Below, piece by piece: positions 1 to 64,000 of a stretch of 64,000 bases of DNA. The notes under the pieces are model-generated. The model had not been told where the DNA came from, did no database searches, and saw only the letters and a list, made by a program, of their open reading frames with translations. The position numbers were made by a program, and so were the translations under genes. Position 1 is the first letter of the stretch, and each line of letters opens with the position of its first letter. Source of the stretch: Paenibacillus sp. RC334 (GTDB taxonomy: Bacteria > Bacillota > Bacilli > Paenibacillales > Paenibacillaceae); the NCBI RefSeq assembly GCF_030034735.1, contig NZ_CP125370.1, positions 4,030,001-4,094,000 of the forward strand, in the 5' to 3' direction.

Positions 1-193
1 ACATCAACAGACTGATCAGAATGTCTATTTGAAAAAGCATATAAATGATCATAATTCCTATAAAACTGAAATCAATCCAACGAAAAAATAGCCATTAAAA
101 TAGAAATGTGTTTCCTTCTTCTCCCAAATATTTCCCTGCACCCATCCAGGCGGGCTTCATCCAATCCGGTAAAAGCTGTCTCGGCAACAAAAT

Positions 194-228
194 CCCCTCC
201 AAGGTAAATTGTTATTACCTTGGAGGGG
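194..228 (-). terminator. Terminator after CBASS operon
   Basis: A perfect 14-bp inverted repeat (CCCCTCCAAGGTAA and its complement) around a 7-nt loop. On the minus strand it is followed by ATTTTGTT. It lies about 60 bases past the stop of the E2-like gene, so it probably ends the CBASS transcript. Nothing else is recognisable in 1-285. Confidence 0.7.
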
Positions 229-285
229 AATAAGATTGCCAACAGTGTTATCAGCAAAAAATGTATTCAAGTCCCCATAGTCCCA

Positions 286-930
286 TTATCTCTTAAAATT
301 TTGCAACTGCTCTTTATAATATGACGATGGAGCAATTTGCCTATATTGATTAAGCACTTTGCGGAAGTTACATGCCCCCAATCTCTTTCCACACTTGCAG
401 GGACATGGTTGCTTATTCGCCAGCCGCTTGTTTACTCCCAGTAACCTTAGTGCATATACGACTTGCTCCCAAGTCCCTAGCCCCAGTAACTGAGTGTAAT
501 CATCGATTATTCCTTTTTGACCATGAGCAAGCTCACCGAATATAAAGCTTCCACCATTTTGAAGCTTAAACGAAACTGCATACAAATATGGAACGAGACA
601 TTCTTCAGCAAATACATTAATAGTTGGGTTTTTATTTAGTTTCTTCAAAAGTTGAAGGGGAGAACCGAGACACAATGTATTGTCTGGATTAATATGATAA
701 TTATGATCCCTAGGTATTTTCCCGCCAACTTCTTCTACTATTGGTATATGAAAAGGAAATCTGTTGGGAACTAGGATCGATAGGCTATAAGAATCCTCAA
801 TCTCTGGTAGTCCTTTAACTTTTGCTTTAAATTTAAATATTCCTTGCAAAATAATGTGATTTTCTCGCGACGGTCCAATTGTCATTCCAGGGTAATCCCT
901 TAGAAAATCTAAAATGCCATATTTATGCAT
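286..930 (-). CDS. E2-like conjugating protein of short type II CBASS
   Basis: A 214-aa protein with an E2-like fold pattern: a conserved HINPDNTLCLG segment places the presumed catalytic cysteine at residue 87. A C-terminal cysteine cluster (PCPCKCGKRLGAC) resembles a SEC-C type zinc motif. In type II CBASS such proteins conjugate or prime the CD-NTase; the short form has the E2 part without the fused E1/JAB components, as here. It is the last gene of a three-gene minus-strand operon, starting 12 bases after the CD-NTase stop with a TAGGAG ribosome site. Assignment rests on motif plus neighbours; conjugation activity is inferred. Confidence 0.82.
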   Translation of the reverse strand: MHKYGILDFLRDYPGMTIGPSRENHIILQGIFKFKAKVKGLPEIEDSYSLSILVPNRFPFHIPIVEEVGGKIPRDHNYHINPDNTLCLGSPLQLLKKLNKNPTINVFAEECLVPYLYAVSFKLQNGGSFIFGELAHGQKGIIDDYTQLLGLGTWEQVVYALRLLGVNKRLANKQPCPCKCGKRLGACNFRKVLNQYRQIAPSSYYKEQLQNFKR

Positions 931-942
931 GAACTTAGGCTC

Positions 943-2133
943 CTATACACCGTTAATCCAAGGCTTAGGCGGATCGTTGATTATATGTTGCTTTGAAGAA
1001 ACTGTTGCCATTAACTCCTTGTTTACTCCCATACTTTTTGCCAATTTATCTTCATTAATATTAAGCGCGAATTTTAGTTGAGCTTGTTCTGCAATAAAAG
1101 TAGTATCACTTGTGGATGTTATATGTGTCAAATCAATTTGTGCTTGATAGAGCCAACTTTTGAAATTCTGTTCTAGATTTAAATGTTGACATTCCGGCAT
1201 ATTCCAACGATCAGCAAAATCTTCTGCGGGATTCACAGGATTGGGCACTCTAGGAGTATTTGCATTAATATGATTAGCCATTGTTGCTAAAATATTGTTA
1301 AGTGCTGTCACTAAATCCTTTTCACCATTATACGCTCTTGCTGCAAGGGTGGTAATTATAATAGAAATAGGCTTTGATTCGTTATCACCAAACAATTTAT
1401 CACGATGTCGCTTTAATATTTGAATACAACGTTGGAGTGGGGTTTTGCGGCTATGAGCAGGAACCCGATCTACTTGTGCTTTCTCCATGAGAATTTGTTC
1501 ATCAGTGCTTTTCATACGATGCTCAAACCATTTTCCATATCCTTCTGGATTACTAATATTCCAGTCATCGCATATTTTATTGTAACTTTGATGTCTATCA
1601 TCGGTTATTGCTACAGAAAACTGTGATGCACGTTGTGCCACTATTCGGTCAAGACCGGAGTTTACCATTGATTCCAAAAGAATTTTCTGCTCAGTATCTT
1701 CTTCTGGAATACACGGTACAATATCCATATGAAAGCTGATATCATCTTGATATTCCAATCTCCAACAACGGTGTTTAGTAATTAGCTCTTCCTTAATATT
1801 ACGGGCTTTTCTGTAAGCTTCCAGTTCGTGACCAATGAGTTTTTTTAGTGATTCCTGAGAATGGGATCGTTTTGTAACCCTAGCCCTAAGTTTACATGCC
1901 AAATCCAAATCATACTCTTCCTCTTCATTTAAAGGTCTTATTGTTGTTCCTAACATAAATGAACCTTGAGGGAAGATATGTACCTCATTGTCCTTTAATG
2001 ACGATTCATCTCGGTTAAACCATTCACCTAAGTCTTCGTAACGCTTAATCGCTCGGTCATAGGCTGATTCGGGTAAATCCAACGATTCTATCATTTCTTT
2101 AAGAATGAGTTCTTTCTGCTCTCTTGTGATCAT
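943..2133 (-). CDS. CD-NTase (cGAS/DncV-like nucleotidyltransferase) of CBASS
   Basis: A 396-aa polymerase-beta-like nucleotidyltransferase that should make a cyclic oligonucleotide second messenger on phage infection. The active site is complete: GS at residues 57-58, metal-binding D75 and D77 in YDLDL, and a third acidic residue D137 in HMDIVPC. The start is set by a GGAGGGG site that overlaps the end of the effector gene; only two bases separate the genes, so they are translationally coupled. Its neighbours, an HNH-SAVED effector and an E2-like protein, make this a CBASS. The messenger cannot be read from sequence; a SAVED effector suggests a cyclic tri- or dinucleotide. Confidence 0.92.
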   Translation of the reverse strand: MITREQKELILKEMIESLDLPESAYDRAIKRYEDLGEWFNRDESSLKDNEVHIFPQGSFMLGTTIRPLNEEEEYDLDLACKLRARVTKRSHSQESLKKLIGHELEAYRKARNIKEELITKHRCWRLEYQDDISFHMDIVPCIPEEDTEQKILLESMVNSGLDRIVAQRASQFSVAITDDRHQSYNKICDDWNISNPEGYGKWFEHRMKSTDEQILMEKAQVDRVPAHSRKTPLQRCIQILKRHRDKLFGDNESKPISIIITTLAARAYNGEKDLVTALNNILATMANHINANTPRVPNPVNPAEDFADRWNMPECQHLNLEQNFKSWLYQAQIDLTHITSTSDTTFIAEQAQLKFALNINEDKLAKSMGVNKELMATVSSKQHIINDPPKPWINGV

Positions 2134-2135
2134 GT

Positions 2136-3314
2136 TTACACCCCTCCAATTTTCAATGCTTCAATAAAAGAACCAACATCACTATTTTGATCGAAAATTA
2201 TCCAGGGCATATCTGCTTTTTGCATTCTTGCTCTTCCCATTTCAATCGCTAACGAAACAGCCATGGCAGGAAATATGCTTAGTGGTGTTTCAAAACCATG
2301 TTTTTCCTTTATCTTAATCATCAATTTTCGTATTATAGTTCTCATTAAAGACAACTGTGCTTTTGCACGAATAGTATCGTTGCCTATAAACTTGTCCGCT
2401 ACTGTCAGTTCCCAGACACATACATCTCTGCCCAGTACTTTATGAATTCTATCGAATGATATTTTATCTGACAGTGAGATAACTAGTACAGGAGGATTAT
2501 TATATGAAGACGGTTCCTTAATAATAAATTCAAATCCGTCGGGGAAATCCTGCCACTTCCAGGTTTTAGGCTCCCTTATTGGCTGATAAGTATCAACATC
2601 AATTTTATCTGTAAATAATGTGCCTAATTTAATTAGCAATGGCATTGGGGCAAGAGCAAATACAGAGAAGTGGGCAGAAGTGAGCTCATCTTCAATCCGA
2701 CGATTCACTTCTCTAGAAAACATTTTTTCCAAGTGGTTACATTCAGTAACCCAAAATTCTGGCGATTTATCTTGATGGGAACATGCCATTGACATAGTAA
2801 TAGGTCTTTCCTCAGCGGGGTAACGTTCGGGAAACATCGCTTCAATTGCATCTGATTTCTGAATAACTGACCTTTGTTCACCGATATTACTACCATAAAA
2901 AACAACATGTGATTTTCTGTTAGAAGCAATTCCTGTTACAGTCAAAACTCTATATTCGTGATTTTGTTTCCATTGTTGCAATAAACTCGCTGAATACTTT
3001 GGTCCCTTCTTATCCTGATCAATGGTTGTATGACATCCATTGCACATTAGCATCAAGTTATCTATACTGTTCAATTCCTCAGGATTTTTCTTAAATGGTC
3101 CCCAGCCTCTAGGACCAGATTCTGAGAATGAATATATATGTGCTTTCTCTGAAATGTTTACTCTCTCCTGAGTAATTGGAGACTTATATAACAAATTATT
3201 ACACCCTTGAAACTCACATCTGCCAGCGGATCTTGCCCACAATTCCCGTTCAACTTCTTTTTTGATATGTCTAGTAACTTCTTTTACTTGACCTTCTGAT
3301 TGATCTTTCGCCAC
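2136..3314 (-). CDS. cap5: CBASS effector: HNH nuclease fused to SAVED sensor
   Basis: The killer component of the CBASS operon, 392 aa from the chosen GTG. The N-terminal HNH nuclease has zinc-knuckle cysteines C33, C38, C91, C94 and the HNH residues H59, N86 and H95. The remaining ~250 residues match the SAVED layout that binds the cyclic messenger and triggers DNA degradation. I chose GTG at 3314 because GGGGGGCAGG precedes it; an ATG at 3338 and a GTG at 3347 are in frame but lack a ribosome site. It is first in the operon, so the effector is translated ahead of the CD-NTase. Full length, no lesion seen. Confidence 0.9.
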   Translation of the reverse strand: MAKDQSEGQVKEVTRHIKKEVERELWARSAGRCEFQGCNNLLYKSPITQERVNISEKAHIYSFSESGPRGWGPFKKNPEELNSIDNLMLMCNGCHTTIDQDKKGPKYSASLLQQWKQNHEYRVLTVTGIASNRKSHVVFYGSNIGEQRSVIQKSDAIEAMFPERYPAEERPITMSMACSHQDKSPEFWVTECNHLEKMFSREVNRRIEDELTSAHFSVFALAPMPLLIKLGTLFTDKIDVDTYQPIREPKTWKWQDFPDGFEFIIKEPSSYNNPPVLVISLSDKISFDRIHKVLGRDVCVWELTVADKFIGNDTIRAKAQLSLMRTIIRKLMIKIKEKHGFETPLSIFPAMAVSLAIEMGRARMQKADMPWIIFDQNSDVGSFIEALKIGGV

Positions 3315-3341
3315 ATCCTGCCCCCCATTCCATGCCATTAT

Positions 3342-3366
3342 TAGCACTGTATCATGACGAGTGCTA
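3342..3366 (-). promoter_or_regulatory. Inverted repeat upstream of CBASS operon
   Basis: TAGCACT and AGTGCTA, 7-bp perfect arms separated by 11 bases, lie 28 bases upstream of the chosen cap5 start. A TTGACA hexamer lies further upstream near 3387-3392, but no well-spaced -10 was found. An operator role is inferred from position only; no regulator gene is adjacent. Confidence 0.4.
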
Positions 3367-3432
3367 TTTTCAGTATATTACAACTTATTTGTCAAGTAAA
3401 GAGAAAGCAGAACGTATGTTTTTATTATTATC

Positions 3433-3460
3433 AATAAAAAAGCTCAGGTATAAAACCTGA
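3433..3460 (-). terminator. Terminator after the 5.1/3.7-kb gene pair
   Basis: TCAGGT/ACCTGA hairpin followed on the minus strand by GCTTTTTTAT. It lies downstream of the gene ending at 3680. The rest of 3367-3679 shows no convincing gene. Confidence 0.7.
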
Positions 3461-3679
3461 ACTCTTAGCCTATAAGTAGGTGCAAGTGTGACATCCTGTA
3501 AATCATTTATAGCGATGAACACCCATGAATAGTAGAGCACCACAATAATATAGTTTTAAATTGAAATAAGCGAACCTGCCACTTCTCATTTAGGAGCCAT
3601 AATAATAATTACCATCTCTACCTGTACATTACGTAAAAGATACTATAATCACCGACGTTCAAATTTATCATTGTAATAT

Positions 3680-5086
3680 TTAACTGTTTCTTCTCTGTTT
3701 TTTAATCATTTTCTTCATTTTTTTCTCGTTTTTCTTTTTTTTTCGTATTTGTTTTTTTCTCATTACTTCTCGCTTAAGGTAACTAATATTAAAAACATTC
3801 GGATCAACTGAATTCATACCTTGACTCACATAAAGAGTTTTTTCTGTTTGATAAAGCAATTCCCAAATATGAACTACAGTCTGAAAAATAGCTAAGCACT
3901 TTCCTGCAAACTGAACTAAATAGATTGATCGGATGTCTGACGGCTTGTTCTTCCCTATAGGATCATATCTAATTAGTTGGCTTACTCCGTCAAACTCATA
4001 GGTGTTATGTCCAATTGCATTTCGAATTTTATTATCAACAGCACCCTCAACAATTAGATCATCAAATACCTCAGTCCTATTGATGTACTCCACTTTCTTT
4101 CCCTTTGGGACTTCAAAAAACTTATCAAACTCATACTTAGGCTTTGTATCAGACATCTTTATAAAATCGCCGCGATACTTTAAATTATTATAACCAACAA
4201 TGATCGGTAAGATCTCTGCCACTAATTCATACGTATCAATATAAAATTCTTTAATATCTTCAAATGCAGCAGTTGTCATACCCTTCTCTTCGAACAACTT
4301 TTCAGGTATCTCGTGGTAATAAGTAAGTCCATATGCAGGAATTAAAAATCTGAAGACTTCAGAAAAGTGTTCTATTGCACGTAATATTCGTTTATCATAT
4401 CTTCTAAAATGGCCTTGGAAATACTTAGATAATTCTATTAGGTTTGCAGGATTTTGCTCAAAAATAGTCTTAACTTCTTTGAATATTAGTTCGTTATGCT
4501 CGTAATCAATAATATCTTGCAAGAAAAATCTCGTAACAAAATGAACCCCACGTAAATGTTCCAGTTTATTGTTCATTGGGAATTGCTTTTTAGGCAAGAT
4601 CTTACGGATTTCTTGAGCTAAGTATTCATAATTCTCATTAATCCATAATTCATTTATTCTTCTTGTTCTTGGCCAATCATTTTCTGTTTTATAGAGAAAG
4701 CTAATTACATTTTGTTTAAATTTATCAAACTTCTCATAACTACTTTGCGGATCAGTTGGATCACCCATACCCCATAAACCCTGAAAAAAAGGGGGTGGTA
4801 TAAACCAGTGAGTTTCAGAATCAAAAGATTGTAACTTTTCAGTTAATAATTCTCCCGATGTTTCAATATAAAAATCTGCTTCATTTTCTGGAGAAACCAA
4901 AGAGGCATTTTCAATATCAATTCTAAAATCAGCATTTTCTTGGTCAAGTATGGCAATTCCCTTAATTAGAATATTACAATGTCCACAGGTATATCTAATA
5001 GGATGACGGTCTAGCCACCCATATTGGGCACGAACTAATGTTATTTGATCGCACACATCACATCTAAAGTAAGAGTGGATATTTCC
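3680..5086 (-). CDS. Zinc-ribbon protein with HEPN-like R-x4-H motif
   Basis: A 468-aa protein I do not recognise as a named family. Residues 10-38 hold two CxxC knuckles (CDVC and CGHC), a zinc ribbon. Around residue 356 the segment IRNAIGHNTY contains RNAIGH, which fits the R-(N)-x3-H catalytic motif of HEPN ribonucleases in a helical context. The last ~35 residues are almost all lysine/arginine, suggesting nucleic-acid binding. GTG 5086 is preferred over an in-frame GTG at 5101 because AGGTGG gives correct spacing only to 5086. It follows the 5102-5851 gene closely and ends in a terminator, so the two form a unit inside a defence island. The HEPN reading is inference from a short motif. 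Confidence 0.55.
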   Translation of the reverse strand, partial: GNIHSYFRCDVCDQITLVRAQYGWLDRHPIRYTCGHCNILIKGIAILDQENADFRIDIENASLVSPENEADFYIETSGELLTEKLQSFDSETHWFIPPPFFQGLWGMGDPTDPQSSYEKFDKFKQNVISFLYKTENDWPRTRRINELWINENYEYLAQEIRKILPKKQFPMNNKLEHLRGVHFVTRFFLQDIIDYEHNELIFKEVKTIFEQNPANLIELSKYFQGHFRRYDKRILRAIEHFSEVFRFLIPAYGLTYYHEIPEKLFEEKGMTTAAFEDIKEFYIDTYELVAEILPIIVGYNNLKYRGDFIKMSDTKPKYEFDKFFEVPKGKKVEYINRTEVFDDLIVEGAVDNKIRNAIGHNTYEFDGVSQLIRYDPIGKNKPSDIRSIYLVQFAGKCLAIFQTVVHIWELLYQTEKTLYVSQGMNSVDPNVFNISYLKREVMRKKQIRKKKKNEKKMKKMIKKQRRNS

Positions 5087-5101
5087 CACTAATAATCCCA
5101 C

Positions 5102-5851
5102 CTAGTTTATAATTGCTAACTGTTTTCTACTCAAAAACGTAGTACAAAATACATTAAAAGTTCCTGAAGAACTCCATTGTCCAGCTACAACTGTAAAGCA
5201 CTCCCTGTTTGAAAAAATAACATTTTTTATCTCCTTAAACAACTTTTCGCTTTCAAACTTTAATATGAAGGTGTATTCCTCTCCGGCAGTAGAAGCAATT
5301 AGAGAAATTTCCTTCTTAATAGAGTTATAAAAATGTGGTCTTTTGCACTTGGCTTCAATAATTCTCCATCCGAACACACCTTTAGGGTACATGTAGGCGC
5401 TTCTATTATCCAACAGCATTTTCCCAATTTTTACACCGTTATATGTATCAGAACAGTCATGGGCTTTACACATTGAATATATCTGCCGTATTGTGCGCGG
5501 TGGCGATGCTTTTGCATTACCACTCCCATGTTCTCCCGGCAATTCTTTTTTAGTCTGCGACATGCCTAGCATAGTTAATGCTAATAATGCATTGTCAAAC
5601 TCGAATGTATCTTCATCATAGTCATTTGGGTTAAATCTATTTGAAACACCATGTGGACAATTATTTATATGTCCATGAGAATGAATTGCACCAAAATATG
5701 ATGCAGAGACACCTTCAATATTTCGTATAAACATATGAGCATCACATTTGTGATTTGGACAATAATAACGATTACTTTTGTCTTGCTTTTGTGCGTCTCT
5801 TGCTAGTATCTTTACTGTTCTAGCGGCATCCTTGTAAGCATACATTGCCAT
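5102..5851 (-). CDS. Zinc-binding partner protein of unknown function
   Basis: A 249-aa protein. Residues ~25-65 contain a CoiA-like zinc-binding pattern (YYCPNHKC followed by HSHGHINNCPHG). The rest is mixed alpha/beta with no motif I recognise. Start ATG 5851 is chosen for its AGGAGG ribosome site; a longer frame to 5911 lacks one. The stop overlaps the leader of the downstream zinc-ribbon/HEPN-like gene, so the two are co-expressed. Position between CBASS and an Mrr-type nuclease suggests a defence or toxin-antitoxin partner role, which is inference. Confidence 0.5.
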   Translation of the reverse strand: MAMYAYKDAARTVKILARDAQKQDKSNRYYCPNHKCDAHMFIRNIEGVSASYFGAIHSHGHINNCPHGVSNRFNPNDYDEDTFEFDNALLALTMLGMSQTKKELPGEHGSGNAKASPPRTIRQIYSMCKAHDCSDTYNGVKIGKMLLDNRSAYMYPKGVFGWRIIEAKCKRPHFYNSIKKEISLIASTAGEEYTFILKFESEKLFKEIKNVIFSNRECFTVVAGQWSSSGTFNVFCTTFLSRKQLAIIN

Positions 5852-5973
5852 GAATGTTCCTCCTTGCGATAGCCGATAACAAAGCCCCGTAATTCTTATA
5901 AAATAAACCAATAAAGTACCTTAACTCACGTTATCTTTATCGCACTTGGGTTGACAATCGGTCTATTATTGTT

Positions 5974-6651
5974 TCATTTTTTCCACCTCTTTAGCCTATC
6001 AGCCAACGCCACACCATTAATCAATTTAATGTTCAACCTATCTGCCGCCTCTTTAGCAGCCTTGGTAAAATTACTCGTCGTCACAATCCAAGCATCATAG
6101 CAACCATGTACCTGCTTCCCAGCCTTGAGCCGGAGTACAATATCATTCCCGACATCACGTTTCCAACGTTTGCACTGAACTGCAATTTTATAGCCTTCCT
6201 TGCCTTTCAAGATCAAATCAACTTCATGATCACCTGACCCGCCAACTCGTTGTACTGAGTAACCTTGATCTATATAATAAAGCTCCATTAATCGCTCAAA
6301 ATCTGTCCCTGATAGTATCTCTATATCAGCTTGGAGAATCTGTGCATCAGTCAGCTTTTTACTCGTTGTTTTCGCATTAGCCTTGCGTACCCCACTGTTC
6401 GTGCTAGTAATTCTGCTCCTAGCGGTATTCCTTGAGCCACTAGTCTTCTCCGCTTTCTTTTTCTGTCGTCGCTTTCGTGTCCACATTGTTCCAAAAATTT
6501 CTCCCAGAATCACAGAGCCAAGTAAGATACCAAAAAGGTATCCCCAGTGTAGACCAGGTATATTAAAATAAATAGTAAGTCCGACTATAATAAATAGCCC
6601 TCTCAATACATAAGCAACCTGTCTGCCTTCTGCATAATACGTTCTTGCCAA
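5974..6651 (-). CDS. Membrane-anchored Mrr-type restriction endonuclease
   Basis: A 225-aa protein. Two hydrophobic segments near residues 11-31 and 36-56 form a membrane hairpin, followed by a basic linker rich in K/R/S/T. The C-terminal ~115 residues are an Mrr_cat nuclease fold with the D-(Q/E)xK active site: D145 in HEVDLIL and Q159-C-K161 in AVQCKRW. Homologues cut DNA, some recognising modified bases. The start is TTG 6651 behind a GAGGTG ribosome site. It is a stand-alone gene about 120 bases upstream of the 5851 start, in the same orientation. Complete and apparently intact. Confidence 0.85.
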   Translation of the reverse strand: MARTYYAEGRQVAYVLRGLFIIVGLTIYFNIPGLHWGYLFGILLGSVILGEIFGTMWTRKRRQKKKAEKTSGSRNTARSRITSTNSGVRKANAKTTSKKLTDAQILQADIEILSGTDFERLMELYYIDQGYSVQRVGGSGDHEVDLILKGKEGYKIAVQCKRWKRDVGNDIVLRLKAGKQVHGCYDAWIVTTSNFTKAAKEAADRLNIKLINGVALADRLKRWKK

Positions 6652-6801
6652 CCGTTTTCACCTCATTGGAATATTTCAGCTTTCGTTAAAGGACTATATA
6701 CCCACGGCTAACGAAACAACACCCAACCATTCTCCTACTAAATATTGCATAATTCTTCTTTATTTCTTACACTATAGCATATTCATGGGGATATATGGAA
6801 C

Positions 6802-6832
6802 AAAAAAAAGCCCTTGAATAGTACCAAGGGCC
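6802..6832 (-). terminator. Intrinsic terminator after WYL-like gene
   Basis: GCCCTTG/CAAGGGC hairpin followed on the minus strand by eight T residues. It is about 75 bases past the stop at 6906 and a strong factor-independent terminator by form. Confidence 0.85.
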
Positions 6833-6905
6833 TGATTTTCTACTAATTCTGATAAGTGGATAACAAATATTTTATTTCACTAAAATCCCCATTTATTATA
6901 CTACA

Positions 6906-7217
6906 CTAAGAAACTCTTCCCCAATCTCTTTGGACATGCCACTTAGGGGTCCAAGAAACTAAATCTAATGGGTCAAAGTTTTCTTCCATTAGAGTAACTT
7001 CCTTTAGTTGACCTGGTAGTATACTTAATACATGACTCCCTGAGTCACTTGTGTAATCATACATATGATATCGGGGAGACTTATCTTTAAATTTGTTACT
7101 TGGTCCATAATCAAAAGGTGCGCATTCACGCTTTAACGTATGCCCATCTTCATTGGAAAAAAACGTTACTAGTATCTTCCTTCTTTCATGTATAGCTTTA
7201 ATGAAAATGTCATGCAT
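6906..7217 (-). CDS. Small WYL-like ligand-binding domain protein
   Basis: A 103-aa protein starting at ATG 7217 behind a perfect AAGGAGG site. It resembles the N-terminal half of a WYL domain (AIHERRKILVTFFSNEDG, then a segment ending CAPFDYGP). WYL domains bind ligands or nucleic acids and are common in phage-defence regulators, but here no DNA-binding domain is attached. It is a single-gene unit with its own strong terminator. Function unknown; family assignment moderate. Confidence 0.55.
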   Translation of the reverse strand: MHDIFIKAIHERRKILVTFFSNEDGHTLKRECAPFDYGPSNKFKDKSPRYHMYDYTSDSGSHVLSILPGQLKEVTLMEENFDPLDLVSWTPKWHVQRDWGRVS

Positions 7218-7283
7218 GCTATTTCCTCCTTATCATTTTGGGAATTATCGTTCTTGCAGGTCTATTTTACCACATTTATGTCT

Positions 7284-7350
7284 TTTGAACGCAGGAACAT
7301 ATTTAGATTACTTTTCAATTCTTATTTTCAATACTCTCGATATATCAACA
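7284..7350. repeat. Degenerate third copy of the element-border repeat
   Basis: GAACGCAGGAACATATTTA and the following CTCGATATAT segment match, with mismatches, the right half of the border hairpins at 9058 and 41699 and their downstream sequence. The left arm is missing. It may be a relic of an earlier element end. The rest of 7218-7684 shows no gene I can support. Confidence 0.45.
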
Positions 7351-7684
7351 CCTCCGACTTCTCGTGACTTGTGTGCATAAATAATATATTCTCGTGGGAT
7401 GAGAAGTATAGAGTGAAAACAAAACCTGATTGTGGCCGAAGGAATATTGAATGACGAATAATTTCACTAAGGAATTGTCACCCCAACTAGATTAACACAA
7501 CCAAAAAATCTTAAACTACCTAAAAACTCATGTTATTAGTTGTTGATTATTGATTTCAGCTTATTCTAATAATCAAAAATCGCCCCGAAGCTAATTTATT
7601 ACACTTCTCCATCTATATGATGAACCCCCAAAATCTTACTAGCTAAGCTCACCTGTCCATGGTCCAGGTATACTTTTACCGCAC

Positions 7685-7906
7685 CTAAACGTCTTGCCCA
7701 CACCACTGCACTATTTCAACTTCGGTCTCCAATTTAAATTTTGCGATCTCCGCTGCACGGTCAAACATGTTTGCGGTTGCTATCTCTTTTATTATATAAA
7801 CTAATCTGGCGTTCCCTTTACTGTCTTCTGTATTCATCAGCACACTATGGAACGGTTTAGATTTATTATCAATAATCGGTTTTATCGTACAACCTGTGCC
7901 GTGCAT
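7685..7906 (-). CDS. Small protein, function unknown
   Basis: A 73-aa reading frame (from ATG 7906) overlapping the metallopeptidase stop by 38 bases in another frame. It has no recognised domain; it is mixed charged sequence with central and C-terminal helix-forming segments. No strong ribosome site precedes either candidate start (7906 or 7951), so expression by coupling to the upstream gene would be needed. It may be spurious. Confidence 0.35.
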   Translation of the reverse strand: MHGTGCTIKPIIDNKSKPFHSVLMNTEDSKGNARLVYIIKEIATANMFDRAAEIAKFKLETEVEIVQWCGQDV

Positions 7907-8864
7907 ACGGCTTAAGCTTAGGAAGAAGAACATTCTGATAATAATCATCAACTTCGTTCATGTATGTGAGAACTCTGGGATCAAGAATATTGGTAACTTC
8001 TACTGCCCTCACACTTGCACTATCATTATCGATAAGAGTAAATATATTTTCTGCCAAAATGAAGGATTCATTCAATACTTCTTCATACTCTGCAAGAAAA
8101 TCCATTTCTTTAATCCCCACTATCCTCGATGAGGTTTCCATATTCAGTGCTTGTCTAATTATACGAGGATAGTATTCTTCTAATCGCATTTTATTATAAT
8201 CAAGAATCGTGCTTTCAAATAAGAAGAAAAAGGAATGGGTAGCGAACACCCAGTAGCGTAACAAGTCAATTTTACTTCGAGCAACGATAGGTATCTGTTT
8301 TTCGATAGCTTGTTCCAGGTATTTACTGAAAGACCTAGTCGTTGCATATGCGTCCGCATCCATTTCGATGGCTCTACTCTCTAATTCCATTTCGTTTGGT
8401 GCTCTCATTTTCCTAAAGCTAAGAAGATCGTTAGCTAGCAAATGCCCATTAAAGTGATGACCCAATTCGTGTAAAATAACAAATTCTACTGCCATATTCA
8501 ACAAAAGTTCTGCCAGTAACTCTCTACTTTTCAGCGTGTTAACCCATGGAAAGATTTCCTCATTTACTGCTTTGGTAAAATAGGAATTGATAACCTGAAC
8601 CGTACCTTTATTAAGACCAATAACATCAACGTCTTTATAGGCTAAAGCAAAGGCGTTAAGGGTGTCATCATCTATGTAGGTGAAGTGGAACTTCCTCGTG
8701 TTCGCTTGGATAAGAACTGCGGGATCGTTTGCAGTATCTACATGATTTTTGCACAATTGTTCGAAATTTTGATACCTCCATAGTTGGTTTGGTTGGATTT
8801 TCGTCATATCCAGAGGTGTACACCCCTCTTTACGTAGATAATCATGCAATTCATTTATATTCAT
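7869..8864 (-). CDS. HExxH zinc metallopeptidase
   Basis: A 331-aa protein with a classic zinc-protease motif, HELGHHFNGH, H132-E133 and H136 being ligand, base and ligand. An acidic segment (ELESRAIEMDADAY, near residue 160) downstream supplies a likely third ligand, as in M48/ImmA-like peptidases. There is no signal peptide or helix-turn-helix. ATG 8864 is chosen for the AGGGAG site 10 bases upstream; a longer frame to 8927 has none. It is the last minus-strand gene before the phage-like element and could be a defence protease. Substrate unknown. Confidence 0.75.
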   Translation of the reverse strand: MNINELHDYLRKEGCTPLDMTKIQPNQLWRYQNFEQLCKNHVDTANDPAVLIQANTRKFHFTYIDDDTLNAFALAYKDVDVIGLNKGTVQVINSYFTKAVNEEIFPWVNTLKSRELLAELLLNMAVEFVILHELGHHFNGHLLANDLLSFRKMRAPNEMELESRAIEMDADAYATTRSFSKYLEQAIEKQIPIVARSKIDLLRYWVFATHSFFFLFESTILDYNKMRLEEYYPRIIRQALNMETSSRIVGIKEMDFLAEYEEVLNESFILAENIFTLIDNDSASVRAVEVTNILDPRVLTYMNEVDDYYQNVLLPKLKPYARHRLYDKTDY

Positions 8865-8971
8865 ATACACACTCCCTATTTGATAAGATATCCTAATATT
8901 AGCATAACCATCAACATTTATGGACACGATCTAAGATCAACCGACCAGGATGAGCGAACAAATCCGACTCC

Positions 8972-8996
8972 ATTTTGCCAAATACTAAGGCAAAAT
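8972..8996. repeat. Perfect 8-bp inverted repeat
   Basis: ATTTTGCC and GGCAAAAT separated by 9 bases in the non-coding stretch between the metallopeptidase and the element border. Without a following T run it is a weak terminator candidate or an operator. Confidence 0.3.
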
Positions 8997-9057
8997 ACCC
9001 CTCAAAATTATTTCGTAATACATCCCATTTCTCGTCTTCCTTATGTATGTAAATAAA

Positions 9058-9108
9058 ATATGTTCCCGCACTCAACCCTTAAGCGTTTTTTTGAATGCAG
9101 GAACATAT
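9058..9108. repeat. Border hairpin of phage-like element, copy 1
   Basis: ATATGTTCC and GGAACATAT arms, with inner GCA/TGC and CAA/TTG pairing, form an imperfect palindrome. Homology with the second element begins about 15 bases to the left of this point and then continues through the element. The same palindrome is at 41699-41748 and half of it at 7284. Position at the edge of shared DNA suggests an attachment or recombination site, but a transcriptional role is also possible. Confidence 0.5.
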
Positions 9109-9650
9109 TCAAGTTGCTCTTAATCTCTCATAAATCAATGCTTCTTATCTCGATATATTACTACCACGCACTCCACATGTGTCGAGACCATGAAAGGGAT
9201 ATATTCCTTTTTATTATATATATTACCTATACTATCAAAACCTACTCCTTCCCACAACACCCTTTTTTCCAGTTGATGCCCGTTCTCCCTTCACTTCTAC
9301 CAATCCCGCTAATTCCATATGAACCTGTATTTAATTTACCCGAATCCACAATCACAATTAAATCAGCTCAGTTCCTGACTTTGAAAGACAATTGCTCAAA
9401 ATTACTTTCAGCTTTCCCCCCTCCCATATCTCCTGCTTCCAGTATTACACATTGAAAATAACCCAACGAATGGGGCATTCTGTAAACTAAATCTCTCTTT
9501 TAACCGATAAATACATATGCTGGACTGTTATTTAAATATCACCTCTCGTAACTTTGTACCCAACAAACTCAGTGATACATATGGGTCTTAAAATGCTGCA
9601 CTTTACTTTTGTAATCAGCCATCACATCTAGAAAGGAGTTATGAACTCAC
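9109..9650 (+). other. Conserved non-coding leader of the toxin gene
   Basis: About 540 bases without a convincing gene. The stretch is nearly identical to 41749-42291, including the last 160 bases before the toxin start and the AGAAAGGAG ribosome site at 9630-9638. Such conservation without coding suggests promoter and leader signals. I could not pick a confident -35/-10 pair. Confidence 0.45.
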
Positions 9651-12600
9651 TTGAGCCTATTATCAGATGGGATCGGATATGAAAGCCTACGCTTTTATGG
9701 TCCCTTTCAGCCGCAACACATCGATCAACTTCAAATAACACGTACCATTAATGATCATACCTTTTTACATATCTGTGGTATGCTCTCCGAAGAACAGGGA
9801 GCCGCATGCATCGGACAAAATATGGAGCAAGAGCCGATTGTGATTCGTCAGTTGGATGATCAAGGACAATCGCTAAGAAGACTGTTTCACGGGATTGTTA
9901 CGCAAATGTCTGTGAATTGCACACGGGGAGTATACACCTTTGAATTGGAAGCCGCTTCCCATTCCTATCAAATGGATATCAAGCTGAAAAAACGTTCCTA
10001 CCAAGATATTCACCGCACTTATGATGATCTGGTCACCTCGATGGTTCGTAAATATGAGTATGGAGACGCCATTGATACCATAACTAATTATGCCAAACTG
10101 GATACTTTTGTTTTACAATATGAGGAGACGGATTGGGCTTTTTTAAAGCGTCTTGCTTCCCGCTTTGGCTCCGTACTTGTGCCAGAGGTAACCGCAGCCT
10201 CACCCAAAGTTTTTTTCGGGATGCCAGAAGGCAAACAGCACAAAGTGGAACGAGATGTATTTTATCGGGTACGGAAAACGTTTCATGAACTGGATGCCGA
10301 AAAGCCGGGAGAACGTGCTGGCTCGTATGTCACCTATACGATTGAAAGTTTGCAATATTATGCGCTGGGTGACCTCATCACGTTACCCATTGGACAAGGC
10401 AAAGAGTTGGTCGTCGTTCGGGCAGTGACACGGTTAGAGGATGGCTTACTGCGTACCCGTTATGATCTCCAAGCGGAACAGAATATTCGCTATGCCCGGT
10501 ATGAAAACGATCAGGCTACCGGGATTTCGCTGACAGGAACGGTGCTCAAGGTACAACAGGATTTCGTACAGCTTCAACTGGACATCGACCCGAAGCAAGA
10601 TCCTGCCAAAGCCTGCTGGTTTCCCGTAGCGACTCGATATGTAGCCGAAGAACATAGCGGTTGGTACGATATGCCTGAAATCGGGGAACAGATCGAACTG
10701 TATCTGCCTACACACCGCGAACAGGATGCCTATGTGACGGATTCGCTACGACAACAACGCCACGCAAATGGACAGCCGAATGTGAAGGTTTGGCAACATG
10801 TGCAAGGTAGCGGCGTAGAAATGTCTGAGCAAGAACTGACCCTGTCCACCTCGGATGGATTTTCCATTACACTAAATGAAGATGGTGGCATTACCATTAA
10901 CAGTCCGGGGGATGTACAGATTCAGGGTGGTCATGTGAAGCTTGATGCAGGTGAGGAACTGTCGCTGGAAGCTGGAACGGCGCTGTATCTCAAAGGTGGA
11001 GAAAGTAGCATGGTGCTGGATGGTGAGACAGATACCAAAGCTCCAGTGATTTATCAGGAAGGTACGGTGAAAGCTCCTGTTTTCGTGGCTGACCTCCCTC
11101 CTGTGCCTGAACCGCCGTTAATGAGTATAAAAGCATATGAAGCAGCCCAATCAGCAGCAAAGAGCAGCCAAGCCCCTACTCCTAAAGCAAAAATTACGAC
11201 TCCAGCTGAGCTTCAGAAGGCTAATGCTTTGATGGGGACGATATCCAAACTGTTAGGCTCCATTCCAGCAGTAGGGAACGTAGCCAGTGTGATGTTGAAT
11301 ACGGTGGGTGGGCCAGCAGGTAAAGTGGCGGCAACGGTGTTACAAGCAACAGGAGCCATCCCTATTCGTAGTAAAGGAACGCCAACGGTTGGAGGCAGTA
11401 AAGAAACGGGGTTGCACCCGCTCAAACACTTGGCTGGCTTAGCACTCCAAGGACTAATCAGTCAATACGAACATGAGCAAGCAAGACAAGCCTACTATAG
11501 CAAGTGGATTTTAGGAAAAGCATATACGAGTGCACGTCATGTAGCGAATTCTGGAGGCCCACTGGAGCTGATTCAGAACCTGCTGAAAGAGTCGAATGCT
11601 ATGGCTCATGCCTACCAGCAGATTCCTAAAAGTGTTCGAGATAAAATGCTCAGAGATTATACGAAAAAACAACGCCTTCAGGCAGCGCAAACACAGAAAC
11701 ATGAGAATTCAAAACTTGCACTATGGAGAGAAAGAAAAACTAAGGAGTATACTTCATATTGGAATCAAACTGATTATTTTACAGCCAACTGGTGGCAGGA
11801 TGAAGGTAAGCTAAAGCAAGCTGAGCAAGCACTACGCACTGAAATTACAATGCAGCGCAAACTATCACTGTATGATATTAAAGACCCCAATAAAATGGCT
11901 GCCATCCAGCGCATCGTCAACACAAAGCGAACACAAGTATGGGATGAAGGAACCCTAAATGCCATAGAAAATGGATTAGTAGCTATGGGAGTAGACTCAA
12001 CAAATGCTATTGAGTTGGACAAAGAGAAAATAGATGCACTCATTGCTCGATACAATCAGGGCTTCATCGGACAAAAATCCGGAGATTACATGGAGAGGAC
12101 AGGTCTAAGTGATTTAGTCGAAGACACGACTTATGGGGTTGTAGGAGCTCGTATCGGTATGGGGACTGCTGGAAGGCCTCCTGCTAGGCCCAGCCAACCA
12201 CCTATTGTAGAGAATCCGCCTGTAAAACCCAACCCAAAAGGTGGCCCAGGTGTAAACAAGCCGATTGATGAATTCAATGATTCGCCGATTTATAATGGGG
12301 CAAATTCTAGTAGGCCTAAGGAGACACCTAAATCAACGAATCCGAGTAAAACTCCTGAGGGGACGGGTAAAACTGGAAATTCAAATAATGGACAATATTC
12401 AGGGAAATTAGTAAAGGTTCCTAAGGAAGATGAAGCAGCTGATATGTTAGCAGAAAAACTAGGTGGAGAAGCCAGAGTTAAATTTAGCAATGACCCTAAG
12501 GGACGTGAGTTTGATACGGTAAGCGACCAGTACATTGCTCAAACCAAACCACCGTTGAACAGTTTAGATAAGCAATTTAGAAAACAAGCGAAAGCTACGA

Positions 12601-12743
12601 TTGAAGCAGCAATTGAGACGAACAGAAAAGCGTACTTTCACTTTGAAGGTAAGCCTGATGATAGAGTGCTAAGACAACTTAAAGAATATGCCGAAAGATA
12701 TGGTGTAGAAATAATTATTGATACTAAACCCCTTATACCATGA
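9651..12743 (+). CDS. VgrG-like spike with REase-fold toxin tip
   Basis: A 1030-aa polymorphic toxin carrier. Residues ~1-330 match the phage late-control D/gp27-like part of VgrG spikes, ~335-460 a gp5-like OB domain and repeat-rich beta-helix (GDVQIQGGHVKLDAG). Residues ~480-830 are a helical pre-toxin region, followed by a Pro/Gly/Asn linker. The last ~110 residues (REFDTVSDQYIAQTKP onward, then AYFHFEGKP) fit the restriction-endonuclease-fold toxin family. Start is TTG 9651 after AGAAAGGAG with a long 12-base spacer, the same in copy 2. The immunity gene follows 14 bases downstream. It presumably rides a contractile injection particle; no other tail genes are visible here. Confidence 0.85.
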   Translation: MSLLSDGIGYESLRFYGPFQPQHIDQLQITRTINDHTFLHICGMLSEEQGAACIGQNMEQEPIVIRQLDDQGQSLRRLFHGIVTQMSVNCTRGVYTFELEAASHSYQMDIKLKKRSYQDIHRTYDDLVTSMVRKYEYGDAIDTITNYAKLDTFVLQYEETDWAFLKRLASRFGSVLVPEVTAASPKVFFGMPEGKQHKVERDVFYRVRKTFHELDAEKPGERAGSYVTYTIESLQYYALGDLITLPIGQGKELVVVRAVTRLEDGLLRTRYDLQAEQNIRYARYENDQATGISLTGTVLKVQQDFVQLQLDIDPKQDPAKACWFPVATRYVAEEHSGWYDMPEIGEQIELYLPTHREQDAYVTDSLRQQRHANGQPNVKVWQHVQGSGVEMSEQELTLSTSDGFSITLNEDGGITINSPGDVQIQGGHVKLDAGEELSLEAGTALYLKGGESSMVLDGETDTKAPVIYQEGTVKAPVFVADLPPVPEPPLMSIKAYEAAQSAAKSSQAPTPKAKITTPAELQKANALMGTISKLLGSIPAVGNVASVMLNTVGGPAGKVAATVLQATGAIPIRSKGTPTVGGSKETGLHPLKHLAGLALQGLISQYEHEQARQAYYSKWILGKAYTSARHVANSGGPLELIQNLLKESNAMAHAYQQIPKSVRDKMLRDYTKKQRLQAAQTQKHENSKLALWRERKTKEYTSYWNQTDYFTANWWQDEGKLKQAEQALRTEITMQRKLSLYDIKDPNKMAAIQRIVNTKRTQVWDEGTLNAIENGLVAMGVDSTNAIELDKEKIDALIARYNQGFIGQKSGDYMERTGLSDLVEDTTYGVVGARIGMGTAGRPPARPSQPPIVENPPVKPNPKGGPGVNKPIDEFNDSPIYNGANSSRPKETPKSTNPSKTPEGTGKTGNSNNGQYSGKLVKVPKEDEAADMLAEKLGGEARVKFSNDPKGREFDTVSDQYIAQTKPPLNSLDKQFRKQAKATIEAAIETNRKAYFHFEGKPDDRVLRQLKEYAERYGVEIIIDTKPLIP

Positions 12744-12757
12744 GAGGATGAGAAGAA

Positions 12758-13162
12758 ATGTTTGAGTATCACGGGTGGGCAACCATTAGAGAAAGTTCCT
12801 CATTTGAAGATGATGATGAAAAATTAATTTTAGTCATTCAAGAGATACAGAACTTTTTGAATGAATTAGATTGGCCTTCTGGCGTTTTGGATTTAAGAGC
12901 CGTAAATGGAGATTTTCAACTCTGGATAGCAGGTCTTAATAATCATAAACCTACAGCTAAACATAATCCCATAGAATTATTAAAAAGAGTGGGTGAGTTT
13001 GCTCCCGGCTCATATGGAATTTTATATGTAAGGGATAGTGATGATATGAAACTATTTAATGAATTTAGGGTTCATACATTAATTCGAGGTGAATTGACTG
13101 AACACACAGACCCTTTCTTGTCTCCATTCATACCTAAAGTAGAAGATGACTATGAAGATTAA
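12758..13162 (+). CDS. Immunity protein, Imm7 family
   Basis: A 134-aa protein that opens with MFEYHGWATIRES and carries APGSYGILYVRD and FLSPFIPKVED, the conserved blocks of Imm7 immunity proteins. It should bind and block the nuclease tip encoded directly upstream, protecting the producer. It starts 14 bases after the toxin stop behind GAGAGGATGAGAA, so the two are one operon ended by the hairpin at 13260. The second element carries a different immunity gene here, as expected if toxin tip and immunity swap together. Confidence 0.82.
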   Translation: MFEYHGWATIRESSSFEDDDEKLILVIQEIQNFLNELDWPSGVLDLRAVNGDFQLWIAGLNNHKPTAKHNPIELLKRVGEFAPGSYGILYVRDSDDMKLFNEFRVHTLIRGELTEHTDPFLSPFIPKVEDDYED

Positions 13163-13259
13163 CATAAAGTTGAAATAGAGCTATTAACTCCGACAATAAG
13201 AGTGCAATACCACCAACAAACCAAACACTGAACAAATTAACAAACACTTGATGAACTTT

Positions 13260-13306
13260 AAAAAGCTTGTTCCAACTTGAATCATGAGTAGGAATGAGCT
13301 TTTTTG
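13260..13306 (+). terminator. Terminator of toxin-immunity operon 1
   Basis: A 14-bp stem (AAAAAGCTTGTTCC pairing with GGAATGAGCTTTTT, two G-T pairs) ends in a T run. It lies about 100 bases after the immunity gene and has a diverged equivalent at 45862. Confidence 0.85.
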
Positions 13307-13375
13307 TATAATCAAAATAAAAAGGTTAAAAAATCATAATAATCCATCTTTCCTGCACAAAACAATAACTTGCCA

Positions 13376-13423
13376 TCCCTCCCCATCAGAGTTAACATAC
13401 ACACACTTCAACCACGGGAGGGA
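13376..13423 (+). promoter_or_regulatory. Conserved hairpin hiding a ribosome site
   Basis: TCCCTCCC at 13376-13383 is the exact complement of GGGAGGGA at 13416-13423, the ribosome site of the small gene starting at 13433. Pairing would close a 32-base loop containing GTTAAC and block translation. The same arms and spacing recur at 45936-45983 although flanking bases differ, which supports a real switch. Confidence 0.6.
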
Positions 13424-13432
13424 AAATGTACT

Positions 13433-13720
13433 ATGTCAAATTGGCCAGATTGGTTTCAAGAAGCATTACGCCAACGTTTTTATCAATTAGAACTCGCCAG
13501 TGAACAACAGGCTTCATGTTCATCAGAAGATGAGCATCTATTCACTCAAATGGATCAATTCAAAACCAACCAAAACGAAGATATTCAACGTCTGCTATCG
13601 GAATGGGAAGAAGCCATAGGCGATCAGCTAAGTCAGGACAAACAGTCCATCTATATGGAAGGAGTTAAAGACGGGATTCGATTGATTCTTCCCGTCATGC
13701 ACTCCACAGTTACTCGTTAG
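13433..13720 (+). CDS. Small helical protein, DUF6809-like
   Basis: A 95-aa acidic, mostly helical protein. The C-terminal segment SIYMEGVKDGIRLILPVM resembles the end of DUF6809 proteins, which are common near mobile elements in Firmicutes and have no known role. ATG 13433 sits 9 bases after GGGAGGGA. It ends 14 bases from the convergent recombinase gene. Conserved in copy 2 with its unusual leader hairpin. Confidence 0.6.
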   Translation: MSNWPDWFQEALRQRFYQLELASEQQASCSSEDEHLFTQMDQFKTNQNEDIQRLLSEWEEAIGDQLSQDKQSIYMEGVKDGIRLILPVMHSTVTR

Positions 13721-13733
13721 CCTATTGATTGTT

Positions 13734-15356
13734 TCAGCCTATGATTTCGTCTATGCTCAGTCCACTTTTCAAGGTAAAAACAAAATGCGCTGGTGAGAGA
13801 ATGGTTATCTTCTCCACCAACGCATTAAATAGGTTATCATCAAATTGTTCCAGTATATCTTTCCGCAAGTTTAAAAGTTGAATGATTTCATCGACACGCT
13901 CCTTGATTTTCGCTTGCTGCTCATGCTCCTGCTCCAGTGTCAGTTTCTGTTGTCGTAGCTCGTTGAGTTCACTGGAAAGTCTGTTCGTTTCTTCATCATA
14001 TACCGTTTCATCAATTTGATTCCGTAGCTTGAGATTCACTAATTCCTTCAGGTCGGATTTCAATTGTTGCATCTGTCCTTCGATGTCCAATAACGATGTT
14101 TGTTCTACTCTGCTGGAAAGTGCCGATTCAATATTGGCTTTCAGCGTCTTCATGAATCCTTTCTTATTCTCATACATCCGATTGAACAATCGTACAAACG
14201 CGGAATGTAAAACTTGTTCATCGACTGATTTGGCATCACAGGCTACTTTACCTTTATTGACATACGTTTTGCATTGCCATACTACTTTTTTGGATAGATT
14301 ATTGCTGTTCCAGGTTCGGCGTTTAAAAATGGCCCCACAGCATCCACAATATACTTTGCTACTGAGTGCATATTTACTGGAGTATCTTTTACTATCCCCC
14401 ATGACATTACCTTTCAACTTGGCCCTCCATTCCTTTTCCTTTTGCACCGCTTCAAATAGTTCCTTGGATACAATCGGCTCATGGTTGTCCTCAATTAAAT
14501 ATTGCTGTTCTTGTCCTTTATTCCTTACTCGTTTGTGGGTTAGAAAATCTACCGTTACCGTCTTTTGCTGAAGCAAAGCTCCGTAATATTTCTCATTGGT
14601 CAGTATTAAGGTAATGGAGGAATCCCACCACGTATCGCCACCCGTGACTGTTTTAATGTGATCTCGCATCAAACCTCTGGCTATCGCCTGATAGCTTTTC
14701 CCATCCAAATACTCCTCGTATATTCTGCGTACAATCTCTGCTTCTGGCTCGTTAATCACCAGTTCACCATGTTCATCCTTATCATAGCCGAGAAAGCGAG
14801 TCGTGTTGCAGAAGACTTTGCCGTTTTGGAAGCCACGCAATATTCCCCATCGACTATTTTCGGAAATATTCCGACTCTCATCTTGGGCAAGGGAACTCAG
14901 GATGGTCAGCAATACTTCGCCTGTGGTATCCAGCGTATTAATATTCTCCCGTTCAAAGAATACAGCAACTCCGAGACTTTTCAGTTCCCGTACATATTTC
15001 AATAAATCCAGTGTATTTCTCGCAAATCTCGAAATCGACTTGACCAGAATGAGATCCAGCTTACCGTTTCGGGCATCCTGTATCATCCGATTAAATTGAG
15101 TTCTATTTTTAGTGTTGGTTCCGGTGATGCCTTCATCTGCGTAAATATCAGCCATTTCCCATTCCAAGTTGTTTTGAATGTATTGGGTATAATGATTGAC
15201 CTGATTGGTGTAGCTTTCCTTTTGCTCCTCGGAATCGGTACTAACCCGGCAATAGGCAGCGACTTTCTTCTTTTGAATCGATTGAATTCCTTCTACGATG
15301 TCCATCGTTTTAATGGGAACGACGACGACTTTTTTTGCGGTTACGGCTTGGGCCAT
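13734..15356 (-). CDS. Large serine recombinase, copy 1
   Basis: A 540-aa site-specific recombinase. The resolvase catalytic domain begins at KVAAYCRVSTDSEEQ with the nucleophile S39. It continues through the LILVKSISRFARNT helix region, then a recombinase domain, a zinc ribbon (VYCGCCG, then C pairs) and a C-terminal coiled coil (~420-500). This is the layout of large serine integrases that insert or excise elements at att sites. Start ATG 15356 follows AAGGGAG. A small helical gene lies just upstream. A tyrosine recombinase is also present in the same element, so which one mobilises it is open. Confidence 0.92.
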   Translation of the reverse strand: MAQAVTAKKVVVVPIKTMDIVEGIQSIQKKKVAAYCRVSTDSEEQKESYTNQVNHYTQYIQNNLEWEMADIYADEGITGTNTKNRTQFNRMIQDARNGKLDLILVKSISRFARNTLDLLKYVRELKSLGVAVFFERENINTLDTTGEVLLTILSSLAQDESRNISENSRWGILRGFQNGKVFCNTTRFLGYDKDEHGELVINEPEAEIVRRIYEEYLDGKSYQAIARGLMRDHIKTVTGGDTWWDSSITLILTNEKYYGALLQQKTVTVDFLTHKRVRNKGQEQQYLIEDNHEPIVSKELFEAVQKEKEWRAKLKGNVMGDSKRYSSKYALSSKVYCGCCGAIFKRRTWNSNNLSKKVVWQCKTYVNKGKVACDAKSVDEQVLHSAFVRLFNRMYENKKGFMKTLKANIESALSSRVEQTSLLDIEGQMQQLKSDLKELVNLKLRNQIDETVYDEETNRLSSELNELRQQKLTLEQEHEQQAKIKERVDEIIQLLNLRKDILEQFDDNLFNALVEKITILSPAHFVFTLKSGLSIDEIIG

Positions 15357-15390
15357 AGGTATTTCTCCCTTCGATATCTTCTTTATACAG

Positions 15391-15573
15391 TCACATGGTA
15401 TAATGCTTGCGGCACATCATCAAGTCCATTTCTGCCCATGTGATAGCTACTTGAAAGATTTTTTTATTAAGCTGGTCAATCGCTATAAATTCTTCTTCTG
15501 TAATGACATGTTGTGATCTCAATTGCTTCAATAGGCTCAGACTGAGCAAGTAATCAATAGATTTTCGTTGCAT
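15391..15573 (-). CDS. Small SHOCT-like protein upstream of recombinase
   Basis: A 60-aa protein starting at ATG 15573 behind AAAGGAG. SLLKQLRSQHVITEEEFIAI is a SHOCT-type short helical motif (L-x-G/Q-x-I-T-x-E-E-F). Small SHOCT proteins commonly precede large serine recombinases in Firmicute elements and may be recombination directionality or oligomerisation factors, which is inference. In copy 2 a one-base change in an A tract ends this protein after 41 residues. Confidence 0.6.
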   Translation of the reverse strand: MQRKSIDYLLSLSLLKQLRSQHVITEEEFIAIDQLNKKIFQVAITWAEMDLMMCRKHYTM

Positions 15574-15636
15574 ATGTATGTGGCTCCTTTGAAATGAAAA
15601 TGGCTCACCTCTAAGGCAAGCCAATAGATATAATGC

Positions 15637-16793
15637 TCAGAATAAATTCTTAAGGCTAATGGTCTTTTCTGTAGTAATGCTATGATCGCTTACTAAGATG
15701 GCAGTCAGTACAAGGGCTTTATTGTTCGCTCCACTACTGCTTCCAGCTTTCATCGTCACACTATTTCCTGTGCTGGCTGTTATGCTTCCCATGATCGGAA
15801 TTGAATCATCTTGGTTCCATAAGCTCCACTCTACCGACTGGTCAAACACTTCCACTCCATTGTCATAGATATGGCTGAAGTATGATGCACTTTGTCCTGT
15901 TTTGAGGATGGGATTGCCGATAATGGCTATCGAATAGATATGCGTTCCCGTTTCAACGACTCTCAATTCAATGGTACTTCGTACTGTCGGATGATACGTT
16001 AGTTTTGCGGTGATGCTTGCTTGTCCTAAAGCGATGCCCATAATCTGGCCTTGCTGATCTACACTAACCACATTCGGATCGCTTGAAATGAAAGTTATGG
16101 CTGGATTAACCATCTCATTCCCGTTATCCGTAGCGGTCACATTCAACGGTATTATTTCGTTGAGCCGTACATAGGTTATCGTTCCGTGATTGATATGTAA
16201 TGCGTAGGTATGAGCAATCTCATATTTCCATCGGTCTGCGATGTTATTTTCCAAGTCATCATAAGCTGTATTTATGCTATCCAATGTGCAGCTTAACTGG
16301 ATGATGCCATTCATCGTGCGGTCAATTCCAGTCACTTTAAATGGCTGATGAGTCATATAGAATCGTTGGCTTAATGTAATGCCCTTCGTATCTGCGTTGT
16401 CCTGTACTGTAGCCTAACTATAATATTTCCCTCCGGCATTGAGATAACTTTACCTGTTTCCGTTGAAAACGTTCTGGCTTCCACCACAGCATCAATCCAT
16501 TTTATCTGCCCGTTCCAGTTCAAAGCCAGCCGTTGATTACATTTTTTCATTCTGCCTCGACAAGACTGTTCATTTCGATCCACCTGACTGATAACTAAAT
16601 ATCGTTCATAGCGATAATCTACGATATCACCTGTTTGTAAAGGTGTTGCTGCTCGAATAATTTTTTCATCGGTCATCCGAATGGTATCTGTCGCATCTCG
16701 AATCAGACCAAGCTGTCTTACACCGTTTATGTGTACAAGCTCGCCTTTCTCTCGCAGGAAGAAATCTATCATCGGCTCTAGGCTCCTTGTCAC
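15637..16793 (-). pseudogene. Ig-like (BIg2) phage protein, frameshifted
   Basis: Copy 1 of the intact 383-aa gene at 48212-49363. The N-terminal part (16371-16793) and the Ig-like part (15637-16356) are in different frames. Comparison shows a 5-base tandem duplication of CTGTA near 16410-16420 in copy 1. The C-terminal half contains a bacterial Ig-like domain (BIg2) of the kind phages display on head or tail proteins. Position next to head-tail connectors suggests a head-completion or decoration protein. If both pieces are translated, the upstream 140-aa piece is a truncated product. Confidence 0.8.
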
Positions 16794-17077
16794 TCCTCCA
16801 CCTCCAAACCAAAATCTGGCTTGCAGCGATACAGGTACAACTCCACATAATCACTCCATTCCTTCTTATCCAAAATAATAAAAATATCTTCGCTAATTCG
16901 AATATAGCAGTTCGACAGCAATAAAGATTCCAGTGGACAGAAAGCTCGATATGTAGTCTCCAGTGTGTAACCATCTTCAAATGAAAAGCTTTTACGATAA
17001 GGTTGTACATCTGCCATCATTGACCGAATAGGTATGAATTCAGCATCTAAAATTTCCAACTTCGTATCGTAGAACAT
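16790..17077 (-). CDS. Phage head-tail joining protein, putative
   Basis: A 95-aa protein beginning MFYDTKLEILDA. It lies between the gp6-like connector gene and the Ig-like protein, with 1- to 4-base overlaps on both sides. That position and size fit a head-closure or head-tail joining protein of siphovirus-like head modules. I see no diagnostic motif, so the role is from gene order. The copy 2 homologue is one residue longer. Confidence 0.5.
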   Translation of the reverse strand: MFYDTKLEILDAEFIPIRSMMADVQPYRKSFSFEDGYTLETTYRAFCPLESLLLSNCYIRISEDIFIILDKKEWSDYVELYLYRCKPDFGLEVEE

Positions 17078-17388
17078 TAATCTGTTCCGACCTTGATTTT
17101 AGGCAGAGGAAGAGCCAGTCGAATATTTGTCGGAATCCCTGTTTCATAGGTAGCTGAGCGTTCACCTTCTTGCTTAGTTATAAGTCCAACCGAATCCCTA
17201 TTTTTATAAAGATACACAGCATAATCGACCATGACTTCATCATATTCCACTGGTAGTGTTAAGACATTACAATAGCCATAAATATTACTCCTCGCTTTAT
17301 TCAAATAGTGGATTAGGATATCATCCTTGGATATGTCCGTTGGTTCCATGCCTAATAATCGTTTCATCAAAATCAATGAATCATTCAT
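17077..17388 (-). CDS. gp6-like head-tail connector protein
   Basis: A 103-aa protein with the opening of the phage gp6/gp15-like connector family: helical MKRLLGMEPTDISKDD, then IHYLNKARSNIYGYCN and VDYAVYLYKNRDSVGLITKQEGERSATYE. Such proteins form a ring under the portal that seals the filled head. It overlaps the following gene by one base and the preceding gene by eight. Well conserved in copy 2 at 49650. Confidence 0.72.
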   Translation of the reverse strand: MNDSLILMKRLLGMEPTDISKDDILIHYLNKARSNIYGYCNVLTLPVEYDEVMVDYAVYLYKNRDSVGLITKQEGERSATYETGIPTNIRLALPLPKIKVGTD

Positions 17389-17599
17389 GTGCTGCCTCCT
17401 GTACTTCCTTTACCTGTGCCTTCTCGGTACGTTTCATATTCTTGACTGTTTGAGCTTTCGTTACAGGTTCATCTTCTGCAATCTCATCTGGATTAGGCTC
17501 ATTCACCTGCTCATAATGCCCATTAGCCTGTAACCTCAACACCAACTCCTGATCTGTGACTTCCCATATACATCCTGTTTCCTGATTCAAAAACCACAT
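17381..17599 (-). CDS. Small phage protein with acidic linker
   Basis: A 72-aa protein from ATG 17599, chosen for the GGAGGG site 7 bases upstream. Its first ~25 residues (MWFLNQETGCIWEVTDQELV) form a compact beta-like unit; the remainder is acidic then lysine-rich. It resembles short proteins encoded just after capsid genes in Firmicute phages. Function unknown. A hairpin at 17613 separates it from the capsid gene. Confidence 0.55.
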   Translation of the reverse strand: MWFLNQETGCIWEVTDQELVLRLQANGHYEQVNEPNPDEIAEDEPVTKAQTVKNMKRTEKAQVKEVQEAAHE

Positions 17600-17612
17600 C
17601 TTATTACCCTCC

Positions 17613-17646
17613 AAAAAAATAAAATAGGGCATCCAAAACGACACCC
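17613..17646 (-). terminator. Partial terminator after capsid gene
   Basis: GGGTGTC/GATGCCC hairpin followed by ATTTTATTTTTTT on the minus strand, directly upstream of the next ribosome site. Copy 2 has a one-pair-longer version at 50184. Such a site after the capsid gene would lower downstream connector expression relative to capsid. Confidence 0.6.
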
Positions 17647-17695
17647 CGAACGTGTTTCTTCTATTATAATGTGTTCTCATATCATCTACTTTCAA

Positions 17696-18526
17696 TTAAG
17701 ACTTATTCGCTGTAAGTACAGTGATGGCTTCCGGCTTGATACATTTGGCTCCGAATACTTGCAACCCTTTCACTGCATCTGAAAATTGTTTCTCTGGTCT
17801 GAATGCTTCCACCGAATCCACTTGACCTGCAAAGGAAATGGCACTTTTATGACCTGCAATAATTTTATACTTAGCTCCTGCGGTATTTGGCACATTGTTG
17901 GATTTATAAACGGTCATGCCATCAATATCTCCCACATAGCCTGTGCGGATAAGATTCGGGTCTTTGGTGAAACGGGCATCTTTCAGCAGCAAGCCATAGT
18001 ACCATGCAGGAACCACTACAAAACGTTCCGATTCAGGTACATTATTTTCGTCCAATAGCACACCTAAATCAATCAGTAAATCATAGGCTGTATCTTTTGT
18101 AGGAATTATCGGCGTTGCATCGTTACCCATCGTATTTTCAGCTTTGACCTCCGTATAAAATCCAGCCAGATACTGATCCACCACATTGGCTAGTCCATAC
18201 GAAGCTTCCACGATCCCACCATCCAGTAGATTCACATTCGCTTGCGCAGCATCTACATCATCCACTTGAAAATTGAAATACTTGGCCTGATCAATCACCA
18301 ACGTCTTTTGCGTAGCATCCAGTTCCTGCGGATTCCCGATTCCTGCCACCTTATCATAGTTGCCAATGGTTACCGCCCCAATCGAATTGATTTTCACTGT
18401 GGAACCCTGACCTTTAATCTCACCTTCATAATCGGTGTTGACCACATTACCGTACACCAAATTTTTCTTCAAACTTTCATTTAAACGTGCGCTCCAAATC
18501 GTAGGAATAAAATGTTGTACTGTCAT
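17696..18526 (-). CDS. Major capsid protein
   Basis: A 276-aa protein matching phage coat proteins of the P22-gp5/N4-gp56-like group: TIWSARLNESLKKNLVYG at the start, then strings such as STVKINSIGAVTIGNY and ERFVVVPAWYYGLLL. It would assemble the icosahedral head with the DUF4355 scaffold encoded just upstream. Start ATG 18526 has an AGGGTGATT site. It lies in the conserved order scaffold, capsid, connector. Full length and nearly identical in copy 2. Confidence 0.87.
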   Translation of the reverse strand: MTVQHFIPTIWSARLNESLKKNLVYGNVVNTDYEGEIKGQGSTVKINSIGAVTIGNYDKVAGIGNPQELDATQKTLVIDQAKYFNFQVDDVDAAQANVNLLDGGIVEASYGLANVVDQYLAGFYTEVKAENTMGNDATPIIPTKDTAYDLLIDLGVLLDENNVPESERFVVVPAWYYGLLLKDARFTKDPNLIRTGYVGDIDGMTVYKSNNVPNTAGAKYKIIAGHKSAISFAGQVDSVEAFRPEKQFSDAVKGLQVFGAKCIKPEAITVLTANKS

Positions 18527-18555
18527 ATTCTAATCACCCTGTCCTTTTCTATTGA

Positions 18556-19173
18556 TTATTGTTTGTTTTGTAATGCTTGTTTGACTTGATCCCAATGCTG
18601 ATTAATCTCGTTGGGGGACATTCCTTTAATCGAATCCAATGTAAATGTGCTACCTGTTGAACCAACTGGAGGCGTATAACCATCTCCTTTGAGCCTTTGC
18701 TCGACTTGCTGTTGGATAGCCGATTGCAACGATTGTTCCAACATAGCCAAATTCGCTGTCGTCGCTTCTTCATCTGCACCAATAAAAAAATCCACTAACG
18801 GGAGTGGAAGTTTCTTTTCGGATGCAATTTTGATCGCTTGGCTGGTTAACCGTTCACGCTGCTTCTCCAGCTTCATGTGCTCCACTTCAGCACGTAGCTT
18901 CTCAACTTCGATTTCTTTCTCATCCTTAGCCGGGAATCGCTTCTTGATCTCAGCATCTACTACACTTTCCAGACGATTTGCTTTCCACGTTTCCAACGAT
19001 TTAGCAGATCGTTTGTCCACGGTGCTATCGAACCAACTTTTTGCTTCCTTATTAGATTGAATGAATTTCTCTATCCCTTCCACGTTATACGGATTCAAAC
19101 CCTGAAGATATGTCTGCCATTCCTCATTCGTTTGGTTTTCTTCAATCAACTGCTTCATTTGTTCTAAATTCAT
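18556..19173 (-). CDS. DUF4355 phage scaffold protein
   Basis: A 205-aa, highly charged helical protein. The middle part (KRFPAKDEKEIEVEKLRAEV, residues ~88-107) starts a long coiled coil, followed by the KKLPLPLVDFFIGADEE block typical of DUF4355 scaffolds. It guides capsid assembly and is then lost or cleaved. Start ATG 19173 follows AAAGGAG. Its 5' side is a ~400-base region with two structured repeats separating it from the portal operon. Confidence 0.85.
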   Translation of the reverse strand: MNLEQMKQLIEENQTNEEWQTYLQGLNPYNVEGIEKFIQSNKEAKSWFDSTVDKRSAKSLETWKANRLESVVDAEIKKRFPAKDEKEIEVEKLRAEVEHMKLEKQRERLTSQAIKIASEKKLPLPLVDFFIGADEEATTANLAMLEQSLQSAIQQQVEQRLKGDGYTPPVGSTGSTFTLDSIKGMSPNEINQHWDQVKQALQNKQ

Positions 19174-19273
19174 TTTCGATAATCTCCTTTATTTCCTATT
19201 CGACTCTGTAGAACCGAACACGCTAATGTATGTATTGAATTAAGCCGTTTAATGTCATGCTCAGGACAGCAAT

Positions 19274-19386
19274 GTAACGCTTTAGAAATCACAAAAACGA
19301 GGAAAAGGTACAAACATACCAACTCCCCACTTTTGCATATTTTTCAACCTTTGTTTATACGGCTTTTGGATAGCCTAAAGCGTTAC
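19274..19386 (-). ncRNA. 113-bp structured repeat, element B of copy 1
   Basis: Closed by 12-bp inverted repeats (GTAACGCTTTAG / CTAAAGCGTTAC) at both ends. Inside, the minus strand can form a second stem in which CAAAAGTGGGGA pairs with TCCTCGTTTTTG using G-U pairs, capped by GGTA-TGTTTG-TACC. A conserved AUAAACAAAGG segment follows GGCT/AGCC arms. Pairing that depends on G-U suggests RNA made in the direction of the genes. Four related elements exist in the window. No known family recognised. Confidence 0.55.
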
Positions 19387-19472
19387 TTCCAGCCTCATGT
19401 TTGCTTAAACTTCAGAAACGTATATGTATGCTGAAACTGTATCATATTGAATATCATGCTCAAGACAATCAT

Positions 19473-19585
19473 GTAACGCTTTAGAAAACGCAAAAGTGAC
19501 GAAAAGGTACGAACATACCAACTCCTCATTTTTGCCTAATTTCAACCCTTTGTTTATAGGGCTTTTCCCACCTCTAAAGCGTTAC
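19473..19585 (-). ncRNA. 113-bp structured repeat, element A of copy 1
   Basis: Same length and same 12-bp closing repeats as the element 86 bases away, with about 30% sequence change inside. The inner stem is GCAAAA-TGA with TCA-TTTTGC, capped by GGTA-TGTTCG-TACC. Its first stem strand contains the TAA stop of the zinc-finger gene, so the structure begins at the end of the portal operon. Role unknown: regulator, processing signal, terminator-like element or packaging RNA are all possible. Confidence 0.55.
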
Positions 19586-19968
19586 ATCGAGCCGTCTTTT
19601 TGTCTGAACTTCCGAACGCGCAATCTAATATTTTCTTTTCTCGTTTTACCTCTGCATTTGTCACAATATTTCTGCCGATTCGAATTTGCCGAAAATGTCC
19701 CTCCACAACGTGTACAGTTCACCCTCGGTTTCGCTGTATTAAACCCAACCTCTACATTACGTTCAGACTTATATTCTCGTTCTAACTTTTCATCTATGGG
19801 TAAAACCCCATTTTCAAAATAGCTACAACGGGGCAGATCATCATCTTGAGCGAAAAATACACATGGGCCATCCTGTAAACAGCAATAGTTTGGGATACCA
19901 TGCTTTGCTCCGAGATAACATGCACAATTATTCTTAACCAGCCGCTTGAACCTATTTTTATTCTGCAT
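19582..19968 (-). CDS. Cysteine-rich zinc-finger phage protein
   Basis: A 128-aa basic protein. Several cysteine pairs are visible: a CACYLG...YCCLQDGPC cluster near the start and a classic CTRCGGTF...YCDKC zinc ribbon near the end. ATG 19968 overlaps the portal stop by 11 bases and uses AAGGAGG inside the portal gene, so the two are coupled. Function unknown; a DNA- or protein-binding role during packaging is inferred from position. Confidence 0.65.
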   Translation of the reverse strand: MQNKNRFKRLVKNNCACYLGAKHGIPNYCCLQDGPCVFFAQDDDLPRCSYFENGVLPIDEKLEREYKSERNVEVGFNTAKPRVNCTRCGGTFSANSNRQKYCDKCRGKTRKENIRLRVRKFRQKDGSM

Positions 19969-21265
19969 TTGATACCTCCTTATCCGTAGCAATTAATCGT
20001 TGCTGCTCCGCATGAAATTTATTGAATTCCAGCTTAGGATTCTCGACAAACGGAAGCAACGTGAGCAACGTTTCCTGAGAGACCACTTCTTTCAGTTTCA
20101 CAATCACATCAGCCATCCCAACCAAATCTGTCGGCAAGTTGCGAGTAAACTTCACGGCGATATCCCGATAATCGTATTGCATCCCTTCTTTAATGTGCAG
20201 AAAGGTGAAGAAGTTACGCAGACGCTGCTTGATTGCCTTTTCCATCAAAGCTTCCCTCATTGCCACTCGATTCTCCAAATTCAGCAGCTTATTTCTCAAC
20301 GCCAAGGAGGAGGTATTGCTGGCCCAATTCTCATTGAAGTTAACCTGATCCATCATGTCGAAAATTTTGCGTTCAATGTTATCCAACTCATTTTTCACAA
20401 AAGAATCATTAATCTCTTTCGTAAGCCAACTTACCTTTCCTCCACCCGGAACCTGAATAATGCCCATCTTCTTCATATTCAATAAGTCTTCAGCTTCCAG
20501 CTTTGCATTCTCAATCACGAGATAGGCATTGCGATGATCTGCAATTTCATTGACCAAATCGGAATTCAATACGTTATAGGCATCAAATAAAGAAATCACA
20601 TCATGGAAACCACTTTTTCTCTCCGTATTGGCTGGACAAGAGATAAGCGGGACTCTTCCAAAGATGTGATTATGTTTACCGATATATTTCAGTTCGGGTG
20701 ATTGGTTTTGCCTACTCCGATTGCCTTTATCATCACTACTGATTGTATAGTGTAGGATTTCATGATCGGTATACACGTCCAGATACACTTGCTTATCAAA
20801 CCTTCTCGTAAATTTATGTAGTCCTAGTAGTACATTTCGTTCTGCTGTTCCGTCCTCCAACACATAGGCATTCAATGGGGATAATACTGTAGCTGAAAAC
20901 TGGCCATCGGAGTCGATATAGTTCAATTCAAAGCTCTCGCCAAAGATTTCGGATTGTTTCCGAAGCTGTAGATTATGCTCCTTGTCCCAATGACTCATAT
21001 GTACATCTATATTATGTATGGCTTCATCCTGATCTGACTTGGACACATAGTTTACTGGCTTACCCAATAGGTAACCTACCTCATTATCTACAAACTTACG
21101 TGGAAAGTTGAAAATGAGCTTTTGATTGCTTCGGCTTTCTTGCATCGCATAGTTCTTGAAAATGGCATGCTGACCATTGTAGTAATCTGAATATTTCTGT
21201 TTGGCTAATGCAGCCGATTGGAGTTCGTTTAGACATTCAATTATAATGGACTCGGTTATTTGCAA
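19958..21265 (-). CDS. Phage portal protein (SPP1 gp6-like)
   Basis: A 435-aa portal protein from TTG 21265, chosen because AAAGGAAG is correctly placed before it. The N-terminal NFPRKFVDNEVGYLLGKPV and the central KSGFHDVISLFDAYN segments are hallmarks of the SPP1 gp6/DUF1073-like portal family. It forms the ring through which terminase pumps DNA. An intrinsic terminator at 21308 separates it from the cargo gene upstream, so it must have its own promoter or readthrough. Copy 2 is about 95% identical by eye. Confidence 0.88.
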   Translation of the reverse strand: MQITESIIIECLNELQSAALAKQKYSDYYNGQHAIFKNYAMQESRSNQKLIFNFPRKFVDNEVGYLLGKPVNYVSKSDQDEAIHNIDVHMSHWDKEHNLQLRKQSEIFGESFELNYIDSDGQFSATVLSPLNAYVLEDGTAERNVLLGLHKFTRRFDKQVYLDVYTDHEILHYTISSDDKGNRSRQNQSPELKYIGKHNHIFGRVPLISCPANTERKSGFHDVISLFDAYNVLNSDLVNEIADHRNAYLVIENAKLEAEDLLNMKKMGIIQVPGGGKVSWLTKEINDSFVKNELDNIERKIFDMMDQVNFNENWASNTSSLALRNKLLNLENRVAMREALMEKAIKQRLRNFFTFLHIKEGMQYDYRDIAVKFTRNLPTDLVGMADVIVKLKEVVSQETLLTLLPFVENPKLEFNKFHAEQQRLIATDKEVSNAE

Positions 21266-21307
21266 ATAGGTTCTTCCTTTCAAAATGGGCTATGTAATTG
21301 TTGCTTA

Positions 21308-21342
21308 AATAAAGAAAAGAACCACCTTTAATAAGGTAGTTC
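21308..21342 (-). terminator. Terminator between cargo gene and portal
   Basis: GAACTACCTT/AGGTGGTTC hairpin followed on the minus strand by TTTTCTTTATT. Present at the same place in copy 2 (53875), although the gene it insulates is different there. Confidence 0.75.
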
Positions 21343-21349
21343 CTTGTTG

Positions 21350-21371
21350 AACTAACGTGTCCCCGTTAGTT
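21350..21371. repeat. CTAACG inverted repeat, left side of cargo slot
   Basis: AACTAACG and CGTTAGTT around a 6-base centre. With the CGTTAGCTTAACG palindrome at 22050 it flanks the exchangeable cargo gene. The equivalent in copy 2 lies at about 53918-53936. Confidence 0.4.
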
Positions 21372-21427
21372 GAATCATATTTCACAAATAATTTAAAGAC
21401 TCCTTTAAGCCGCGACACAAGGCTTGC

Positions 21428-21934
21428 CTATTCGTTGCCATCGTTTTCGTTCCAAATTGCAAATTCGCCATAACCTAAATACTCACGCACCTCAAGAACC
21501 TTACTGCCCCGTATAACAATTTCCATACCATTTTCAGAGTCCCATTCCGTGCCCCCACCCAGAATTGCTCCAAATGTATTATCGTTTCTGTCGTAAGGAT
21601 TTCGATAAAGATGAACTTCCCCCACGGACATAAAGGCCAAAATATCCCTACCATAAGCTTCGGCCAAGCCACCAGGATAGTCAGCCGTATCACTGGACAT
21701 TTTGACGGTTTTCCATTCGCATGCTTTCTTGCATATTTCGTTAATGGTTTCATCCGGCAAATGATTCAGAACTTCTTGAATATATAACTCTGCTTCCTCT
21801 AAACTCATGTCTTCAGTACTAAAATGGTATTCAACATGACATTGGAATAAAGCAAGTAAACCAAATCCAGACAATCTGTTCTCATCTAAATGATCTTCTA
21901 ATTCAACGTGTTCTAATCGAAATCTTTCAGTCAC
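21428..21934 (-). CDS. Cargo gene of unknown function (DUF6985-like)
   Basis: A 168-aa acidic protein. The second half (TFGAILGGGTEWDSENGMEI, then GYGEFAIWN) resembles DUF6985/immunity-type beta proteins. The assignment is weak. It lies between terminase and portal with its own terminator, in a slot that holds an unrelated glyoxalase-fold gene in the second element, so it behaves as an exchangeable cargo gene. A solitary immunity or anti-phage role is possible but unproven. No clear ribosome-site oddity. Confidence 0.5.
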   Translation of the reverse strand: MTERFRLEHVELEDHLDENRLSGFGLLALFQCHVEYHFSTEDMSLEEAELYIQEVLNHLPDETINEICKKACEWKTVKMSSDTADYPGGLAEAYGRDILAFMSVGEVHLYRNPYDRNDNTFGAILGGGTEWDSENGMEIVIRGSKVLEVREYLGYGEFAIWNENDGNE

Positions 21935-22049
21935 ACTATTTCCCTCCTAAATATGTATGTATCCCACTTGAATATTCTAAGCCCTAATCATAACATGAAT
22001 AAGCTATAATCTCCTTCGAAGCGACTCACTAACACCACGCATAACTGAC

Positions 22050-22062
22050 CGTTAGCTTAACG
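22050..22062. repeat. CGTTAGCTTAACG palindrome, right side of cargo slot
   Basis: A 13-base near-perfect palindrome (CGTTA-gct-TAACG) next to the terminase gene. The identical sequence with the same right flank is at 54651 in copy 2. Shared sequence resumes here after the non-homologous cargo gene, marking the exchange boundary. Confidence 0.45.
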
Positions 22063-22102
22063 AGATTGGATCAAAATAAAGAATGAGTTTTTAGCAAAAC
22101 CC

Positions 22103-23707
22103 TCAAAATAACAAACTGCGATCATAAAATTTCAGACTTTTCACAGACTGAATCAATTGAACAGCCCCATATAAACTATCTGGAGCGTCATCATATGTAC
22201 AATTTCGATTGTAGTCCTTTACCTGATGGTTGTATCTGAGGTTATCTGAATTGAACAGAATATGACCCTTCTTCACTTCCGGCTCCAAGCTAATAATACG
22301 TTCATGCTTCTGCCCCTTGGAATGGACACTTTCTACGGGTGTATGTATCTTCACTTTCCATAACTCTTCTTCAAATTTCTGCTTCATATAGCTTTGTGCC
22401 TGATTGACTTCAAAGCCCAGCTTATCTACAGGATAAAGCTTTAATTTTTCAATCGCTACTTGAAACAAACTATCCGGCAACAACTTATAAATGTTACCGT
22501 CAACCACATACATCTGCTTTGTCTTCCTGTGTTGCCCAATAATTGAAATAGCCGAATAGTCATTTTTCTTCCCAGCTTTAATGGCTGGATCAATGTACAT
22601 GGCAAGTTCCATTTCCTCAAACTCAGGCAACCTGTCCCAATACATGAGATTCTGAAATATGTATTCGTCTGTTGAACGCGGATCGTTTTGTAATTCTTTA
22701 AAAAATGACTTTTCACCCATAGCTTGCTTCTTGCACATCAAATAATAATAGTCCAAATACTCGCTCCACAGGATTTTCGTACCCTCTAGCATTTCTTTTT
22801 CATGGGCCATAAAGAAAGACAAAGCCGTATTGATCCTATCCTCGTCTTGGAGATTATTATATTGTCGCTCCCACTCTGACCATAAATCGTCTCGTTCTGA
22901 AAACTGAAGCACGGCTGCTTTACGAACACTTCGCACACCTGGGATTTTACCCTTGAGCAGATCGGCCATGATATCTTCTTCATTGAGAATGGTTCCACAG
23001 ATTAGAATATTCGTATCCCTTGTGCCAATAGGTAGAATAACATCCGTAAACGTATTTTTAATCTGTTCTCGTTTGGCTTCGGATCGTGCTGTATCTTCCT
23101 TGAGCAAATCATCCATTAGAACCAAGGTAGGACGGTGATGCTTATAGTGAATACCTCTCAAGCTACCATCTATGCCACGAATCATAATGCAGGAGTCCAG
23201 TCCACCTTTACTCTTCAGCCAAATCTCATTGTTGTTCCAGCGACTACCTTTACGGATACCGAAATCCTCAATCAGCATCTGATTCGTTTCTAGCTCATCT
23301 TTGATCATATCCAAAAACGGCAATGCAATTTGCTCTGTCGCAGATATAATCAGTGTAAACTGTGATTTATCATAAAGTGTAGCATACAACGGAAATAAAA
23401 AGGAACTGATCGTTGACTTTCCATGCTCTCTAGGGAGGCCGAAAGCCGTTATCAGTCCTGTATTTCCAAGCATATGTCTTAATTCCGTGAATAGCTCACG
23501 ATGAAACTTGCCAAATGCTCGATCAAAATATTTAGGGAAATAGGCTAAAGCGAAAAATTCAATGTCCATCTCACCAATAAGCTTTCTTAGTTCAGAGAAA
23601 GAGAACGTTTCAATTAGTTGTTTCATTTTCGGTGGTTTAAAATGCTTCTCCATATACTGCTTAAGTAGCTCAGCTTGACGCTGTTCTTCTTGATTTATCG
23701 TTTCAAT
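22103..23707 (-). CDS. terL: Terminase large subunit, copy 1
   Basis: A packaging motor of 516 aa from ATG 23653, or 534 aa from ATT 23707. The ATPase has a deviant Walker A (GLPREHGKST, near residue 75 of the ATG form) and Walker B LVLMDDLLKED. The RNase-H-like nuclease begins at MYIDPAIKAGKKNDYS. I chose ATT 23707: it alone has an AAAGGAG site (8-base spacer), the 18 added residues are conserved in copy 2, and no ATG/GTG/TTG occurs between the upstream stop and ATG 23653, which has no ribosome site. An ATT start is rare, so this is a prediction. Confidence 0.88.
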   Translation of the reverse strand: METINQEEQRQAELLKQYMEKHFKPPKMKQLIETFSFSELRKLIGEMDIEFFALAYFPKYFDRAFGKFHRELFTELRHMLGNTGLITAFGLPREHGKSTISSFLFPLYATLYDKSQFTLIISATEQIALPFLDMIKDELETNQMLIEDFGIRKGSRWNNNEIWLKSKGGLDSCIMIRGIDGSLRGIHYKHHRPTLVLMDDLLKEDTARSEAKREQIKNTFTDVILPIGTRDTNILICGTILNEEDIMADLLKGKIPGVRSVRKAAVLQFSERDDLWSEWERQYNNLQDEDRINTALSFFMAHEKEMLEGTKILWSEYLDYYYLMCKKQAMGEKSFFKELQNDPRSTDEYIFQNLMYWDRLPEFEEMELAMYIDPAIKAGKKNDYSAISIIGQHRKTKQMYVVDGNIYKLLPDSLFQVAIEKLKLYPVDKLGFEVNQAQSYMKQKFEEELWKVKIHTPVESVHSKGQKHERIISLEPEVKKGHILFNSDNLRYNHQVKDYNRNCTYDDAPDSLYGAVQLIQSVKSLKFYDRSLLF

Positions 23708-23813
23708 CGGTATAACTCCTTTCTCAAATTCACTATAAAATCATCACAAAAATTTCTGCACCCTTTGCTGGCGGCTCTGTTTCTACATATAGAAGCCCCC
23801 CTCCATCCACGAC

Positions 23814-23837
23814 AAAAAGAGTGGCTGCTTACCACTC
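23814..23837 (-). terminator. Terminator overlapping tyrosine recombinase stop
   Basis: GAGTGG/CCACTC hairpin followed on the minus strand by TTTTTGTC. It starts inside the last codons of the recombinase gene and would separate it from terminase. The equivalent in copy 2 is at 56415. Confidence 0.65.
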
Positions 23838-24674
23838 GATATTTGCCAAGGCTAGTTCCATATCCTGCTGTGTCGTCAGCGTATAGATATTGGTTGTTGC
23901 TACGTGATCATGTCCAAGGATTTGCTGGATGGTCGTCAAAGGAGTCGTCTTCACCAGCTTATAGCCAAGTGTATGTCTGAGCATATGTGGTGTGACCTTC
24001 ACATTGACCCGATTTCCGTATTTGTTCAGGATCAGGTTAATCGCATTTCTCTCCAAAGGCCCTCGCTGCCCCATACATAGATATTCTGATTCAACTTGTG
24101 GTCTGGCTTCAAGATATCGGGTAATGGCTTTTCGCACATCCTTATTCATCGGTATGGTTCGATAGGCATTTCCTTTGCCAAGTATCCTCAATAAACCTTT
24201 GCGTTCACTTATCTCAATATCCTTCAGCTTGATGCCAACCAATTCGCTTACCCGTATCCCTGTTCCTATCAATAATTCGATCATACAAATGTGCAGCCGA
24301 TTTCCCATACGGTGAATTTCATTCCGCAGCTTCCACAAATCCTTTTCCTCAAGACCCTTATACTGCCGAACGACCTTGTTCCTGACCGCTTCGATATGTA
24401 TTTCTTCCTTTATATATCCTTGATGATGCATCCATTGTGCAAATACGTTGATACTGGCAATCTTACGGTTAATGGTCAGTATCGCTTGGTTAGTGCTTTG
24501 CAGATATTTCTTGTACTCCACTCCATCCAATTCAATCCACTGATCCAATCCATATTCCGTCTTGCCCCGATACCACGCTATGAACTGTAACACGTCCCGA
24601 ATATAGCAGGAAACCGTGTTCTCGCTCCGATCCTTGCTCCGTAAATGCGCTTCAAATCCTTGAATATACTCCAT
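23829..24674 (-). CDS. Tyrosine recombinase (XerC/D-like), copy 1
   Basis: A 281-aa site-specific recombinase. An N-terminal SAM-like core-binding domain (residues ~1-90) is followed by the catalytic domain with all key residues: R in GTGIRVSELV, K in LGKGN, HxxR in PHMLRHTLG, H in LGHDHV, and the nucleophile Y in TNIYTLTT. It lies within the packaging module between small and large terminase, an unusual place for an integrase. It may resolve dimers or integrate the element. Start ATG 24674 has GGTGGGG upstream. Confidence 0.9.
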   Translation of the reverse strand: MEYIQGFEAHLRSKDRSENTVSCYIRDVLQFIAWYRGKTEYGLDQWIELDGVEYKKYLQSTNQAILTINRKIASINVFAQWMHHQGYIKEEIHIEAVRNKVVRQYKGLEEKDLWKLRNEIHRMGNRLHICMIELLIGTGIRVSELVGIKLKDIEISERKGLLRILGKGNAYRTIPMNKDVRKAITRYLEARPQVESEYLCMGQRGPLERNAINLILNKYGNRVNVKVTPHMLRHTLGYKLVKTTPLTTIQQILGHDHVATTNIYTLTTQQDMELALANIEW

Positions 24675-24700
24675 ATTCGCCCCACCTTTCGCTTATGTGT

Positions 24701-24720
24701 CACATCATACCGTTGATGTG
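24701..24720. promoter_or_regulatory. CACATCA/TGATGTG palindrome before recombinase
   Basis: Seven-base perfect arms around a 6-base centre, 26 bases upstream of the recombinase start. Conserved at 57303 in copy 2. It could be an operator or a binding site for the recombinase itself. The interval to 24833 shows no other gene. Confidence 0.4.
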
Positions 24721-24832
24721 GGGCAAAGTCCACCGTTTGCATAACCTATCTTATGCACTGATTCTGGCTACTTTTGGGGCTAATTCAGGGCTGAAACTGG
24801 CGTTTATCTATACACATATTGACGACATAACG

Positions 24833-25577
24833 TTATGGCTGTGAATCATCCGACTCCATATACCCTTCTTCAATCTCAACCGATTCCTCAATAGCTTCAT
24901 AATCAGCATCCACTACATCGGCTTCAATCATATCCAAAAATAGCTGCTTGCGTTCCTGTTCCAGTGCCTTTGTATTGACCAGCAACTCACGTCGATCATT
25001 CCACTCGTTGGGTGCGCGGTTCTTTAAATAGAAGATCATCGCTGTTGGATTAGGGAGGCTGATATCGTTTCACTTTTTCGATGCGCGTCTTCTTTTTTCC
25101 ATTTTTGTCCTCTTCGACTATTGTACGAATTTCCTCATATTCATATCCAGTTGCAGCTTTCAAAAGTGAATTTTCCACGTGTGATATAGGCACAGATCTG
25201 CTCCATTTGACTAGTTCAGCCAGCATGGGATGTTTATCAATGTACTCGTACCAAGTGGTTTTACCTATATCGAGTTTCCTGATAATGTCCTCTGCGTTCA
25301 CGCCTTCTTCAAACCATTGCTGTATTTCCACTAGTCTAGGATATACATGGGTTTCCCACTTAGTTGGACGTTCTAATGCTTCTGCAAATTTCGGATGCTT
25401 CCTGCGATAATCTCCTAATGTCCAAATATGAATATTTAGTCGTTTTGCTATCTCCTCATCTGTAGCTCCCTCACGCACCCAAACGGGAATATCCTTCAGT
25501 CTTGGCACAACGAATTGATCATATTTGGTCAGTATTTTTGGTTTATTTCTTTTTGGATTATTACTATTTTTGCTCAT
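24833..25577 (-). pseudogene. terS: Terminase small subunit, frameshifted
   Basis: Homologue of the intact 247-aa gene at 57435-58178. An extra base near 25048-25056 (CCTCCCTAATCC versus CCCCCGAATCC) brings in a TAA, leaving a 175-aa N-terminal product. The remaining C-terminal part (24833-25039) is in another frame. The N-terminal part has two helix-turn-helix repeats (EEIAKRLNIHIWTLGDYRRK and AEDIIRKLDIGKTTWYEYID) that would recognise pac DNA. Start ATG 25577 has GGAGGTGA. The element could rely on the intact copy 2 gene. Confidence 0.8.
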
Positions 25578-25641
25578 TAACTCACCTCCAGCACGAAAAA
25601 AGGGAACAGCCAACTATCGACCATTCCCCATATGTATCAGC

Positions 25642-25788
25642 TTACTCTTCTAACTCAGCCTCGTAAAACAATTCGATATCCTCAATTACCTTCTGAATCA
25701 ACTCATTATCCTCACAAGCCTCCTCAGCCCCTAGTACATTTACCCTTTCGGCTTGCATGCCTTTTAGGAACCGAATCACCATATTCAC
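25642..25788 (-). CDS. Small phage protein next to terS
   Basis: A 48-aa acidic helical protein from GTG 25788 (GGGAAGG site). The copy 2 version (58246-58416) is 56 aa because one base is missing here and cuts off the first eight codons. The body (VNMVIRFLKGMQAERVNVLG) is strongly conserved between copies, mostly with silent changes, so it is coding. Function unknown. Confidence 0.55.
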   Translation of the reverse strand: MNMVIRFLKGMQAERVNVLGAEEACEDNELIQKVIEDIELFYEAELEE

Positions 25789-25820
25789 TTTTGCCTTCCC
25801 AATTGAATCACCCTTTCGGT

Positions 25821-27089
25821 TTAGTCAGCACATGATACCTCTGACCTTGCCGACTCAGCAACCACTTCTTCATAGCCTACCTTCACTCCATCTCGAATCA
25901 AATACACACCGCTATTGTCGCCAACGTAGGCAATATATCGCTTCATAATCACATCTACATACTTAGGATCAAGCTCACTCGTATAGCAAATCCGATCCGT
26001 TTCCTCACAAGCAATCAACGTTGAACCTGAACCGCCAAATGGATCAAATACGATATCGCCAAGCTTGCTCGAATTTTTAATCGGGTAGCTAATCAAGGGA
26101 ATCGGCTTCATGGTGGGATGATATTCATTGCGAAAGGGACGATCAAATTGCCATAATGTCGTTTGCTTACGATCACTGTTCCAGTAGTGTCCACCTGTCG
26201 GCTTCCAACCGTATAATACGGGTTCGTGCATCCAGTGATAATCACTTCTGCCCATTACCATTGCTTGCTTTGCCCAGATACAGCATTGTGCCAGTTTGAA
26301 TCCGGCTTCGATAAATGCCTTTCTAAAATTCAAACCTTCACTATCTGCGTGAAACACATAAATATTTGCTCCATCATCAGCTACTTCATACATTCGAGTA
26401 TAGGCAGCCAATAGGAAATTATAAAATTGGTTATTGTCCATCTTATCGTTCTCAATTTTCAGAGCATTCTTCGTTTTGCCTGTGTAGTCCACGTTATAGG
26501 GTGGATCAGTTACAATAAGCTGAGCCTTCTTGCCATCCATTAACGTTCCAATATCCTGCGGATTAGTCGAGTCACCGCAGATTAGCCTATGCTTCCCAAG
26601 TAGCCAAATGTCACCTTTACGAGTGATCGGATGCTCAGACAATGCTTTTTCTACATCGAAATCATCTTCCTCATCCACTGTTTCTTCGTGCAATGTATCC
26701 AGTAACTTCTCCGCTTCAGACCAATCAAATCCAGTTAGCTCAATATTATATTCTGCTTCTTTCAACTCATCTAATAATACAGCCAATGCTTCAAAGTCCC
26801 ACTCTCCTGTAATTTTGTTGAGCGCTATGTTCAGAGCTTTCTCTTTCGACTTATTCACATCGACTATGACACAATCGACTTCATCGTAACCGATTGCCTT
26901 CAACACTTTAGCCCGTTGGTGGCCTCCCACGATGGTATAATCGCTGTTACATATAATCGGTTCACAATAACCGAATTCCATTACACTATTCCTGATCTTT
27001 TCAAACTCTGGATCACCCGCTTTTAAATCCTTCCTTGGATTATATTCGGCATGTACCAGTTGATCGATCTTCAATTTCATCCATTTCAT
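25821..27089 (-). CDS. ParB-domain N6/N4 DNA methyltransferase, copy 1
   Basis: A 422-aa fusion. Residues ~1-110 form a ParB/Srx-like domain with GGHQRAKVLKAIG. The rest is a beta-class N6-adenine/N4-cytosine methyltransferase, with DPPYNVDYTG and, later, DPFGGSGST for S-adenosylmethionine binding. Such proteins modify phage DNA to evade restriction. The ATG directly follows the TAA of a 32-aa vestige of a different ParB domain, so this gene is a mosaic. Its methyltransferase part is nearly identical to copy 2, but its ParB part is not. Confidence 0.85.
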   Translation of the reverse strand: MKWMKLKIDQLVHAEYNPRKDLKAGDPEFEKIRNSVMEFGYCEPIICNSDYTIVGGHQRAKVLKAIGYDEVDCVIVDVNKSKEKALNIALNKITGEWDFEALAVLLDELKEAEYNIELTGFDWSEAEKLLDTLHEETVDEEDDFDVEKALSEHPITRKGDIWLLGKHRLICGDSTNPQDIGTLMDGKKAQLIVTDPPYNVDYTGKTKNALKIENDKMDNNQFYNFLLAAYTRMYEVADDGANIYVFHADSEGLNFRKAFIEAGFKLAQCCIWAKQAMVMGRSDYHWMHEPVLYGWKPTGGHYWNSDRKQTTLWQFDRPFRNEYHPTMKPIPLISYPIKNSSKLGDIVFDPFGGSGSTLIACEETDRICYTSELDPKYVDVIMKRYIAYVGDNSGVYLIRDGVKVGYEEVVAESARSEVSCAD

Positions 27090-27188
27090 TTATAAAATTT
27101 GCTCCTTTATGTCTACAGCTTTCTCATTATTTCTGGCGTTTTTTATGTACGGAATTAACGTTTCTACGTTTACGAATTTGATTTCCAA
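27090..27188 (-). pseudogene. Vestige of the original ParB domain start
   Basis: From TTG 27188 the frame reads MEIKFVNVETLIPYIKNARN and continues for 32 residues. This is clearly the first ~26 residues of the copy 2 methyltransferase at 60083, ending in unrelated residues and a stop at 27090. The current gene's ATG follows immediately. It marks the junction where a foreign ParB domain replaced the original. Confidence 0.75.
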
Positions 27189-27315
27189 TCCACTTGATCC
27201 CCCTTTCTAAACTCGTTTTTAAAAAGACTGCGACCCAAATCCAGGTGTAAAACACACCAATTGCAGTAACAAATCGTAATATTTCTATGATTATTGCTTG
27301 TAACATTAATAGCAT
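27127..27315 (-). CDS. Small membrane protein, copy 1
   Basis: A 62-aa protein with one hydrophobic helix (residues ~2-33) and a basic tail (RKRRNVNSVHKKRQK). ATG 27315 follows AGAGGAG. It overlaps, in another frame, the vestigial ParB start. Conserved in copy 2. Function unknown. Confidence 0.6.
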   Translation of the reverse strand: MLLMLQAIIIEILRFVTAIGVFYTWIWVAVFLKTSLERGIKWIGNQIRKRRNVNSVHKKRQK

Positions 27316-27404
27316 TCATATTTCTCCTCTCTAAAATGAAAAGGAACCCTAGCCTATAGCCAGAATTCCCATGTAGCCTAATTTGTAATTGTAAAACTGC
27401 TCAT

Positions 27405-27420
27405 TGAGTCACGTGACACA
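27405..27420. promoter_or_regulatory. TGAGTCACGTGACACA palindrome
   Basis: A 16-base palindrome with one mismatch. Perfect or near-perfect versions lie at 60301 (TGTGTCACGTGACACA) and 63166. It is about 90 bases upstream of the membrane-protein gene, a plausible operator for an element-encoded regulator. Confidence 0.5.
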
Positions 27421-27599
27421 TTTCAAACTTTGAAGGTTCAAGTCCTCAATTCGTGTAGTTTAAAATTTTGCAAATAATAGTCCAATTCAGCAAGATTAAT
27501 TTGAATATGTAAATTGAAAATTTTTAAGTGGTAATCCTAGTCAATAACATGATTCTGATTATGTATATAATATTTGCTGAATCTATAAATAATCTATTT

Positions 27600-27690
27600 G
27601 TGGGATAGGGGAAACTCTCCAAATATTTTCCTTCGTTTCGCTTGAGCTGCACTTCGGACAAATATTTGCTGCCGCCGTTTCCCCTCCCAC
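27600..27690 (-). ncRNA. Foldable conserved RNA element, copy 1
   Basis: On the minus strand GTGGGAGGGGAAAC pairs with GTTTCCCCTATCCCAC (two-base bulge). The next stem is CAAATATTT/AAATATTTG. Copy 2 (60691-60770) keeps the GGGAAACGGCGGCAGC and GAGAGTTTCCC strands but replaces the inner stem by CTCGAT/ATCGAG, a covarying change. This indicates selection on structure, as RNA or single-stranded DNA. Family not recognised. The rest of 27421-27790 holds no supported gene. Confidence 0.5.
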
Positions 27691-27790
27691 ACCCAACCCC
27701 ATTGCGGCTTATTAAGTTCACTTTTGCAATTCCAATCATCCCTTTACTCTCAAATTCATAGCTGGACAAATGTATCTAATTCCATCACTT

Positions 27791-27828
27791 CCTCTCTACG
27801 GGCTGACAAGCCCACCATATAAACTCGT
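27791..27828 (-). other. Leader hairpin with TTGTC loop, site 1
   Basis: GGGCT-TGTC-AGCCC hairpin followed by GTAGAGAGG, matching a second site at 30269 where the stem is CGGCT/AGCCG. Stem bases change together between the two sites while flanking GTAGAGAGG and CGAG-TTA stay. It may be a processing or promoter element used twice in the replication region. Confidence 0.4.
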
Positions 27829-27838
27829 ATACAAACAT

Positions 27839-28156
27839 GTTTCCTATTCTCCGTCCGTTTGTTTCCAATTTTATAATGCCGAATTCCTATCTTCGCTTCA
27901 ATTTCTCCAATATAATAGCGGATTTTTAAAAGCTGTTTCCATGTTTCCAGTTTTGAGCACTCCTTATCACATATACACTCTTCACCAGCACATAATATTC
28001 GATCAAATATTATTTATATGTATTTCTCTCAAGAGTTAAAAAAACAGGAAACATGGAAACAAACTCAATATTCTCTATGTAAACAAACTATTTTTCCGTT
28101 TCCAATTGTACTCAAAACAGAAAACGGATAGGAAACAGGTGCATCAAACAGGAAAC
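27839..28156. repeat. Iteron array, candidate replication origin
   Basis: Nine copies of the hexamer GTTTCC in 318 bases: five on the plus strand (27839, 27861, 27935, 27943, 28098) and four on the minus strand (28047, 28055, 28131, 28151). Several extend to TGTTTCC(A/T)(A/T)TT and two occur as close pairs 8 bases apart. The array abuts the stop of the SF3 helicase gene. P4-type helicase/primases bind such iterons, so this is a likely origin. Copy 2, which has another helicase, lacks the array. Confidence 0.62.
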
Positions 28157-28158
28157 AT

Positions 28159-29994
28159 TTATATTTTGATACCAAACCAACACGGAACTGAATTTCCACT
28201 TATTATTTTGGCCTTCTTCCGGTAAATCTTATCCTTAAGTTTTGCATCGAGATGCTTATTAAATTTAGTCGTCGTTTCAGATTTAAATCCACCTTGTTTA
28301 CACCATGCAGCATACTTGGCATACAACCTTTTGCATTCGATTCGGCTTTCATGTTGTTTTGAAGCTTCACTTTCAATTTCACATTCCTCATCTATGAACA
28401 GCATAATGGTATCCGATTCCATTTGATACGTTTTAACTTGATCCTTAATCGTTTGTGAATATGAAAATCCACCTTGTTGTTCGAGTCGTCTTAAGCCTTC
28501 AAGTGCATAATTCAATAATGTCGATAAAGCGGATGGAGTCGTCAGTTTATGAATTAATTTCGTATCCTTTTGTTGATCCGTAAATTTTCGAGTAAAAGGA
28601 AACACCGTCAGCCTTCTAAAAAATCCGTCACTGTTATCACTACTTTTCGGCAACTCATTGGCGCTGAACAACAATTTACAAAATGGCTCAAAGTTAAAGG
28701 GATCTTTCCCCTTTTTCTCTGCGTTTAATCCTTCACCACTGGCAAGCACCTTGAGGTTCCCTGTAGAGTTCAATGCATCCGCAGGGATATCTGTAAAGCA
28801 ATTCAGCACTTTTCCATACAACTCGGCAATCTTGAACCTTGATCTGTCTCCTTCTAAATCTTGAATTTTAACTTTGGATATATTCGCTTTGCCTATCATC
28901 GCTTCAATCGTTTTAATCAATACCGATTTCCCGTTGCTTCCCGTACCTGTGAATAAAAATATTTTTTCATACTCCAAGGTAGGAATCAGAAAATAGCCGA
29001 TCATTTCAAACAATGTTGTATGCGTATCCTGTTCCAGCACAGATTCGATAAACTGAAGCATGACAGGGTCATTGGCCATAGGATCATATAGGACAGGAAA
29101 TTGAATAGTGCTCCGTCTATCAGGCGTATGCTCCCTTAACTCTCCCGTTTTCCAATTCAACAGACCGTTTTTAACATTAATATAGTCGTCCAACAGATTT
29201 ATTTCTGTTCCTGCAATATAACTTTGGGCCTCTATGTAATAACGTGCTTCCTTAATCCGACTATGGCGAAATTCATTATCCAACAGGGTAACGGATAATT
29301 GCTCTAGGTGACGCTCACCATCATTGACATATACGCCCCGATCATAGCGATACAAAAACGTACCATCAAAAAAACTTTTCATATGCTGATGTAAAATATC
29401 TTTGCCGTACCAGATAGGCTGGAATTTCTTCTGATTCCCATTCATCTCAAAGTATTTCCTATAGTTAGGCTCAATCGAAGGTGGATTCTCCTCTGCCGAC
29501 TTTTCGTCACCTTTGAACACATCTGAAATATCCAAATAAGATGTAGGCTTAGAATTACTTTGACTCCGGTGATATTCTTCCTCATGAGCTAACCAATCTA
29601 TATATTGTTGGGTAATCCACTCTTGATACTCAGGATCATTCGCTTTCCGTTCTTCCTCTTCAATACGTTGTTCAAGTTCCCAATTCTCAAAAAACGCGAT
29701 CTCCTTCTTGAAATACGCTCGTTCCGAATCGGTCATATATTTATCGTCCGTATATGTCCACCACGTTTTACCACCATTATACGAAAACTCCAACTCATAT
29801 GGAGAATATTCAAACTGTATCCGATACTGCTTATCCACATCTTCCTTGGTGATCGGCTTCCAAATGCCATCCATCCAAGCTTCTACTTGCTTGCTATTCC
29901 TATTTTTCCGTACATCTACTCGTTTCCCGTTGATAGTGAATTGGTCGGTATAACACATGCGCTTATCATCGTGCTTTTGTAAAGCTATTGTCAT
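28159..29994 (-). CDS. SF3 (D5/P4-family) replicative helicase
   Basis: A 611-aa protein. The C-terminal half is a phage/plasmid SF3 helicase: Walker A GTGSNGKSVLI (residues ~347-357), Walker B in VLNCFTDIPADAL, sensor CKLLFSANELP and arginine finger GFFRRLTVFPF. A D5_N-like region precedes it. The first ~200 residues are charged and unlike canonical primases. It should unwind the element's own origin, probably the adjacent iterons. Start ATG 29994. In copy 2 it is replaced by an unrelated P-loop helicase, showing exchange of replication modules. Confidence 0.87.
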   Translation of the reverse strand: MTIALQKHDDKRMCYTDQFTINGKRVDVRKNRNSKQVEAWMDGIWKPITKEDVDKQYRIQFEYSPYELEFSYNGGKTWWTYTDDKYMTDSERAYFKKEIAFFENWELEQRIEEEERKANDPEYQEWITQQYIDWLAHEEEYHRSQSNSKPTSYLDISDVFKGDEKSAEENPPSIEPNYRKYFEMNGNQKKFQPIWYGKDILHQHMKSFFDGTFLYRYDRGVYVNDGERHLEQLSVTLLDNEFRHSRIKEARYYIEAQSYIAGTEINLLDDYINVKNGLLNWKTGELREHTPDRRSTIQFPVLYDPMANDPVMLQFIESVLEQDTHTTLFEMIGYFLIPTLEYEKIFLFTGTGSNGKSVLIKTIEAMIGKANISKVKIQDLEGDRSRFKIAELYGKVLNCFTDIPADALNSTGNLKVLASGEGLNAEKKGKDPFNFEPFCKLLFSANELPKSSDNSDGFFRRLTVFPFTRKFTDQQKDTKLIHKLTTPSALSTLLNYALEGLRRLEQQGGFSYSQTIKDQVKTYQMESDTIMLFIDEECEIESEASKQHESRIECKRLYAKYAAWCKQGGFKSETTTKFNKHLDAKLKDKIYRKKAKIISGNSVPCWFGIKI

Positions 29995-30013
29995 ATTGTT
30001 ATGATCCCCCTTA

Positions 30014-30211
30014 TTAATAGATGTTATCTACTACATGTTTAAATTCGTTATATCGCTCCATGGTCTTCCTTAACGGAGGCGAATCCTTGAATATAAATAC
30101 TTTCCGATTCGAATCCTTTAAATCTACTTTTTCATCCATTTTATGAAACCGATTAAACATCAACCATCCAGCCATCCGTGACTGGGTAATGACAATGGTA
30201 TGGCTATCCAT
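30014..30211 (-). CDS. DUF5659 small protein, copy 1
   Basis: A 65-aa protein with the DUF5659 pattern (SRMAGWLMFNRF ... VFIFKDSPPLRKTMERY). ATG 30211 is chosen for AGGAGG seven bases upstream; an in-frame GTG at 30265 would add 18 residues. It lies in the leader of the helicase gene, 20 bases before it. A distinct DUF5659-like gene occupies the same place ahead of the other helicase in copy 2. Function unknown; linkage to replication genes in both copies suggests a role there. Confidence 0.6.
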   Translation of the reverse strand: MDSHTIVITQSRMAGWLMFNRFHKMDEKVDLKDSNRKVFIFKDSPPLRKTMERYNEFKHVVDNIY

Positions 30212-30268
30212 ATCTGACCTCCTCATATATAAGTGATTAGGAAGGTGAAGATTAATTTCTTCCACATC

Positions 30269-30305
30269 CCTCTCTACCGGCTGACAAGCCGCATAGTTAA
30301 GCTCG
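30269..30305 (-). other. Leader hairpin with TTGTC loop, site 2
   Basis: CGGCT-TGTC-AGCCG hairpin followed by GTAGAGAGG, partner of the site at 27791. It lies just upstream of the DUF5659 start and just downstream of the conserved 30303-30351 hairpin. Confidence 0.4.
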
Positions 30306-30351
30306 CACCCTTTTATCAGGTGTCACCCAAGCGCCAGTGTTAACAGGCGCC
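30303..30351 (-). promoter_or_regulatory. Conserved GCGCC hairpin ahead of replication genes
   Basis: GCGCC and GGCGC arms enclose TGTTAACA, followed on the minus strand by TTGGGTGACA and GGGTGCGA. About 45 bases are nearly identical to 63115-63160, which lies ahead of the other replication module. It survives although the genes on both sides differ, so it is probably a shared regulatory site. A short open frame reads through it but has no start in copy 1. Confidence 0.5.
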
Positions 30352-30376
30352 TATCATGACAGACCTATGATTCAAT

Positions 30377-33235
30377 TTATTGGATATAGACTATAGCCCT
30401 GAAGCTCGATTTCGTTACTTTTTCAATCCTGATAAATTCAATTGTCGCTCCGTCAAAATCAAGGAAGGATAATCCCTCATCCCGACGAATGGCCTGATCT
30501 CTCGGAATGATGCACTTCAATTCCCCCTGCTCATCCACAATATGAACATAGTTATGCTCGACCACCTGAACCCACAATTTCTTGCCTAATACCTGGTCAG
30601 CAACCAACTGCGATTCTTCCTCCGACTTTTTCAATGTGCTGAAGCCGAGCGAATAATTCCTCAATTTTCGTCTTGTACTCTTCCCATCCAACAGAGAAGG
30701 CGTATTACTGGTTTGTACTACGGTTTCTCGTTCAGCTTCATACCCGATAAAATACTGCCCCATAATCTCAAATAATGAATACACACCATCCGGCACATGG
30801 AATGGAAACTCCACATTATCTATCGTAGCGATGCCAGCATCAACGGTAAGCTCCTTACCTTCCACATTTCGATTCGTCAGCCAGTTTACCTTTCGTACTT
30901 CCCTCTTCAAAACATTTTCATGCTGCTTTAGGTTTTCCAGTAGTCCATCTACAAACAACCATGCAAAGGAGTATGTTCCATAATTTTGATATGCGATCTC
31001 GACAGCAGCACTGGCAAGTATTGAAGGATAAGGGCAGATCTCTTCACACTGAGTTTTGTATTCCTCTCTTAACCTAGCGTATTCCGCGCTGATTGCTTTT
31101 CTGGTATCATTGTCTCGCTGCCATTTTTTTAGCTCATTAAATTGCATACGTCGATGATCAATTGGTTTTTTCTGCTCATTGTATTCTTTATACAGTGGCT
31201 CAATGCGAGCTAGATAGCTCAGAAACTTGGGCTGACTAACTTTACTTATATCCTGTATCAGTTGTCTCGTACTTTCGATGCCCAAAATAGACTGATCCAA
31301 TTTCCCGTCTTTCATTTTGAATGTGTCATCTATGTACTTCTCAGCCTTAACGCAAAACTGGTTAAACGGCGATTTTGTCGAGTGCTGATAATCCTCGGCT
31401 TTGCCACCCTTAGCAAAACGAAAGAAATACGGCATTTGGATAGCCAGACGATCCAGCACATATGGAATCTCTACTTCTAGTCCATTCTTCGTGGCATCAA
31501 TAATTTGACCTTGGAGAAACTTTAAGACTGAGTTTTCCAAAACCCGTGCTTGAAGATCCCCCTCTTCCAAGGCTAAATTCTGAAAATACGTATTCACATT
31601 CGTACATCTACCCGTTAGATTATGTAGACTTTTTAACTCCATGTTGACGATACTGTCCATATTATTCGGCACAGGTGCAGCTACTTTTTTATCATCTTCG
31701 TTGATGATGGTAGGGGCATCGACCACTGCTGAGAGTATAGTAGAATCATTGGTACAGAGAGCCGTATCTCCATCCACATCTCCGAGTCCAAGTCTTGCCA
31801 GTGTTAAATCACAACAGTTCAGAACAATCACATTATCTAAATGACGCATATATCGGTTATGTACTTGTACAAAATCTAGCTTACCGACTTCATTAAATAT
31901 CGTTAACGGTGATCGGAATAAAGCATGCATTCCCTGTTTCCGATTCATAAAAGCCTGGTTCTTCTTTAACACACCTGTTACTGGTTTTCCGCTGGCATGC
32001 TCCATGAATGCAATCGGGTCATTAGTCAGATAAAAGTAGCTACCCTGAATCGGGATGCGACCTTTCAACATATCCTGTACCTTCTGCATGGCTTGCTTCA
32101 CGATGAATTTACGGACGTTTCCGTCATACAGCATCAATTCATTCAAATCGATAGCTTGGATGATTTCATTTATAAACTCTTTCTTCTGGCCCCGTTCTAT
32201 TTCATCTTCCTGTTCGTCGGGTTCTTCATCTACATCTTTGGGTTCATCGTCTTCTTGGACTAGCATATGTAGGAACGCTTTCGTGTACGCGATATCTCGA
32301 AGCCACTTTCCATGGGTGTCATTCTTTTGTCCATGTAGGACACGTTTGATGACATCCATTAGAGGCGTAGCTAATTGAAATAAATCGTTCAGTGTAAGAT
32401 TTAGCGCATGAATATATTGGTATGTCAGTGGTGTGTAGGCATTCATCTGGTATGTAGGCTTCGCATAGTTCGCTACCCAAAAGTGATTATGATTATGTAC
32501 TTCCAGTAATGCTTCATATTCCGTTATACTCTCGAACAAGCACTTAGGCTTAGATTGTCCTTCACTGTATTGATGCCATGCTTTGAAGCAGGATTTGGTA
32601 AGGATGAGATCAATAGGACGACCTCGTTCATCAACGATCGGCTGTGATTCACCAAAAACATCTATTATTTCTGTAACACTATTTTCATTGAACCATTTCA
32701 ACAGATCGAACCGGATAAAGTTACCTTTGATATATGGAAGTCTTCCCTGAACTGCATTAGGTGAATAGGATAGATTCAGTTGCTGTCCAATATGCTCTGC
32801 AAACTGGAAGCTCATTAGACCTTGACCATCGAAAAATTGGACATTCTTATTTTCATACTGTGGATATTCCAATCGCTTAAATCCAATGGACTCTTCATTG
32901 ATTGTGATAATGGGAATTTCTTCTGTTTGCTCGATGGAATAGCAAGGATATAGTTCATCATTATACATAACCGAACGAGCAGGAAAAGGAATTTCTTCCA
33001 ATTTCGCACGACGATTTACTTTATTCCACCCATTAAAAGTTTTATATTCATTTTGATCAGGATCAGACTTTGTACGACCATTCCACGAGATCGTTTTATT
33101 CGGTATACGTTCTAACTTATGTAATTGGTCCTTCGATGGCCTCAATTCTTTCTTCGCTTTGAAATATTCACGTTGCTTCGTCTTTTCATCGAATATCAAC
33201 TTCTGCTGTTCAAAGTCTTCAGCACACTTTTCCAC
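30377..33235 (-). CDS. YonO/QDE-1-like RNA polymerase, catalytic part
   Basis: A 952-aa protein of the two-barrel single-subunit RNA polymerase family (eukaryotic RdRP, phage YonO). It has FFDGQGLMS near residue 133, equivalent to the family's SDGxG block; the catalytic GLGDVDGDT with the metal-binding DxDGD near 485; and a downstream FLQGQIIDATKNGLEVEIP block that aligns with the conserved A-x-D-x-x-K-x-G strand. YonO is a DNA-dependent RNA polymerase for phage late genes, the likely role here. GTG 33235 directly follows the TAA of the 33236-33775 frame and is in the same frame, so the enzyme is interrupted by one stop codon. Confidence 0.82.
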   Translation of the reverse strand: MEKCAEDFEQQKLIFDEKTKQREYFKAKKELRPSKDQLHKLERIPNKTISWNGRTKSDPDQNEYKTFNGWNKVNRRAKLEEIPFPARSVMYNDELYPCYSIEQTEEIPIITINEESIGFKRLEYPQYENKNVQFFDGQGLMSFQFAEHIGQQLNLSYSPNAVQGRLPYIKGNFIRFDLLKWFNENSVTEIIDVFGESQPIVDERGRPIDLILTKSCFKAWHQYSEGQSKPKCLFESITEYEALLEVHNHNHFWVANYAKPTYQMNAYTPLTYQYIHALNLTLNDLFQLATPLMDVIKRVLHGQKNDTHGKWLRDIAYTKAFLHMLVQEDDEPKDVDEEPDEQEDEIERGQKKEFINEIIQAIDLNELMLYDGNVRKFIVKQAMQKVQDMLKGRIPIQGSYFYLTNDPIAFMEHASGKPVTGVLKKNQAFMNRKQGMHALFRSPLTIFNEVGKLDFVQVHNRYMRHLDNVIVLNCCDLTLARLGLGDVDGDTALCTNDSTILSAVVDAPTIINEDDKKVAAPVPNNMDSIVNMELKSLHNLTGRCTNVNTYFQNLALEEGDLQARVLENSVLKFLQGQIIDATKNGLEVEIPYVLDRLAIQMPYFFRFAKGGKAEDYQHSTKSPFNQFCVKAEKYIDDTFKMKDGKLDQSILGIESTRQLIQDISKVSQPKFLSYLARIEPLYKEYNEQKKPIDHRRMQFNELKKWQRDNDTRKAISAEYARLREEYKTQCEEICPYPSILASAAVEIAYQNYGTYSFAWLFVDGLLENLKQHENVLKREVRKVNWLTNRNVEGKELTVDAGIATIDNVEFPFHVPDGVYSLFEIMGQYFIGYEAERETVVQTSNTPSLLDGKSTRRKLRNYSLGFSTLKKSEEESQLVADQVLGKKLWVQVVEHNYVHIVDEQGELKCIIPRDQAIRRDEGLSFLDFDGATIEFIRIEKVTKSSFRAIVYIQ

Positions 33236-33775
33236 TTACCATACATCCTCAATGATCGTATCCTTTTCATAATCTGGAATAACAACGATACGTGGAATAT
33301 ATGGGACTGACTGTGCTGCTGAACGACTTACACCAAGAGCTGCTTCCCATTTGTGGATATTGGTGAGTGATGGCATTTTGCCGAGTGTAATGTGTCGATA
33401 TAGATCAGCAGCATACTTTTCCTGGATAAATTCCGTTCGCTGAGTACGTCCCATCGCAGGTGACTTGATCGAACGGATATATTTCCTTCCATTATAGTAG
33501 ATGCCATCTCGTAACATACGTTCAAACAAAGCAAGTTGAGATGGATCGTCTTCGTCAATTTGATCAGCTTTGAGCATAAAAATGACTTCGGTAACATTAG
33601 TGAAAGGATCATGCTCTGCTACGACTCGTTTGAGTTGATCGAGATAGATACTGTTCGATACGGTGATGGTACGTGTGCTGGATTGTGGTGCACAAAGTTG
33701 ATTGCCTTCATGAGTGATCTCGTTGAAGTGGATCAGTTTGATTTGGTATTGATTTCGTGTTGGATTACTGGACAA
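33236..33775 (-). CDS. YonO/QDE-1-like RNA polymerase, N-terminal part
   Basis: A 179-aa frame from TTG 33775 (AGGAGG, 7-base spacer). Its second half follows the pre-catalytic region of RdRP-family enzymes: NGRKYIRSIKSPAMGRTQRT (compare the family's GRxYxFLxxSxSQxR block), LYRHITLGKMPSLTNIHKW, and RIVVIPDYE, which in homologues leads into the catalytic chain. It ends in TAA, with the catalytic part continuing in the same frame at the next codon. Possibilities are two separately translated subunits, stop-codon readthrough, or a recent nonsense mutation. It is the first gene of the element's minus-strand block and lies under a LexA-like box. Confidence 0.62.
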   Translation of the reverse strand: MSSNPTRNQYQIKLIHFNEITHEGNQLCAPQSSTRTITVSNSIYLDQLKRVVAEHDPFTNVTEVIFMLKADQIDEDDPSQLALFERMLRDGIYYNGRKYIRSIKSPAMGRTQRTEFIQEKYAADLYRHITLGKMPSLTNIHKWEAALGVSRSAAQSVPYIPRIVVIPDYEKDTIIEDVW

Positions 33776-33822
33776 ATTTTGGCCTCCTGTTTAATAGTTT
33801 GAAATTATCTCTGCATGAATAG

Positions 33823-33834
33823 GAACTAATGTTC
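33823..33834. promoter_or_regulatory. LexA (SOS) box before polymerase operon
   Basis: GAACTAATGTTC fits the Firmicute LexA/DinR core GAAC-N4-GTTC. It lies 48 bases upstream of the polymerase start. AT-rich TATATT/TATTAT sequences just upstream on the minus strand are -10 candidates. SOS control of the early operon would match prophage-like induction. One site only, so chance is not excluded. Confidence 0.55.
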
Positions 33835-33920
33835 GTGTTCATAATATAGAATATACGTTTGTGTTTAAAGAGTCAAGTCCAGACTTCTTTATTAAAAAGA
33901 GAATAGCTTTCAAAAAACAC

Positions 33921-33952
33921 GAAAAACCGAGGTGGACATATCCTCGGCTTTC
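33921..33952 (-). terminator. Terminator after SIR2 operon
   Basis: CCGAGG/CCTCGG hairpin flanked on the minus strand by GGTTTTTCGTGTTTTTTG. It lies between the four-gene operon and the element's polymerase operon and insulates them. Confidence 0.75.
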
Positions 33953-34190
33953 TGTAATGTAGATGAAACAAGCTGAAATTATAATACCTCGTCAACACGT
34001 TTACGCAATGGAACCAGTTGGTGGTGCAGATAAAATAGTATCTATTAGCTCATAACTGTAAATCAGTCCGTTAGTGTAAATTAATCTCTTGTGAAAAAAG
34101 TTCAAATTTTGAATAAGTATATCAAATATGCTATCACCAGGTTAAATTTCATATTTATCGTACAACGCTCTAATCTCTCCCAACTGTAAA

Positions 34191-34280
34191 GTGAAAAAGT
34201 ACCGTCGATTGGAAACTCGCTATGATAAATTGGCCTGCACCTTCCAAGCTTTTTTAACGTTGGCTTCCATTCTCATATGA
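34191..34280 (+). pseudogene. Remnant of IS transposase C terminus
   Basis: The plus-strand frame reads KYRRLETRYDKLACTFQAFL then TLASILI and a stop. This is the characteristic C-terminal block (RRIATRYDKLAxxFxAF in homologues) of IS5/IS427-type DDE transposases. Only this tail remains, at the downstream edge of the AT-rich four-gene operon. It suggests IS-mediated insertion or deletion here. The rest of 33953-34304 has no gene. Confidence 0.65.
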
Positions 34281-34304
34281 CTCGGTTAGGTTTGAAGACA
34301 CACC

Positions 34305-35303
34305 CTAGTTAGAATTTAAACTTATATTCTGATCGATAATAGAAAGTAAAGGAAATAGTGAATCTCTATAGTTTACATTATTAAAGTATATCAACTGTTG
34401 ATGTGCGTCTAATTGGTTTCTAACTAAAAACTCTACAACTAACTCTCTTAACCTACATAATAAAGTGTAATTATCAATTATGCTTGAAGTTGATTTTAAT
34501 AGTATGCTAATCGTATTATTAATTAAATCATTTAAATAATCTTCTTCATAGTGGATATTCTCAGCTTTTAGAAGATCGAAATATATTGTCCTTTTGCCCT
34601 CCAACTTATCATATTGTGAAAAGAATTTTGTATTGAAAATTCTGCCTATTGTCCCATTTGCTGTATTACGACGAAGAAAATTAGAAAATTCTTTCTCCTC
34701 CATTGAAAAGTCTACAGTCTCATCAAATAGTTTGGCACAAATATATTTAAGAGAACTAACCACAGCATCAATCTTAAAATCAAACCCTTGTGTACTCTCT
34801 TTTATAACAAATGCAGTATTTTTAGAATATGCACCATTAAGCAATAAAAAAACCACAAAAATTAATTCTTTAGTGGACAGCCCTAAAGGAAAAAGTTTTT
34901 CAATTTTATTTATAGCTACTTTTGAAATACCCCTTGAAAGAAATGGATATGCTTCTAAACAATAATGTTCTAGATCTTTTAAATAACCATTATCTTTTAA
35001 CAACATTAATTGAACTATTATTCCAAACTCTGTTATTACCAAGTAATTGTTTACTTTAATAATTAAATTTTTATCTAAAAGTTGTTGTATGTCCTGTTCA
35101 ATAGTGATTGAAGAACTTTGTTGAACTATACTGTTATATTTCATTTCTTTTGAAAACAAATCCTTTCTAACTCTTCTTACAACAAACGAGCTCATCCATT
35201 TATCAAAATTCTTTTCGTTCTCTAACATATCACTTTTAATGTCACCTATATATTTCAAGTTAGCTAAATAAATTTCAGTTAAACTATTCAGTATAAAATT
35301 CAT
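34305..35303 (-). CDS. Winged-helix-like third component of ABC operon
   Basis: A 332-aa, helix-rich, AT-rich protein. Residues ~75-100 (IEQDIQQLLDKNLIIKVNNY, then LVITEFGII) have the helix-helix-wing pattern of a winged helix. The rest is helical with no motif. It starts at ATG 35303 (AAGGTGGGG site), 12 bases after the SMC-like ATPase stop, so it is the last gene of the operon. Kleisin/KITE-type or 'middle component' partners of SMC-like defence ATPases (Lamassu LmuC, ABC-three-component systems) have this kind of size and place. That link is inference. Confidence 0.5.
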   Translation of the reverse strand: MNFILNSLTEIYLANLKYIGDIKSDMLENEKNFDKWMSSFVVRRVRKDLFSKEMKYNSIVQQSSSITIEQDIQQLLDKNLIIKVNNYLVITEFGIIVQLMLLKDNGYLKDLEHYCLEAYPFLSRGISKVAINKIEKLFPLGLSTKELIFVVFLLLNGAYSKNTAFVIKESTQGFDFKIDAVVSSLKYICAKLFDETVDFSMEEKEFSNFLRRNTANGTIGRIFNTKFFSQYDKLEGKRTIYFDLLKAENIHYEEDYLNDLINNTISILLKSTSSIIDNYTLLCRLRELVVEFLVRNQLDAHQQLIYFNNVNYRDSLFPLLSIIDQNISLNSN

Positions 35304-35315
35304 CCCATCCCCACC

Positions 35316-37472
35316 TTATCTAATGGCTTTCATATCAATATTATCTTTCAAATGATTTACCTTTACGAAAATTCCTAGGCCAAGTGAATTGACCTCTTCC
35401 ATTGTCTCGTAAGTTTTATCTGCCAAAACACTACCAACATCGCCCCATTCGTCTACCAATAAAATTACACCAAATTCTTTTAAACTTTTTTTAGAAGCAA
35501 AACTTACAACCGTCATTGCAGAATCTGTTCCTCCACTTATCCCCTCTTTAGTACTGACCTTCCTATTACCAATATCGAATTCCATCGTTTCATAATTATA
35601 ATTAATTAATGGAAGTTTCTTAATCTCACTAGATTCATTCACTTCAAAATAGTATTTGCATCTCAATGCCATATATTGATTAAACAAAATTATTACTGCA
35701 TCATGTAATAGAGTTTGTCTAGAAGCCTGAATAACTGACACTTTCTCTTTACCTTCTTTTACATCTTCTATTGCTAAATAATTATAAACAGCTCTTAAAT
35801 CCTGGAGTATTTTAGACATTTCCTTCGTATCTTGAAATTTTTTAGGAAATAGCAAAACATTTTCTCCTATTTTTATTGCCCCTTCTAATTCCTTTTTATA
35901 AGATGTTATTTTCTCGTACAGACTTTTTTTGGTTTCATTTGTAAAATTTAGATCAATTTTATTAAGACATTTTTCTAAATGTTGGAAGAAAATACTTTGT
36001 TCATTTTTTTGGAATTTTTCAAAAATACCCTTTAATTGGTCGTTATCAGAAAAATCATCTACATACTCTAAAAAGCGGATTATCTTTTCAAGATCAATTA
36101 AGTCGCTCGTTATCTCTGAAATTTCTTTATCAATCAAATATTGTTGCTGCTTAATTTCTTCCAATTCATTAATGGAACTAAATAATTTTTCCCCATAAGA
36201 ATCAATTTTGTATTTCAAATCTTGTAACTGTGTGTGAATAGATGAAATATTGTTTATAAACTCCCTGTATGAGTTAATAGAATTTACGCTCATATTCGAA
36301 AAAAATCTGCTAGAAACATTAAAAGGTATAGTCTTTCCTTCTTCTAAATCTGCAGGTATACGATTATACTTACTTATATTAGTATTTATGTTCAATTCAG
36401 CCCATTCAGAATTAAAAAGCGATAATTGCTGTTTTATGTTACTAAGTGAAAACTTCATAGGAAGTGTTGCTGATGCGTTATTAAATAGATCTAATATTTG
36501 TTGAATACTTTTCAATTTTAGTTCTTTTGACCTTTCCGCTTCTTCATATTTTTTTTTAAGTTTTAAAATTTCATTTCTATTTTGAGATGCAACTTCCTTT
36601 ACAGATGTTACAGTGAAATGATTATATAGTTTTGAATTGACTTGCTGTTTTAGAAAATAAATTATTTCAATTGGTATATCAATCTTATCTAAAAAATTAA
36701 TTGCTTTATTAACGTAAACTAAATGACTTGAGGCTTCTGCTTCTGATCTTATTTTATTTTTTTCATTTGAGGAATCTAATGCCTTAGTAACAACATCAGA
36801 CAATTTATTTTCTATTAAACTTAATGTAACTAAGAACTCCTCTCTAATTTCTTTATGAACATTTCCAACAAAATTTCTTCCTTTTGAAATAAATTGAGGG
36901 TCAGCAATATTTAAAGATCCTACATATTCTTTATATATTTTATAGGCCGAATTATACTCATTTTCATTAAGTGCAATTACCTGTTTTTTTCCATTATAAA
37001 TAATAATAATTTCAGTAGGATTCTTAGTAAAACTAAACAAACTTTCAGAATTAGTGATTTCGAGAGAAATAATAGTATCATTAGCACTAAAAAGTTTAGA
37101 AACCAGCTGCCCTACTTTAGTTAAGATTTGATTCGATGAAATCATGTCTATTGCTTCATTAAAGTCGAACCCTAGTATCAAAGCTATCAAAATTAAGGAG
37201 GTAGTTTTAAAGCGTTGATTTGTCCCTGTTACTTCAAATATTTTACCTTTGTTTGCCGAACTTAATGTGACGTCTGCCTTCCCTTCCTCTAATTTTTTTA
37301 TTACGAGACGAAAACTAGATGGTTCTTTTCGTTTTTCAAGTTGCTCTTCTGAAAAATAATCAAATATTTGTGCTATATAACTTTCAGAGATTTCCGAATT
37401 AATAAAATGGTTTTTTACCTCATTTACCAATTCTTTATTTATAAAAACCTCATTGCTAAGCCACGTGTTCAT
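35316..37472 (-). CDS. SMC-like ABC ATPase with coiled coil
   Basis: A 718-aa protein. Near residues 83-91 TGTNQRFKTTS fits a Walker A (GxxxxGK-T/S) except that the last glycine is phenylalanine. Long coiled-coil stretches fill ~200-570. Near the C terminus come an ABC-signature-like EGISGGTDSAMT and a Walker B GVILLVDEWGD, then a switch region. This head/coil/head order is that of SMC/Rad50-type ATPases in Lamassu and ABC-three-component defence systems. It overlaps the propeller gene by 17 bases. The altered Walker A could mean unusual or absent ATP hydrolysis. Start ATG 37472 or TTG 37475, behind GAGAGG. Confidence 0.7.
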   Translation of the reverse strand: MNTWLSNEVFINKELVNEVKNHFINSEISESYIAQIFDYFSEEQLEKRKEPSSFRLVIKKLEEGKADVTLSSANKGKIFEVTGTNQRFKTTSLILIALILGFDFNEAIDMISSNQILTKVGQLVSKLFSANDTIISLEITNSESLFSFTKNPTEIIIIYNGKKQVIALNENEYNSAYKIYKEYVGSLNIADPQFISKGRNFVGNVHKEIREEFLVTLSLIENKLSDVVTKALDSSNEKNKIRSEAEASSHLVYVNKAINFLDKIDIPIEIIYFLKQQVNSKLYNHFTVTSVKEVASQNRNEILKLKKKYEEAERSKELKLKSIQQILDLFNNASATLPMKFSLSNIKQQLSLFNSEWAELNINTNISKYNRIPADLEEGKTIPFNVSSRFFSNMSVNSINSYREFINNISSIHTQLQDLKYKIDSYGEKLFSSINELEEIKQQQYLIDKEISEITSDLIDLEKIIRFLEYVDDFSDNDQLKGIFEKFQKNEQSIFFQHLEKCLNKIDLNFTNETKKSLYEKITSYKKELEGAIKIGENVLLFPKKFQDTKEMSKILQDLRAVYNYLAIEDVKEGKEKVSVIQASRQTLLHDAVIILFNQYMALRCKYYFEVNESSEIKKLPLINYNYETMEFDIGNRKVSTKEGISGGTDSAMTVVSFASKKSLKEFGVILLVDEWGDVGSVLADKTYETMEEVNSLGLGIFVKVNHLKDNIDMKAIR

Positions 37473-39306
37473 CAATGATGACCGCCTCTCGATTTTTTAT
37501 CACATAAATCGTTCTATTAGATGTGATATATAGAGCTCCATAACCACAACTCAGCTTATAGCCGTCACTGTTTTCCATCAGTTCTAATTTACTTGTAGTT
37601 TCTAAAGCATCATCTAAATTCTTTAGAATAAAAAAGTTATTTTCAATTGTAAGTACTGCATACAAACCATTGCATCTTATAATATCCGTAATTGCTTTTC
37701 TTTTTATTTCTGAGAACACTACTTTGTGTGTCGCCTCAGATGCATTAAAGATTATTCTAATAATTCTTTCATTAGAAGCTATTATTAATGTATTAGGTGT
37801 TTCTACAACAATAGGGTTATCATGAATATCTATCATTAAATCATATTTAACAATATCATCAGATTTAACTGATAAATCCCAGCGTAAAATTGAGTGAGAA
37901 GTAATAATAAAGCAAACGTCATTTATACCAAGTACTCTATTAATAGTACTTAATTTAATTTCCTCCACAAAATCAGCCACTCTATTTTTATCTCTTTTAA
38001 AAACTTGTATGCACCCTTCTCCTACAAAAACAAAGAACGAATTAAAAACTAAGACATCTGTATAACTTTCTTTTTTATACTTTTCTGGTATCACAAAAGA
38101 AAACGAAGAATTATCATTTAAGAAAAATAACCTTCCCATATTTGTTAGTCCTATTATTTCTTTATCTTTTGGCTTCAAAGAGACAACTTCTTCTCCTTCT
38201 CCAATTAAAAATTCTGTCTGCAATAAATCTCCTTTAATATTGTACAAAGATATTTCATCATTTGTTGCAATCCCTATAGAATTTTCCACAAATATAGGTC
38301 CTAAGAGTACGTTCCCTATATTATTTAGTTTTCGTTGAAGTCCAGATTCTAAGTTTATAACAACAAGGTTTCTTTCTGTAGATAGAATACATCCATATTC
38401 TTTTCCAATTATTAATTGTGATTTTATGTACTCTCCCTCCTTTAATATTTCTGGTGAGCGTACATCTTCACTTAGTGCATAAGAACTGTTAACGGAATTA
38501 GTTGCATCGTAATATGGGCTGGTCCATAAAGAAGCCATTTTTTCTTGTACAAAACTAGCTTCCGAATTAATCTGATTAACGAATGGCTTTAACCGGGATT
38601 CAAAATTATTATTGATAAGTCTCATATTTTTCACATCAAAAGTTAAAATACAAATTCTTAAATTTATTATTTCTTTTAATATACCCCTATTAAAGAACGC
38701 ACTTAATTCTAATAAAAGCTTCTTATTGAAACAACTCACTATGGATTTGACAACATAAAAATTAAACTCACTTGTCCCAATATCCACATTAATGGATTCC
38801 AAAGTCGACAACAAATAAGTACTTGTAACATATTTATTTTCCAATACAAGACTTAGTAGTTTCAACTTTTGATTATTATCAACTTTAGTAAATAAATTAT
38901 ATAATTCTTGCTCCGCCCCATACGTTGAGAGAGACGTCTCACATAATAAGTTGGTCACTTTAGTTAGATGGTCTAATGATAAATCAGATGTCTCGTCAAA
39001 AATACTTGATAAAAAAACTGAAATTAAATTATTAGAAACCGGTATCTGTAGAGATTGACTAGGTAAAAAAACATGTTCGTAATATTTACACAAGTCAATG
39101 GTGTTATCAAATGGAATACTTTTAAAAATTTGTTTGTAATTTTTTCGATGAAACTGTGAAAATAATATAAGAAAGCAGTAATGCTCAATTTCAAATTTAA
39201 TTAGGCTACATCTTTGTATCAATTGAATAGTCACCATTTCATTGGGGTATTCCTCAAATCCTTGCTCTTTTTTCACTTTATAAAAAGTATTTATTGAATC
39301 AAGCAA
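37456..39306 (-). CDS. Beta-propeller protein of the SIR2 operon
   Basis: A 616-aa protein. The first ~260 residues are helical; from ~290 to the end, repeating 35-45-residue units of short strands (for example CILSTERNLVVINLESG and GIATNDEISLYNIKGDL) indicate a WD40/PQQ-like beta-propeller. No signal peptide is present. It could be the sensor or scaffold that recognises phage protein. The start is uncertain: TTG 39306 gives a gap of 8 bases to the SIR2 stop, but the ribosome site is weak. I know of no described defence operon with this exact partner. Confidence 0.6.
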   Translation of the reverse strand: MLDSINTFYKVKKEQGFEEYPNEMVTIQLIQRCSLIKFEIEHYCFLILFSQFHRKNYKQIFKSIPFDNTIDLCKYYEHVFLPSQSLQIPVSNNLISVFLSSIFDETSDLSLDHLTKVTNLLCETSLSTYGAEQELYNLFTKVDNNQKLKLLSLVLENKYVTSTYLLSTLESINVDIGTSEFNFYVVKSIVSCFNKKLLLELSAFFNRGILKEIINLRICILTFDVKNMRLINNNFESRLKPFVNQINSEASFVQEKMASLWTSPYYDATNSVNSSYALSEDVRSPEILKEGEYIKSQLIIGKEYGCILSTERNLVVINLESGLQRKLNNIGNVLLGPIFVENSIGIATNDEISLYNIKGDLLQTEFLIGEGEEVVSLKPKDKEIIGLTNMGRLFFLNDNSSFSFVIPEKYKKESYTDVLVFNSFFVFVGEGCIQVFKRDKNRVADFVEEIKLSTINRVLGINDVCFIITSHSILRWDLSVKSDDIVKYDLMIDIHDNPIVVETPNTLIIASNERIIRIIFNASEATHKVVFSEIKRKAITDIIRCNGLYAVLTIENNFFILKNLDDALETTSKLELMENSDGYKLSCGYGALYITSNRTIYVIKNREAVIIDEHVA

Positions 39307-39314
39307 ATACCCAT

Positions 39315-40154
39315 TTATCTGATCATCTTTGTTTTTTTTTCATATTCTGCAATCAAGTTTGCTAAAAATTCTTCACTTGTCATTGGAACATGCCGAACAT
39401 TTATTTTTTCGCTCAAATATTTCATTCTATTCTCATTAATTCCTTCCAATGGAACAACAAGATAATGTTTCAGAAAAGAATTAACATCATTCAGTTTACG
39501 TATGTTAAATAATATATCCATTAAATCCTGATCTTCCATACTGAATCCTATGAATACACAAGAATTGTCACGAAAAATTGAATACAAAGTTTTCATGAGA
39601 TTTTCATCTGACTTAACATTATAGTAATCTTCCGATGTAAGTACAAAATGATTTTCAGATGTAATGCAACCATGTATTTTATAAAGGTGTTTTTGTGAGG
39701 TATAACTTTCTCCTTTACGCCATACCTCTAGATCTTTTTCATATTCTTGCTTATAACAATTTTCTAGTAAATTGTCATAATTCACAGTAAAAACTAATTC
39801 TTTTAAATCACCCAAATCATGCATTAATCTAGCTAAATACCTATGGCTTTCTTGTACTACAAGTCTGGATTTAAGATACTCCTTTACTTCTTGGATCAGT
39901 GCTTGCTTTCCAAACACAACCTCATAATATTCTGCTGTACGCTGAAGATTTTCAATATTTTTCATTTGAAGCTTGTCGCCTAAAAATTTTGATACTTCCC
40001 ATCCGCTTCCCAATCCTTTAGCAGCTGGATTATAAGTATCCCTCATAGAAAACCCAGCACCAAGTATAAATACCACACCTGTACCAGTTCTATTCTTCTT
40101 ATTTAAAAGTAGCTTTGCAATTTGTTGTATATCAAGTGTAGTTATTAATTCCAT
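39315..40154 (-). CDS. SIR2-family NADase, first gene of operon
   Basis: A 279-aa SIR2_2-type protein. NAD-binding GAGFS starts at residue 32, the FTVNYDNLLE block carries N125-Y126-D127, catalytic H161 is in KIHGC, and a late FIGFSMEDQDLMDIL block matches the GxSxxD motif. In bacterial defence, SIR2 effectors drain NAD+ to stop infection (Thoeris, DSR, SIR2-HerA, Lamassu-Sir2). Here SIR2 stands alone and opens a compact operon with a propeller, an SMC-like ATPase and a winged-helix-like protein. ATG 40154 follows AAGGA. Base composition is much AT-richer than the flanking elements, suggesting transfer. Confidence 0.85.
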   Translation of the reverse strand: MELITTLDIQQIAKLLLNKKNRTGTGVVFILGAGFSMRDTYNPAAKGLGSGWEVSKFLGDKLQMKNIENLQRTAEYYEVVFGKQALIQEVKEYLKSRLVVQESHRYLARLMHDLGDLKELVFTVNYDNLLENCYKQEYEKDLEVWRKGESYTSQKHLYKIHGCITSENHFVLTSEDYYNVKSDENLMKTLYSIFRDNSCVFIGFSMEDQDLMDILFNIRKLNDVNSFLKHYLVVPLEGINENRMKYLSEKINVRHVPMTSEEFLANLIAEYEKKTKMIR

Positions 40155-40224
40155 TTGATCACCGTTTCCTTTTTTATGGCCAAAATAATTAAATTATGAT
40201 AAACTCTTAATAAGGATGTGAGAG

Positions 40225-41040
40225 ATGAGTGAAACGAAAAAAAACAGGAGAAGCCTCTAAGGTCCCCTTTAAGATTCCCGGGTTCCAAAAGCAAAGTGTT
40301 AAAAAAAATTCGAAAAATACCTTGCTGTTGAACATACTGAGTATCGCGAGCCCTTTGTTGGAGGAGGGGCTATTTTTTTTGGGAAGCAAATTGCCAAATA
40401 TAATTGGCTAAATGATAAAGATGTTAATATAAAAAGCTTTCTGAAAACTGTCAGAGACAATCCTAACTATCTGTGTGAAATGGTTCGTAAAATAAAGCCA
40501 AGCGTGGAGCTATGGCAGTATTATAGAACACAAGAAATTAGTAATAGCGATTTAATTCGAGCTTTCAGATTTCTATTCTTTAATAGGACAAACTATTCAG
40601 GTATTTACAACGCCAATCCTATAGGTGGACTTAAACAACTATCTGATTGGAAAATTGATTGCAGATGGAATGCTGATATGCTTTGCAAAAGAATTTTAGA
40701 ATGTTCAAAAAAATTGAAAAATGTCAATATAACCTCCTTAGATTTCAGTGATGTGATTACTGCGCCTGGAGAAAATGTCCTTTTGATGGTGGATCCCCCA
40801 TACTATGAGAAGGGTAGTAGATTATATCCTGTTAGTATGTCTCCTAATGAACATCAGCATCTTGCAGAATTATTAAGAGATACCAATCATAATTTTTTTC
40901 TAACAATTGATGATTGCCCAGAAGTTAGGGAGATGTACAACTGGGCAAATTTTATTCCGCAAAATTGGTACTATACTGTAAACTCCAAAAAGAAAGATAA
41001 CGTAGGTAAAGAATTATTCATCACTAATATTAATATTTAA
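40225..41040 (+). pseudogene. Dam-type (D12) adenine methyltransferase, frameshifted
   Basis: A D12-class N6-adenine methyltransferase that would be ~270 aa. Motif FVGGGAIFFG and catalytic DPPYYEKGS are present, as is FFNRTNYSGIYN. Three +1 insertions within ~100 bases break the start: an A8 tract near 40236, GGG near 40281, and A5 near 40314. Removing one base at each restores MSETKKTGEASKVPFKIPGS and onward in frame. The 3' 560 bases are intact. All three lie in homopolymers, so real decay or sequencing error are both possible. It diverges from the SIR2 gene across 70 bases. Confidence 0.82.
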
Positions 41041-41698
41041 AAAAAATTGGTTTCTTTCCTTATTACTCAAACTAAAAAACAATATAACTAGGTTTATATA
41101 CCTAATATTATATTGTCTTTTAGTTAGTAATAAAAGCCAAAATTTATTAGTGCTGCTTAACTCCACTAAATATACTCTTTACTTCATAGTAAAAATCTTT
41201 ATTAAAGTTAACAATTCAAACACTTTTACCAACTTTTCTTATATAACAAGTTCAATGAGAATAGCCCTAAGAGGGAGCTTTATCAATTGCAAAAGCCTGT
41301 ATCCCGAAATGTCTTCTCAGCCTTGGCTAATTCATCAAAAGTGTAAGTTCTGAGATAAGGTTAAATTATAAACTTTATTTCCATGCCCAGCTTCAGATGA
41401 AATAGTGACCACGTAAGTACCAAATCATTTAGGTTGACCGCATTGACTTTCCCGTTAACGGTGTTGGTCACAAATGGCTCCTTGCTGGACAGATGTTGCC
41501 GGGATGTCTTTAAAAATACATCAGCATAAAAAAAGCAAGGTATGTTCGTTATACGAATGTATATTCTGCGAGGTGTACACTTTTCTCTACAAATACAAAT
41601 TCTGTGCAAGCAATGTGCTGAATTCCCGCATAGCGTACAGCCTTTGCGACATTCTCGTTTTAAAGCACACAAAGTGTGCCTTGTGTATGTAAAATAAA
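41041..41698. other. Non-coding junction before second element
   Basis: About 660 AT-rich bases without a gene I can support. Short open frames on both strands lack ribosome sites and family motifs. Homology to the left border of copy 1 begins near 41675. Confidence 0.5.
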
Positions 41699-41748
41699 AT
41701 ATGTTCCCGCACTCAACCCTAAACCCTTTTTTGAATGCAGGAACATAT
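41699..41748. repeat. Border hairpin of phage-like element, copy 2
   Basis: The same ATATGTTCC/GGAACATAT palindrome as at 9058, with a slightly different loop. It lies about 25 bases inside the point where similarity between the two elements starts. The following 41749-42291 is the conserved non-coding toxin leader. Confidence 0.5.
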
Positions 41749-42291
41749 TCAAGTTGCTCTTAAGCCCTCGTACATCAATGCTTCTCATCTCGATATATTA
41801 CTACCACGCACTCCACATGTGTCGAGACCACGAAAGGGATATATTCCTTTTTATTATATATATTACCTATAATATCAAAAGCCACTCCTTCTCACAACAC
41901 CACCTTTTCCCAGATGATGCCTGTTCCCCCTTCACTTCTGTCGATCCTACTAATTCCATATGAACCTGTATTTAATTTACCCGAATCCATAATCACAATT
42001 AAATCAGCTCAGTTTCTGACTTTGAAAGACAATTGCTCAAAATTACTTTCAGCTTTCCCTCCTCCCATATCTCCTGCTTCCAGATATACACATTGAAAAT
42101 AACCCAACGAATGGGGCATTCTGTAAACTAAATCTCTCTTTTAACCGATAAATACATATGCTGGACTGTTATTTAAATATCACCTCTCGTAACTTTGTAC
42201 CCAACAAACTCAGTGATACATATGGGTCTTAAAATGCTGCACTTTACTTTTGTAATCAGCCATCACATCTAGAAAGGAGTTATGAACTCAC

Positions 42292-45200
42292 TTGAGCCTA
42301 TTATCAGATGGGATCGGGTATGAAAGCCTACGCTTTTATGGTCCCTTTCAGCCGCAACACATCGATCAACTTCAAATCACACGTACCATTAATGATCATA
42401 CCTTTTTACATATCCGTGGTATGCTCTCCGAAGAACAGGGAGCCGCATGCATCGGACAAAATATGGAGCAAGAACCGATTGTGATTCGTCAGTTGGATGA
42501 TCAAGGACAATCGCTAAGAAGACTGTTCCACGGGATCGTTACGCAAATGTCCGTACATTGTATACGTGGAGTATACACCTTTGAATTGGAGGCTGCTTCC
42601 CATTCCTATCAAATGGATATCAAGCTAAAAAAACGTTCCTATCAGGATATTCACCGTACCTATGATGATCTGGTCACCTCGATGGTTCGTAAATATGAGT
42701 ATGGAGACGCCATTGATACCGTAACTAATTATGCCAAACTGGATACTTTTGTTTTACAATATGAAGAGACGGATTGGGCGTTTTTAAAGCGTCTTGCTTC
42801 TCGCTTTGGCTCCGTACTTGTGCCAGAGGTAACCGCAGCCTCGCCCAAGGTTTTCTTCGGGATGCCGGAAGGCAAACAGCACAAAGTGGAACGAGATGTA
42901 TTTTATCGGGTACGAAAAACGTTTCATGAGCTGGATGCGGAAAAGCCCGGAGAACAACGTGCTGGCTCGTATGTCACCTATACAATTGAAAGTTTGCAAT
43001 ATTATGCGCTGGGTGACCTCATCACGTTACCCATTGGACAAGGTAAAGAATTGGTCGTGGTTCGGGCAGTGACACGGTTAGAGGATGGCTTACTGCGTAC
43101 CCGTTATGATCTCCAAGCGGAACAGAATATTCGCTATGCCCGGTATGAAAACGATCAGGCCACCGGGATTTCACTCACGGGAACGGTGCTGAAGGTACAA
43201 CAGGATTTCGTACAACTTCAACTGGACATCGACCCGAAGCAAGATCCTGCCAAAGCCTGCTGGTTTCCCGTGGCGACTCGATATGTCGCAGAAGAACACA
43301 GTGGATGGTACGATATGCCTGAAATCGGGGAACAGGTTGAACTGTATCTGCCTACACACCGCGAACAGGATGCCTATGTAACGGATTCGCTACGACAACA
43401 ACGCCACACAAATGGACAGCCGAATGTGAAGGTATGGCAACATGTGCAAGGTAGCGGCGTAGAAATGTCTGAGCAAGAACTGACCCTGTCCACCTCGGAT
43501 GGATTTTCAATTACACTAAATGAAGATGGTGGAATTACCGTTAGCAGTCTGGGGAATGTGCAGATTCAGGGTGGTCACGTGAAGCTCGATGCAGGTGAGG
43601 AACTGTCGCTGGAAGCTGGAACGGCGCTTCATCTAAAAGGTGGAGAAAGCAGCATGGTGCTGGATGGTGAGACGGATACCAAAGCCCCGGTAATTTATCA
43701 GGAAGGTACGGTGAAAGCTCCTGTTTTCGTGGCTGACCTCCCTCCTGTGCCTGAGCCACCATTGATGAGTATAAAAGCATATGAAGCAGCCCAATCAGCA
43801 GCAAAGGATTCATCTAGCAGCCAAGCCCCTACTCCTAAAGCAAAAATCACGACTCCAGCAGCACTTCAACAGGCGAATGCCTTGATGGGGACGATATCCA
43901 AAATGTTAGGTTCCATTCCCGTAGTTGGAAACATAGCCAGTGTGATGTTGAATACGGTGGGTGGGCCAGCAGGTAAAGTAGCAGCAACGGTGTTACAAGC
44001 AACTGGAGCCATCCCTATTCGTAGTAAAGGAACGCCAACGGTTGGAGGCAGTAAAGAAACGGGGTTGCACCCGCTCAAACACTTGGCTGGTTTAGCCATG
44101 CAGGGGTTGATTAGTGAGTATGAGCATGAGCGAGCGAGACAAGCCTACTATAGCAAGTGGATTTTAGGAAAAGCATATACGAGTGCACGTCATGTAGCTA
44201 ATTCCGGTGGCCCATTAGAGCTGATTCAGAACCTGCTGAAAGAGTCGAATGCTATGGCTCATGCCTATCAGCAGATTCCTAAAAGTGTTCGAGATAAAAT
44301 GCTCAGAGATTATACGGAAAAACAACGCCTTCAGGCAGCGCAAACACAGAAACATGAGAATTCAAAACTTGCACTATGGAGAGAAAGAAAAACTAAGGAG
44401 TATACTTCATATTGGAATCAAACTGATTATTTTACAGCCAACTGGTGGCAGGATGAAGGTAAGCTAAAGCAAGCTGAGCAAGCACTACGCACTGAAATTA
44501 CAATGCAGCGCAAACTATCACTGTATGATATTAAAGACCCCAATAAAATGGCTGCCATCCAGCGCATCGTCAACACAAAGCGAACACAAGTATGGGATGA
44601 AGGAACCCTAAATGCCATAGAAAATGGATTAGTAGCTATGGGGGTAGACTCAACAAATGCTATTGAGTTGGACAAAGAGAAAATGGATGCACTCATTGCT
44701 CGATACAATCAGGGCTTCATCGGACAAAAATCCGGAGATTACATGGAGAGGACAGGCCTAAGCGATTTAATTGAGGAAACAACCTATGGGGTTGTAGGAG
44801 CTCGTATCGGTATGGGGACTGCTGGAAGGCCCAGCCAACCACCTATTGTAGAGAATCCGCCTGTAAAACCCAACCCAAAAGGTGGCCCAGGTGTAAACAA
44901 GCCGATTGATGAATTCAATGATTCGCCGATTTATAATGGGGCAAATTCAAGTAGACCTAAGGAGACGCCTAAATTAACGAGTTCGAGTAAATCTACTGAA
45001 GGTGGGACAAAAGCTGTTAATACTCCATCTGAGTTTGCTAACCAAAATCTTCTTGATGATCATTTTTCTAAACATGGAGGAGAATTTAAAGGTGTTTATA
45101 ATAATGCAGATGATTATCTTCGAGGGGCTAAAGATGTACTAACCGGGGGAACGAAGGTTAAATATGAGTACAAATTGAAAAATGGGACTGTCGAAACACG

Positions 45201-45372
45201 GACAGGATATGTTAAGTATATGGGGAACACAAAAAAAGGTGAACTTAAATTTGAGTTTGTAGGAACGAACAATGATGGAAAAATCACTACTTACCATGTC
45301 AAGCGTGGGGAAGATTTGTGGAAATTGTTAAACGGAAATAAACACGATAAAACTATTAATCCAATACCATAG
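42292..45372 (+). CDS. VgrG-like spike with BECR-like toxin tip
   Basis: A 1026-aa paralogue of the 9651 gene. It is nearly identical through the gp27/gp5-like spike, the beta-helix and the helical pre-toxin region up to about residue 900 (SRPKETPK). Beyond that the last ~120 residues are unrelated to copy 1: LLDDHFSKHGGEFKGVYNNA, then RTGYVKYMGNTKKGEL and TTYHVKRGEDLWKLLNG. The layout (H-x-x-K-H-x-x-E-F, late H) resembles BECR-fold RNase toxins, a tentative call. TTG start and AGAAAGGAG leader as in copy 1. The immunity gene follows 15 bases downstream. Confidence 0.83.
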   Translation: MSLLSDGIGYESLRFYGPFQPQHIDQLQITRTINDHTFLHIRGMLSEEQGAACIGQNMEQEPIVIRQLDDQGQSLRRLFHGIVTQMSVHCIRGVYTFELEAASHSYQMDIKLKKRSYQDIHRTYDDLVTSMVRKYEYGDAIDTVTNYAKLDTFVLQYEETDWAFLKRLASRFGSVLVPEVTAASPKVFFGMPEGKQHKVERDVFYRVRKTFHELDAEKPGEQRAGSYVTYTIESLQYYALGDLITLPIGQGKELVVVRAVTRLEDGLLRTRYDLQAEQNIRYARYENDQATGISLTGTVLKVQQDFVQLQLDIDPKQDPAKACWFPVATRYVAEEHSGWYDMPEIGEQVELYLPTHREQDAYVTDSLRQQRHTNGQPNVKVWQHVQGSGVEMSEQELTLSTSDGFSITLNEDGGITVSSLGNVQIQGGHVKLDAGEELSLEAGTALHLKGGESSMVLDGETDTKAPVIYQEGTVKAPVFVADLPPVPEPPLMSIKAYEAAQSAAKDSSSSQAPTPKAKITTPAALQQANALMGTISKMLGSIPVVGNIASVMLNTVGGPAGKVAATVLQATGAIPIRSKGTPTVGGSKETGLHPLKHLAGLAMQGLISEYEHERARQAYYSKWILGKAYTSARHVANSGGPLELIQNLLKESNAMAHAYQQIPKSVRDKMLRDYTEKQRLQAAQTQKHENSKLALWRERKTKEYTSYWNQTDYFTANWWQDEGKLKQAEQALRTEITMQRKLSLYDIKDPNKMAAIQRIVNTKRTQVWDEGTLNAIENGLVAMGVDSTNAIELDKEKMDALIARYNQGFIGQKSGDYMERTGLSDLIEETTYGVVGARIGMGTAGRPSQPPIVENPPVKPNPKGGPGVNKPIDEFNDSPIYNGANSSRPKETPKLTSSSKSTEGGTKAVNTPSEFANQNLLDDHFSKHGGEFKGVYNNADDYLRGAKDVLTGGTKVKYEYKLKNGTVETRTGYVKYMGNTKKGELKFEFVGTNNDGKITTYHVKRGEDLWKLLNGNKHDKTINPIP

Positions 45373-45387
45373 AACAGAGGGATGCTT

Positions 45388-45774
45388 ATGAAATACAATG
45401 CATTGGTAAAAGCCATAGATTCTAATATTGAGGAAGAGGTTAGAGTTGAAATAAACGGGATAGAGTTTACAGGATTTGTAGATTGTTTCCCTTATCAAAT
45501 TAATACAGGTAGTTACTATCCTGTGGAAATTGGCATAACTGTATTAGACGATTTGGAATTAAAGGAGATTAATGAATCGGTTCAAGAGATAGAACAGATA
45601 GGCAATGGTTTTGGATATTTTATTCGTGGAGAGCTGGATGGAAATTGTTGTTTGAATTCCGTCATGATATTTCAAGATGATTGGTTTCTGGAATACAGTT
45701 ATTTAGGAGGTAAATATGTAGAAATTATGGTCGATAGGATAAGCATAGAATTCCTAGAAGAAGAATTGAATTAA
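45388..45774 (+). CDS. Putative immunity protein for second toxin
   Basis: A 128-aa acidic protein (from ATG 45388, AGAGGG site) that does not resemble Imm7. It has no family I recognise. Its place directly after the toxin tip, its size and its acidic charge fit an immunity protein that neutralises a basic RNase. A terminator follows at 45862. Confidence 0.65.
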   Translation: MKYNALVKAIDSNIEEEVRVEINGIEFTGFVDCFPYQINTGSYYPVEIGITVLDDLELKEINESVQEIEQIGNGFGYFIRGELDGNCCLNSVMIFQDDWFLEYSYLGGKYVEIMVDRISIEFLEEELN

Positions 45775-45861
45775 GGTAACAGCAAGAATATTATTATAGG
45801 GTTTAACTTATCAAAAAGATCATCCAATGCAACCAACAAACCAAACACTCGATAAACTTTA

Positions 45862-45909
45862 AAAAAAGCTTATTTTAACTTGAACCATAAGTTAGAAATG
45901 AGCTTTTTT
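45862..45909 (+). terminator. Terminator of toxin-immunity operon 2
   Basis: AAAAAAGCT/AGCTTTTTT outer stem with inner AACTT/AAGTT, ending in a T run. It is equivalent to 13260 but diverged in the inner stem with pairing kept. Confidence 0.82.
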
Positions 45910-45935
45910 CCACACTCAAAAATAATAACTTGCTA

Positions 45936-45983
45936 TCCCTCCCCATCAGAGTTAACATACACACACTCAAACAACGGGAGGGA
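45936..45983 (+). promoter_or_regulatory. Conserved hairpin hiding a ribosome site, copy 2
   Basis: TCCCTCCC (45936-45943) is complementary to the ribosome site GGGAGGGA (45976-45983), with the same loop length as at 13376. The next gene starts at 45993. Confidence 0.6.
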
Positions 45984-45992
45984 AAATGTACT

Positions 45993-46280
45993 ATGTCAAA
46001 TTGGCCAGATTGGTTTAAAGAAGCATTACGCCAGCGTTTTTATCAATTAGAACTTGTCAGTGAACAACAGGCTTCATGTTTATCTGAGGACAAAAATCTA
46101 TTCACTCAAATGGATCAATTCAAAATGAATCAAAACGAGGATATCCAACATCTGCTATCTGAATGGGAAGAAGCCATAAGCTATCAGCTAAGTCAAGACA
46201 AACAATCCATCTATATGGAAGGAGTAAAAGACGGGATTCGATTGATTCTTCCCGTCATACAACCCACAGTTACTCGTTAG
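45993..46280 (+). CDS. Small helical protein, DUF6809-like, copy 2
   Basis: A 95-aa homologue of the 13433 gene with about a dozen substitutions, mainly in the middle (for example SCLSEDKNLF). The C-terminal IYMEGVKDGIRLILPV is unchanged. Same ribosome site, leader hairpin and convergent arrangement with the recombinase, 29 bases away. Function unknown. Confidence 0.6.
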   Translation: MSNWPDWFKEALRQRFYQLELVSEQQASCLSEDKNLFTQMDQFKMNQNEDIQHLLSEWEEAISYQLSQDKQSIYMEGVKDGIRLILPVIQPTVTR

Positions 46281-46309
46281 CCTATTTATCGTTTCAGCCT
46301 ATGGTTTCT

Positions 46310-47932
46310 CTAGTCCAATATTTCATCTATGTCCATTCCACTTTTCAAGGTAAAAACAAAATGCGCTGGTGAGAGAATGGTTATCTTCTCCACCAACGCA
46401 TTAAATAGGTTATCATCAAATTGTTCCAGTACATCTTCCCGTAAGTTTAGTACTTGGATAATTTCATCGACACGTTCCTTGAGTTGTGCCTTTTGCTCAT
46501 GCTCCTGCTCCAGTGTCAGCTTCTGTTGTCGTAGCTCGTTTAGTTCACTGGAAAGCCTGTTTGTTTCTTCATCATATACGGCCTCATCAATCTGATTCCT
46601 CAGCTTGAGATTCACTAATTCCTTCAGGTCGGATTTCAATTGTTGCATCTGACCTTCGATGTCCAATAGCGGTTCTTGCCCTACTTTGCTGGAAAGCACC
46701 GATTCAATATTCCCTTTCAACGTCTTCATGAATCCTTTCTTATTCTCATACATCCGGTTGAACAATCGTACAAACGCGGAATGTAAAACAGGTTCATCGA
46801 CCGACTTGGCATCACAGGCTGCTTTACCTTCATTGACATACGTTTTGCATTGCCATACCACTTTTTTGGATGGATTATTGCTGTTCCAGGTGCGGCGTTT
46901 AAAAATGGCCCCGCAGCATCCACAATATACTTTACTGCTTAGTGCATATTTACTGGAGTATCTTTTACTCTCCCCCATCACGCTCCCTTTCAGCTTGGCC
47001 CTCCGTTCCTTTTCCTTTTGCACCGCTTCAAATAGTTCCTTGGATACAATCGGTTCATGGTTGTCCTCAATTAAATATTGCTGCTCCTGTCCTTTATTCC
47101 TGATTCGTTTATGGGTTAGAAAATCTACCGTTACCGTCTTTTGCTGAAGCAAAGCTCCGTAATATTTCTCATTGGTCAGAATTAAGGTAATGGAGGAATC
47201 CCACCAAGTATCGCCATCCGTGACTGTTTTAATGTGATCTCGCATCAAACCTCTGGCTATCGCCTGATAGCTTTTGCCATCCAAATACTCCTCGTATATT
47301 CTGCGTACAATCTCTGCTTCTGGCTCATTAATCACCAATTCACCATGTTCATCCTTATCATAGCCAAGGAAGCGAGTGGTGTTGCAGAAGACTTTGCCAT
47401 TTTGAAAGCCACGTAATATTCCCCATCGGCTATTCTCAGAAATGTTTCGACTCTCGTCTTGAGCAAGAGAACTCAGGATGGTCAGCAATACTTCGCCTGT
47501 GGTATCCAGTGTATTAATGTTCTCTCGTTCAAAAAATACGGCAACTCCGAGACTTTTGAGTTCCCGTACATATTTCAATAAATCCAGTGTATTCCTGGCA
47601 AATCTCGAAATCGACTTGACCAGTATCAGATCCAGTTTACCATTTCGGGCATCCTGTATCATCCGATTAAAGTGCGTTCTATTTTTGGTGTTGGTTCCGG
47701 TGATACCTTCATCTGCATAAATATCAGCCATTTCCCATTCCAAGTTGTTTTGAATGTGTTGAGTATAGTGATTCACCTGATTGGTATAGCTCTCCTTTTG
47801 CTCCTCGGAATCGGTACTGACCCGGCAATAGGCAGCGACTTTCTTCTTTTGAATAGATTGAATTCCCTCTACGATGTCCAACGTTTTCACGGGAACGATC
47901 ACGACTTTTTTTGCAATTGCGGCTTGTGCCAT
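46310..47932 (-). CDS. Large serine recombinase, copy 2
   Basis: A 540-aa homologue of the 13734 gene, with catalytic serine in AYCRVSTDSEEQ, zinc ribbon VYCGCCG and C-terminal coiled coil. Differences cluster in the coiled coil and the last residues (SGMDIDEILD versus SGLSIDEIIG). Start ATG 47932 behind AAGGGAG. Two near-identical integrases side by side could recombine the same att sites and so excise either or both elements. Confidence 0.92.
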   Translation of the reverse strand: MAQAAIAKKVVIVPVKTLDIVEGIQSIQKKKVAAYCRVSTDSEEQKESYTNQVNHYTQHIQNNLEWEMADIYADEGITGTNTKNRTHFNRMIQDARNGKLDLILVKSISRFARNTLDLLKYVRELKSLGVAVFFERENINTLDTTGEVLLTILSSLAQDESRNISENSRWGILRGFQNGKVFCNTTRFLGYDKDEHGELVINEPEAEIVRRIYEEYLDGKSYQAIARGLMRDHIKTVTDGDTWWDSSITLILTNEKYYGALLQQKTVTVDFLTHKRIRNKGQEQQYLIEDNHEPIVSKELFEAVQKEKERRAKLKGSVMGESKRYSSKYALSSKVYCGCCGAIFKRRTWNSNNPSKKVVWQCKTYVNEGKAACDAKSVDEPVLHSAFVRLFNRMYENKKGFMKTLKGNIESVLSSKVGQEPLLDIEGQMQQLKSDLKELVNLKLRNQIDEAVYDEETNRLSSELNELRQQKLTLEQEHEQKAQLKERVDEIIQVLNLREDVLEQFDDNLFNALVEKITILSPAHFVFTLKSGMDIDEILD

Positions 47933-48022
47933 AGATATTTCTCCCTTCAATATCTTCTTTATACGGTCACATGGTATAATGCTTGCGCTACATCATCAAG
48001 TCCATTTCTGCCCATGTTATAG

Positions 48023-48148
48023 CTACTTGAAAGTTTTTTTATTCAGCTCATCAATCGCGATAAACTCTTCTTCTGTTATCAACTGTTGTGATCTTAATTG
48101 CTTCAATAGACTCAGACTGAGCAAGTAATCAATGGATTTCCGTTGCAT
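48023..48148 (-). CDS. Short SHOCT-like protein, truncated form
   Basis: A 41-aa version of the 15391 gene, ending LNKKTFK. One base is missing after the A tract compared with copy 1, so the frame closes 19 codons early. ATG 48148 follows AAAGGAG. The SHOCT core is complete, so the protein may still work. Confidence 0.5.
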   Translation of the reverse strand: MQRKSIDYLLSLSLLKQLRSQQLITEEEFIAIDELNKKTFK

Positions 48149-48211
48149 ATGTATGTGGCTCCTTTGAAATGAAAATGGCTGCCCTCTAAGGCAAGCCGAT
48201 AGATATAATGC

Positions 48212-49363
48212 TTAGAATAAATTCTTAAGGCTAATGGTCTTTTCTATAGTCATGCTAGGATCGCTTACTAAGGTGGCTGTCAATGTTAAAGCTTTGTTGA
48301 TCGTTCCACTACTGCTTCCTGCCTTTATGGTTACGCTATTTCCTGTACTCGCTGTCATGCTTCCCATGGTAGGAGTTGAATCATCTTGATTCCGTAAGCT
48401 CCACTCTACAGACTGATCAAACACTTCTGTTCCATGATCATAGATATGGCTGACGTATGAGGAGCTTTGGCCTGTTTTGAGCATAGGATTACCGGTAATG
48501 GCTATCGAATAGATATGCGTTCCCGTTTCGACGACTCTCATTTCAATGGTACTTCGTGCTGTTGGGTGATACGTTAATTTTACAGTGATACTTGCTTGTC
48601 CCAAAACGATACCCATAACCTGACCTTGCTGGTCTACGCTAATTACACTCGGATCACTGGATGTATAGGTAATCGCCGGATGGGCTATCTCATTTCCATT
48701 ATCCGTAGCGCTCACATTTAACTGTATTGTTTCATTGAGCAGCACATGGGCTATCGTTCCGTGATTGATATGTAAAGCATATGTATGAGCAGTCTCATAT
48801 TTCCATCTGTCCGCAATATTATTTTCCACGTCATCATAAGCTGTATTTATGCTATCCAATGTGCAGCTTAACTGGATGCTGCCATTCATCGTACGATCCA
48901 TTCCAACTATTTTAAAAGGTTGATGGGTGATGTAGAATCGTTGGTTCAATGCGATGTTTCGCGTGTCTGCATTGTCTTGTAGACTAACCAGAATGTTGCC
49001 CTCTGGCATGGAGATAACTTTACCTGTTTCCGTTGAAAACGTTCTGGCTTCTACCACAGAATCAAACCATTTCACCTGTCCATTCCAGTTTAAAGCCAAC
49101 CATTGATTACATTTTCGCATCCTGCCTCGACAAGACTTTTCATTTTGATCCACCTGACTGGTAATTAAATATCGTTCATAGCGATAGTCTACGATATCTC
49201 CTGTATGTAAGGGTGTCGCTGCCCGAATGATTTTTTCATCGGTCATTTGAATGGTATTTGTCGCATCCCGGATCAGAGCAAGCTGTCTTACACCGTTGAT
49301 ATGTACAAGCTCACCTTTTTCTCGAAGAAAGAAATCCATCATCGGCTCTAAGCTCCTTGTCAC
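48212..49363 (-). CDS. Ig-like (BIg2) phage head/tail protein
   Basis: The intact 383-aa form of the gene broken at 15637-16793. Residues ~1-140 are a beta-rich domain starting at MTRSLEPMMDFFLREKGELV. Residues ~200-290 form a BIg2 immunoglobulin-like domain (ITYTSSDPSVISVDQQGQVM is its signature strand). Such domains decorate phage heads or tails and may bind cell-surface sugar. Its place after the connector genes suggests a head-completion or decoration role. It overlaps the 49360 gene by four bases. Confidence 0.78.
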   Translation of the reverse strand: MTRSLEPMMDFFLREKGELVHINGVRQLALIRDATNTIQMTDEKIIRAATPLHTGDIVDYRYERYLITSQVDQNEKSCRGRMRKCNQWLALNWNGQVKWFDSVVEARTFSTETGKVISMPEGNILVSLQDNADTRNIALNQRFYITHQPFKIVGMDRTMNGSIQLSCTLDSINTAYDDVENNIADRWKYETAHTYALHINHGTIAHVLLNETIQLNVSATDNGNEIAHPAITYTSSDPSVISVDQQGQVMGIVLGQASITVKLTYHPTARSTIEMRVVETGTHIYSIAITGNPMLKTGQSSSYVSHIYDHGTEVFDQSVEWSLRNQDDSTPTMGSMTASTGNSVTIKAGSSSGTINKALTLTATLVSDPSMTIEKTISLKNLF

Positions 49364-49650
49364 TCCTCCACCTCCAAACCAGAATCTGGCTTGCAGCGAT
49401 ACAGGTACAACTCCACATAATCATTCCATTCCTTCATATCCAAAATAATAAAGACATCCTTAGCAAATTGGACATAGCCGTTTAATTGCAATAAAGATTC
49501 CAGTGGACAGAAAGCTCGATATATTGTCTCCAAGGTGTAACTATCTTCAAATGAAAAGCTTTTGCGATAAGGTTGTACATCTGCCATCACTGACAGAACA
49601 GGTTTGAAATGAGTAGCATCTAAAATTTCCAGCTTCGTATCGTAGAACAT
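49360..49650 (-). CDS. Phage head-tail joining protein, putative, copy 2
   Basis: A 96-aa homologue of the 16790 gene. It begins MFYDTKLEILDATHFKPVLS and has one more residue near position 12. It overlaps both neighbours by 1-4 bases. Role assigned from gene order only. Confidence 0.5.
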   Translation of the reverse strand: MFYDTKLEILDATHFKPVLSVMADVQPYRKSFSFEDSYTLETIYRAFCPLESLLQLNGYVQFAKDVFIILDMKEWNDYVELYLYRCKPDSGLEVEE

Positions 49651-49961
49651 TAATCTGTTCCGACCTTGATTTTAGGCAGAGGAAGAGTAAGTCGAATACT
49701 TGCCGGAATGCCTATTTCATAGGTAGCTGAGCGTTCACCTTCCTGCTTAGTTATAAGTCCAACCGAATCCCTATTTTTATAGAGATACACAGCATAATCG
49801 ACCATAACATGATCGTATTCCACAGGGAGTGTTGCCACATTACAATAGCCTAGAATATTACCCTTGGCTTTGTTTAAGTAATGAATCAAGATATCGTCTT
49901 TAGATATATCTGTTGGCTCCATACTTAATAATCGTTTCATCAAATCCATTTGCTCACTCAT
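49650..49961 (-). CDS. gp6-like head-tail connector protein, copy 2
   Basis: A 103-aa homologue of the 17077 gene. It keeps ILIHYLNKAKGNILGYCN and YAVYLYKNRDSVGLITKQEG. Connector ring under the portal by family. One-base overlap with the following gene. Confidence 0.72.
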   Translation of the reverse strand: MSEQMDLMKRLLSMEPTDISKDDILIHYLNKAKGNILGYCNVATLPVEYDHVMVDYAVYLYKNRDSVGLITKQEGERSATYEIGIPASIRLTLPLPKIKVGTD

Positions 49962-50172
49962 GTACTGTCTCCTGTTCCTCCTTTACCTGTGCCTTCTCGG
50001 TACGCTTCATATTCTTGACAGTTTGAACTTTCGTTTGGGGTAAATCTTGCTCAGTCTCATCTGGTTTAGGCTCATCCACTTGCTCATAATGATCATTAAC
50101 CTGTAAACGCAGCAACAGCTCCTGATCCGTGACTTCCCATGTGCAGCCTGTTTCTTGATTCAAAAACCACAT
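49954..50172 (-). CDS. Small phage protein with acidic linker, copy 2
   Basis: A 72-aa homologue of the 17381 gene from ATG 50172. The first 20 residues are conserved and the acidic linker is diverged. Function unknown. Confidence 0.55.
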   Translation of the reverse strand: MWFLNQETGCTWEVTDQELLLRLQVNDHYEQVDEPKPDETEQDLPQTKVQTVKNMKRTEKAQVKEEQETVHE

Positions 50173-50183
50173 CTTATCACCCT

Positions 50184-50219
50184 CAAAAAAATAAAATAGG
50201 GCATCCAAAACGGACACCC
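50184..50219 (-). terminator. Partial terminator after capsid gene, copy 2
   Basis: GGGTGTCC/GGATGCCC hairpin (two wobble pairs) with ATTTTATTTTTTT on the minus strand. It is one base pair longer than at 17613, keeping the structure. Confidence 0.6.
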
Positions 50220-50269
50220 CGAACGTGTTTCTTCTATTATAATGTGTTCTCATAATCATACAATTTCAA

Positions 50270-51100
50270 TTAGGACTTATTGGCTGTAAGTACAGCGAGA
50301 GCTTCTGGCTTGATACACTTGGCTCCAAACACTTGCAACCCTTTCACTGCATCTGAAAATTGTTTCTCTGGTCTGAATGCTTCTACCGAATCTACTTGTC
50401 CCGCAAACGAAATGGCACTTTTATGACCTGCGATGATTTTATACTTGGCTCCTCCTGTATTTGGCACATTGTTGGATTTATAAACGGTCATACCATCAAT
50501 ATCTCCCACATAGCCTGTGCGAATAATATTTGGGTCTTTCGTGAAACGAGCATCTTTCAGCAGCAAGCCATAATACCATGCAGGAACCACCACAAACCGT
50601 TCGCTTTCCGGTACATTGTTTTCGTCCAGCAGCACGCCAAGATCAATCAGCATATCATAGGCTGTATCTTTCGTTGGAATTACAGGCGTTGTATCATTGC
50701 CCATCGTATTCTCAGCTTTGACCTCTGTGTAAAATCCAGCAAGATACTGATCCACTACATTGGCCAGTCCATACGAGGCTTCCACGATTCCACCATCGAG
50801 TAGATTTACATTCGCTTGAGCAGCATCTACATCATCCACTTGAAAATTGAAATATTTGGCCTGATCAATCACCAATGTTTTTTGTGTAGCATCCAGTTCC
50901 TGTGGATTACCGATTCCTGCCACCTTATCATAATTGCCAATGCTTACTGCCCCAATCGAATTAATTTTTACCGTTGAGCCTTGCCCTTGAATCTCACCTT
51001 CATAATCGGTGTTGACCACGCTCCCATACACCAAATTCTTTTTCAGGCTTTCATTTAAACGTGCGCTCCAAATTGTTGGAATAAAATTCTGTACTGTCAT
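50270..51100 (-). CDS. Major capsid protein, copy 2
   Basis: A 276-aa homologue of the 17696 gene, differing at about a dozen positions. It carries the same ERFVVVPAWYYGLLL and VDDVDAAQANVNLLDGG segments. Having two nearly identical capsid genes in one window means both could build mixed shells. Start ATG 51100. Confidence 0.87.
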   Translation of the reverse strand: MTVQNFIPTIWSARLNESLKKNLVYGSVVNTDYEGEIQGQGSTVKINSIGAVSIGNYDKVAGIGNPQELDATQKTLVIDQAKYFNFQVDDVDAAQANVNLLDGGIVEASYGLANVVDQYLAGFYTEVKAENTMGNDTTPVIPTKDTAYDMLIDLGVLLDENNVPESERFVVVPAWYYGLLLKDARFTKDPNIIRTGYVGDIDGMTVYKSNNVPNTGGAKYKIIAGHKSAISFAGQVDSVEAFRPEKQFSDAVKGLQVFGAKCIKPEALAVLTANKS

Positions 51101-51130
51101 ATCTTTTCACCTTGTCCTTTTCGTTTATTA

Positions 51131-51745
51131 TTATTTGTTTTGTAATGCTTGTTTGACTTGATCCCAATTCTGATTGATCTCGTTTGGCGACATGCCTTTA
51201 ATCGAATCCAATGTAAATGTGCTACCTGTTGAATTCGCAGGAGGTGTATAGCCATCCCCTTTAAGCCGTTGCTCGACTTGTTGTTGTGTTGCCAGTTGGA
51301 GTGATTGTTCCAACATAGCCAAATTCGCTGTCGTTGCGTCTTCATCTGCGCCAATAAAAAAATCCACTAACGGGAGTGGAAGTTTCTTTTCGGATGCTAT
51401 TTTAATCGCTTGGCTGGTTAACCGTTCACGCTGTTTCTCCAGCTTCATATTTTCGACTTCAGCACGTAGCTTTTCAACCTCGATATCTTTCTCATCCTTC
51501 GTCGGGAATCGCTTCTTGATTTCAGCATTCAGTAAATCCTCCAGATGATTGGCTTTCCACGTATCCAACGATTTAGCTGATCGTTTGTCTACCTTGCTAT
51601 CGAACCAACTTTTTGCTTGCTGATTGGATTGGATGTATTGCTCTATCCCTTGTACGCTATACGGATTCAAAGCCTCAAGATACGATTTCCATTCCTCAGT
51701 TGTTTGGTTTTCTTTAATGATCTGCTTCACTTGTTCTAAATTCAT
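51131..51745 (-). CDS. DUF4355 phage scaffold protein, copy 2
   Basis: A 204-aa homologue of the 18556 gene with the same coiled coil and KKLPLPLVDFFIGADED block. Most differences are in the N-terminal 90 residues. ATG 51745 follows a ribosome site in AAAGGAG. The structured repeats lie directly upstream. Confidence 0.84.
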   Translation of the reverse strand: MNLEQVKQIIKENQTTEEWKSYLEALNPYSVQGIEQYIQSNQQAKSWFDSKVDKRSAKSLDTWKANHLEDLLNAEIKKRFPTKDEKDIEVEKLRAEVENMKLEKQRERLTSQAIKIASEKKLPLPLVDFFIGADEDATTANLAMLEQSLQLATQQQVEQRLKGDGYTPPANSTGSTFTLDSIKGMSPNEINQNWDQVKQALQNK

Positions 51746-51840
51746 TTTCGTTAATCTCCTTTATTGCCCATTCGACTACGCAGAACCGAACACGCTTATA
51801 TATGTATGGAGCCTTTTAATGTCATGCTCAGGACAGTGTT

Positions 51841-51952
51841 GTTACGCTTTAGAAATCACAAAAACGAGGAAAAGGTACAACATACCCACTCCCCACTTTT
51901 AGGTATTTTTCAACCTTTGTTTATACGGCTTTTTGACAGCCTAAAGCGTTAC
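51841..51952 (-). ncRNA. 112-bp structured repeat, element B of copy 2
   Basis: Homologue of 19274-19386. One end reads GTTACGCTTTAG, a single mismatch in the closing repeat. GGCT/AGCC arms and AUAAACAAAGG are conserved. The inner stem and the GGTA/TACC cap are kept with changes in the loop. Confidence 0.52.
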
Positions 51953-52038
51953 AGCAAGCCTATTGTTTGCCTAAACTTCAGAAACGTATATGTATGCTGA
52001 AACTGTATCATATTGAATATCATGCTCAGTACAATGAT

Positions 52039-52151
52039 GTAACGCTTTAGAAAACGTAAAAGTGACGAAATGGTACAAGCATGCCAACTCCTCATTTTTG
52101 CCTATTTTTAACCCTTTGTTTATAGGGCTTTTCCCACCTCTAAAGCGTTAC
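52039..52151 (-). ncRNA. 113-bp structured repeat, element A of copy 2
   Basis: Homologue of 19473-19585 with perfect GTAACGCTTTAG / CTAAAGCGTTAC ends and exactly the same length. The zinc-finger gene's stop codon again lies inside the first stem strand. Changes to the cap (GGCATGCTTGTACC) are not compensated, so the cap may be less important than the outer stem. Confidence 0.52.
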
Positions 52152-52534
52152 ATCGAGCCGTCTTTTTGTCTGAATTTCCGAACACGTATCCTGATACTTT
52201 CTTTTCTCACCTTACCTCTGCATTTCTCACAATATTTCTGACGATTCGAATTTGCCAAAAATGTTCCTCCACAACGTGTACAGCTCACTCTCGATTTGGC
52301 TGTCTTAGGCTCAGTCTCTACATTACGTTCAGACTTATATTCTCGCTCCAACTTCTCATCCATTGGCAAAACTCCATTTTCAAAATATGTACAATGAAGC
52401 AGAGTATCATCTTGAGCGAAAAATACACATGGGCCATCTTGTAAACAGCAATAATTCGGGATGCCATGTTTCGTTCCGAGATAACATGCACAACTATTCT
52501 TCACTAGCCGCTTGATCCTATTTTTATTCTGCAT
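52148..52534 (-). CDS. Cysteine-rich zinc-finger phage protein, copy 2
   Basis: A 128-aa homologue of the 19582 gene, keeping all cysteine pairs (CACYLG, YCCLQDGPC, CTRCGGTF, YCEKC). Coupled to the portal gene by an 11-base overlap and an internal AAGGAGG. Unknown function. Confidence 0.65.
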   Translation of the reverse strand: MQNKNRIKRLVKNSCACYLGTKHGIPNYCCLQDGPCVFFAQDDTLLHCTYFENGVLPMDEKLEREYKSERNVETEPKTAKSRVSCTRCGGTFLANSNRQKYCEKCRGKVRKESIRIRVRKFRQKDGSM

Positions 52535-53831
52535 TTGATACCTCCTTATCCGTACCAACTAATCGTTGCTGCTCCGCATGAAACTTATTAAATTCCAGCT
52601 TCGGATTCTCCACAAATGGAAGCAACGTGAGCAACGTTTCCTGTGAGACCACTTCTTTCAGTTTCACAATCACATCTGCCATCCCAACCAAATCTGTTGG
52701 CAAGTTTCTTGTGAACTTTACGGCGATATCACGGTAATCATATTGAACGCCTTCTTTGATATGCAGGAACGTAAAGAAATTTCGTAGACGTTGCTTGATT
52801 GCCTTTTCCATCAACGCTTCACGCATCGCCACTCGATTCTCCAAATTCAGCAGTTTGTTTCTCAGCGCCAAGGAAGACGTATTGCTGGCCCAATTCTCAT
52901 TAAAATTAACCTGATCCATCATATCGAAAATTTTGCGTTCAATGTTATCCAACTCGTTCTTTACAAAAGAATCATTAATCTCCTTCGTAAGCCAGCTTAC
53001 CTTTCCCCCAGTCGGAACCTGAATAATGCCCATCTTCTTCATATTCAATAAGTCCTCAGCTTCCAGCTTAGCATTTTCAATCACGAGATAGGCGTTGCGA
53101 TGATCTGCAATTTCATTGACCAAATCGGAATTCAGTGCATTATAGGCATCAAATAAAGAAATCACATCATGGAAGCCACTTTTTCTCTCCGTATTAGCTG
53201 GACAGGAGATTAGCGGGACTCTCCCAAAGATGTGATTATGTTTGCCGATATATTTTAGTTCAGGTGATTGGTTCTGCCTACTCCGATTGTGTTTGTCGTC
53301 GTTGGCGATTGTATAGTGTAGAATTTCATGATCAGTATACACATCCAAATATACTTGCTTATCAAATCGTCTCGTGAATTTATGTAGTCCTAATAGTACA
53401 TTTCTTTCTGCCGTACCGTCCTCCAACACATAGGCATTCAAAGGGGATAGTACTGTGGCTGAAAACTGACCATCCGAGTCGATATAGTTCAATTCAAAAC
53501 TCTCACCAAAGATTTCGGATTGTTTCCGAAGCTGTAAATTATGCTCTTTGTCCCAATGACTCATATGTACGTCTATGTTATGTATGGCTTCATCCTGATC
53601 TGACTTGGACACATAGTTTACTGGCTTACCGAGCAGATAGCCCACTTCGTTATCTACAAACTTACGTGGAAAATTGAAAATGAGCTTTTGATTGCTTCGG
53701 CTCTCTTGCATGGCATAGTTCTTGAGAATAGCATGCTGACCATTGTAGTAATCTGTATATTTCTGTTTAGCTAATGCAGCCAATTGGAGTTCATTTAGGC
53801 ATTCTAATACGATTTGTTCCGTTATTTGCAA
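52524..53831 (-). CDS. Phage portal protein (SPP1 gp6-like), copy 2
   Basis: A 435-aa homologue of the 19958 gene from TTG 53831 with AAAGGAAG upstream. Conserved NFPRKFVDNEVGYLLGKPV and KSGFHDVISLFDAYN segments. Nearly all protein differences are conservative; many base changes are silent, showing selection on the protein in both copies. Confidence 0.88.
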   Translation of the reverse strand: MQITEQIVLECLNELQLAALAKQKYTDYYNGQHAILKNYAMQESRSNQKLIFNFPRKFVDNEVGYLLGKPVNYVSKSDQDEAIHNIDVHMSHWDKEHNLQLRKQSEIFGESFELNYIDSDGQFSATVLSPLNAYVLEDGTAERNVLLGLHKFTRRFDKQVYLDVYTDHEILHYTIANDDKHNRSRQNQSPELKYIGKHNHIFGRVPLISCPANTERKSGFHDVISLFDAYNALNSDLVNEIADHRNAYLVIENAKLEAEDLLNMKKMGIIQVPTGGKVSWLTKEINDSFVKNELDNIERKIFDMMDQVNFNENWASNTSSLALRNKLLNLENRVAMREALMEKAIKQRLRNFFTFLHIKEGVQYDYRDIAVKFTRNLPTDLVGMADVIVKLKEVVSQETLLTLLPFVENPKLEFNKFHAEQQRLVGTDKEVSNAE

Positions 53832-53874
53832 ATAGGTTCTTCCTTTCAAAATGGGCCATGTAATTGTTGCTTAA

Positions 53875-53908
53875 ATAAATAAAAGAACCACCTTTAATAA
53901 GGTAGTTC
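53875..53908 (-). terminator. Terminator between cargo gene and portal, copy 2
   Basis: GAACTACCTT/AGGTGGTTC hairpin with TTTTATTTATTT on the minus strand, equivalent to 21308. The inverted CTAACG sequence follows at about 53918-53936. Confidence 0.75.
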
Positions 53909-53963
53909 CTTGTTGAATTAACGTTTCCCGTTAGTTTAGTGAATCAAAGGAACCTCCTCCCTT

Positions 53964-54467
53964 CTAAACAGATAACCTTTCTAGGTACCGCGCTACAAGG
54001 GCCAGTCTCAATTTCACAGTGAGTGAGGCTATAAGGAGAGGCAAAACTGTTTCCCCATGAGTCACCCCCCTACCACTGAACCTTTTGATCGCTTCCTCGG
54101 TCACCGGCTTGAAGAGGTTAATGAGGTTGCCGTCGGGATCACGGAACAACACAGCACGGTTCCCCCACGGCATCGTGGTCGGTTCCTTTACCCACTCGTC
54201 GACAAACGGCTTCAAGCGCTCGTATTCGGCATCGACATCATGGACGAGGAACTCGAGTATGACAGTGCGATTGTCGGCCGCCACTGCGGAACCAATGCCG
54301 AACAGCGGCACAGTATGGGAGTGACCGATCGCCAGGGTGCACGATGGCACAACGAGTTCGGCAAAGGCTGCCGCGGGACGTTCCGCTGAAACACCCATGA
54401 CTCTCTCATAGAACTCAACAAGACGATCCACATCGTCGGTAATGATACGTACAGAAGCAAAATTCAT
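53964..54467 (-). CDS. Glyoxalase/VOC-fold cargo gene
   Basis: A 167-aa vicinal-oxygen-chelate protein of the glyoxalase/bleomycin-resistance/dioxygenase group. It starts MNFASVRIITDDVDRLVEFY and carries FRDPDGNLINLF with the late metal-ligand region. Family members detoxify or bind small molecules; substrate unknown. The family usually ends near KRFSGR, but here 33 more residues follow, perhaps a lost stop. It is visibly GC-richer than its neighbours, a sign of recent transfer, and fills the slot held by a different gene at 21428. ATG 54467 follows AGGAAGG. Confidence 0.8.
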   Translation of the reverse strand: MNFASVRIITDDVDRLVEFYERVMGVSAERPAAAFAELVVPSCTLAIGHSHTVPLFGIGSAVAADNRTVILEFLVHDVDAEYERLKPFVDEWVKEPTTMPWGNRAVLFRDPDGNLINLFKPVTEEAIKRFSGRGVTHGETVLPLLIASLTVKLRLALVARYLERLSV

Positions 54468-54565
54468 AAAATACCATCCTTCCTATAATAAATGATACAG
54501 TATCTTATCAGGGCAAGAACAAGCTATCCACCCCATTATGTTTACCTAATCGATAATAAACTAAC

Positions 54566-54591
54566 GCTACTGACAACGTTATGTCAGTAGC
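54566..54591. terminator. GCTACTGAC hairpin beside cargo slot
   Basis: Perfect 9-bp arms GCTACTGAC/GTCAGTAGC around 8 bases, followed on the plus strand by ATTTTAACATTTT. No plus-strand gene precedes it, so it may be a relic that travelled with the cargo gene. Not present in copy 1. Confidence 0.4.
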
Positions 54592-54650
54592 ATTTTAACA
54601 TTTTCGGGTATTCTCTCTGCTAAAGTTGATACCCGTTTATATATTCTGCC

Positions 54651-54663
54651 CGTTAGCTTAACG
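54651..54663. repeat. CGTTAGCTTAACG palindrome, copy 2
   Basis: Identical to 22050-22062 including its right flank; homology between the elements resumes here after the cargo gene. Confidence 0.45.
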
Positions 54664-54702
54664 AGATTGGATAAAATAAAGATTGAGTATCTAGAAGAAT
54701 CC

Positions 54703-56307
54703 TCAAAATAACAAACTGCGATCATAAAATTTCAGACTCTTGACCGACTGAATCAATTGAACAGCTCCATATAAACTATCTGGCGCATCGTCGTATGTAC
54801 AGTTTCGGTTATAATCCTTCACCTGATGATTGTATCTAAGGTTATCTGCATTGAACAGAATATGACCCTTCTTCACTTCCGGCTCCAAGCTAATAATACG
54901 TTCATGCTTCTGCCCTCTGGAATGCACACTTTCTACGGGCGTATGTATCTTCGCTTTCCATAACTCTTCTTCAAACTTTTGCTTCATATAGCTTTGTGCC
55001 TGATTCACTTCAAAACCCAGCTTATCTACAGGGTAAAGCTTTAACTTTTCAATCGCTACTTGAAACAAACTATCCGGCAACAGCTTATATATGTTACCGT
55101 CAATCACATACATTTGCTTTGTCCTTCGGTGCTGCCCAATAATCGAAATAGCCGAATAGTCGTTTTTCTTCCCTGCTTTAATCGCTGGATCAATGTACAT
55201 GACAAGCTCCATGTCCTCAAACTCAGGCAACCTGTCCCAATACATGAGATTCTGAAATATGTATTCGTCGGTTGAACGCGGATCGTTTTGTAACTCTTTA
55301 TAAAATGATTTTTCGCCCATCGCTTGCTTCTTGCACATCAGATAATAATAGTCCAAATACTCGCTCCATAGGATTTTCGTCCCCAGCAGCATTTCCTCTT
55401 GATGAGTGGTAAAAAAAGACAAGGCCGTATTGATCCTGTCTTCATCCTGCAAATTATTATATTGTCGCTCCCACTCTGACCACAGATCATCCCGTTCTGA
55501 AAATTGAAGTACGGCTGCCTTACGAACACTTCGCACACCTGGAATTTTACCCTTGAGCAGATCAGCCATGATATCTTCTTCATTCAAAATGGTTCCACAG
55601 ATCAGAATATTTGTATCCCTTGTACCAATAGGCAGAATAACATCCGTAAATGTATTTTTAATCTGTTCTCGTTTCGCTTCGGATCGTGCCGTATCCTCCT
55701 TGAGCAAATCATCCATTAGAACTAAGGTAGGACGATGATGCTTATAGTGAATACCTCTCAGGCTACCGTCAATCCCACGAATCATAATGCAGGAGTCCAG
55801 CCCACCTTTACTTTTGAGCCATATTTCATTGTTGTTCCAGCGGCTCCCTTTACGAATCCCAAAATCCTCAATCAGCATCTGATTTGTTTCTAGCTCATCT
55901 TTGATCATATCCAAGAACGGGAGGGCAATTTGCTCCGTAGCAGATATGATCAGTGTAAACTGTGACTTATCATAAAGCGTGGCATACAGCGGAAATAGAA
56001 AAGAACTGATTGTTGACTTTCCATGTTCCCTTGGGAGTCCGAAAGCTGTAATCAGTCCTGTATGGGCAAGCATATGTCTTAATTCTGAAAATAACTCTTG
56101 ATGAAACTTGCCAAATGCTCGATCAAAATATTTAGGAAAATAGGCCAAAGCGAAAAACTCAATGTCCATCTCACCGATAAGCTTTCGCAGTTCGGAGAAA
56201 GAGAACGTTTCGATCAATTGTTTCATTTTGGGCGGCTTGAAATGCTTCTCCATATACTGCTTAAGCAGCTCAGCTTGACTTTGCTCTTCTTGCTTTATCG
56301 TTTCAAT
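54703..56307 (-). CDS. terL: Terminase large subunit, copy 2
   Basis: A homologue of the 22103 gene with the same GLPREHGKST Walker A, LVLMDDLLKED Walker B and MYIDPAIKAGKKNDYS nuclease motif. As in copy 1, an ATT (56307) has the only good ribosome site (AGGAAGGAG, 8-base spacer) and lies 18 codons before the first ATG (56253). The upstream bases differ between copies, yet the ATT, its spacing and the reading frame are kept. Confidence 0.88.
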   Translation of the reverse strand: METIKQEEQSQAELLKQYMEKHFKPPKMKQLIETFSFSELRKLIGEMDIEFFALAYFPKYFDRAFGKFHQELFSELRHMLAHTGLITAFGLPREHGKSTISSFLFPLYATLYDKSQFTLIISATEQIALPFLDMIKDELETNQMLIEDFGIRKGSRWNNNEIWLKSKGGLDSCIMIRGIDGSLRGIHYKHHRPTLVLMDDLLKEDTARSEAKREQIKNTFTDVILPIGTRDTNILICGTILNEEDIMADLLKGKIPGVRSVRKAAVLQFSERDDLWSEWERQYNNLQDEDRINTALSFFTTHQEEMLLGTKILWSEYLDYYYLMCKKQAMGEKSFYKELQNDPRSTDEYIFQNLMYWDRLPEFEDMELVMYIDPAIKAGKKNDYSAISIIGQHRRTKQMYVIDGNIYKLLPDSLFQVAIEKLKLYPVDKLGFEVNQAQSYMKQKFEEELWKAKIHTPVESVHSRGQKHERIISLEPEVKKGHILFNADNLRYNHQVKDYNRNCTYDDAPDSLYGAVQLIQSVKSLKFYDRSLLF

Positions 56308-56414
56308 AGGTATGGCTCCTTCCTCATATGTACCGTAAAATTATCACAAAAATTTCTGCACCCTTTGCTGGCGGCTCTGTTTCTACAAATAGAAGCCCCC
56401 CTCCCATCCACGAC

Positions 56415-56438
56415 AAAAGGAGTGGCTTCTCACCACTC
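56415..56438 (-). terminator. Terminator overlapping recombinase stop, copy 2
   Basis: GAGTGG/CCACTC hairpin followed on the minus strand by CTTTTGTC. Weaker T run than at 23814. Confidence 0.55.
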
Positions 56439-57275
56439 GATATTTGCCAATGCTTCAGCCATATCCTGCTGCGTTGTTAGGGTATAAATATTGGTTGTCG
56501 CTACGTGATCATGTCCAAGGATTTGCTGGATGGTCGTCAAAGGGGTCGTTTTCACCAGCTTATAGCCAAGTGTATGTCTCAGCATATGGGGTGTGACCTT
56601 CACGTTGATCCGATCCCCGTATTTGTTCAAAATCAGGTTAATCGCATTCCGTTCCAAAGGCCCTCGCTGGCCAATACATAAATATTCTGATTCCACTTGT
56701 GGTCTGACTTCGAGATATCGAGTGATGGCTTTTCGCACATCTTTATTCAATGGTATGCTTCGTATGCAATTCCCCTTACCGAATACCTTCAATAATCCTT
56801 TGCGTTCGCTTATTTCAATATCCTTCAACTTGATGCCAACTAATTCACTTACCCGTATTCCTGTTCCAATCAGCAATTCGATCATGCAGATATGCATTCG
56901 ATTGCCCATACGGTGAATTTCATTCCGCAGCTTCCACAAATCCTTTTCCGCTAACCCTTTGTATTGCCGAACAACCTTGTTCCTGACCGCTTCGATATGT
57001 ATTTCTTCCTTAATATATCCTTGCTGATGCATCCACTGTGCGAATACATTGATACTGGCAATCTTGCGGTTGATGGTCAGTATAGCTTGATTGGTACTTT
57101 GCAGATATTTCTTGTACTCTACTCCATCCAATTCAATCCATTTGTCCAGTCCATATTCCGTCTTGCCCCGATACCACGCTATGAACTGTAACACGTCCCG
57201 AATGTAGCAGGAAATGGTGTTCTCGCTTCGATCCTTGCTCCGTAAATGTGCTTCAAACCCTTGAATATACTTCAT
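56430..57275 (-). CDS. Tyrosine recombinase (XerC/D-like), copy 2
   Basis: A 281-aa homologue of the 23829 gene with complete catalytic set (GTGIRVSEL, GKGNC, PHMLRHTLG, LGHDHV, NIYTLTT). ATG 57275 follows GGTGGGGGAG; a longer frame to 57344 has no site. Small differences near the catalytic lysine (VFGKGNCIRSIPL versus ILGKGNAYRTIPM) may change specificity. Confidence 0.9.
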   Translation of the reverse strand: MKYIQGFEAHLRSKDRSENTISCYIRDVLQFIAWYRGKTEYGLDKWIELDGVEYKKYLQSTNQAILTINRKIASINVFAQWMHQQGYIKEEIHIEAVRNKVVRQYKGLAEKDLWKLRNEIHRMGNRMHICMIELLIGTGIRVSELVGIKLKDIEISERKGLLKVFGKGNCIRSIPLNKDVRKAITRYLEVRPQVESEYLCIGQRGPLERNAINLILNKYGDRINVKVTPHMLRHTLGYKLVKTTPLTTIQQILGHDHVATTNIYTLTTQQDMAEALANIEW

Positions 57276-57302
57276 TTTCTCCCCCACCTTTCGCTCGTGT
57301 GT

Positions 57303-57322
57303 CACATCATACCGTTGATGTG
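57303..57322. promoter_or_regulatory. CACATCA/TGATGTG palindrome, copy 2
   Basis: Same 7-base arms and centre as 24701-24720, 27 bases upstream of the recombinase start. Confidence 0.4.
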
Positions 57323-57434
57323 GGGGAAAGTCCACTCCATACATAACCTATCTTATGCACTGATTCTGGCTACTTTATAGGCTCATTCAGGGCTGAAATG
57401 GGCGTTTATCTATACAAATACTGACGCCATAACG

Positions 57435-58178
57435 TTATGACTGCGAATCATCTAGCTCCACATATCCTTCCTCAATCTCTACTGATTCCTCAATAGCTTC
57501 ATATTCGGCATCCACTACATCCGCTTCAATCATATCCAGAAATAGCTGCTTGCGCTCCTGTTCCAGTGCCTTCGTATTGACCAGCAGCTCACGTCGATCA
57601 TTCCACTCGTTGGGTGCGCGGTTCTTTAAGTAGAAGATCATCGCTGTCGGATTCGGGGGCTGATATCGTTTCACCTTTTCGATACGTGTCTTCTTTTTTC
57701 CATTTTTGTCCTCTTCGACTATTGTACGAATTTCCTCATATTCATAGCCCGTAGCAGCTTTCAAAAGTGAATTTTCCACGTGGGATATGGGGACAGATTT
57801 GCTCCATTTGACTAGTTCAGCCAGCATCGGATGTTTATCAATATACTCGTACCAAGTCGTTTTACCTATATCGAGTTTCCTGATGATGTCCTCTGCGTTC
57901 ATGCCTTCTTCAAACCATTGCTGTATTTCCGCTAACCGAGGATATACATGTGTCTCCCACTTGGTTGGGCGTTCTAATGCTTCTGCAAATTTCGGATGCT
58001 TCCTACGATAATCGCCTAATGTCCAAATATGAATATTCAGTCGTTTCGCTATCTCCTCATCTGTGGCCCCTTCACGTACCCAAACAGGAATATCCCTCAG
58101 TCTTGGCACAACAAATTGATCATACTTGGTCAGTATCTTTGGTTTATTCCTTTTTGGATTGTTACTGTTCTTGCTCAT
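57435..58178 (-). CDS. terS: Terminase small subunit, intact
   Basis: A 247-aa protein, the undamaged version of the 24833-25577 gene. Two helix-turn-helix repeats (residues ~38-65 and ~88-115) would bind the packaging site. A basic NGKKKTRIEKVKRY stretch and an acidic C-terminal tail that probably contacts the large subunit follow. ATG 58178 has GGAGGTGA. Lies upstream of the recombinase and large terminase. Confidence 0.8.
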   Translation of the reverse strand: MSKNSNNPKRNKPKILTKYDQFVVPRLRDIPVWVREGATDEEIAKRLNIHIWTLGDYRRKHPKFAEALERPTKWETHVYPRLAEIQQWFEEGMNAEDIIRKLDIGKTTWYEYIDKHPMLAELVKWSKSVPISHVENSLLKAATGYEYEEIRTIVEEDKNGKKKTRIEKVKRYQPPNPTAMIFYLKNRAPNEWNDRRELLVNTKALEQERKQLFLDMIEADVVDAEYEAIEESVEIEEGYVELDDSQS

Positions 58179-58245
58179 TCTGCTCACCTCCAGCACAAAA
58201 AAAGGGAACAGCCAACTATCGGCCATTCCCCATATGTATTCTAGC

Positions 58246-58416
58246 TTATCCTTCTAACTCAGCCTCGTAAAACAACTCGATATCCTTAATCACCTTCTGA
58301 ATCAGCTCATTGTCTTCCTGAGCTTCCTCAGCCCCTAGCACATTTACCTTTTCGGCTTGCATGTCCTTTAGGAACCGAATCACCATATTCACTTTTGCTT
58401 TACCCAATTGAATCAC
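58246..58416 (-). CDS. Small phage protein next to terS, copy 2
   Basis: A 56-aa protein from GTG 58416 (MIQLGKAKVNMVIRFLKDMQ at the start). Full-length version of the 25642 gene. Acidic C-terminal half. Function unknown. Confidence 0.55.
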   Translation of the reverse strand: MIQLGKAKVNMVIRFLKDMQAEKVNVLGAEEAQEDNELIQKVIKDIELFYEAELEG

Positions 58417-58425
58417 CCTTTCGGT

Positions 58426-58539
58426 TTAGTCAGCACATGATACCTCTGACCTTGCCAACTCAGCAACAACTTCTTGATAGTCATACTGCTTACCGTCGCG
58501 AACCAAATAGTTGTATATTATTGTATAATAGGATTTCAT
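58426..58539 (-). pseudogene. 3' remnant of a second methyltransferase
   Basis: The frame ending at 58426 reads YLVRDGKQYDYQEVVAELAR then SEVSCAD, matching the last ~30 residues of the copy 1 methyltransferase (YLIRDGVKVGYEEVVAESAR, then SEVSCAD) but not the one at 58830. It is a leftover 3' end stranded when a small plus-strand gene and another methyltransferase end were inserted. Confidence 0.7.
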
Positions 58540-58547
58540 CGTATAAT
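58521..58547 (+). promoter_or_regulatory. Promoter of small membrane gene
   Basis: TTGTAT and TATAAT separated by 15 bases (a TATAAT at 58525 is an alternative), about 30 bases upstream of the 58576 gene. Good sigma-A form apart from short spacing. Confidence 0.5.
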
Positions 58548-58575
58548 AAACTAAATGGAAAGGGGGAATTTACCT

Positions 58576-58824
58576 ATGCTTAAGAAAATGGGCATGTATC
58601 AAATAGTAACTTTAATATGTGCTTTGGTTGTTCTCATATGCGCTTCTCTATCATTCGCTTATCCTAACGACAATCAACGCTTCACTATGCTCAATCAACT
58701 TTTTCTTGGACTCATGCTTTTATTTTCTGGTATTTCAGAACTTAAAGCAAAGCGTATGTTTGCGGCAATAGCCAATTTTGGTGTTTCCTTGTTTATAATT
58801 TTTGTGATGCTATACACCTTATAA
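58576..58824 (+). CDS. DUF3953-like small membrane protein
   Basis: An 82-aa protein with three hydrophobic helices and the LGLMLLFSGISELKAKRMFA block typical of DUF3953/YczI-like proteins of Bacilli. ATG 58576 follows AAAGGGGG. It is the only plus-strand gene in this part of the element, placed between a stranded methyltransferase 3' end and the active methyltransferase gene, and absent from copy 1. Cargo insertion; function unknown. Confidence 0.65.
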   Translation: MLKKMGMYQIVTLICALVVLICASLSFAYPNDNQRFTMLNQLFLGLMLLFSGISELKAKRMFAAIANFGVSLFIIFVMLYTL

Positions 58825-58829
58825 ACTCA

Positions 58830-60083
58830 TTACATGTTCACTAATCCTAGATCAGCAACAACTTCTGAATAGCCTACCTTCACTCCATCTCGAATCAGAT
58901 AAACGCCGCTATCGCTGCCAACATGGGCAATATATCGCTTCACAATCACATCTACATATTTGGGATCAAGCTCACACGTATAACAAATCCGATCCGTTTC
59001 CGCACAAGCAATCAACGTTGAGCCTGAACCACCAAATGGATCAAATACGATATCACCAAGCTTGCTTGAATTTTTAATCGGATAGCTAATTAAGGGAATC
59101 GGCTTCATGGTGGGATGAAACTCATTCCGGAAGGGACGATCAAATTGCCATAATGTCGTTTGCTTACGATCACTGTTCCAGTAGTGTCCACCTGTCGGCT
59201 TCCAACCATATAATACGGGTTCGTGCATCCATTGATAATCTTGTCTACCCATAACCATCGCTTGCTTTGCCCATATGCAGCATTGTGCCAGTTTGAATCC
59301 AGCTTCAATAAATGCCTTCCTAAAATTCAATCCTTCACTATCTGCGTGGAACACATAAATACTTGCTCCGTCATCTGCTACTTCATACATTCGAGTATAA
59401 GCTGCCAATAGGAAATTATAAAACTCGTGATTGGTCATTTTATCATTTTCAATTTTCAATGCATCCTTGGTTTTACCTGTATAATCCACATTATAAGGTG
59501 GATCAGTTACAATAAGCTGAGCCTTCTTACCATCCATCAATGTTGTAATATCCTGCGGATTAGTTGAGTCTCCACAGATGAGCCTATGCTTACCAAGTAT
59601 CCAAATGTCACCTTTACGAGTTATCGGATGCTCAGGCAATGCTTCTTCTAAATCAAAATCATCCTCATCATCTACAGTTTCCTCGTGCAATGTATCCAGC
59701 AACTTCTCACACTCGCTCATATCAAATCCAGTTAGAGAAAGATCATAATCAGCCAGTTTTAATTCTTCCATTTCCTGCGCCAACAATTCAAAATTCCAAT
59801 CTGCATACTCAGCCGTTTTGTTATCAGCGATTCTGAAGGCTTTGACCTCTTCTGGTGTTAAGTCATCGACTAATATAGTTGGTACTTCCTTTAGTCCAAG
59901 CTTCTTAGCTGCTAACAAACGAGTATGACCTGCTATGATTTCATGATTACTGTCAATCAGAATGGGATTTTTAAAACCATAACTCTGAATACTTGTTGCT
60001 ACATAATCTACAGCTTTCTCATTATTTCTGGCGTTTTTTATGTATGGAATTAACGTTTTTACGTTTACGAATATGATTTCCAA
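58830..60083 (-). CDS. ParB-domain N6/N4 DNA methyltransferase, copy 2
   Basis: A 417-aa protein. Residues ~1-130 are a ParB-like domain (AGHTRLLAAKKLGLKEVPTI) distinct from that of copy 1. From about residue 140 (LLDTLHEETV) it matches copy 1 closely, with DPPYNVDYTG and DPFGGSGST. It starts at TTG 60083 inside the small membrane gene, in another frame, behind AAGGGGG. Vestiges show copy 1 once had this same start. It ends in DLGLVNM, unlike copy 1. Confidence 0.85.
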   Translation of the reverse strand: MEIIFVNVKTLIPYIKNARNNEKAVDYVATSIQSYGFKNPILIDSNHEIIAGHTRLLAAKKLGLKEVPTILVDDLTPEEVKAFRIADNKTAEYADWNFELLAQEMEELKLADYDLSLTGFDMSECEKLLDTLHEETVDDEDDFDLEEALPEHPITRKGDIWILGKHRLICGDSTNPQDITTLMDGKKAQLIVTDPPYNVDYTGKTKDALKIENDKMTNHEFYNFLLAAYTRMYEVADDGASIYVFHADSEGLNFRKAFIEAGFKLAQCCIWAKQAMVMGRQDYQWMHEPVLYGWKPTGGHYWNSDRKQTTLWQFDRPFRNEFHPTMKPIPLISYPIKNSSKLGDIVFDPFGGSGSTLIACAETDRICYTCELDPKYVDVIVKRYIAHVGSDSGVYLIRDGVKVGYSEVVADLGLVNM

Positions 60084-60210
60084 TCCATTTCATCCCCCTT
60101 TCTACCTTCACTTTTAAAAAGGCTGCAATCCACATCCAGGTGTAAAACACACCAACTACAGTAATAAATCGTGATATTTCTATGATTATTGCTTGTAAAA
60201 TTAATAGCAA
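60022..60210 (-). CDS. Small membrane protein, copy 2
   Basis: A 62-aa homologue of 27127-27315, starting at TTG 60210 with GAGGAG. One hydrophobic helix, basic tail. It overlaps the methyltransferase start by 62 bases in a different frame, the arrangement probably ancestral to copy 1. Confidence 0.58.
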   Translation of the reverse strand: MLLILQAIIIEISRFITVVGVFYTWMWIAAFLKVKVERGMKWIGNHIRKRKNVNSIHKKRQK

Positions 60211-60300
60211 TCTTGTTGCTCCTCTCTAAATGTAAAAAGGAACCCTAGCTCATAGCCAGAGTTCCCGTGTTATCGAATTTATAATTGTAAATTTGCTCAT

Positions 60301-60316
60301 TGTGTCACGTGACACA
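60301..60316. promoter_or_regulatory. Perfect TGTGTCACGTGACACA palindrome
   Basis: A 16-base perfect palindrome at the same place as 27405 relative to the membrane-protein gene; a third copy lies at 63166. Likely operator. Between 60317 and 60576 no gene is seen. Confidence 0.55.
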
Positions 60317-60576
60317 CTCAAACTTGAAAGCTCAACTTCTCTAATTCATGTGGTTTAAAATTTTGCAGATATCAGTCTATATTCAACAAGTTAAATTTCA
60401 ACCTGTAAATCGAAAATTTTAAAATAAGCAACCTGACCACAAACGAATAAGTGTCTTGGGCATGAGGTTAACATCATTTCTCCATTTCATCCTTTCTAAG
60501 TTTAAGCTACATTCCATGGACTGACCCCAGTTTCCCCTATAGATAGAAAAGTAGGGTCACGTCAATCCATCATGTT

Positions 60577-60617
60577 AAAAAAATAAAATGAAGACAGCCA
60601 ACTATTGTTGGATGGCT
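60577..60617 (-). terminator. Terminator after replication module 2
   Basis: AGCCA...TGGCT hairpin with alternative inner CCAAC/GTTGG, followed on the minus strand by TTCATTTTATTTTTTT. It lies downstream of the helicase gene and the foldable RNA at 60691. Confidence 0.65.
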
Positions 60618-60690
60618 ACGGAAAGAAATAATTTGTTTACAAATTTTTGTTGACGGTTTCTTTTGATCTTTACATCTGTACCCACATAAA

Positions 60691-60770
60691 GGGAAACTCT
60701 CTCACCATCTCGATAAAAACCACTTCGCTACGCTTCGTAAACGGTATTCATCGAGCTGCCGCCGTTTCCC
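60691..60770 (-). ncRNA. Foldable conserved RNA element, copy 2
   Basis: Counterpart of 27600-27690. GGGAAAC/GTTTCCC closing stem, conserved GGCGGCAGC strand, inner stem CTCGAT/ATCGAG and a TACG/CGTA hairpin. The inner stem sequence is unlike copy 1 but pairing is kept. It lies between the helicase stop and a terminator, so it may be the 3' part of that transcript. Confidence 0.5.
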
Positions 60771-60888
60771 CTCTTGCCTTCGGCAATTCACCCTTTTGCG
60801 GCTCATTTTGGACACTTTATTTGCAAATTTATCATAAGAGGAAGAAATCTTCCCTTAATATTAGGGAGAAAATCTTCCTTTGGAACTG

Positions 60889-62901
60889 CTACAATAGTTT
60901 ACGATAATGCTCGCTAACCACGTGATCGGTGAATGCATCTTGATCCACCAGCATAAACAACCAATATTGTCGTCCAACTTTTGAGGTTCTTTCGAATAGC
61001 AATATATTATGATTCTTTAACTCACTCAAAATGAATTGCTTTCTATTTCCCTTCCAATTATCTCTAAACCACTGATATAGTGCTTTTCCACCTATTTCCT
61101 TAGCGGTAAGCTTGATATTTTTTTTGCCCACCATGAGCTTAACCATTTCGATCATTTTCTTGGTACAAGCTTTCTTAAATCGAAGTTCATTATGTAGTTG
61201 ATGCATATGGACTCGTTCATCCGGCAATCTAAATTCTTTTTGCATCAGCGTTAACCATTCTGTCCGTTTCGAGTACATCACAATATCCACTTCTTCGCTT
61301 AAATTTACATTGCGTAGGGATGTTCTATGAATAATTTGGGAAAGATTAGCCAGCACATCTTCTATATATAGTTTTTGTATTCTCTCATCTGTAAACCAGT
61401 TTCCTTTATTTCGATTCTCATTTAAGGATATATCGATGTCTACACCATACATGGCTACAGCGATTTCCCGATAATGCCTAGGAGGGCGAATGGGAATACC
61501 AAATAAGGCCATCGCATTAAAGCTAGAAAAATCATTATTACCTACCACATTGAAAAGATGTTTCCTCATATCATCATCTGACTTCTGCTTGATGGTGAAA
61601 AATTGCTTGAGCTGCTCGTCCGTAATTACACCCTCAGCGTGATAAAATGCGATATCATCCTGCTTAGGTAATGCAATCATTTTGAAACTTGGACGTTTTT
61701 CTTGTAGTTTACTTTGTATCTCCAAGAAATCTCCTGCTGTCGCTTCCTTGACTTCTTTTAGTTCACGGTAAGATAATGTTGTGGACGTATTTATATTTTT
61801 CCATCGAATATTCAACCGCTCAGCATATCGATGAACATTTGTCATGGGGATCAGTTCAAATCCAGAACGTTCATATATACTTTGGCTGATATGTGCTGTC
61901 CCATCCAAAATCAGCACATGGGTATGTAAACGACTATAGTCCAGCCACTCTGAACAAATAATAGCTTGCTTATTCGTTCGTTCTATACATCCGATATGAT
62001 CCTTTGCATACATCTTCATAAACCACGTATATCTTCTCATATCCTCGAGTTCACCTTTAGCATCAGCCAATTTAGCCAGGATGGTATTGAAGAACTGTTC
62101 TCTTTCTGAACCCTCTATAAATCGATTCAATCGTAATGTTGAATGGGAAGTTACATTGTCCTTTAATTCCAAGTTGATCAACTCACTCAGGATATCTCTA
62201 GCTTCCTTAAATTCACGATTACTTAAATGAACACGATCTGCCAAATGCTCAAACCAGTCAAATGAATTGTCTTTACTGCCAATATCCCAGACACAACTGT
62301 CGTAGTAAATAGGCATCTCGTCTATGATCACCAATCGTTTCCACTTATGTACTTCTTTAAATCGAGCATCATCTTTCTTATTCTTAGCTCGCTGCGGGTA
62401 ATATAATAAATAGTTATTCATGTGCTCATCATCTAACATCAAATCTCGAAGTCTTTGCTGAGGAATGCATAAAATTTGATACTTTCTCATGGTATCTATC
62501 ACTTTATGAATCTCATCAGAATTGACATATGCAATGGCATCTGGTATTTCATGTTGCTTGGCAAATTCAGAGACATCCTTATATACATTATTCTTCATCG
62601 TGTCGTTATTATTAAACACAAGCAATAGCGGATACTTTTCATGTTGATTTGAAGCATTTTTCTTTAATAGACTCTTGCATAGAACATTTAATGCTGTACT
62701 TTTCCCTGTGCCGGGAGCAGAATTAACTACCCATGACAAATAGGATTCTTCATTTTCAGATTCATCCATATTCATTTGAAATCCCTTATGTATAAACCTT
62801 GATAATGCATGATATGTCGCCATAAATGCTTCTTCGTGGAGACTTTTCATATGCGAATGAGAAATATAAGCTTCCAGATTGCCCCATTGATTCACTGCCA
62901 A
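60889..62901 (-). CDS. P-loop helicase-like replication protein
   Basis: A 670-aa protein. Walker A NSAPGTGKSTA near residue 60, a Walker B VIIDEMP near residue 195, and later helicase-like segments place it among phage SF1/SF2-type or AAA replication ATPases without a precise family. It takes the place of the SF3 helicase of copy 1, so it is probably the unwinding enzyme of a different replication system. TTG 62901 follows AAGGAG that overlaps the stop of the DUF5659-like gene. The C-terminal 120 residues could form winged helices. Confidence 0.65.
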   Translation of the reverse strand: MAVNQWGNLEAYISHSHMKSLHEEAFMATYHALSRFIHKGFQMNMDESENEESYLSWVVNSAPGTGKSTALNVLCKSLLKKNASNQHEKYPLLLVFNNNDTMKNNVYKDVSEFAKQHEIPDAIAYVNSDEIHKVIDTMRKYQILCIPQQRLRDLMLDDEHMNNYLLYYPQRAKNKKDDARFKEVHKWKRLVIIDEMPIYYDSCVWDIGSKDNSFDWFEHLADRVHLSNREFKEARDILSELINLELKDNVTSHSTLRLNRFIEGSEREQFFNTILAKLADAKGELEDMRRYTWFMKMYAKDHIGCIERTNKQAIICSEWLDYSRLHTHVLILDGTAHISQSIYERSGFELIPMTNVHRYAERLNIRWKNINTSTTLSYRELKEVKEATAGDFLEIQSKLQEKRPSFKMIALPKQDDIAFYHAEGVITDEQLKQFFTIKQKSDDDMRKHLFNVVGNNDFSSFNAMALFGIPIRPPRHYREIAVAMYGVDIDISLNENRNKGNWFTDERIQKLYIEDVLANLSQIIHRTSLRNVNLSEEVDIVMYSKRTEWLTLMQKEFRLPDERVHMHQLHNELRFKKACTKKMIEMVKLMVGKKNIKLTAKEIGGKALYQWFRDNWKGNRKQFILSELKNHNILLFERTSKVGRQYWLFMLVDQDAFTDHVVSEHYRKLL

Positions 62902-62915
62902 ATCAGATTCACTCC

Positions 62916-63086
62916 TTATATTTTCGGTTTCTTAATTTCCTCTACAGCCTGTTGAAATTCTTCATTAATAGCATACAGCCAAAATTTTTGATGCTTATCA
63001 ATCGTCAAAGCACGAGTAATGTACCGGATATTTTTATCCTGCAATTTCCGCATCATCTGACCATCGTAACAATAAAAATAGCTCAT
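62916..63086 (-). CDS. DUF5659-like small protein, copy 2
   Basis: A 56-aa protein from ATG 63086 (AGGAGTG site) beginning MSYFYCYDGQMMRKLQDKNI. It resembles DUF5659 proteins and occupies the same place, ahead of the helicase, as the 30014 gene, though sequence similarity is low. The TAA overlaps the ribosome site of the helicase gene, so the two are coupled. Confidence 0.55.
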   Translation of the reverse strand: MSYFYCYDGQMMRKLQDKNIRYITRALTIDKHQKFWLYAINEEFQQAVEEIKKPKI

Positions 63087-63111
63087 TTAGATTCACTCCT
63101 CTCATTTGTGG

Positions 63112-63160
63112 ATCGCACCCATATATTAGATGTCACCCAAGCGCCCGTGTTAACAGGCGC
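63112..63160 (-). promoter_or_regulatory. Conserved GCGCC hairpin, copy 2
   Basis: Nearly identical to 30303-30351: GCGCC and GGCGC arms enclosing GTGTTAACA, with TGTCACCCAA and TCGCACCC flanks. It lies 26 bases upstream of the DUF5659-like start and next to the CACGTG palindrome. Confidence 0.5.
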
Positions 63161-63165
63161 TATAT

Positions 63166-63179
63166 GTGTCACGTGACAC
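63166..63179. promoter_or_regulatory. GTGTCACGTGACAC palindrome
   Basis: A 14-base perfect palindrome, third site of the TGTGTCACGTGACACA family, upstream of the replication genes of copy 2. Confidence 0.5.
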
Positions 63180-63182
63180 CAT

Positions 63183-63296
63183 TTACTCCATGGCCAGCAA
63201 TTCATCAAGTATGTCATCCGTTGAAACATGATTCTCTTTGGCAATATGATCTAATTGTTGCTTATAAAATTTGATTTCTTCCGTTAATGTTTCCAA
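63183..63296 (-). CDS. 37-aa peptide, uncertain
   Basis: A short helical, acidic frame from TTG 63296 behind AGAGGAC (6-base spacer), ending in DDILDELLAME. It lies 22 bases after the ParB-like gene and before the regulatory palindrome. No family recognised; it may be real given its ribosome site. Confidence 0.35.
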   Translation of the reverse strand: METLTEEIKFYKQQLDHIAKENHVSTDDILDELLAME

Positions 63297-63318
63297 TGAT
63301 TTGTCCTCTAAAGAATCG

Positions 63319-64000
63319 CTATATTTTTTTGCATTTTATCAATTCATCTTGAAAGCTATGTAAATTCCATTTTTCTTCGATGTTGATATTAGAGTGAAAG
63401 AGTTCATTTCGCATCTCATCCCAAAATTTTTCAACCATCCACGGTCTGAATTCGGAATCAAAATCATCTTTATTTTTTTCCAAATCATAAACAACTGCAA
63501 AATCAATATCTTCTTCTGTTATGTTGGAGATATGAAGATGATTGATAATACAATTCATTTGAGCGGTTAAAGCGAATCCTCTATTTTTAGAAACAACCAC
63601 AGAACCAAGACCCTTATAATTCAAAATAGGCGAGATGATTAAATCATAATGCCAACCATCCACCCAGCTCTTGACTTCGTTTACGGTTAGTTTTTCTTTT
63701 TTTATGTCATGTTTCTCCCAAAAGGAACTATGAAATTTCAATTGATAGTTTTCAAAATGACTTTCTTCTTTCTGTGAACGGTCTTCATGAATGAATTTTG
63801 ATGTCGGTTTGTTTTTTAGCAATCTGTTCAAAAACGATTCCATTTTCAATAGTTGCTTGGCATGGCCGTCCGAAATATATCCTTCTGCAATCCAATCGTG
63901 AATAAAAGGTAATAGTTTCAATAATCTTAAACGGATTGTAACGAAGGCTCTGTTTTTACTCACTTTTTTGGCAATTTGATCATGCGTGTATCCTCTTTGT
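63319..64000 (-). CDS. ParB/Spo0J-family protein, 5' end beyond window
   Basis: Partial gene; the frame is open to the window edge. The segment YTHDQIAKKVSKNRAFVTIR followed by LRLLKLLPFIHDWIAEGYIS is the helix-turn-helix core of ParB partition proteins. The C-terminal ~150 residues are diverged. The N-terminal ParB box is outside the window. As a partition or origin-binding protein it belongs with the helicase in a plasmid-like replication module, suggesting that copy 2 may replicate as a plasmid-prophage. Confidence 0.72.
   Translation of the reverse strand, partial: QRGYTHDQIAKKVSKNRAFVTIRLRLLKLLPFIHDWIAEGYISDGHAKQLLKMESFLNRLLKNKPTSKFIHEDRSQKEESHFENYQLKFHSSFWEKHDIKKEKLTVNEVKSWVDGWHYDLIISPILNYKGLGSVVVSKNRGFALTAQMNCIINHLHISNITEEDIDFAVVYDLEKNKDDFDSEFRPWMVEKFWDEMRNELFHSNINIEEKWNLHSFQDELIKCKKI

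What the first reader, a model, noticed from the sequence alone, without database searches (positions are those of the whole stretch)
34305..40154. Four-gene operon SIR2 + beta-propeller + SMC-like ATPase + winged-helix protein: candidate new defence system
Seen: four minus-strand genes with gaps of 8, -17 and 12 bases, far more AT-rich than both neighbours, bounded by a terminator and a transposase relic. Known: SIR2 NADases are abortive-infection effectors, and SMC-like ATPases with a small third component form Lamassu and ABC-three-component systems. Inference: SIR2 is the effector, the ATPase plus winged-helix protein the trigger, and the large propeller protein an extra sensor not in the standard sets I know. 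The Walker A has Phe in place of its last Gly.
Basis: partly seen in the sequence, partly recalled or inferred. Interest (0 to 1): 0.85.

Follow-up and report, generated by a model that had tools for sequence, protein, structure and literature searches.

The report
SIR2 defence module with slippery switch
A Paenibacillus bacterium carries, in a phage-derived stretch of its genome, a rare gene group (a DNA methyltransferase, broken here, a SIR2 enzyme with a propeller half, an ATPase and a winged-helix protein, the last two named by prediction) that would likely kill phage-infected cells by destroying NAD+, and in all five copies whose DNA was read a run of 9 to 11 A's lies where the SIR2 and propeller halves meet, which likely lets the cell make the enzyme with and without that half.

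Summary
The AT-rich operon is real, but "four genes" is not the right parts list. (1) SIR2 and propeller form one protein in 3 relatives; in 4 of 5 loci read as DNA (window included) they are split at the same place, a run of 9-11 A, with the continuation always in the -1 frame. That fits a slippage or phase switch better than one-off decay. (2) The "transposase relic" is a broken D12 adenine methyltransferase; its relatives stand beside SIR2 in the other 4 loci, and 5 non-carrier genomes had no close match. (3) The ATPase has ABC-type motifs in SMC order; the last protein has a modelled winged helix. Profile libraries do not place either, so Lamassu/ABC-3C membership is not supported, though the SIR2 domain does hit a Lamassu effector model. 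(4) The module flanks one of two tandem phage-derived blocks; CBASS lies in the same flank of the other. Best reading: a rare, unnamed NADase defence module, possibly methylation-gated, with a slippery effector. All function is inferred, and assembly error or decay in the window's own copy is not excluded.

The parts
34305..35303 (-). winged-helix protein, 332 aa
   Evidence: ORF; model pLDDT 82.6 with N-terminal winged helix; relatives in 4 other loci
35316..37475 (-). ABC/SMC-type ATPase (by motif), 719 aa: G-T-N-Q-R-F-K-T at 84, Q-loop-like QFISKGR at 194, signature-like GISGGTDSA at 645, Walker B LVDEWGD at 673
   Evidence: motifs kept in 7 of 7 members
37456..39306 (-). helical-repeat plus beta-propeller half, 616 aa from its first TTG; its frame is open up to the A-run
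39332..39340 (-). run of nine A on the coding strand at the SIR2/propeller join; the propeller frame is -1 relative to SIR2
   Evidence: A9-A11 at the same place in 4 of 4 other loci
39315..40154 (-). SIR2 domain protein, 279 aa, with N125 (TVNYD) and H161 (KIHGC)
   Evidence: PF13289 E 2.4e-24
40225..41040 (+). divergent D12-class adenine methyltransferase, reading frame broken twice; longest open piece 40480-41040 with DPPY motif
   Evidence: intact beside SIR2 in 4 of 4 other loci

Best explanation
This is a predicted anti-phage module in which a SIR2 enzyme joined to a propeller half, likely made in long and short forms at a conserved A-run, would be switched on by an ATPase and winged-helix pair that likely senses foreign DNA lacking the partner methyltransferase's mark, and would then destroy NAD+. 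Shown: the gene set and its linkage in 5 of 5 loci, the fused and split states, the A9-A11 run at the join in 5 of 5 loci, and the conserved motifs. Inferred step by step: (i) the D12 methyltransferase marks host DNA; (ii) the ATPase and winged-helix protein patrol DNA in SMC-like fashion and fire on unmarked or unusual invading DNA; (iii) they dock on the propeller and helical repeats of the long form; (iv) the SIR2 domains, from long and short forms together, assemble into an active NADase, and the infected cell dies or stops growing before phage release. The short form would come from reading straight through the A-run in the split alleles; the long form from transcripts that slipped, or from a -1 ribosomal shift. 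In the fused allele L007 the two roles would be reversed.
For: SIR2 Pfam hit, with the Asn and His recalled as the NADase site in 7 of 7 SIR2 sequences (6, T. avium read by eye). Fused SIR2-propeller in P0004, P0006 and L007; split in window, L005, L006 and L008, each time at the Lys/A-run and to the -1 frame. The continuation past the shift keeps [DN]-[DE]-[QR]-[IL]-N in window, P0004, P0006, L005 and L006; before the first start codon of its frame L005 has 8 of 29 and L006 15 of 50 residues identical to P0004, about as much as the rest. Runs are A9, A10, A9, A10, A11 in window, L005, L006, L007, L008, whereas runs of nine or more A were 0 in 353.8 coding kb sampled from the window's genome and 1 in 347.8 kb of another. 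The other two such runs in the operon ORFs scanned leave the frame intact. First starts of the propeller frame are TTG in 3 of 4 split loci, with 0-4 bases of ribosome-site match, and in L006 lie 50 codons past the run. Slippage on nine A is documented for Thermus dnaX (PMC1088944, passages) and a Firmicutes transposase (PMC6211511, passages). Methyltransferase beside SIR2 in 5 of 5 loci; no comparable gene in 5 non-carriers. Defence context: CBASS near the sister block; defence-type hits for 4 of 9 neighbours scanned in related loci.
Against: The window's methyltransferase is broken and its genome has no other close copy, so if that gene were essential for self-protection the module must be silent here or the model is wrong. 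T. avium's SIR2 has a further internal frame break. A second assembly of what looks like the same strain carries other frame breaks in this gene (P0005), so indel errors occur in at least one of the two. Given the protein sequence, an A-run of the observed length at the join is not rare in any one locus (resampled P 0.42, 0.24, 0.27, 0.16, 0.32). The window has a third A9 run in an unrelated ORF at 3680-5101. Weak ribosome sites are not special to the propeller starts: L007 ATPase and L008 winged-helix starts also score 3. No downstream stimulatory RNA structure (z -0.2 to -1.9). ATPase-to-SMC homology is not significant. No activity, phage or methylation data exist here.
Confidence: 0.5

Rival explanations
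1. Phase variation at DNA level: the A-run is a replication-slippage contingency tract that switches the long effector on and off between cells, with no meaningful slippage in expression.
For: Close pairs differ in state: window (split) versus P0004 (fused) at 98% identity, and L008 (split) versus L007 (fused), whose ATPases are 66% identical. Poly-A/T tracts are named as possible phase-variation tracts in PMC3711429 (passages).
Against: All four split alleles keep a long, conserved, open propeller frame, as expected if some long product is always made. Runs of nine A slip in transcription in other bacteria.
Confidence: 0.3
2. The split is decay or assembly error, and the window's copy is a dead remnant of a working system.
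For: In the window the methyltransferase also changes frame twice, at or beside two A8 runs. P0005, from a near-identical assembly, is broken elsewhere. T. avium SIR2 has another break. Out-of-frame neighbouring ORF pairs of all kinds are more numerous in the window's genome sample than in G002 (104 against 65).
Against: The same join is split in the same direction in L005 and L008, where SIR2, propeller, ATPase, winged-helix and methyltransferase frames are otherwise intact. Mean ORF length (328 against 335 aa) and out-of-frame neighbour pairs with a homopolymer at the junction (4 against 3) are close to those of G002.
Confidence: 0.25
3. A divergent Lamassu/ABC-three-component system (SIR2 effector, winged-helix middle component, ABC ATPase), with the methyltransferase an unrelated neighbour.
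For: Similar logic: Lamassu combines an SMC-like LmuB, a small LmuC and an effector that can be SIR2 (PMC10586767, passages). The SIR2 domain hits a PADLOC LmuA model at E 4.9e-11 over 99-261.
Against: That hit is weaker than those to ThsA (1.1e-18) and PDC-S25 (1.8e-18) and covers the shared SIR2 domain. 0 of 7 ATPases hit any PADLOC model at E <= 1; 0 of 5 winged-helix proteins hit a middle-component model in Pfam. The methyltransferase is beside SIR2 in 5 of 5 loci.
Confidence: 0.2
4. The module guards against plasmids or competes with other mobile elements; phage are not its main target.
For: It flanks a phage-derived block, and SMC-type defences such as Wadjet and Lamassu also act on plasmids (PMC10586767, passages).
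Against: No direct evidence either way; the sister block has CBASS, an anti-phage system, in the same flank.
Confidence: 0.2

Closest known systems
Lamassu / ABC-three-component systems
   Same: ABC/SMC-type ATPase gene beside a small partner and an effector that can be SIR2 (PMC10586767, passages); SIR2 domain hits a PADLOC LmuA model at E 4.9e-11
   Different: no profile match of ATPase or partner; added helical-repeat/propeller half, methyltransferase and A-run join
SIR2 NADase defences (DSR2, ThsA of Thoeris, SIR2-Ago)
   Same: SIR2 domain with conserved Asn and His; PADLOC hits to ThsA 1.1e-18, Dsr1 7.4e-14, Dsr2 1.5e-9
   Different: the window's SIR2 ORF ends after the SIR2 domain and its propeller ORF hits none of these models; a separate ATPase pair; Dsr2 NCBIfam score 32.4 against a cut-off of 1400
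PD-lambda-5
   Same: methyltransferase fragment is closest to its B subunit model, E 3.4e-42; the authors call that system a compact prophage version of an RM+Abi system (PMC9519451, passages)
   Different: none of the other six proteins scanned matches a PD-lambda-5 model
Wadjet / MukBEF kleisins
   Same: three of the eight best Foldseek rows for the winged-helix model are chains of Wadjet JetABC entries (taken to be JetA by their length) and one is MukF
   Different: all E >= 0.15, not significant; no JetA homologue in the window's genome; no profile match of JetA to the winged-helix protein
Recoded genes with A-runs (Thermus dnaX, IS1447)
   Same: run of nine A, with products of two lengths (PMC1088944; PMC6211511; passages)
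   Different: here in a SIR2 gene; products not shown

Membership tests
Lamassu / ABC-3C | LmuB-type ATPase detectable by profile | tested here: not met
   0 of 7 ATPases match any PADLOC model at E <= 1; no SMC, AAA_15 or AAA_23 hit in Pfam, only AAA_31 at 0.089 in one member
Lamassu / ABC-3C | middle component (LmuC / ABC-3C MC) detectable by profile | tested here: not met
   0 of 5 winged-helix proteins match such a Pfam model; window's protein hits nothing in PADLOC (the other four were not scanned there). That the libraries hold these models is recalled
Lamassu / ABC-3C | LmuA-type effector | tested here: inconclusive
   SIR2 domain hits an LmuA model at E 4.9e-11, but ThsA and PDC-S25 models at about 1e-18
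Lamassu / ABC-3C | ATPase fold and complex geometry | not tested
SIR2 NADase effectors | SIR2 domain with catalytic Asn and His | tested here: met
   PF13289 E 2.4e-24; N and H present in 7 of 7; their catalytic role is recalled
SIR2 NADase effectors | NAD+ depletion on infection | not testable with these tools
   needs an assay
DSR2 | full-length match to the Dsr2 model | tested here: not met
   32.4 bits, cut-off 1400
PD-lambda-5 | B subunit: D12 methyltransferase | tested here: met
   E 3.4e-42
PD-lambda-5 | A subunit partner | tested here: not met
   none of the other six window proteins scanned hits a PD-lambda-5 model
Wadjet | JetA kleisin | tested here: not met
   PF18982: no match in G000, the window's genome
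Wadjet / SMC accessory | kleisin- or KITE-like fold of the winged-helix protein | tested here: inconclusive
ABC/SMC ATPases | Walker A near N-terminus, signature and Walker B near C-terminus, long middle region | tested here: met
   motifs in order in 7 of 7, with Phe/Tyr in place of the last P-loop Gly
ABC/SMC ATPases | significant profile similarity to SbcC or SMC | tested here: not met
   hhalign probabilities below 2%
Slippage-recoded genes | conserved slippery run at a conserved frame transition | tested here: met
   A9-A11 in 5 of 5; split to -1 in 4 of 5
Slippage-recoded genes | two products from one template | not testable with these tools
   needs RNA or protein data

The most novel reading that the evidence does not exclude
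A methylation-gated, SMC-driven NADase immune system whose effector is recoded: transcriptional slippage (or a -1 ribosomal shift) at a conserved A-run sets the ratio of bare SIR2 to SIR2-propeller, so that a few sensor-bearing subunits seed an oligomer of cheap enzyme subunits, and replication slippage of the same run lets lineages tune or silence suicide immunity.
Probability: 0.3. Interest if true: 0.88.

Novelty: new variant of a known kind. Interest (0 to 1): 0.74.

Why it matters
If right, it adds a rare, unnamed NADase defence family with an ATPase and partner that the profile libraries used here miss. It joins two logics usually kept apart, DNA marking and suicide by NAD+ loss. It also offers a testable case of a defence effector whose enzyme-to-sensor ratio is set by a slippery A-run. 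It warns, too, that gene callers and defence finders could split or discard such effectors as pseudogenes.

Tried and rejected
Transposase relic: rejected, D12 methyltransferase. Minus-strand terminator between 34305 and 33700: not found. Independent start of the propeller gene: disfavoured, because the start position varies and the sites score 3, 4 (at long spacing), 0 and 3 bases; but not excluded, since some ordinary starts in these operons also score 3. In that script two comparison starts were misplaced by me (L005 at 5277, L006 SIR2 by one base); I do not use them. Stimulatory hairpin for a ribosomal shift: no clear one, so transcriptional slippage is preferred but not proven. Spread on phages, plasmids or viral contigs: no ATPase match, no winged-helix match in viral contigs; the plasmid search with P0004 gave 51 records, none covering 80% of the query, and the 20 rows shown lie within its SIR2 part. 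A second round of protein search with an alignment found the same three ATPases. Weak ATPase match in G752 (E 3.5e-4, two stops, middle region only): dropped as chance. Profile comparison of the ATPase with SbcC and SMC sets and of the winged-helix protein with JetA: not significant; a first run with a wrong option was discarded; one of the six sequences in my 'SMC' set (L101) ends like SbcC, so that set was mixed. Not listed among the 50 winged-helix rows: any Lamassu subunit; this excludes nothing. In the residue script the first half of T. avium SIR2 was read in a wrong frame; its motifs were read instead. No report of this gene set or of a recoded SIR2 defence gene was seen in the rows shown (capped lists, open-licence PMC papers only).
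Full report
What is there. Four minus-strand ORFs lie at 34305-40154 as described, with GC 0.25-0.32; the left flank is mostly 0.38-0.43, while on the right the AT-rich stretch continues through the methyltransferase before rising to 0.44-0.51. Of the four window proteins only SIR2 has a significant Pfam hit (PF13289, E 2.4e-24); the other three have no hit at E <= 0.001 in Pfam, PADLOC, NCBIfam or PHROGs. The window lies in a 5.98-Mb single-contig genome; its nearest protein relatives are from Paenibacillus polymyxa at 98%, so the host is taken to be close to that species (inference). The one other genome held of the same species lacks the ATPase and the effector.

Relatives. Protein searches gave three ATPases (P0001 98%, P0002 53%, P0003 37%), two fused SIR2-propeller proteins (P0004, P0006) and a fragment P0005. 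The genome scan gave four loci: L005 P. silagei, L006 Tumebacillus avium, L007 P. ihumii, L008 P. massiliensis subsp. panacisoli (4 of 64 pattern matches). In genome surveys the ATPase was found in 2 of 75 (genus), 5 of 394 (family, one of them a weak match that I dropped), 2 of 398 (class) and 1 of 398 (phylum), each count including the window's own genome; in the last three at most two candidates a genome were scored in the genomes listed. The family falls into two clades with 21-25% ATPase identity between them. It is rare in what was searched, and seen only in Paenibacillaceae and one Tumebacillus.

One effector, not two genes. P0004 (897 aa), P0006 (891 aa) and L007 (830 aa) carry SIR2 and propeller in one protein. 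In the window, L005, L006 and L008 the SIR2 frame ends a few codons after a lysine stretch encoded by a run of A, and the sequence homologous to the fused proteins continues in the -1 frame. Run lengths are A9 (window), A10 (L005), A9 (L006), A11 (L008) and A10 (L007, fused). The window's genome sample (20 stretches, 353.8 coding kb) has no run of nine or more A on a coding strand and G002 has one in 347.8 kb; the window itself has three in 55.1 coding kb, two of them in this operon. The operons are AT-rich, so a fairer test is synonymous resampling: at the join, runs as long as observed arise with P 0.42, 0.24, 0.27, 0.16 and 0.32; the product is about 0.0014 (my arithmetic; loci not fully independent, and the lysines themselves are taken as given). 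Of seven runs of nine or more A in the operon ORFs scanned, five are at the join; the two others, both in ATPase genes, leave the frame intact.

How the join is read. The first start codons of the propeller frame are TTG in the window, L006 and L008 and ATG in L005, at varying distance, with ribosome-site matches of 3, 0, 3 and 4 bases; 4 to 6 is usual for the other starts of these operons, but two of them also score 3. In L005 and L006 the first start lies 29 and 50 codons past the run, and the stretch before it aligns with the fused proteins at 8 of 29 and 15 of 50 identities to P0004. Downstream RNA folding is unremarkable (z -0.2 to -1.9). Transcriptional slippage on nine A is established for Thermus dnaX, where short and long forms are both made (PMC1088944, passages), and for a Firmicutes transposase at about 16% in each direction (PMC6211511, passages including the abstract). 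I therefore prefer slippage, with a ribosomal -1 shift and phase variation as alternatives. Related pairs differ in state (window/P0004; L008/L007), so the tract itself mutates. Caution: P0005, from a 5,982,516-base contig that looks like another assembly of the window's strain, has different frame breaks, so at least one assembly has indel errors. In the window's genome sample, out-of-frame neighbouring ORF pairs with a homopolymer at the junction were not in excess (4 against 3 in G002), although such pairs of all kinds were more numerous (104 against 65).

The methyltransferase. The plus-strand remnant at 40225-41040 is a D12 adenine methyltransferase (PF02086), closest in PADLOC to PD-Lambda-5_B (E 3.4e-42). 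Intact copies (268-279 aa) stand beside SIR2 in L005-L008, divergent in three and co-directional in L006. In ten genomes searched (five carriers, five non-carriers of the many available), the five carriers have it at E <= 1.8e-137, each at the module; of the non-carriers three have no match and two have distant ones (8.6e-26, 1.5e-22) (the profile was built from carriers, which favours them). In the window it changes frame twice, at or beside A8 runs, and no other close copy exists in the genome. That is the main fact against methylation-gated self-protection in this strain, unless the module is silent here.

Context. The window holds two tandem phage-derived blocks (9039-30358 and 41679-63166; main pieces 86-94% identical). 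The module lies directly left of the second block. In the left flank of the first lie an Mrr nuclease gene and, 5.7-8.8 kb away, a CBASS set (E2, cyclase, SAVED-HNH); the far end of that flank is outside the window, so exact equivalence of place cannot be shown. In related loci 5 of 9 neighbours scanned hit PADLOC models: PDC-M26A (L007, L008), a cytosine methyltransferase and a PDC-S41/Nhi/AbiO-like protein (L005), and a TnsB-like transposase (L006). This supports a defence role by position only.

Known kinds. Lamassu works similarly on paper (SMC-like ATPase, small partner, effector that may be SIR2; PMC10586767, passages), but ATPase and partner do not match by profile; the SIR2 domain hits an LmuA model at 4.9e-11, weaker than ThsA and PDC-S25. 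PD-lambda-5 is described as a compact RM+Abi system (PMC9519451, passages), and that paper also reports a propeller joined to an Mrr nuclease (passages); only the methyltransferase is shared here. I file the module as a new variant of SIR2 suicide defence, not as a Lamassu. The rows shown include no report of this set; subscription papers and preprints were mostly not searchable.

Verdict. Function and both product forms are inferred.

Noticed in passing
9039-30358 and 41679-63166: Two tandem phage-derived blocks, main pieces 86-94% identical, with a recombinase and a baseplate-hub-like gene (scanned in the second copy), carrying different cargo in their left flanks.
   Followed up: partly
286-3347: CBASS set: E2-like protein, DncV-like cyclase, SAVED-HNH effector; an Mrr-type nuclease at 5974-6651.
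   Followed up: partly
30377-33775: RdRP/RNA-polymerase-like gene (PF05183, phrog_8308) that seems split into two ORFs (30377-33235 and 33236-33775), both matching the same phage family.
   Followed up: no
40225-40480: The methyltransferase remnant changes frame twice, at or beside A8 runs.
   Followed up: partly
L006:5314-6134: T. avium SIR2 has a further frame break inside the domain near a G-run, besides the A-run join.
   Followed up: no
58830-60083: Type II methyltransferase (PADLOC PDLC03229, E 6.3e-150); a partner endonuclease was not looked for.
   Followed up: no
35316-37475 and 3680-5101: Further A9 runs on the coding strand, one in the ATPase gene (frame intact) and one in an unassigned ORF.
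   Followed up: partly
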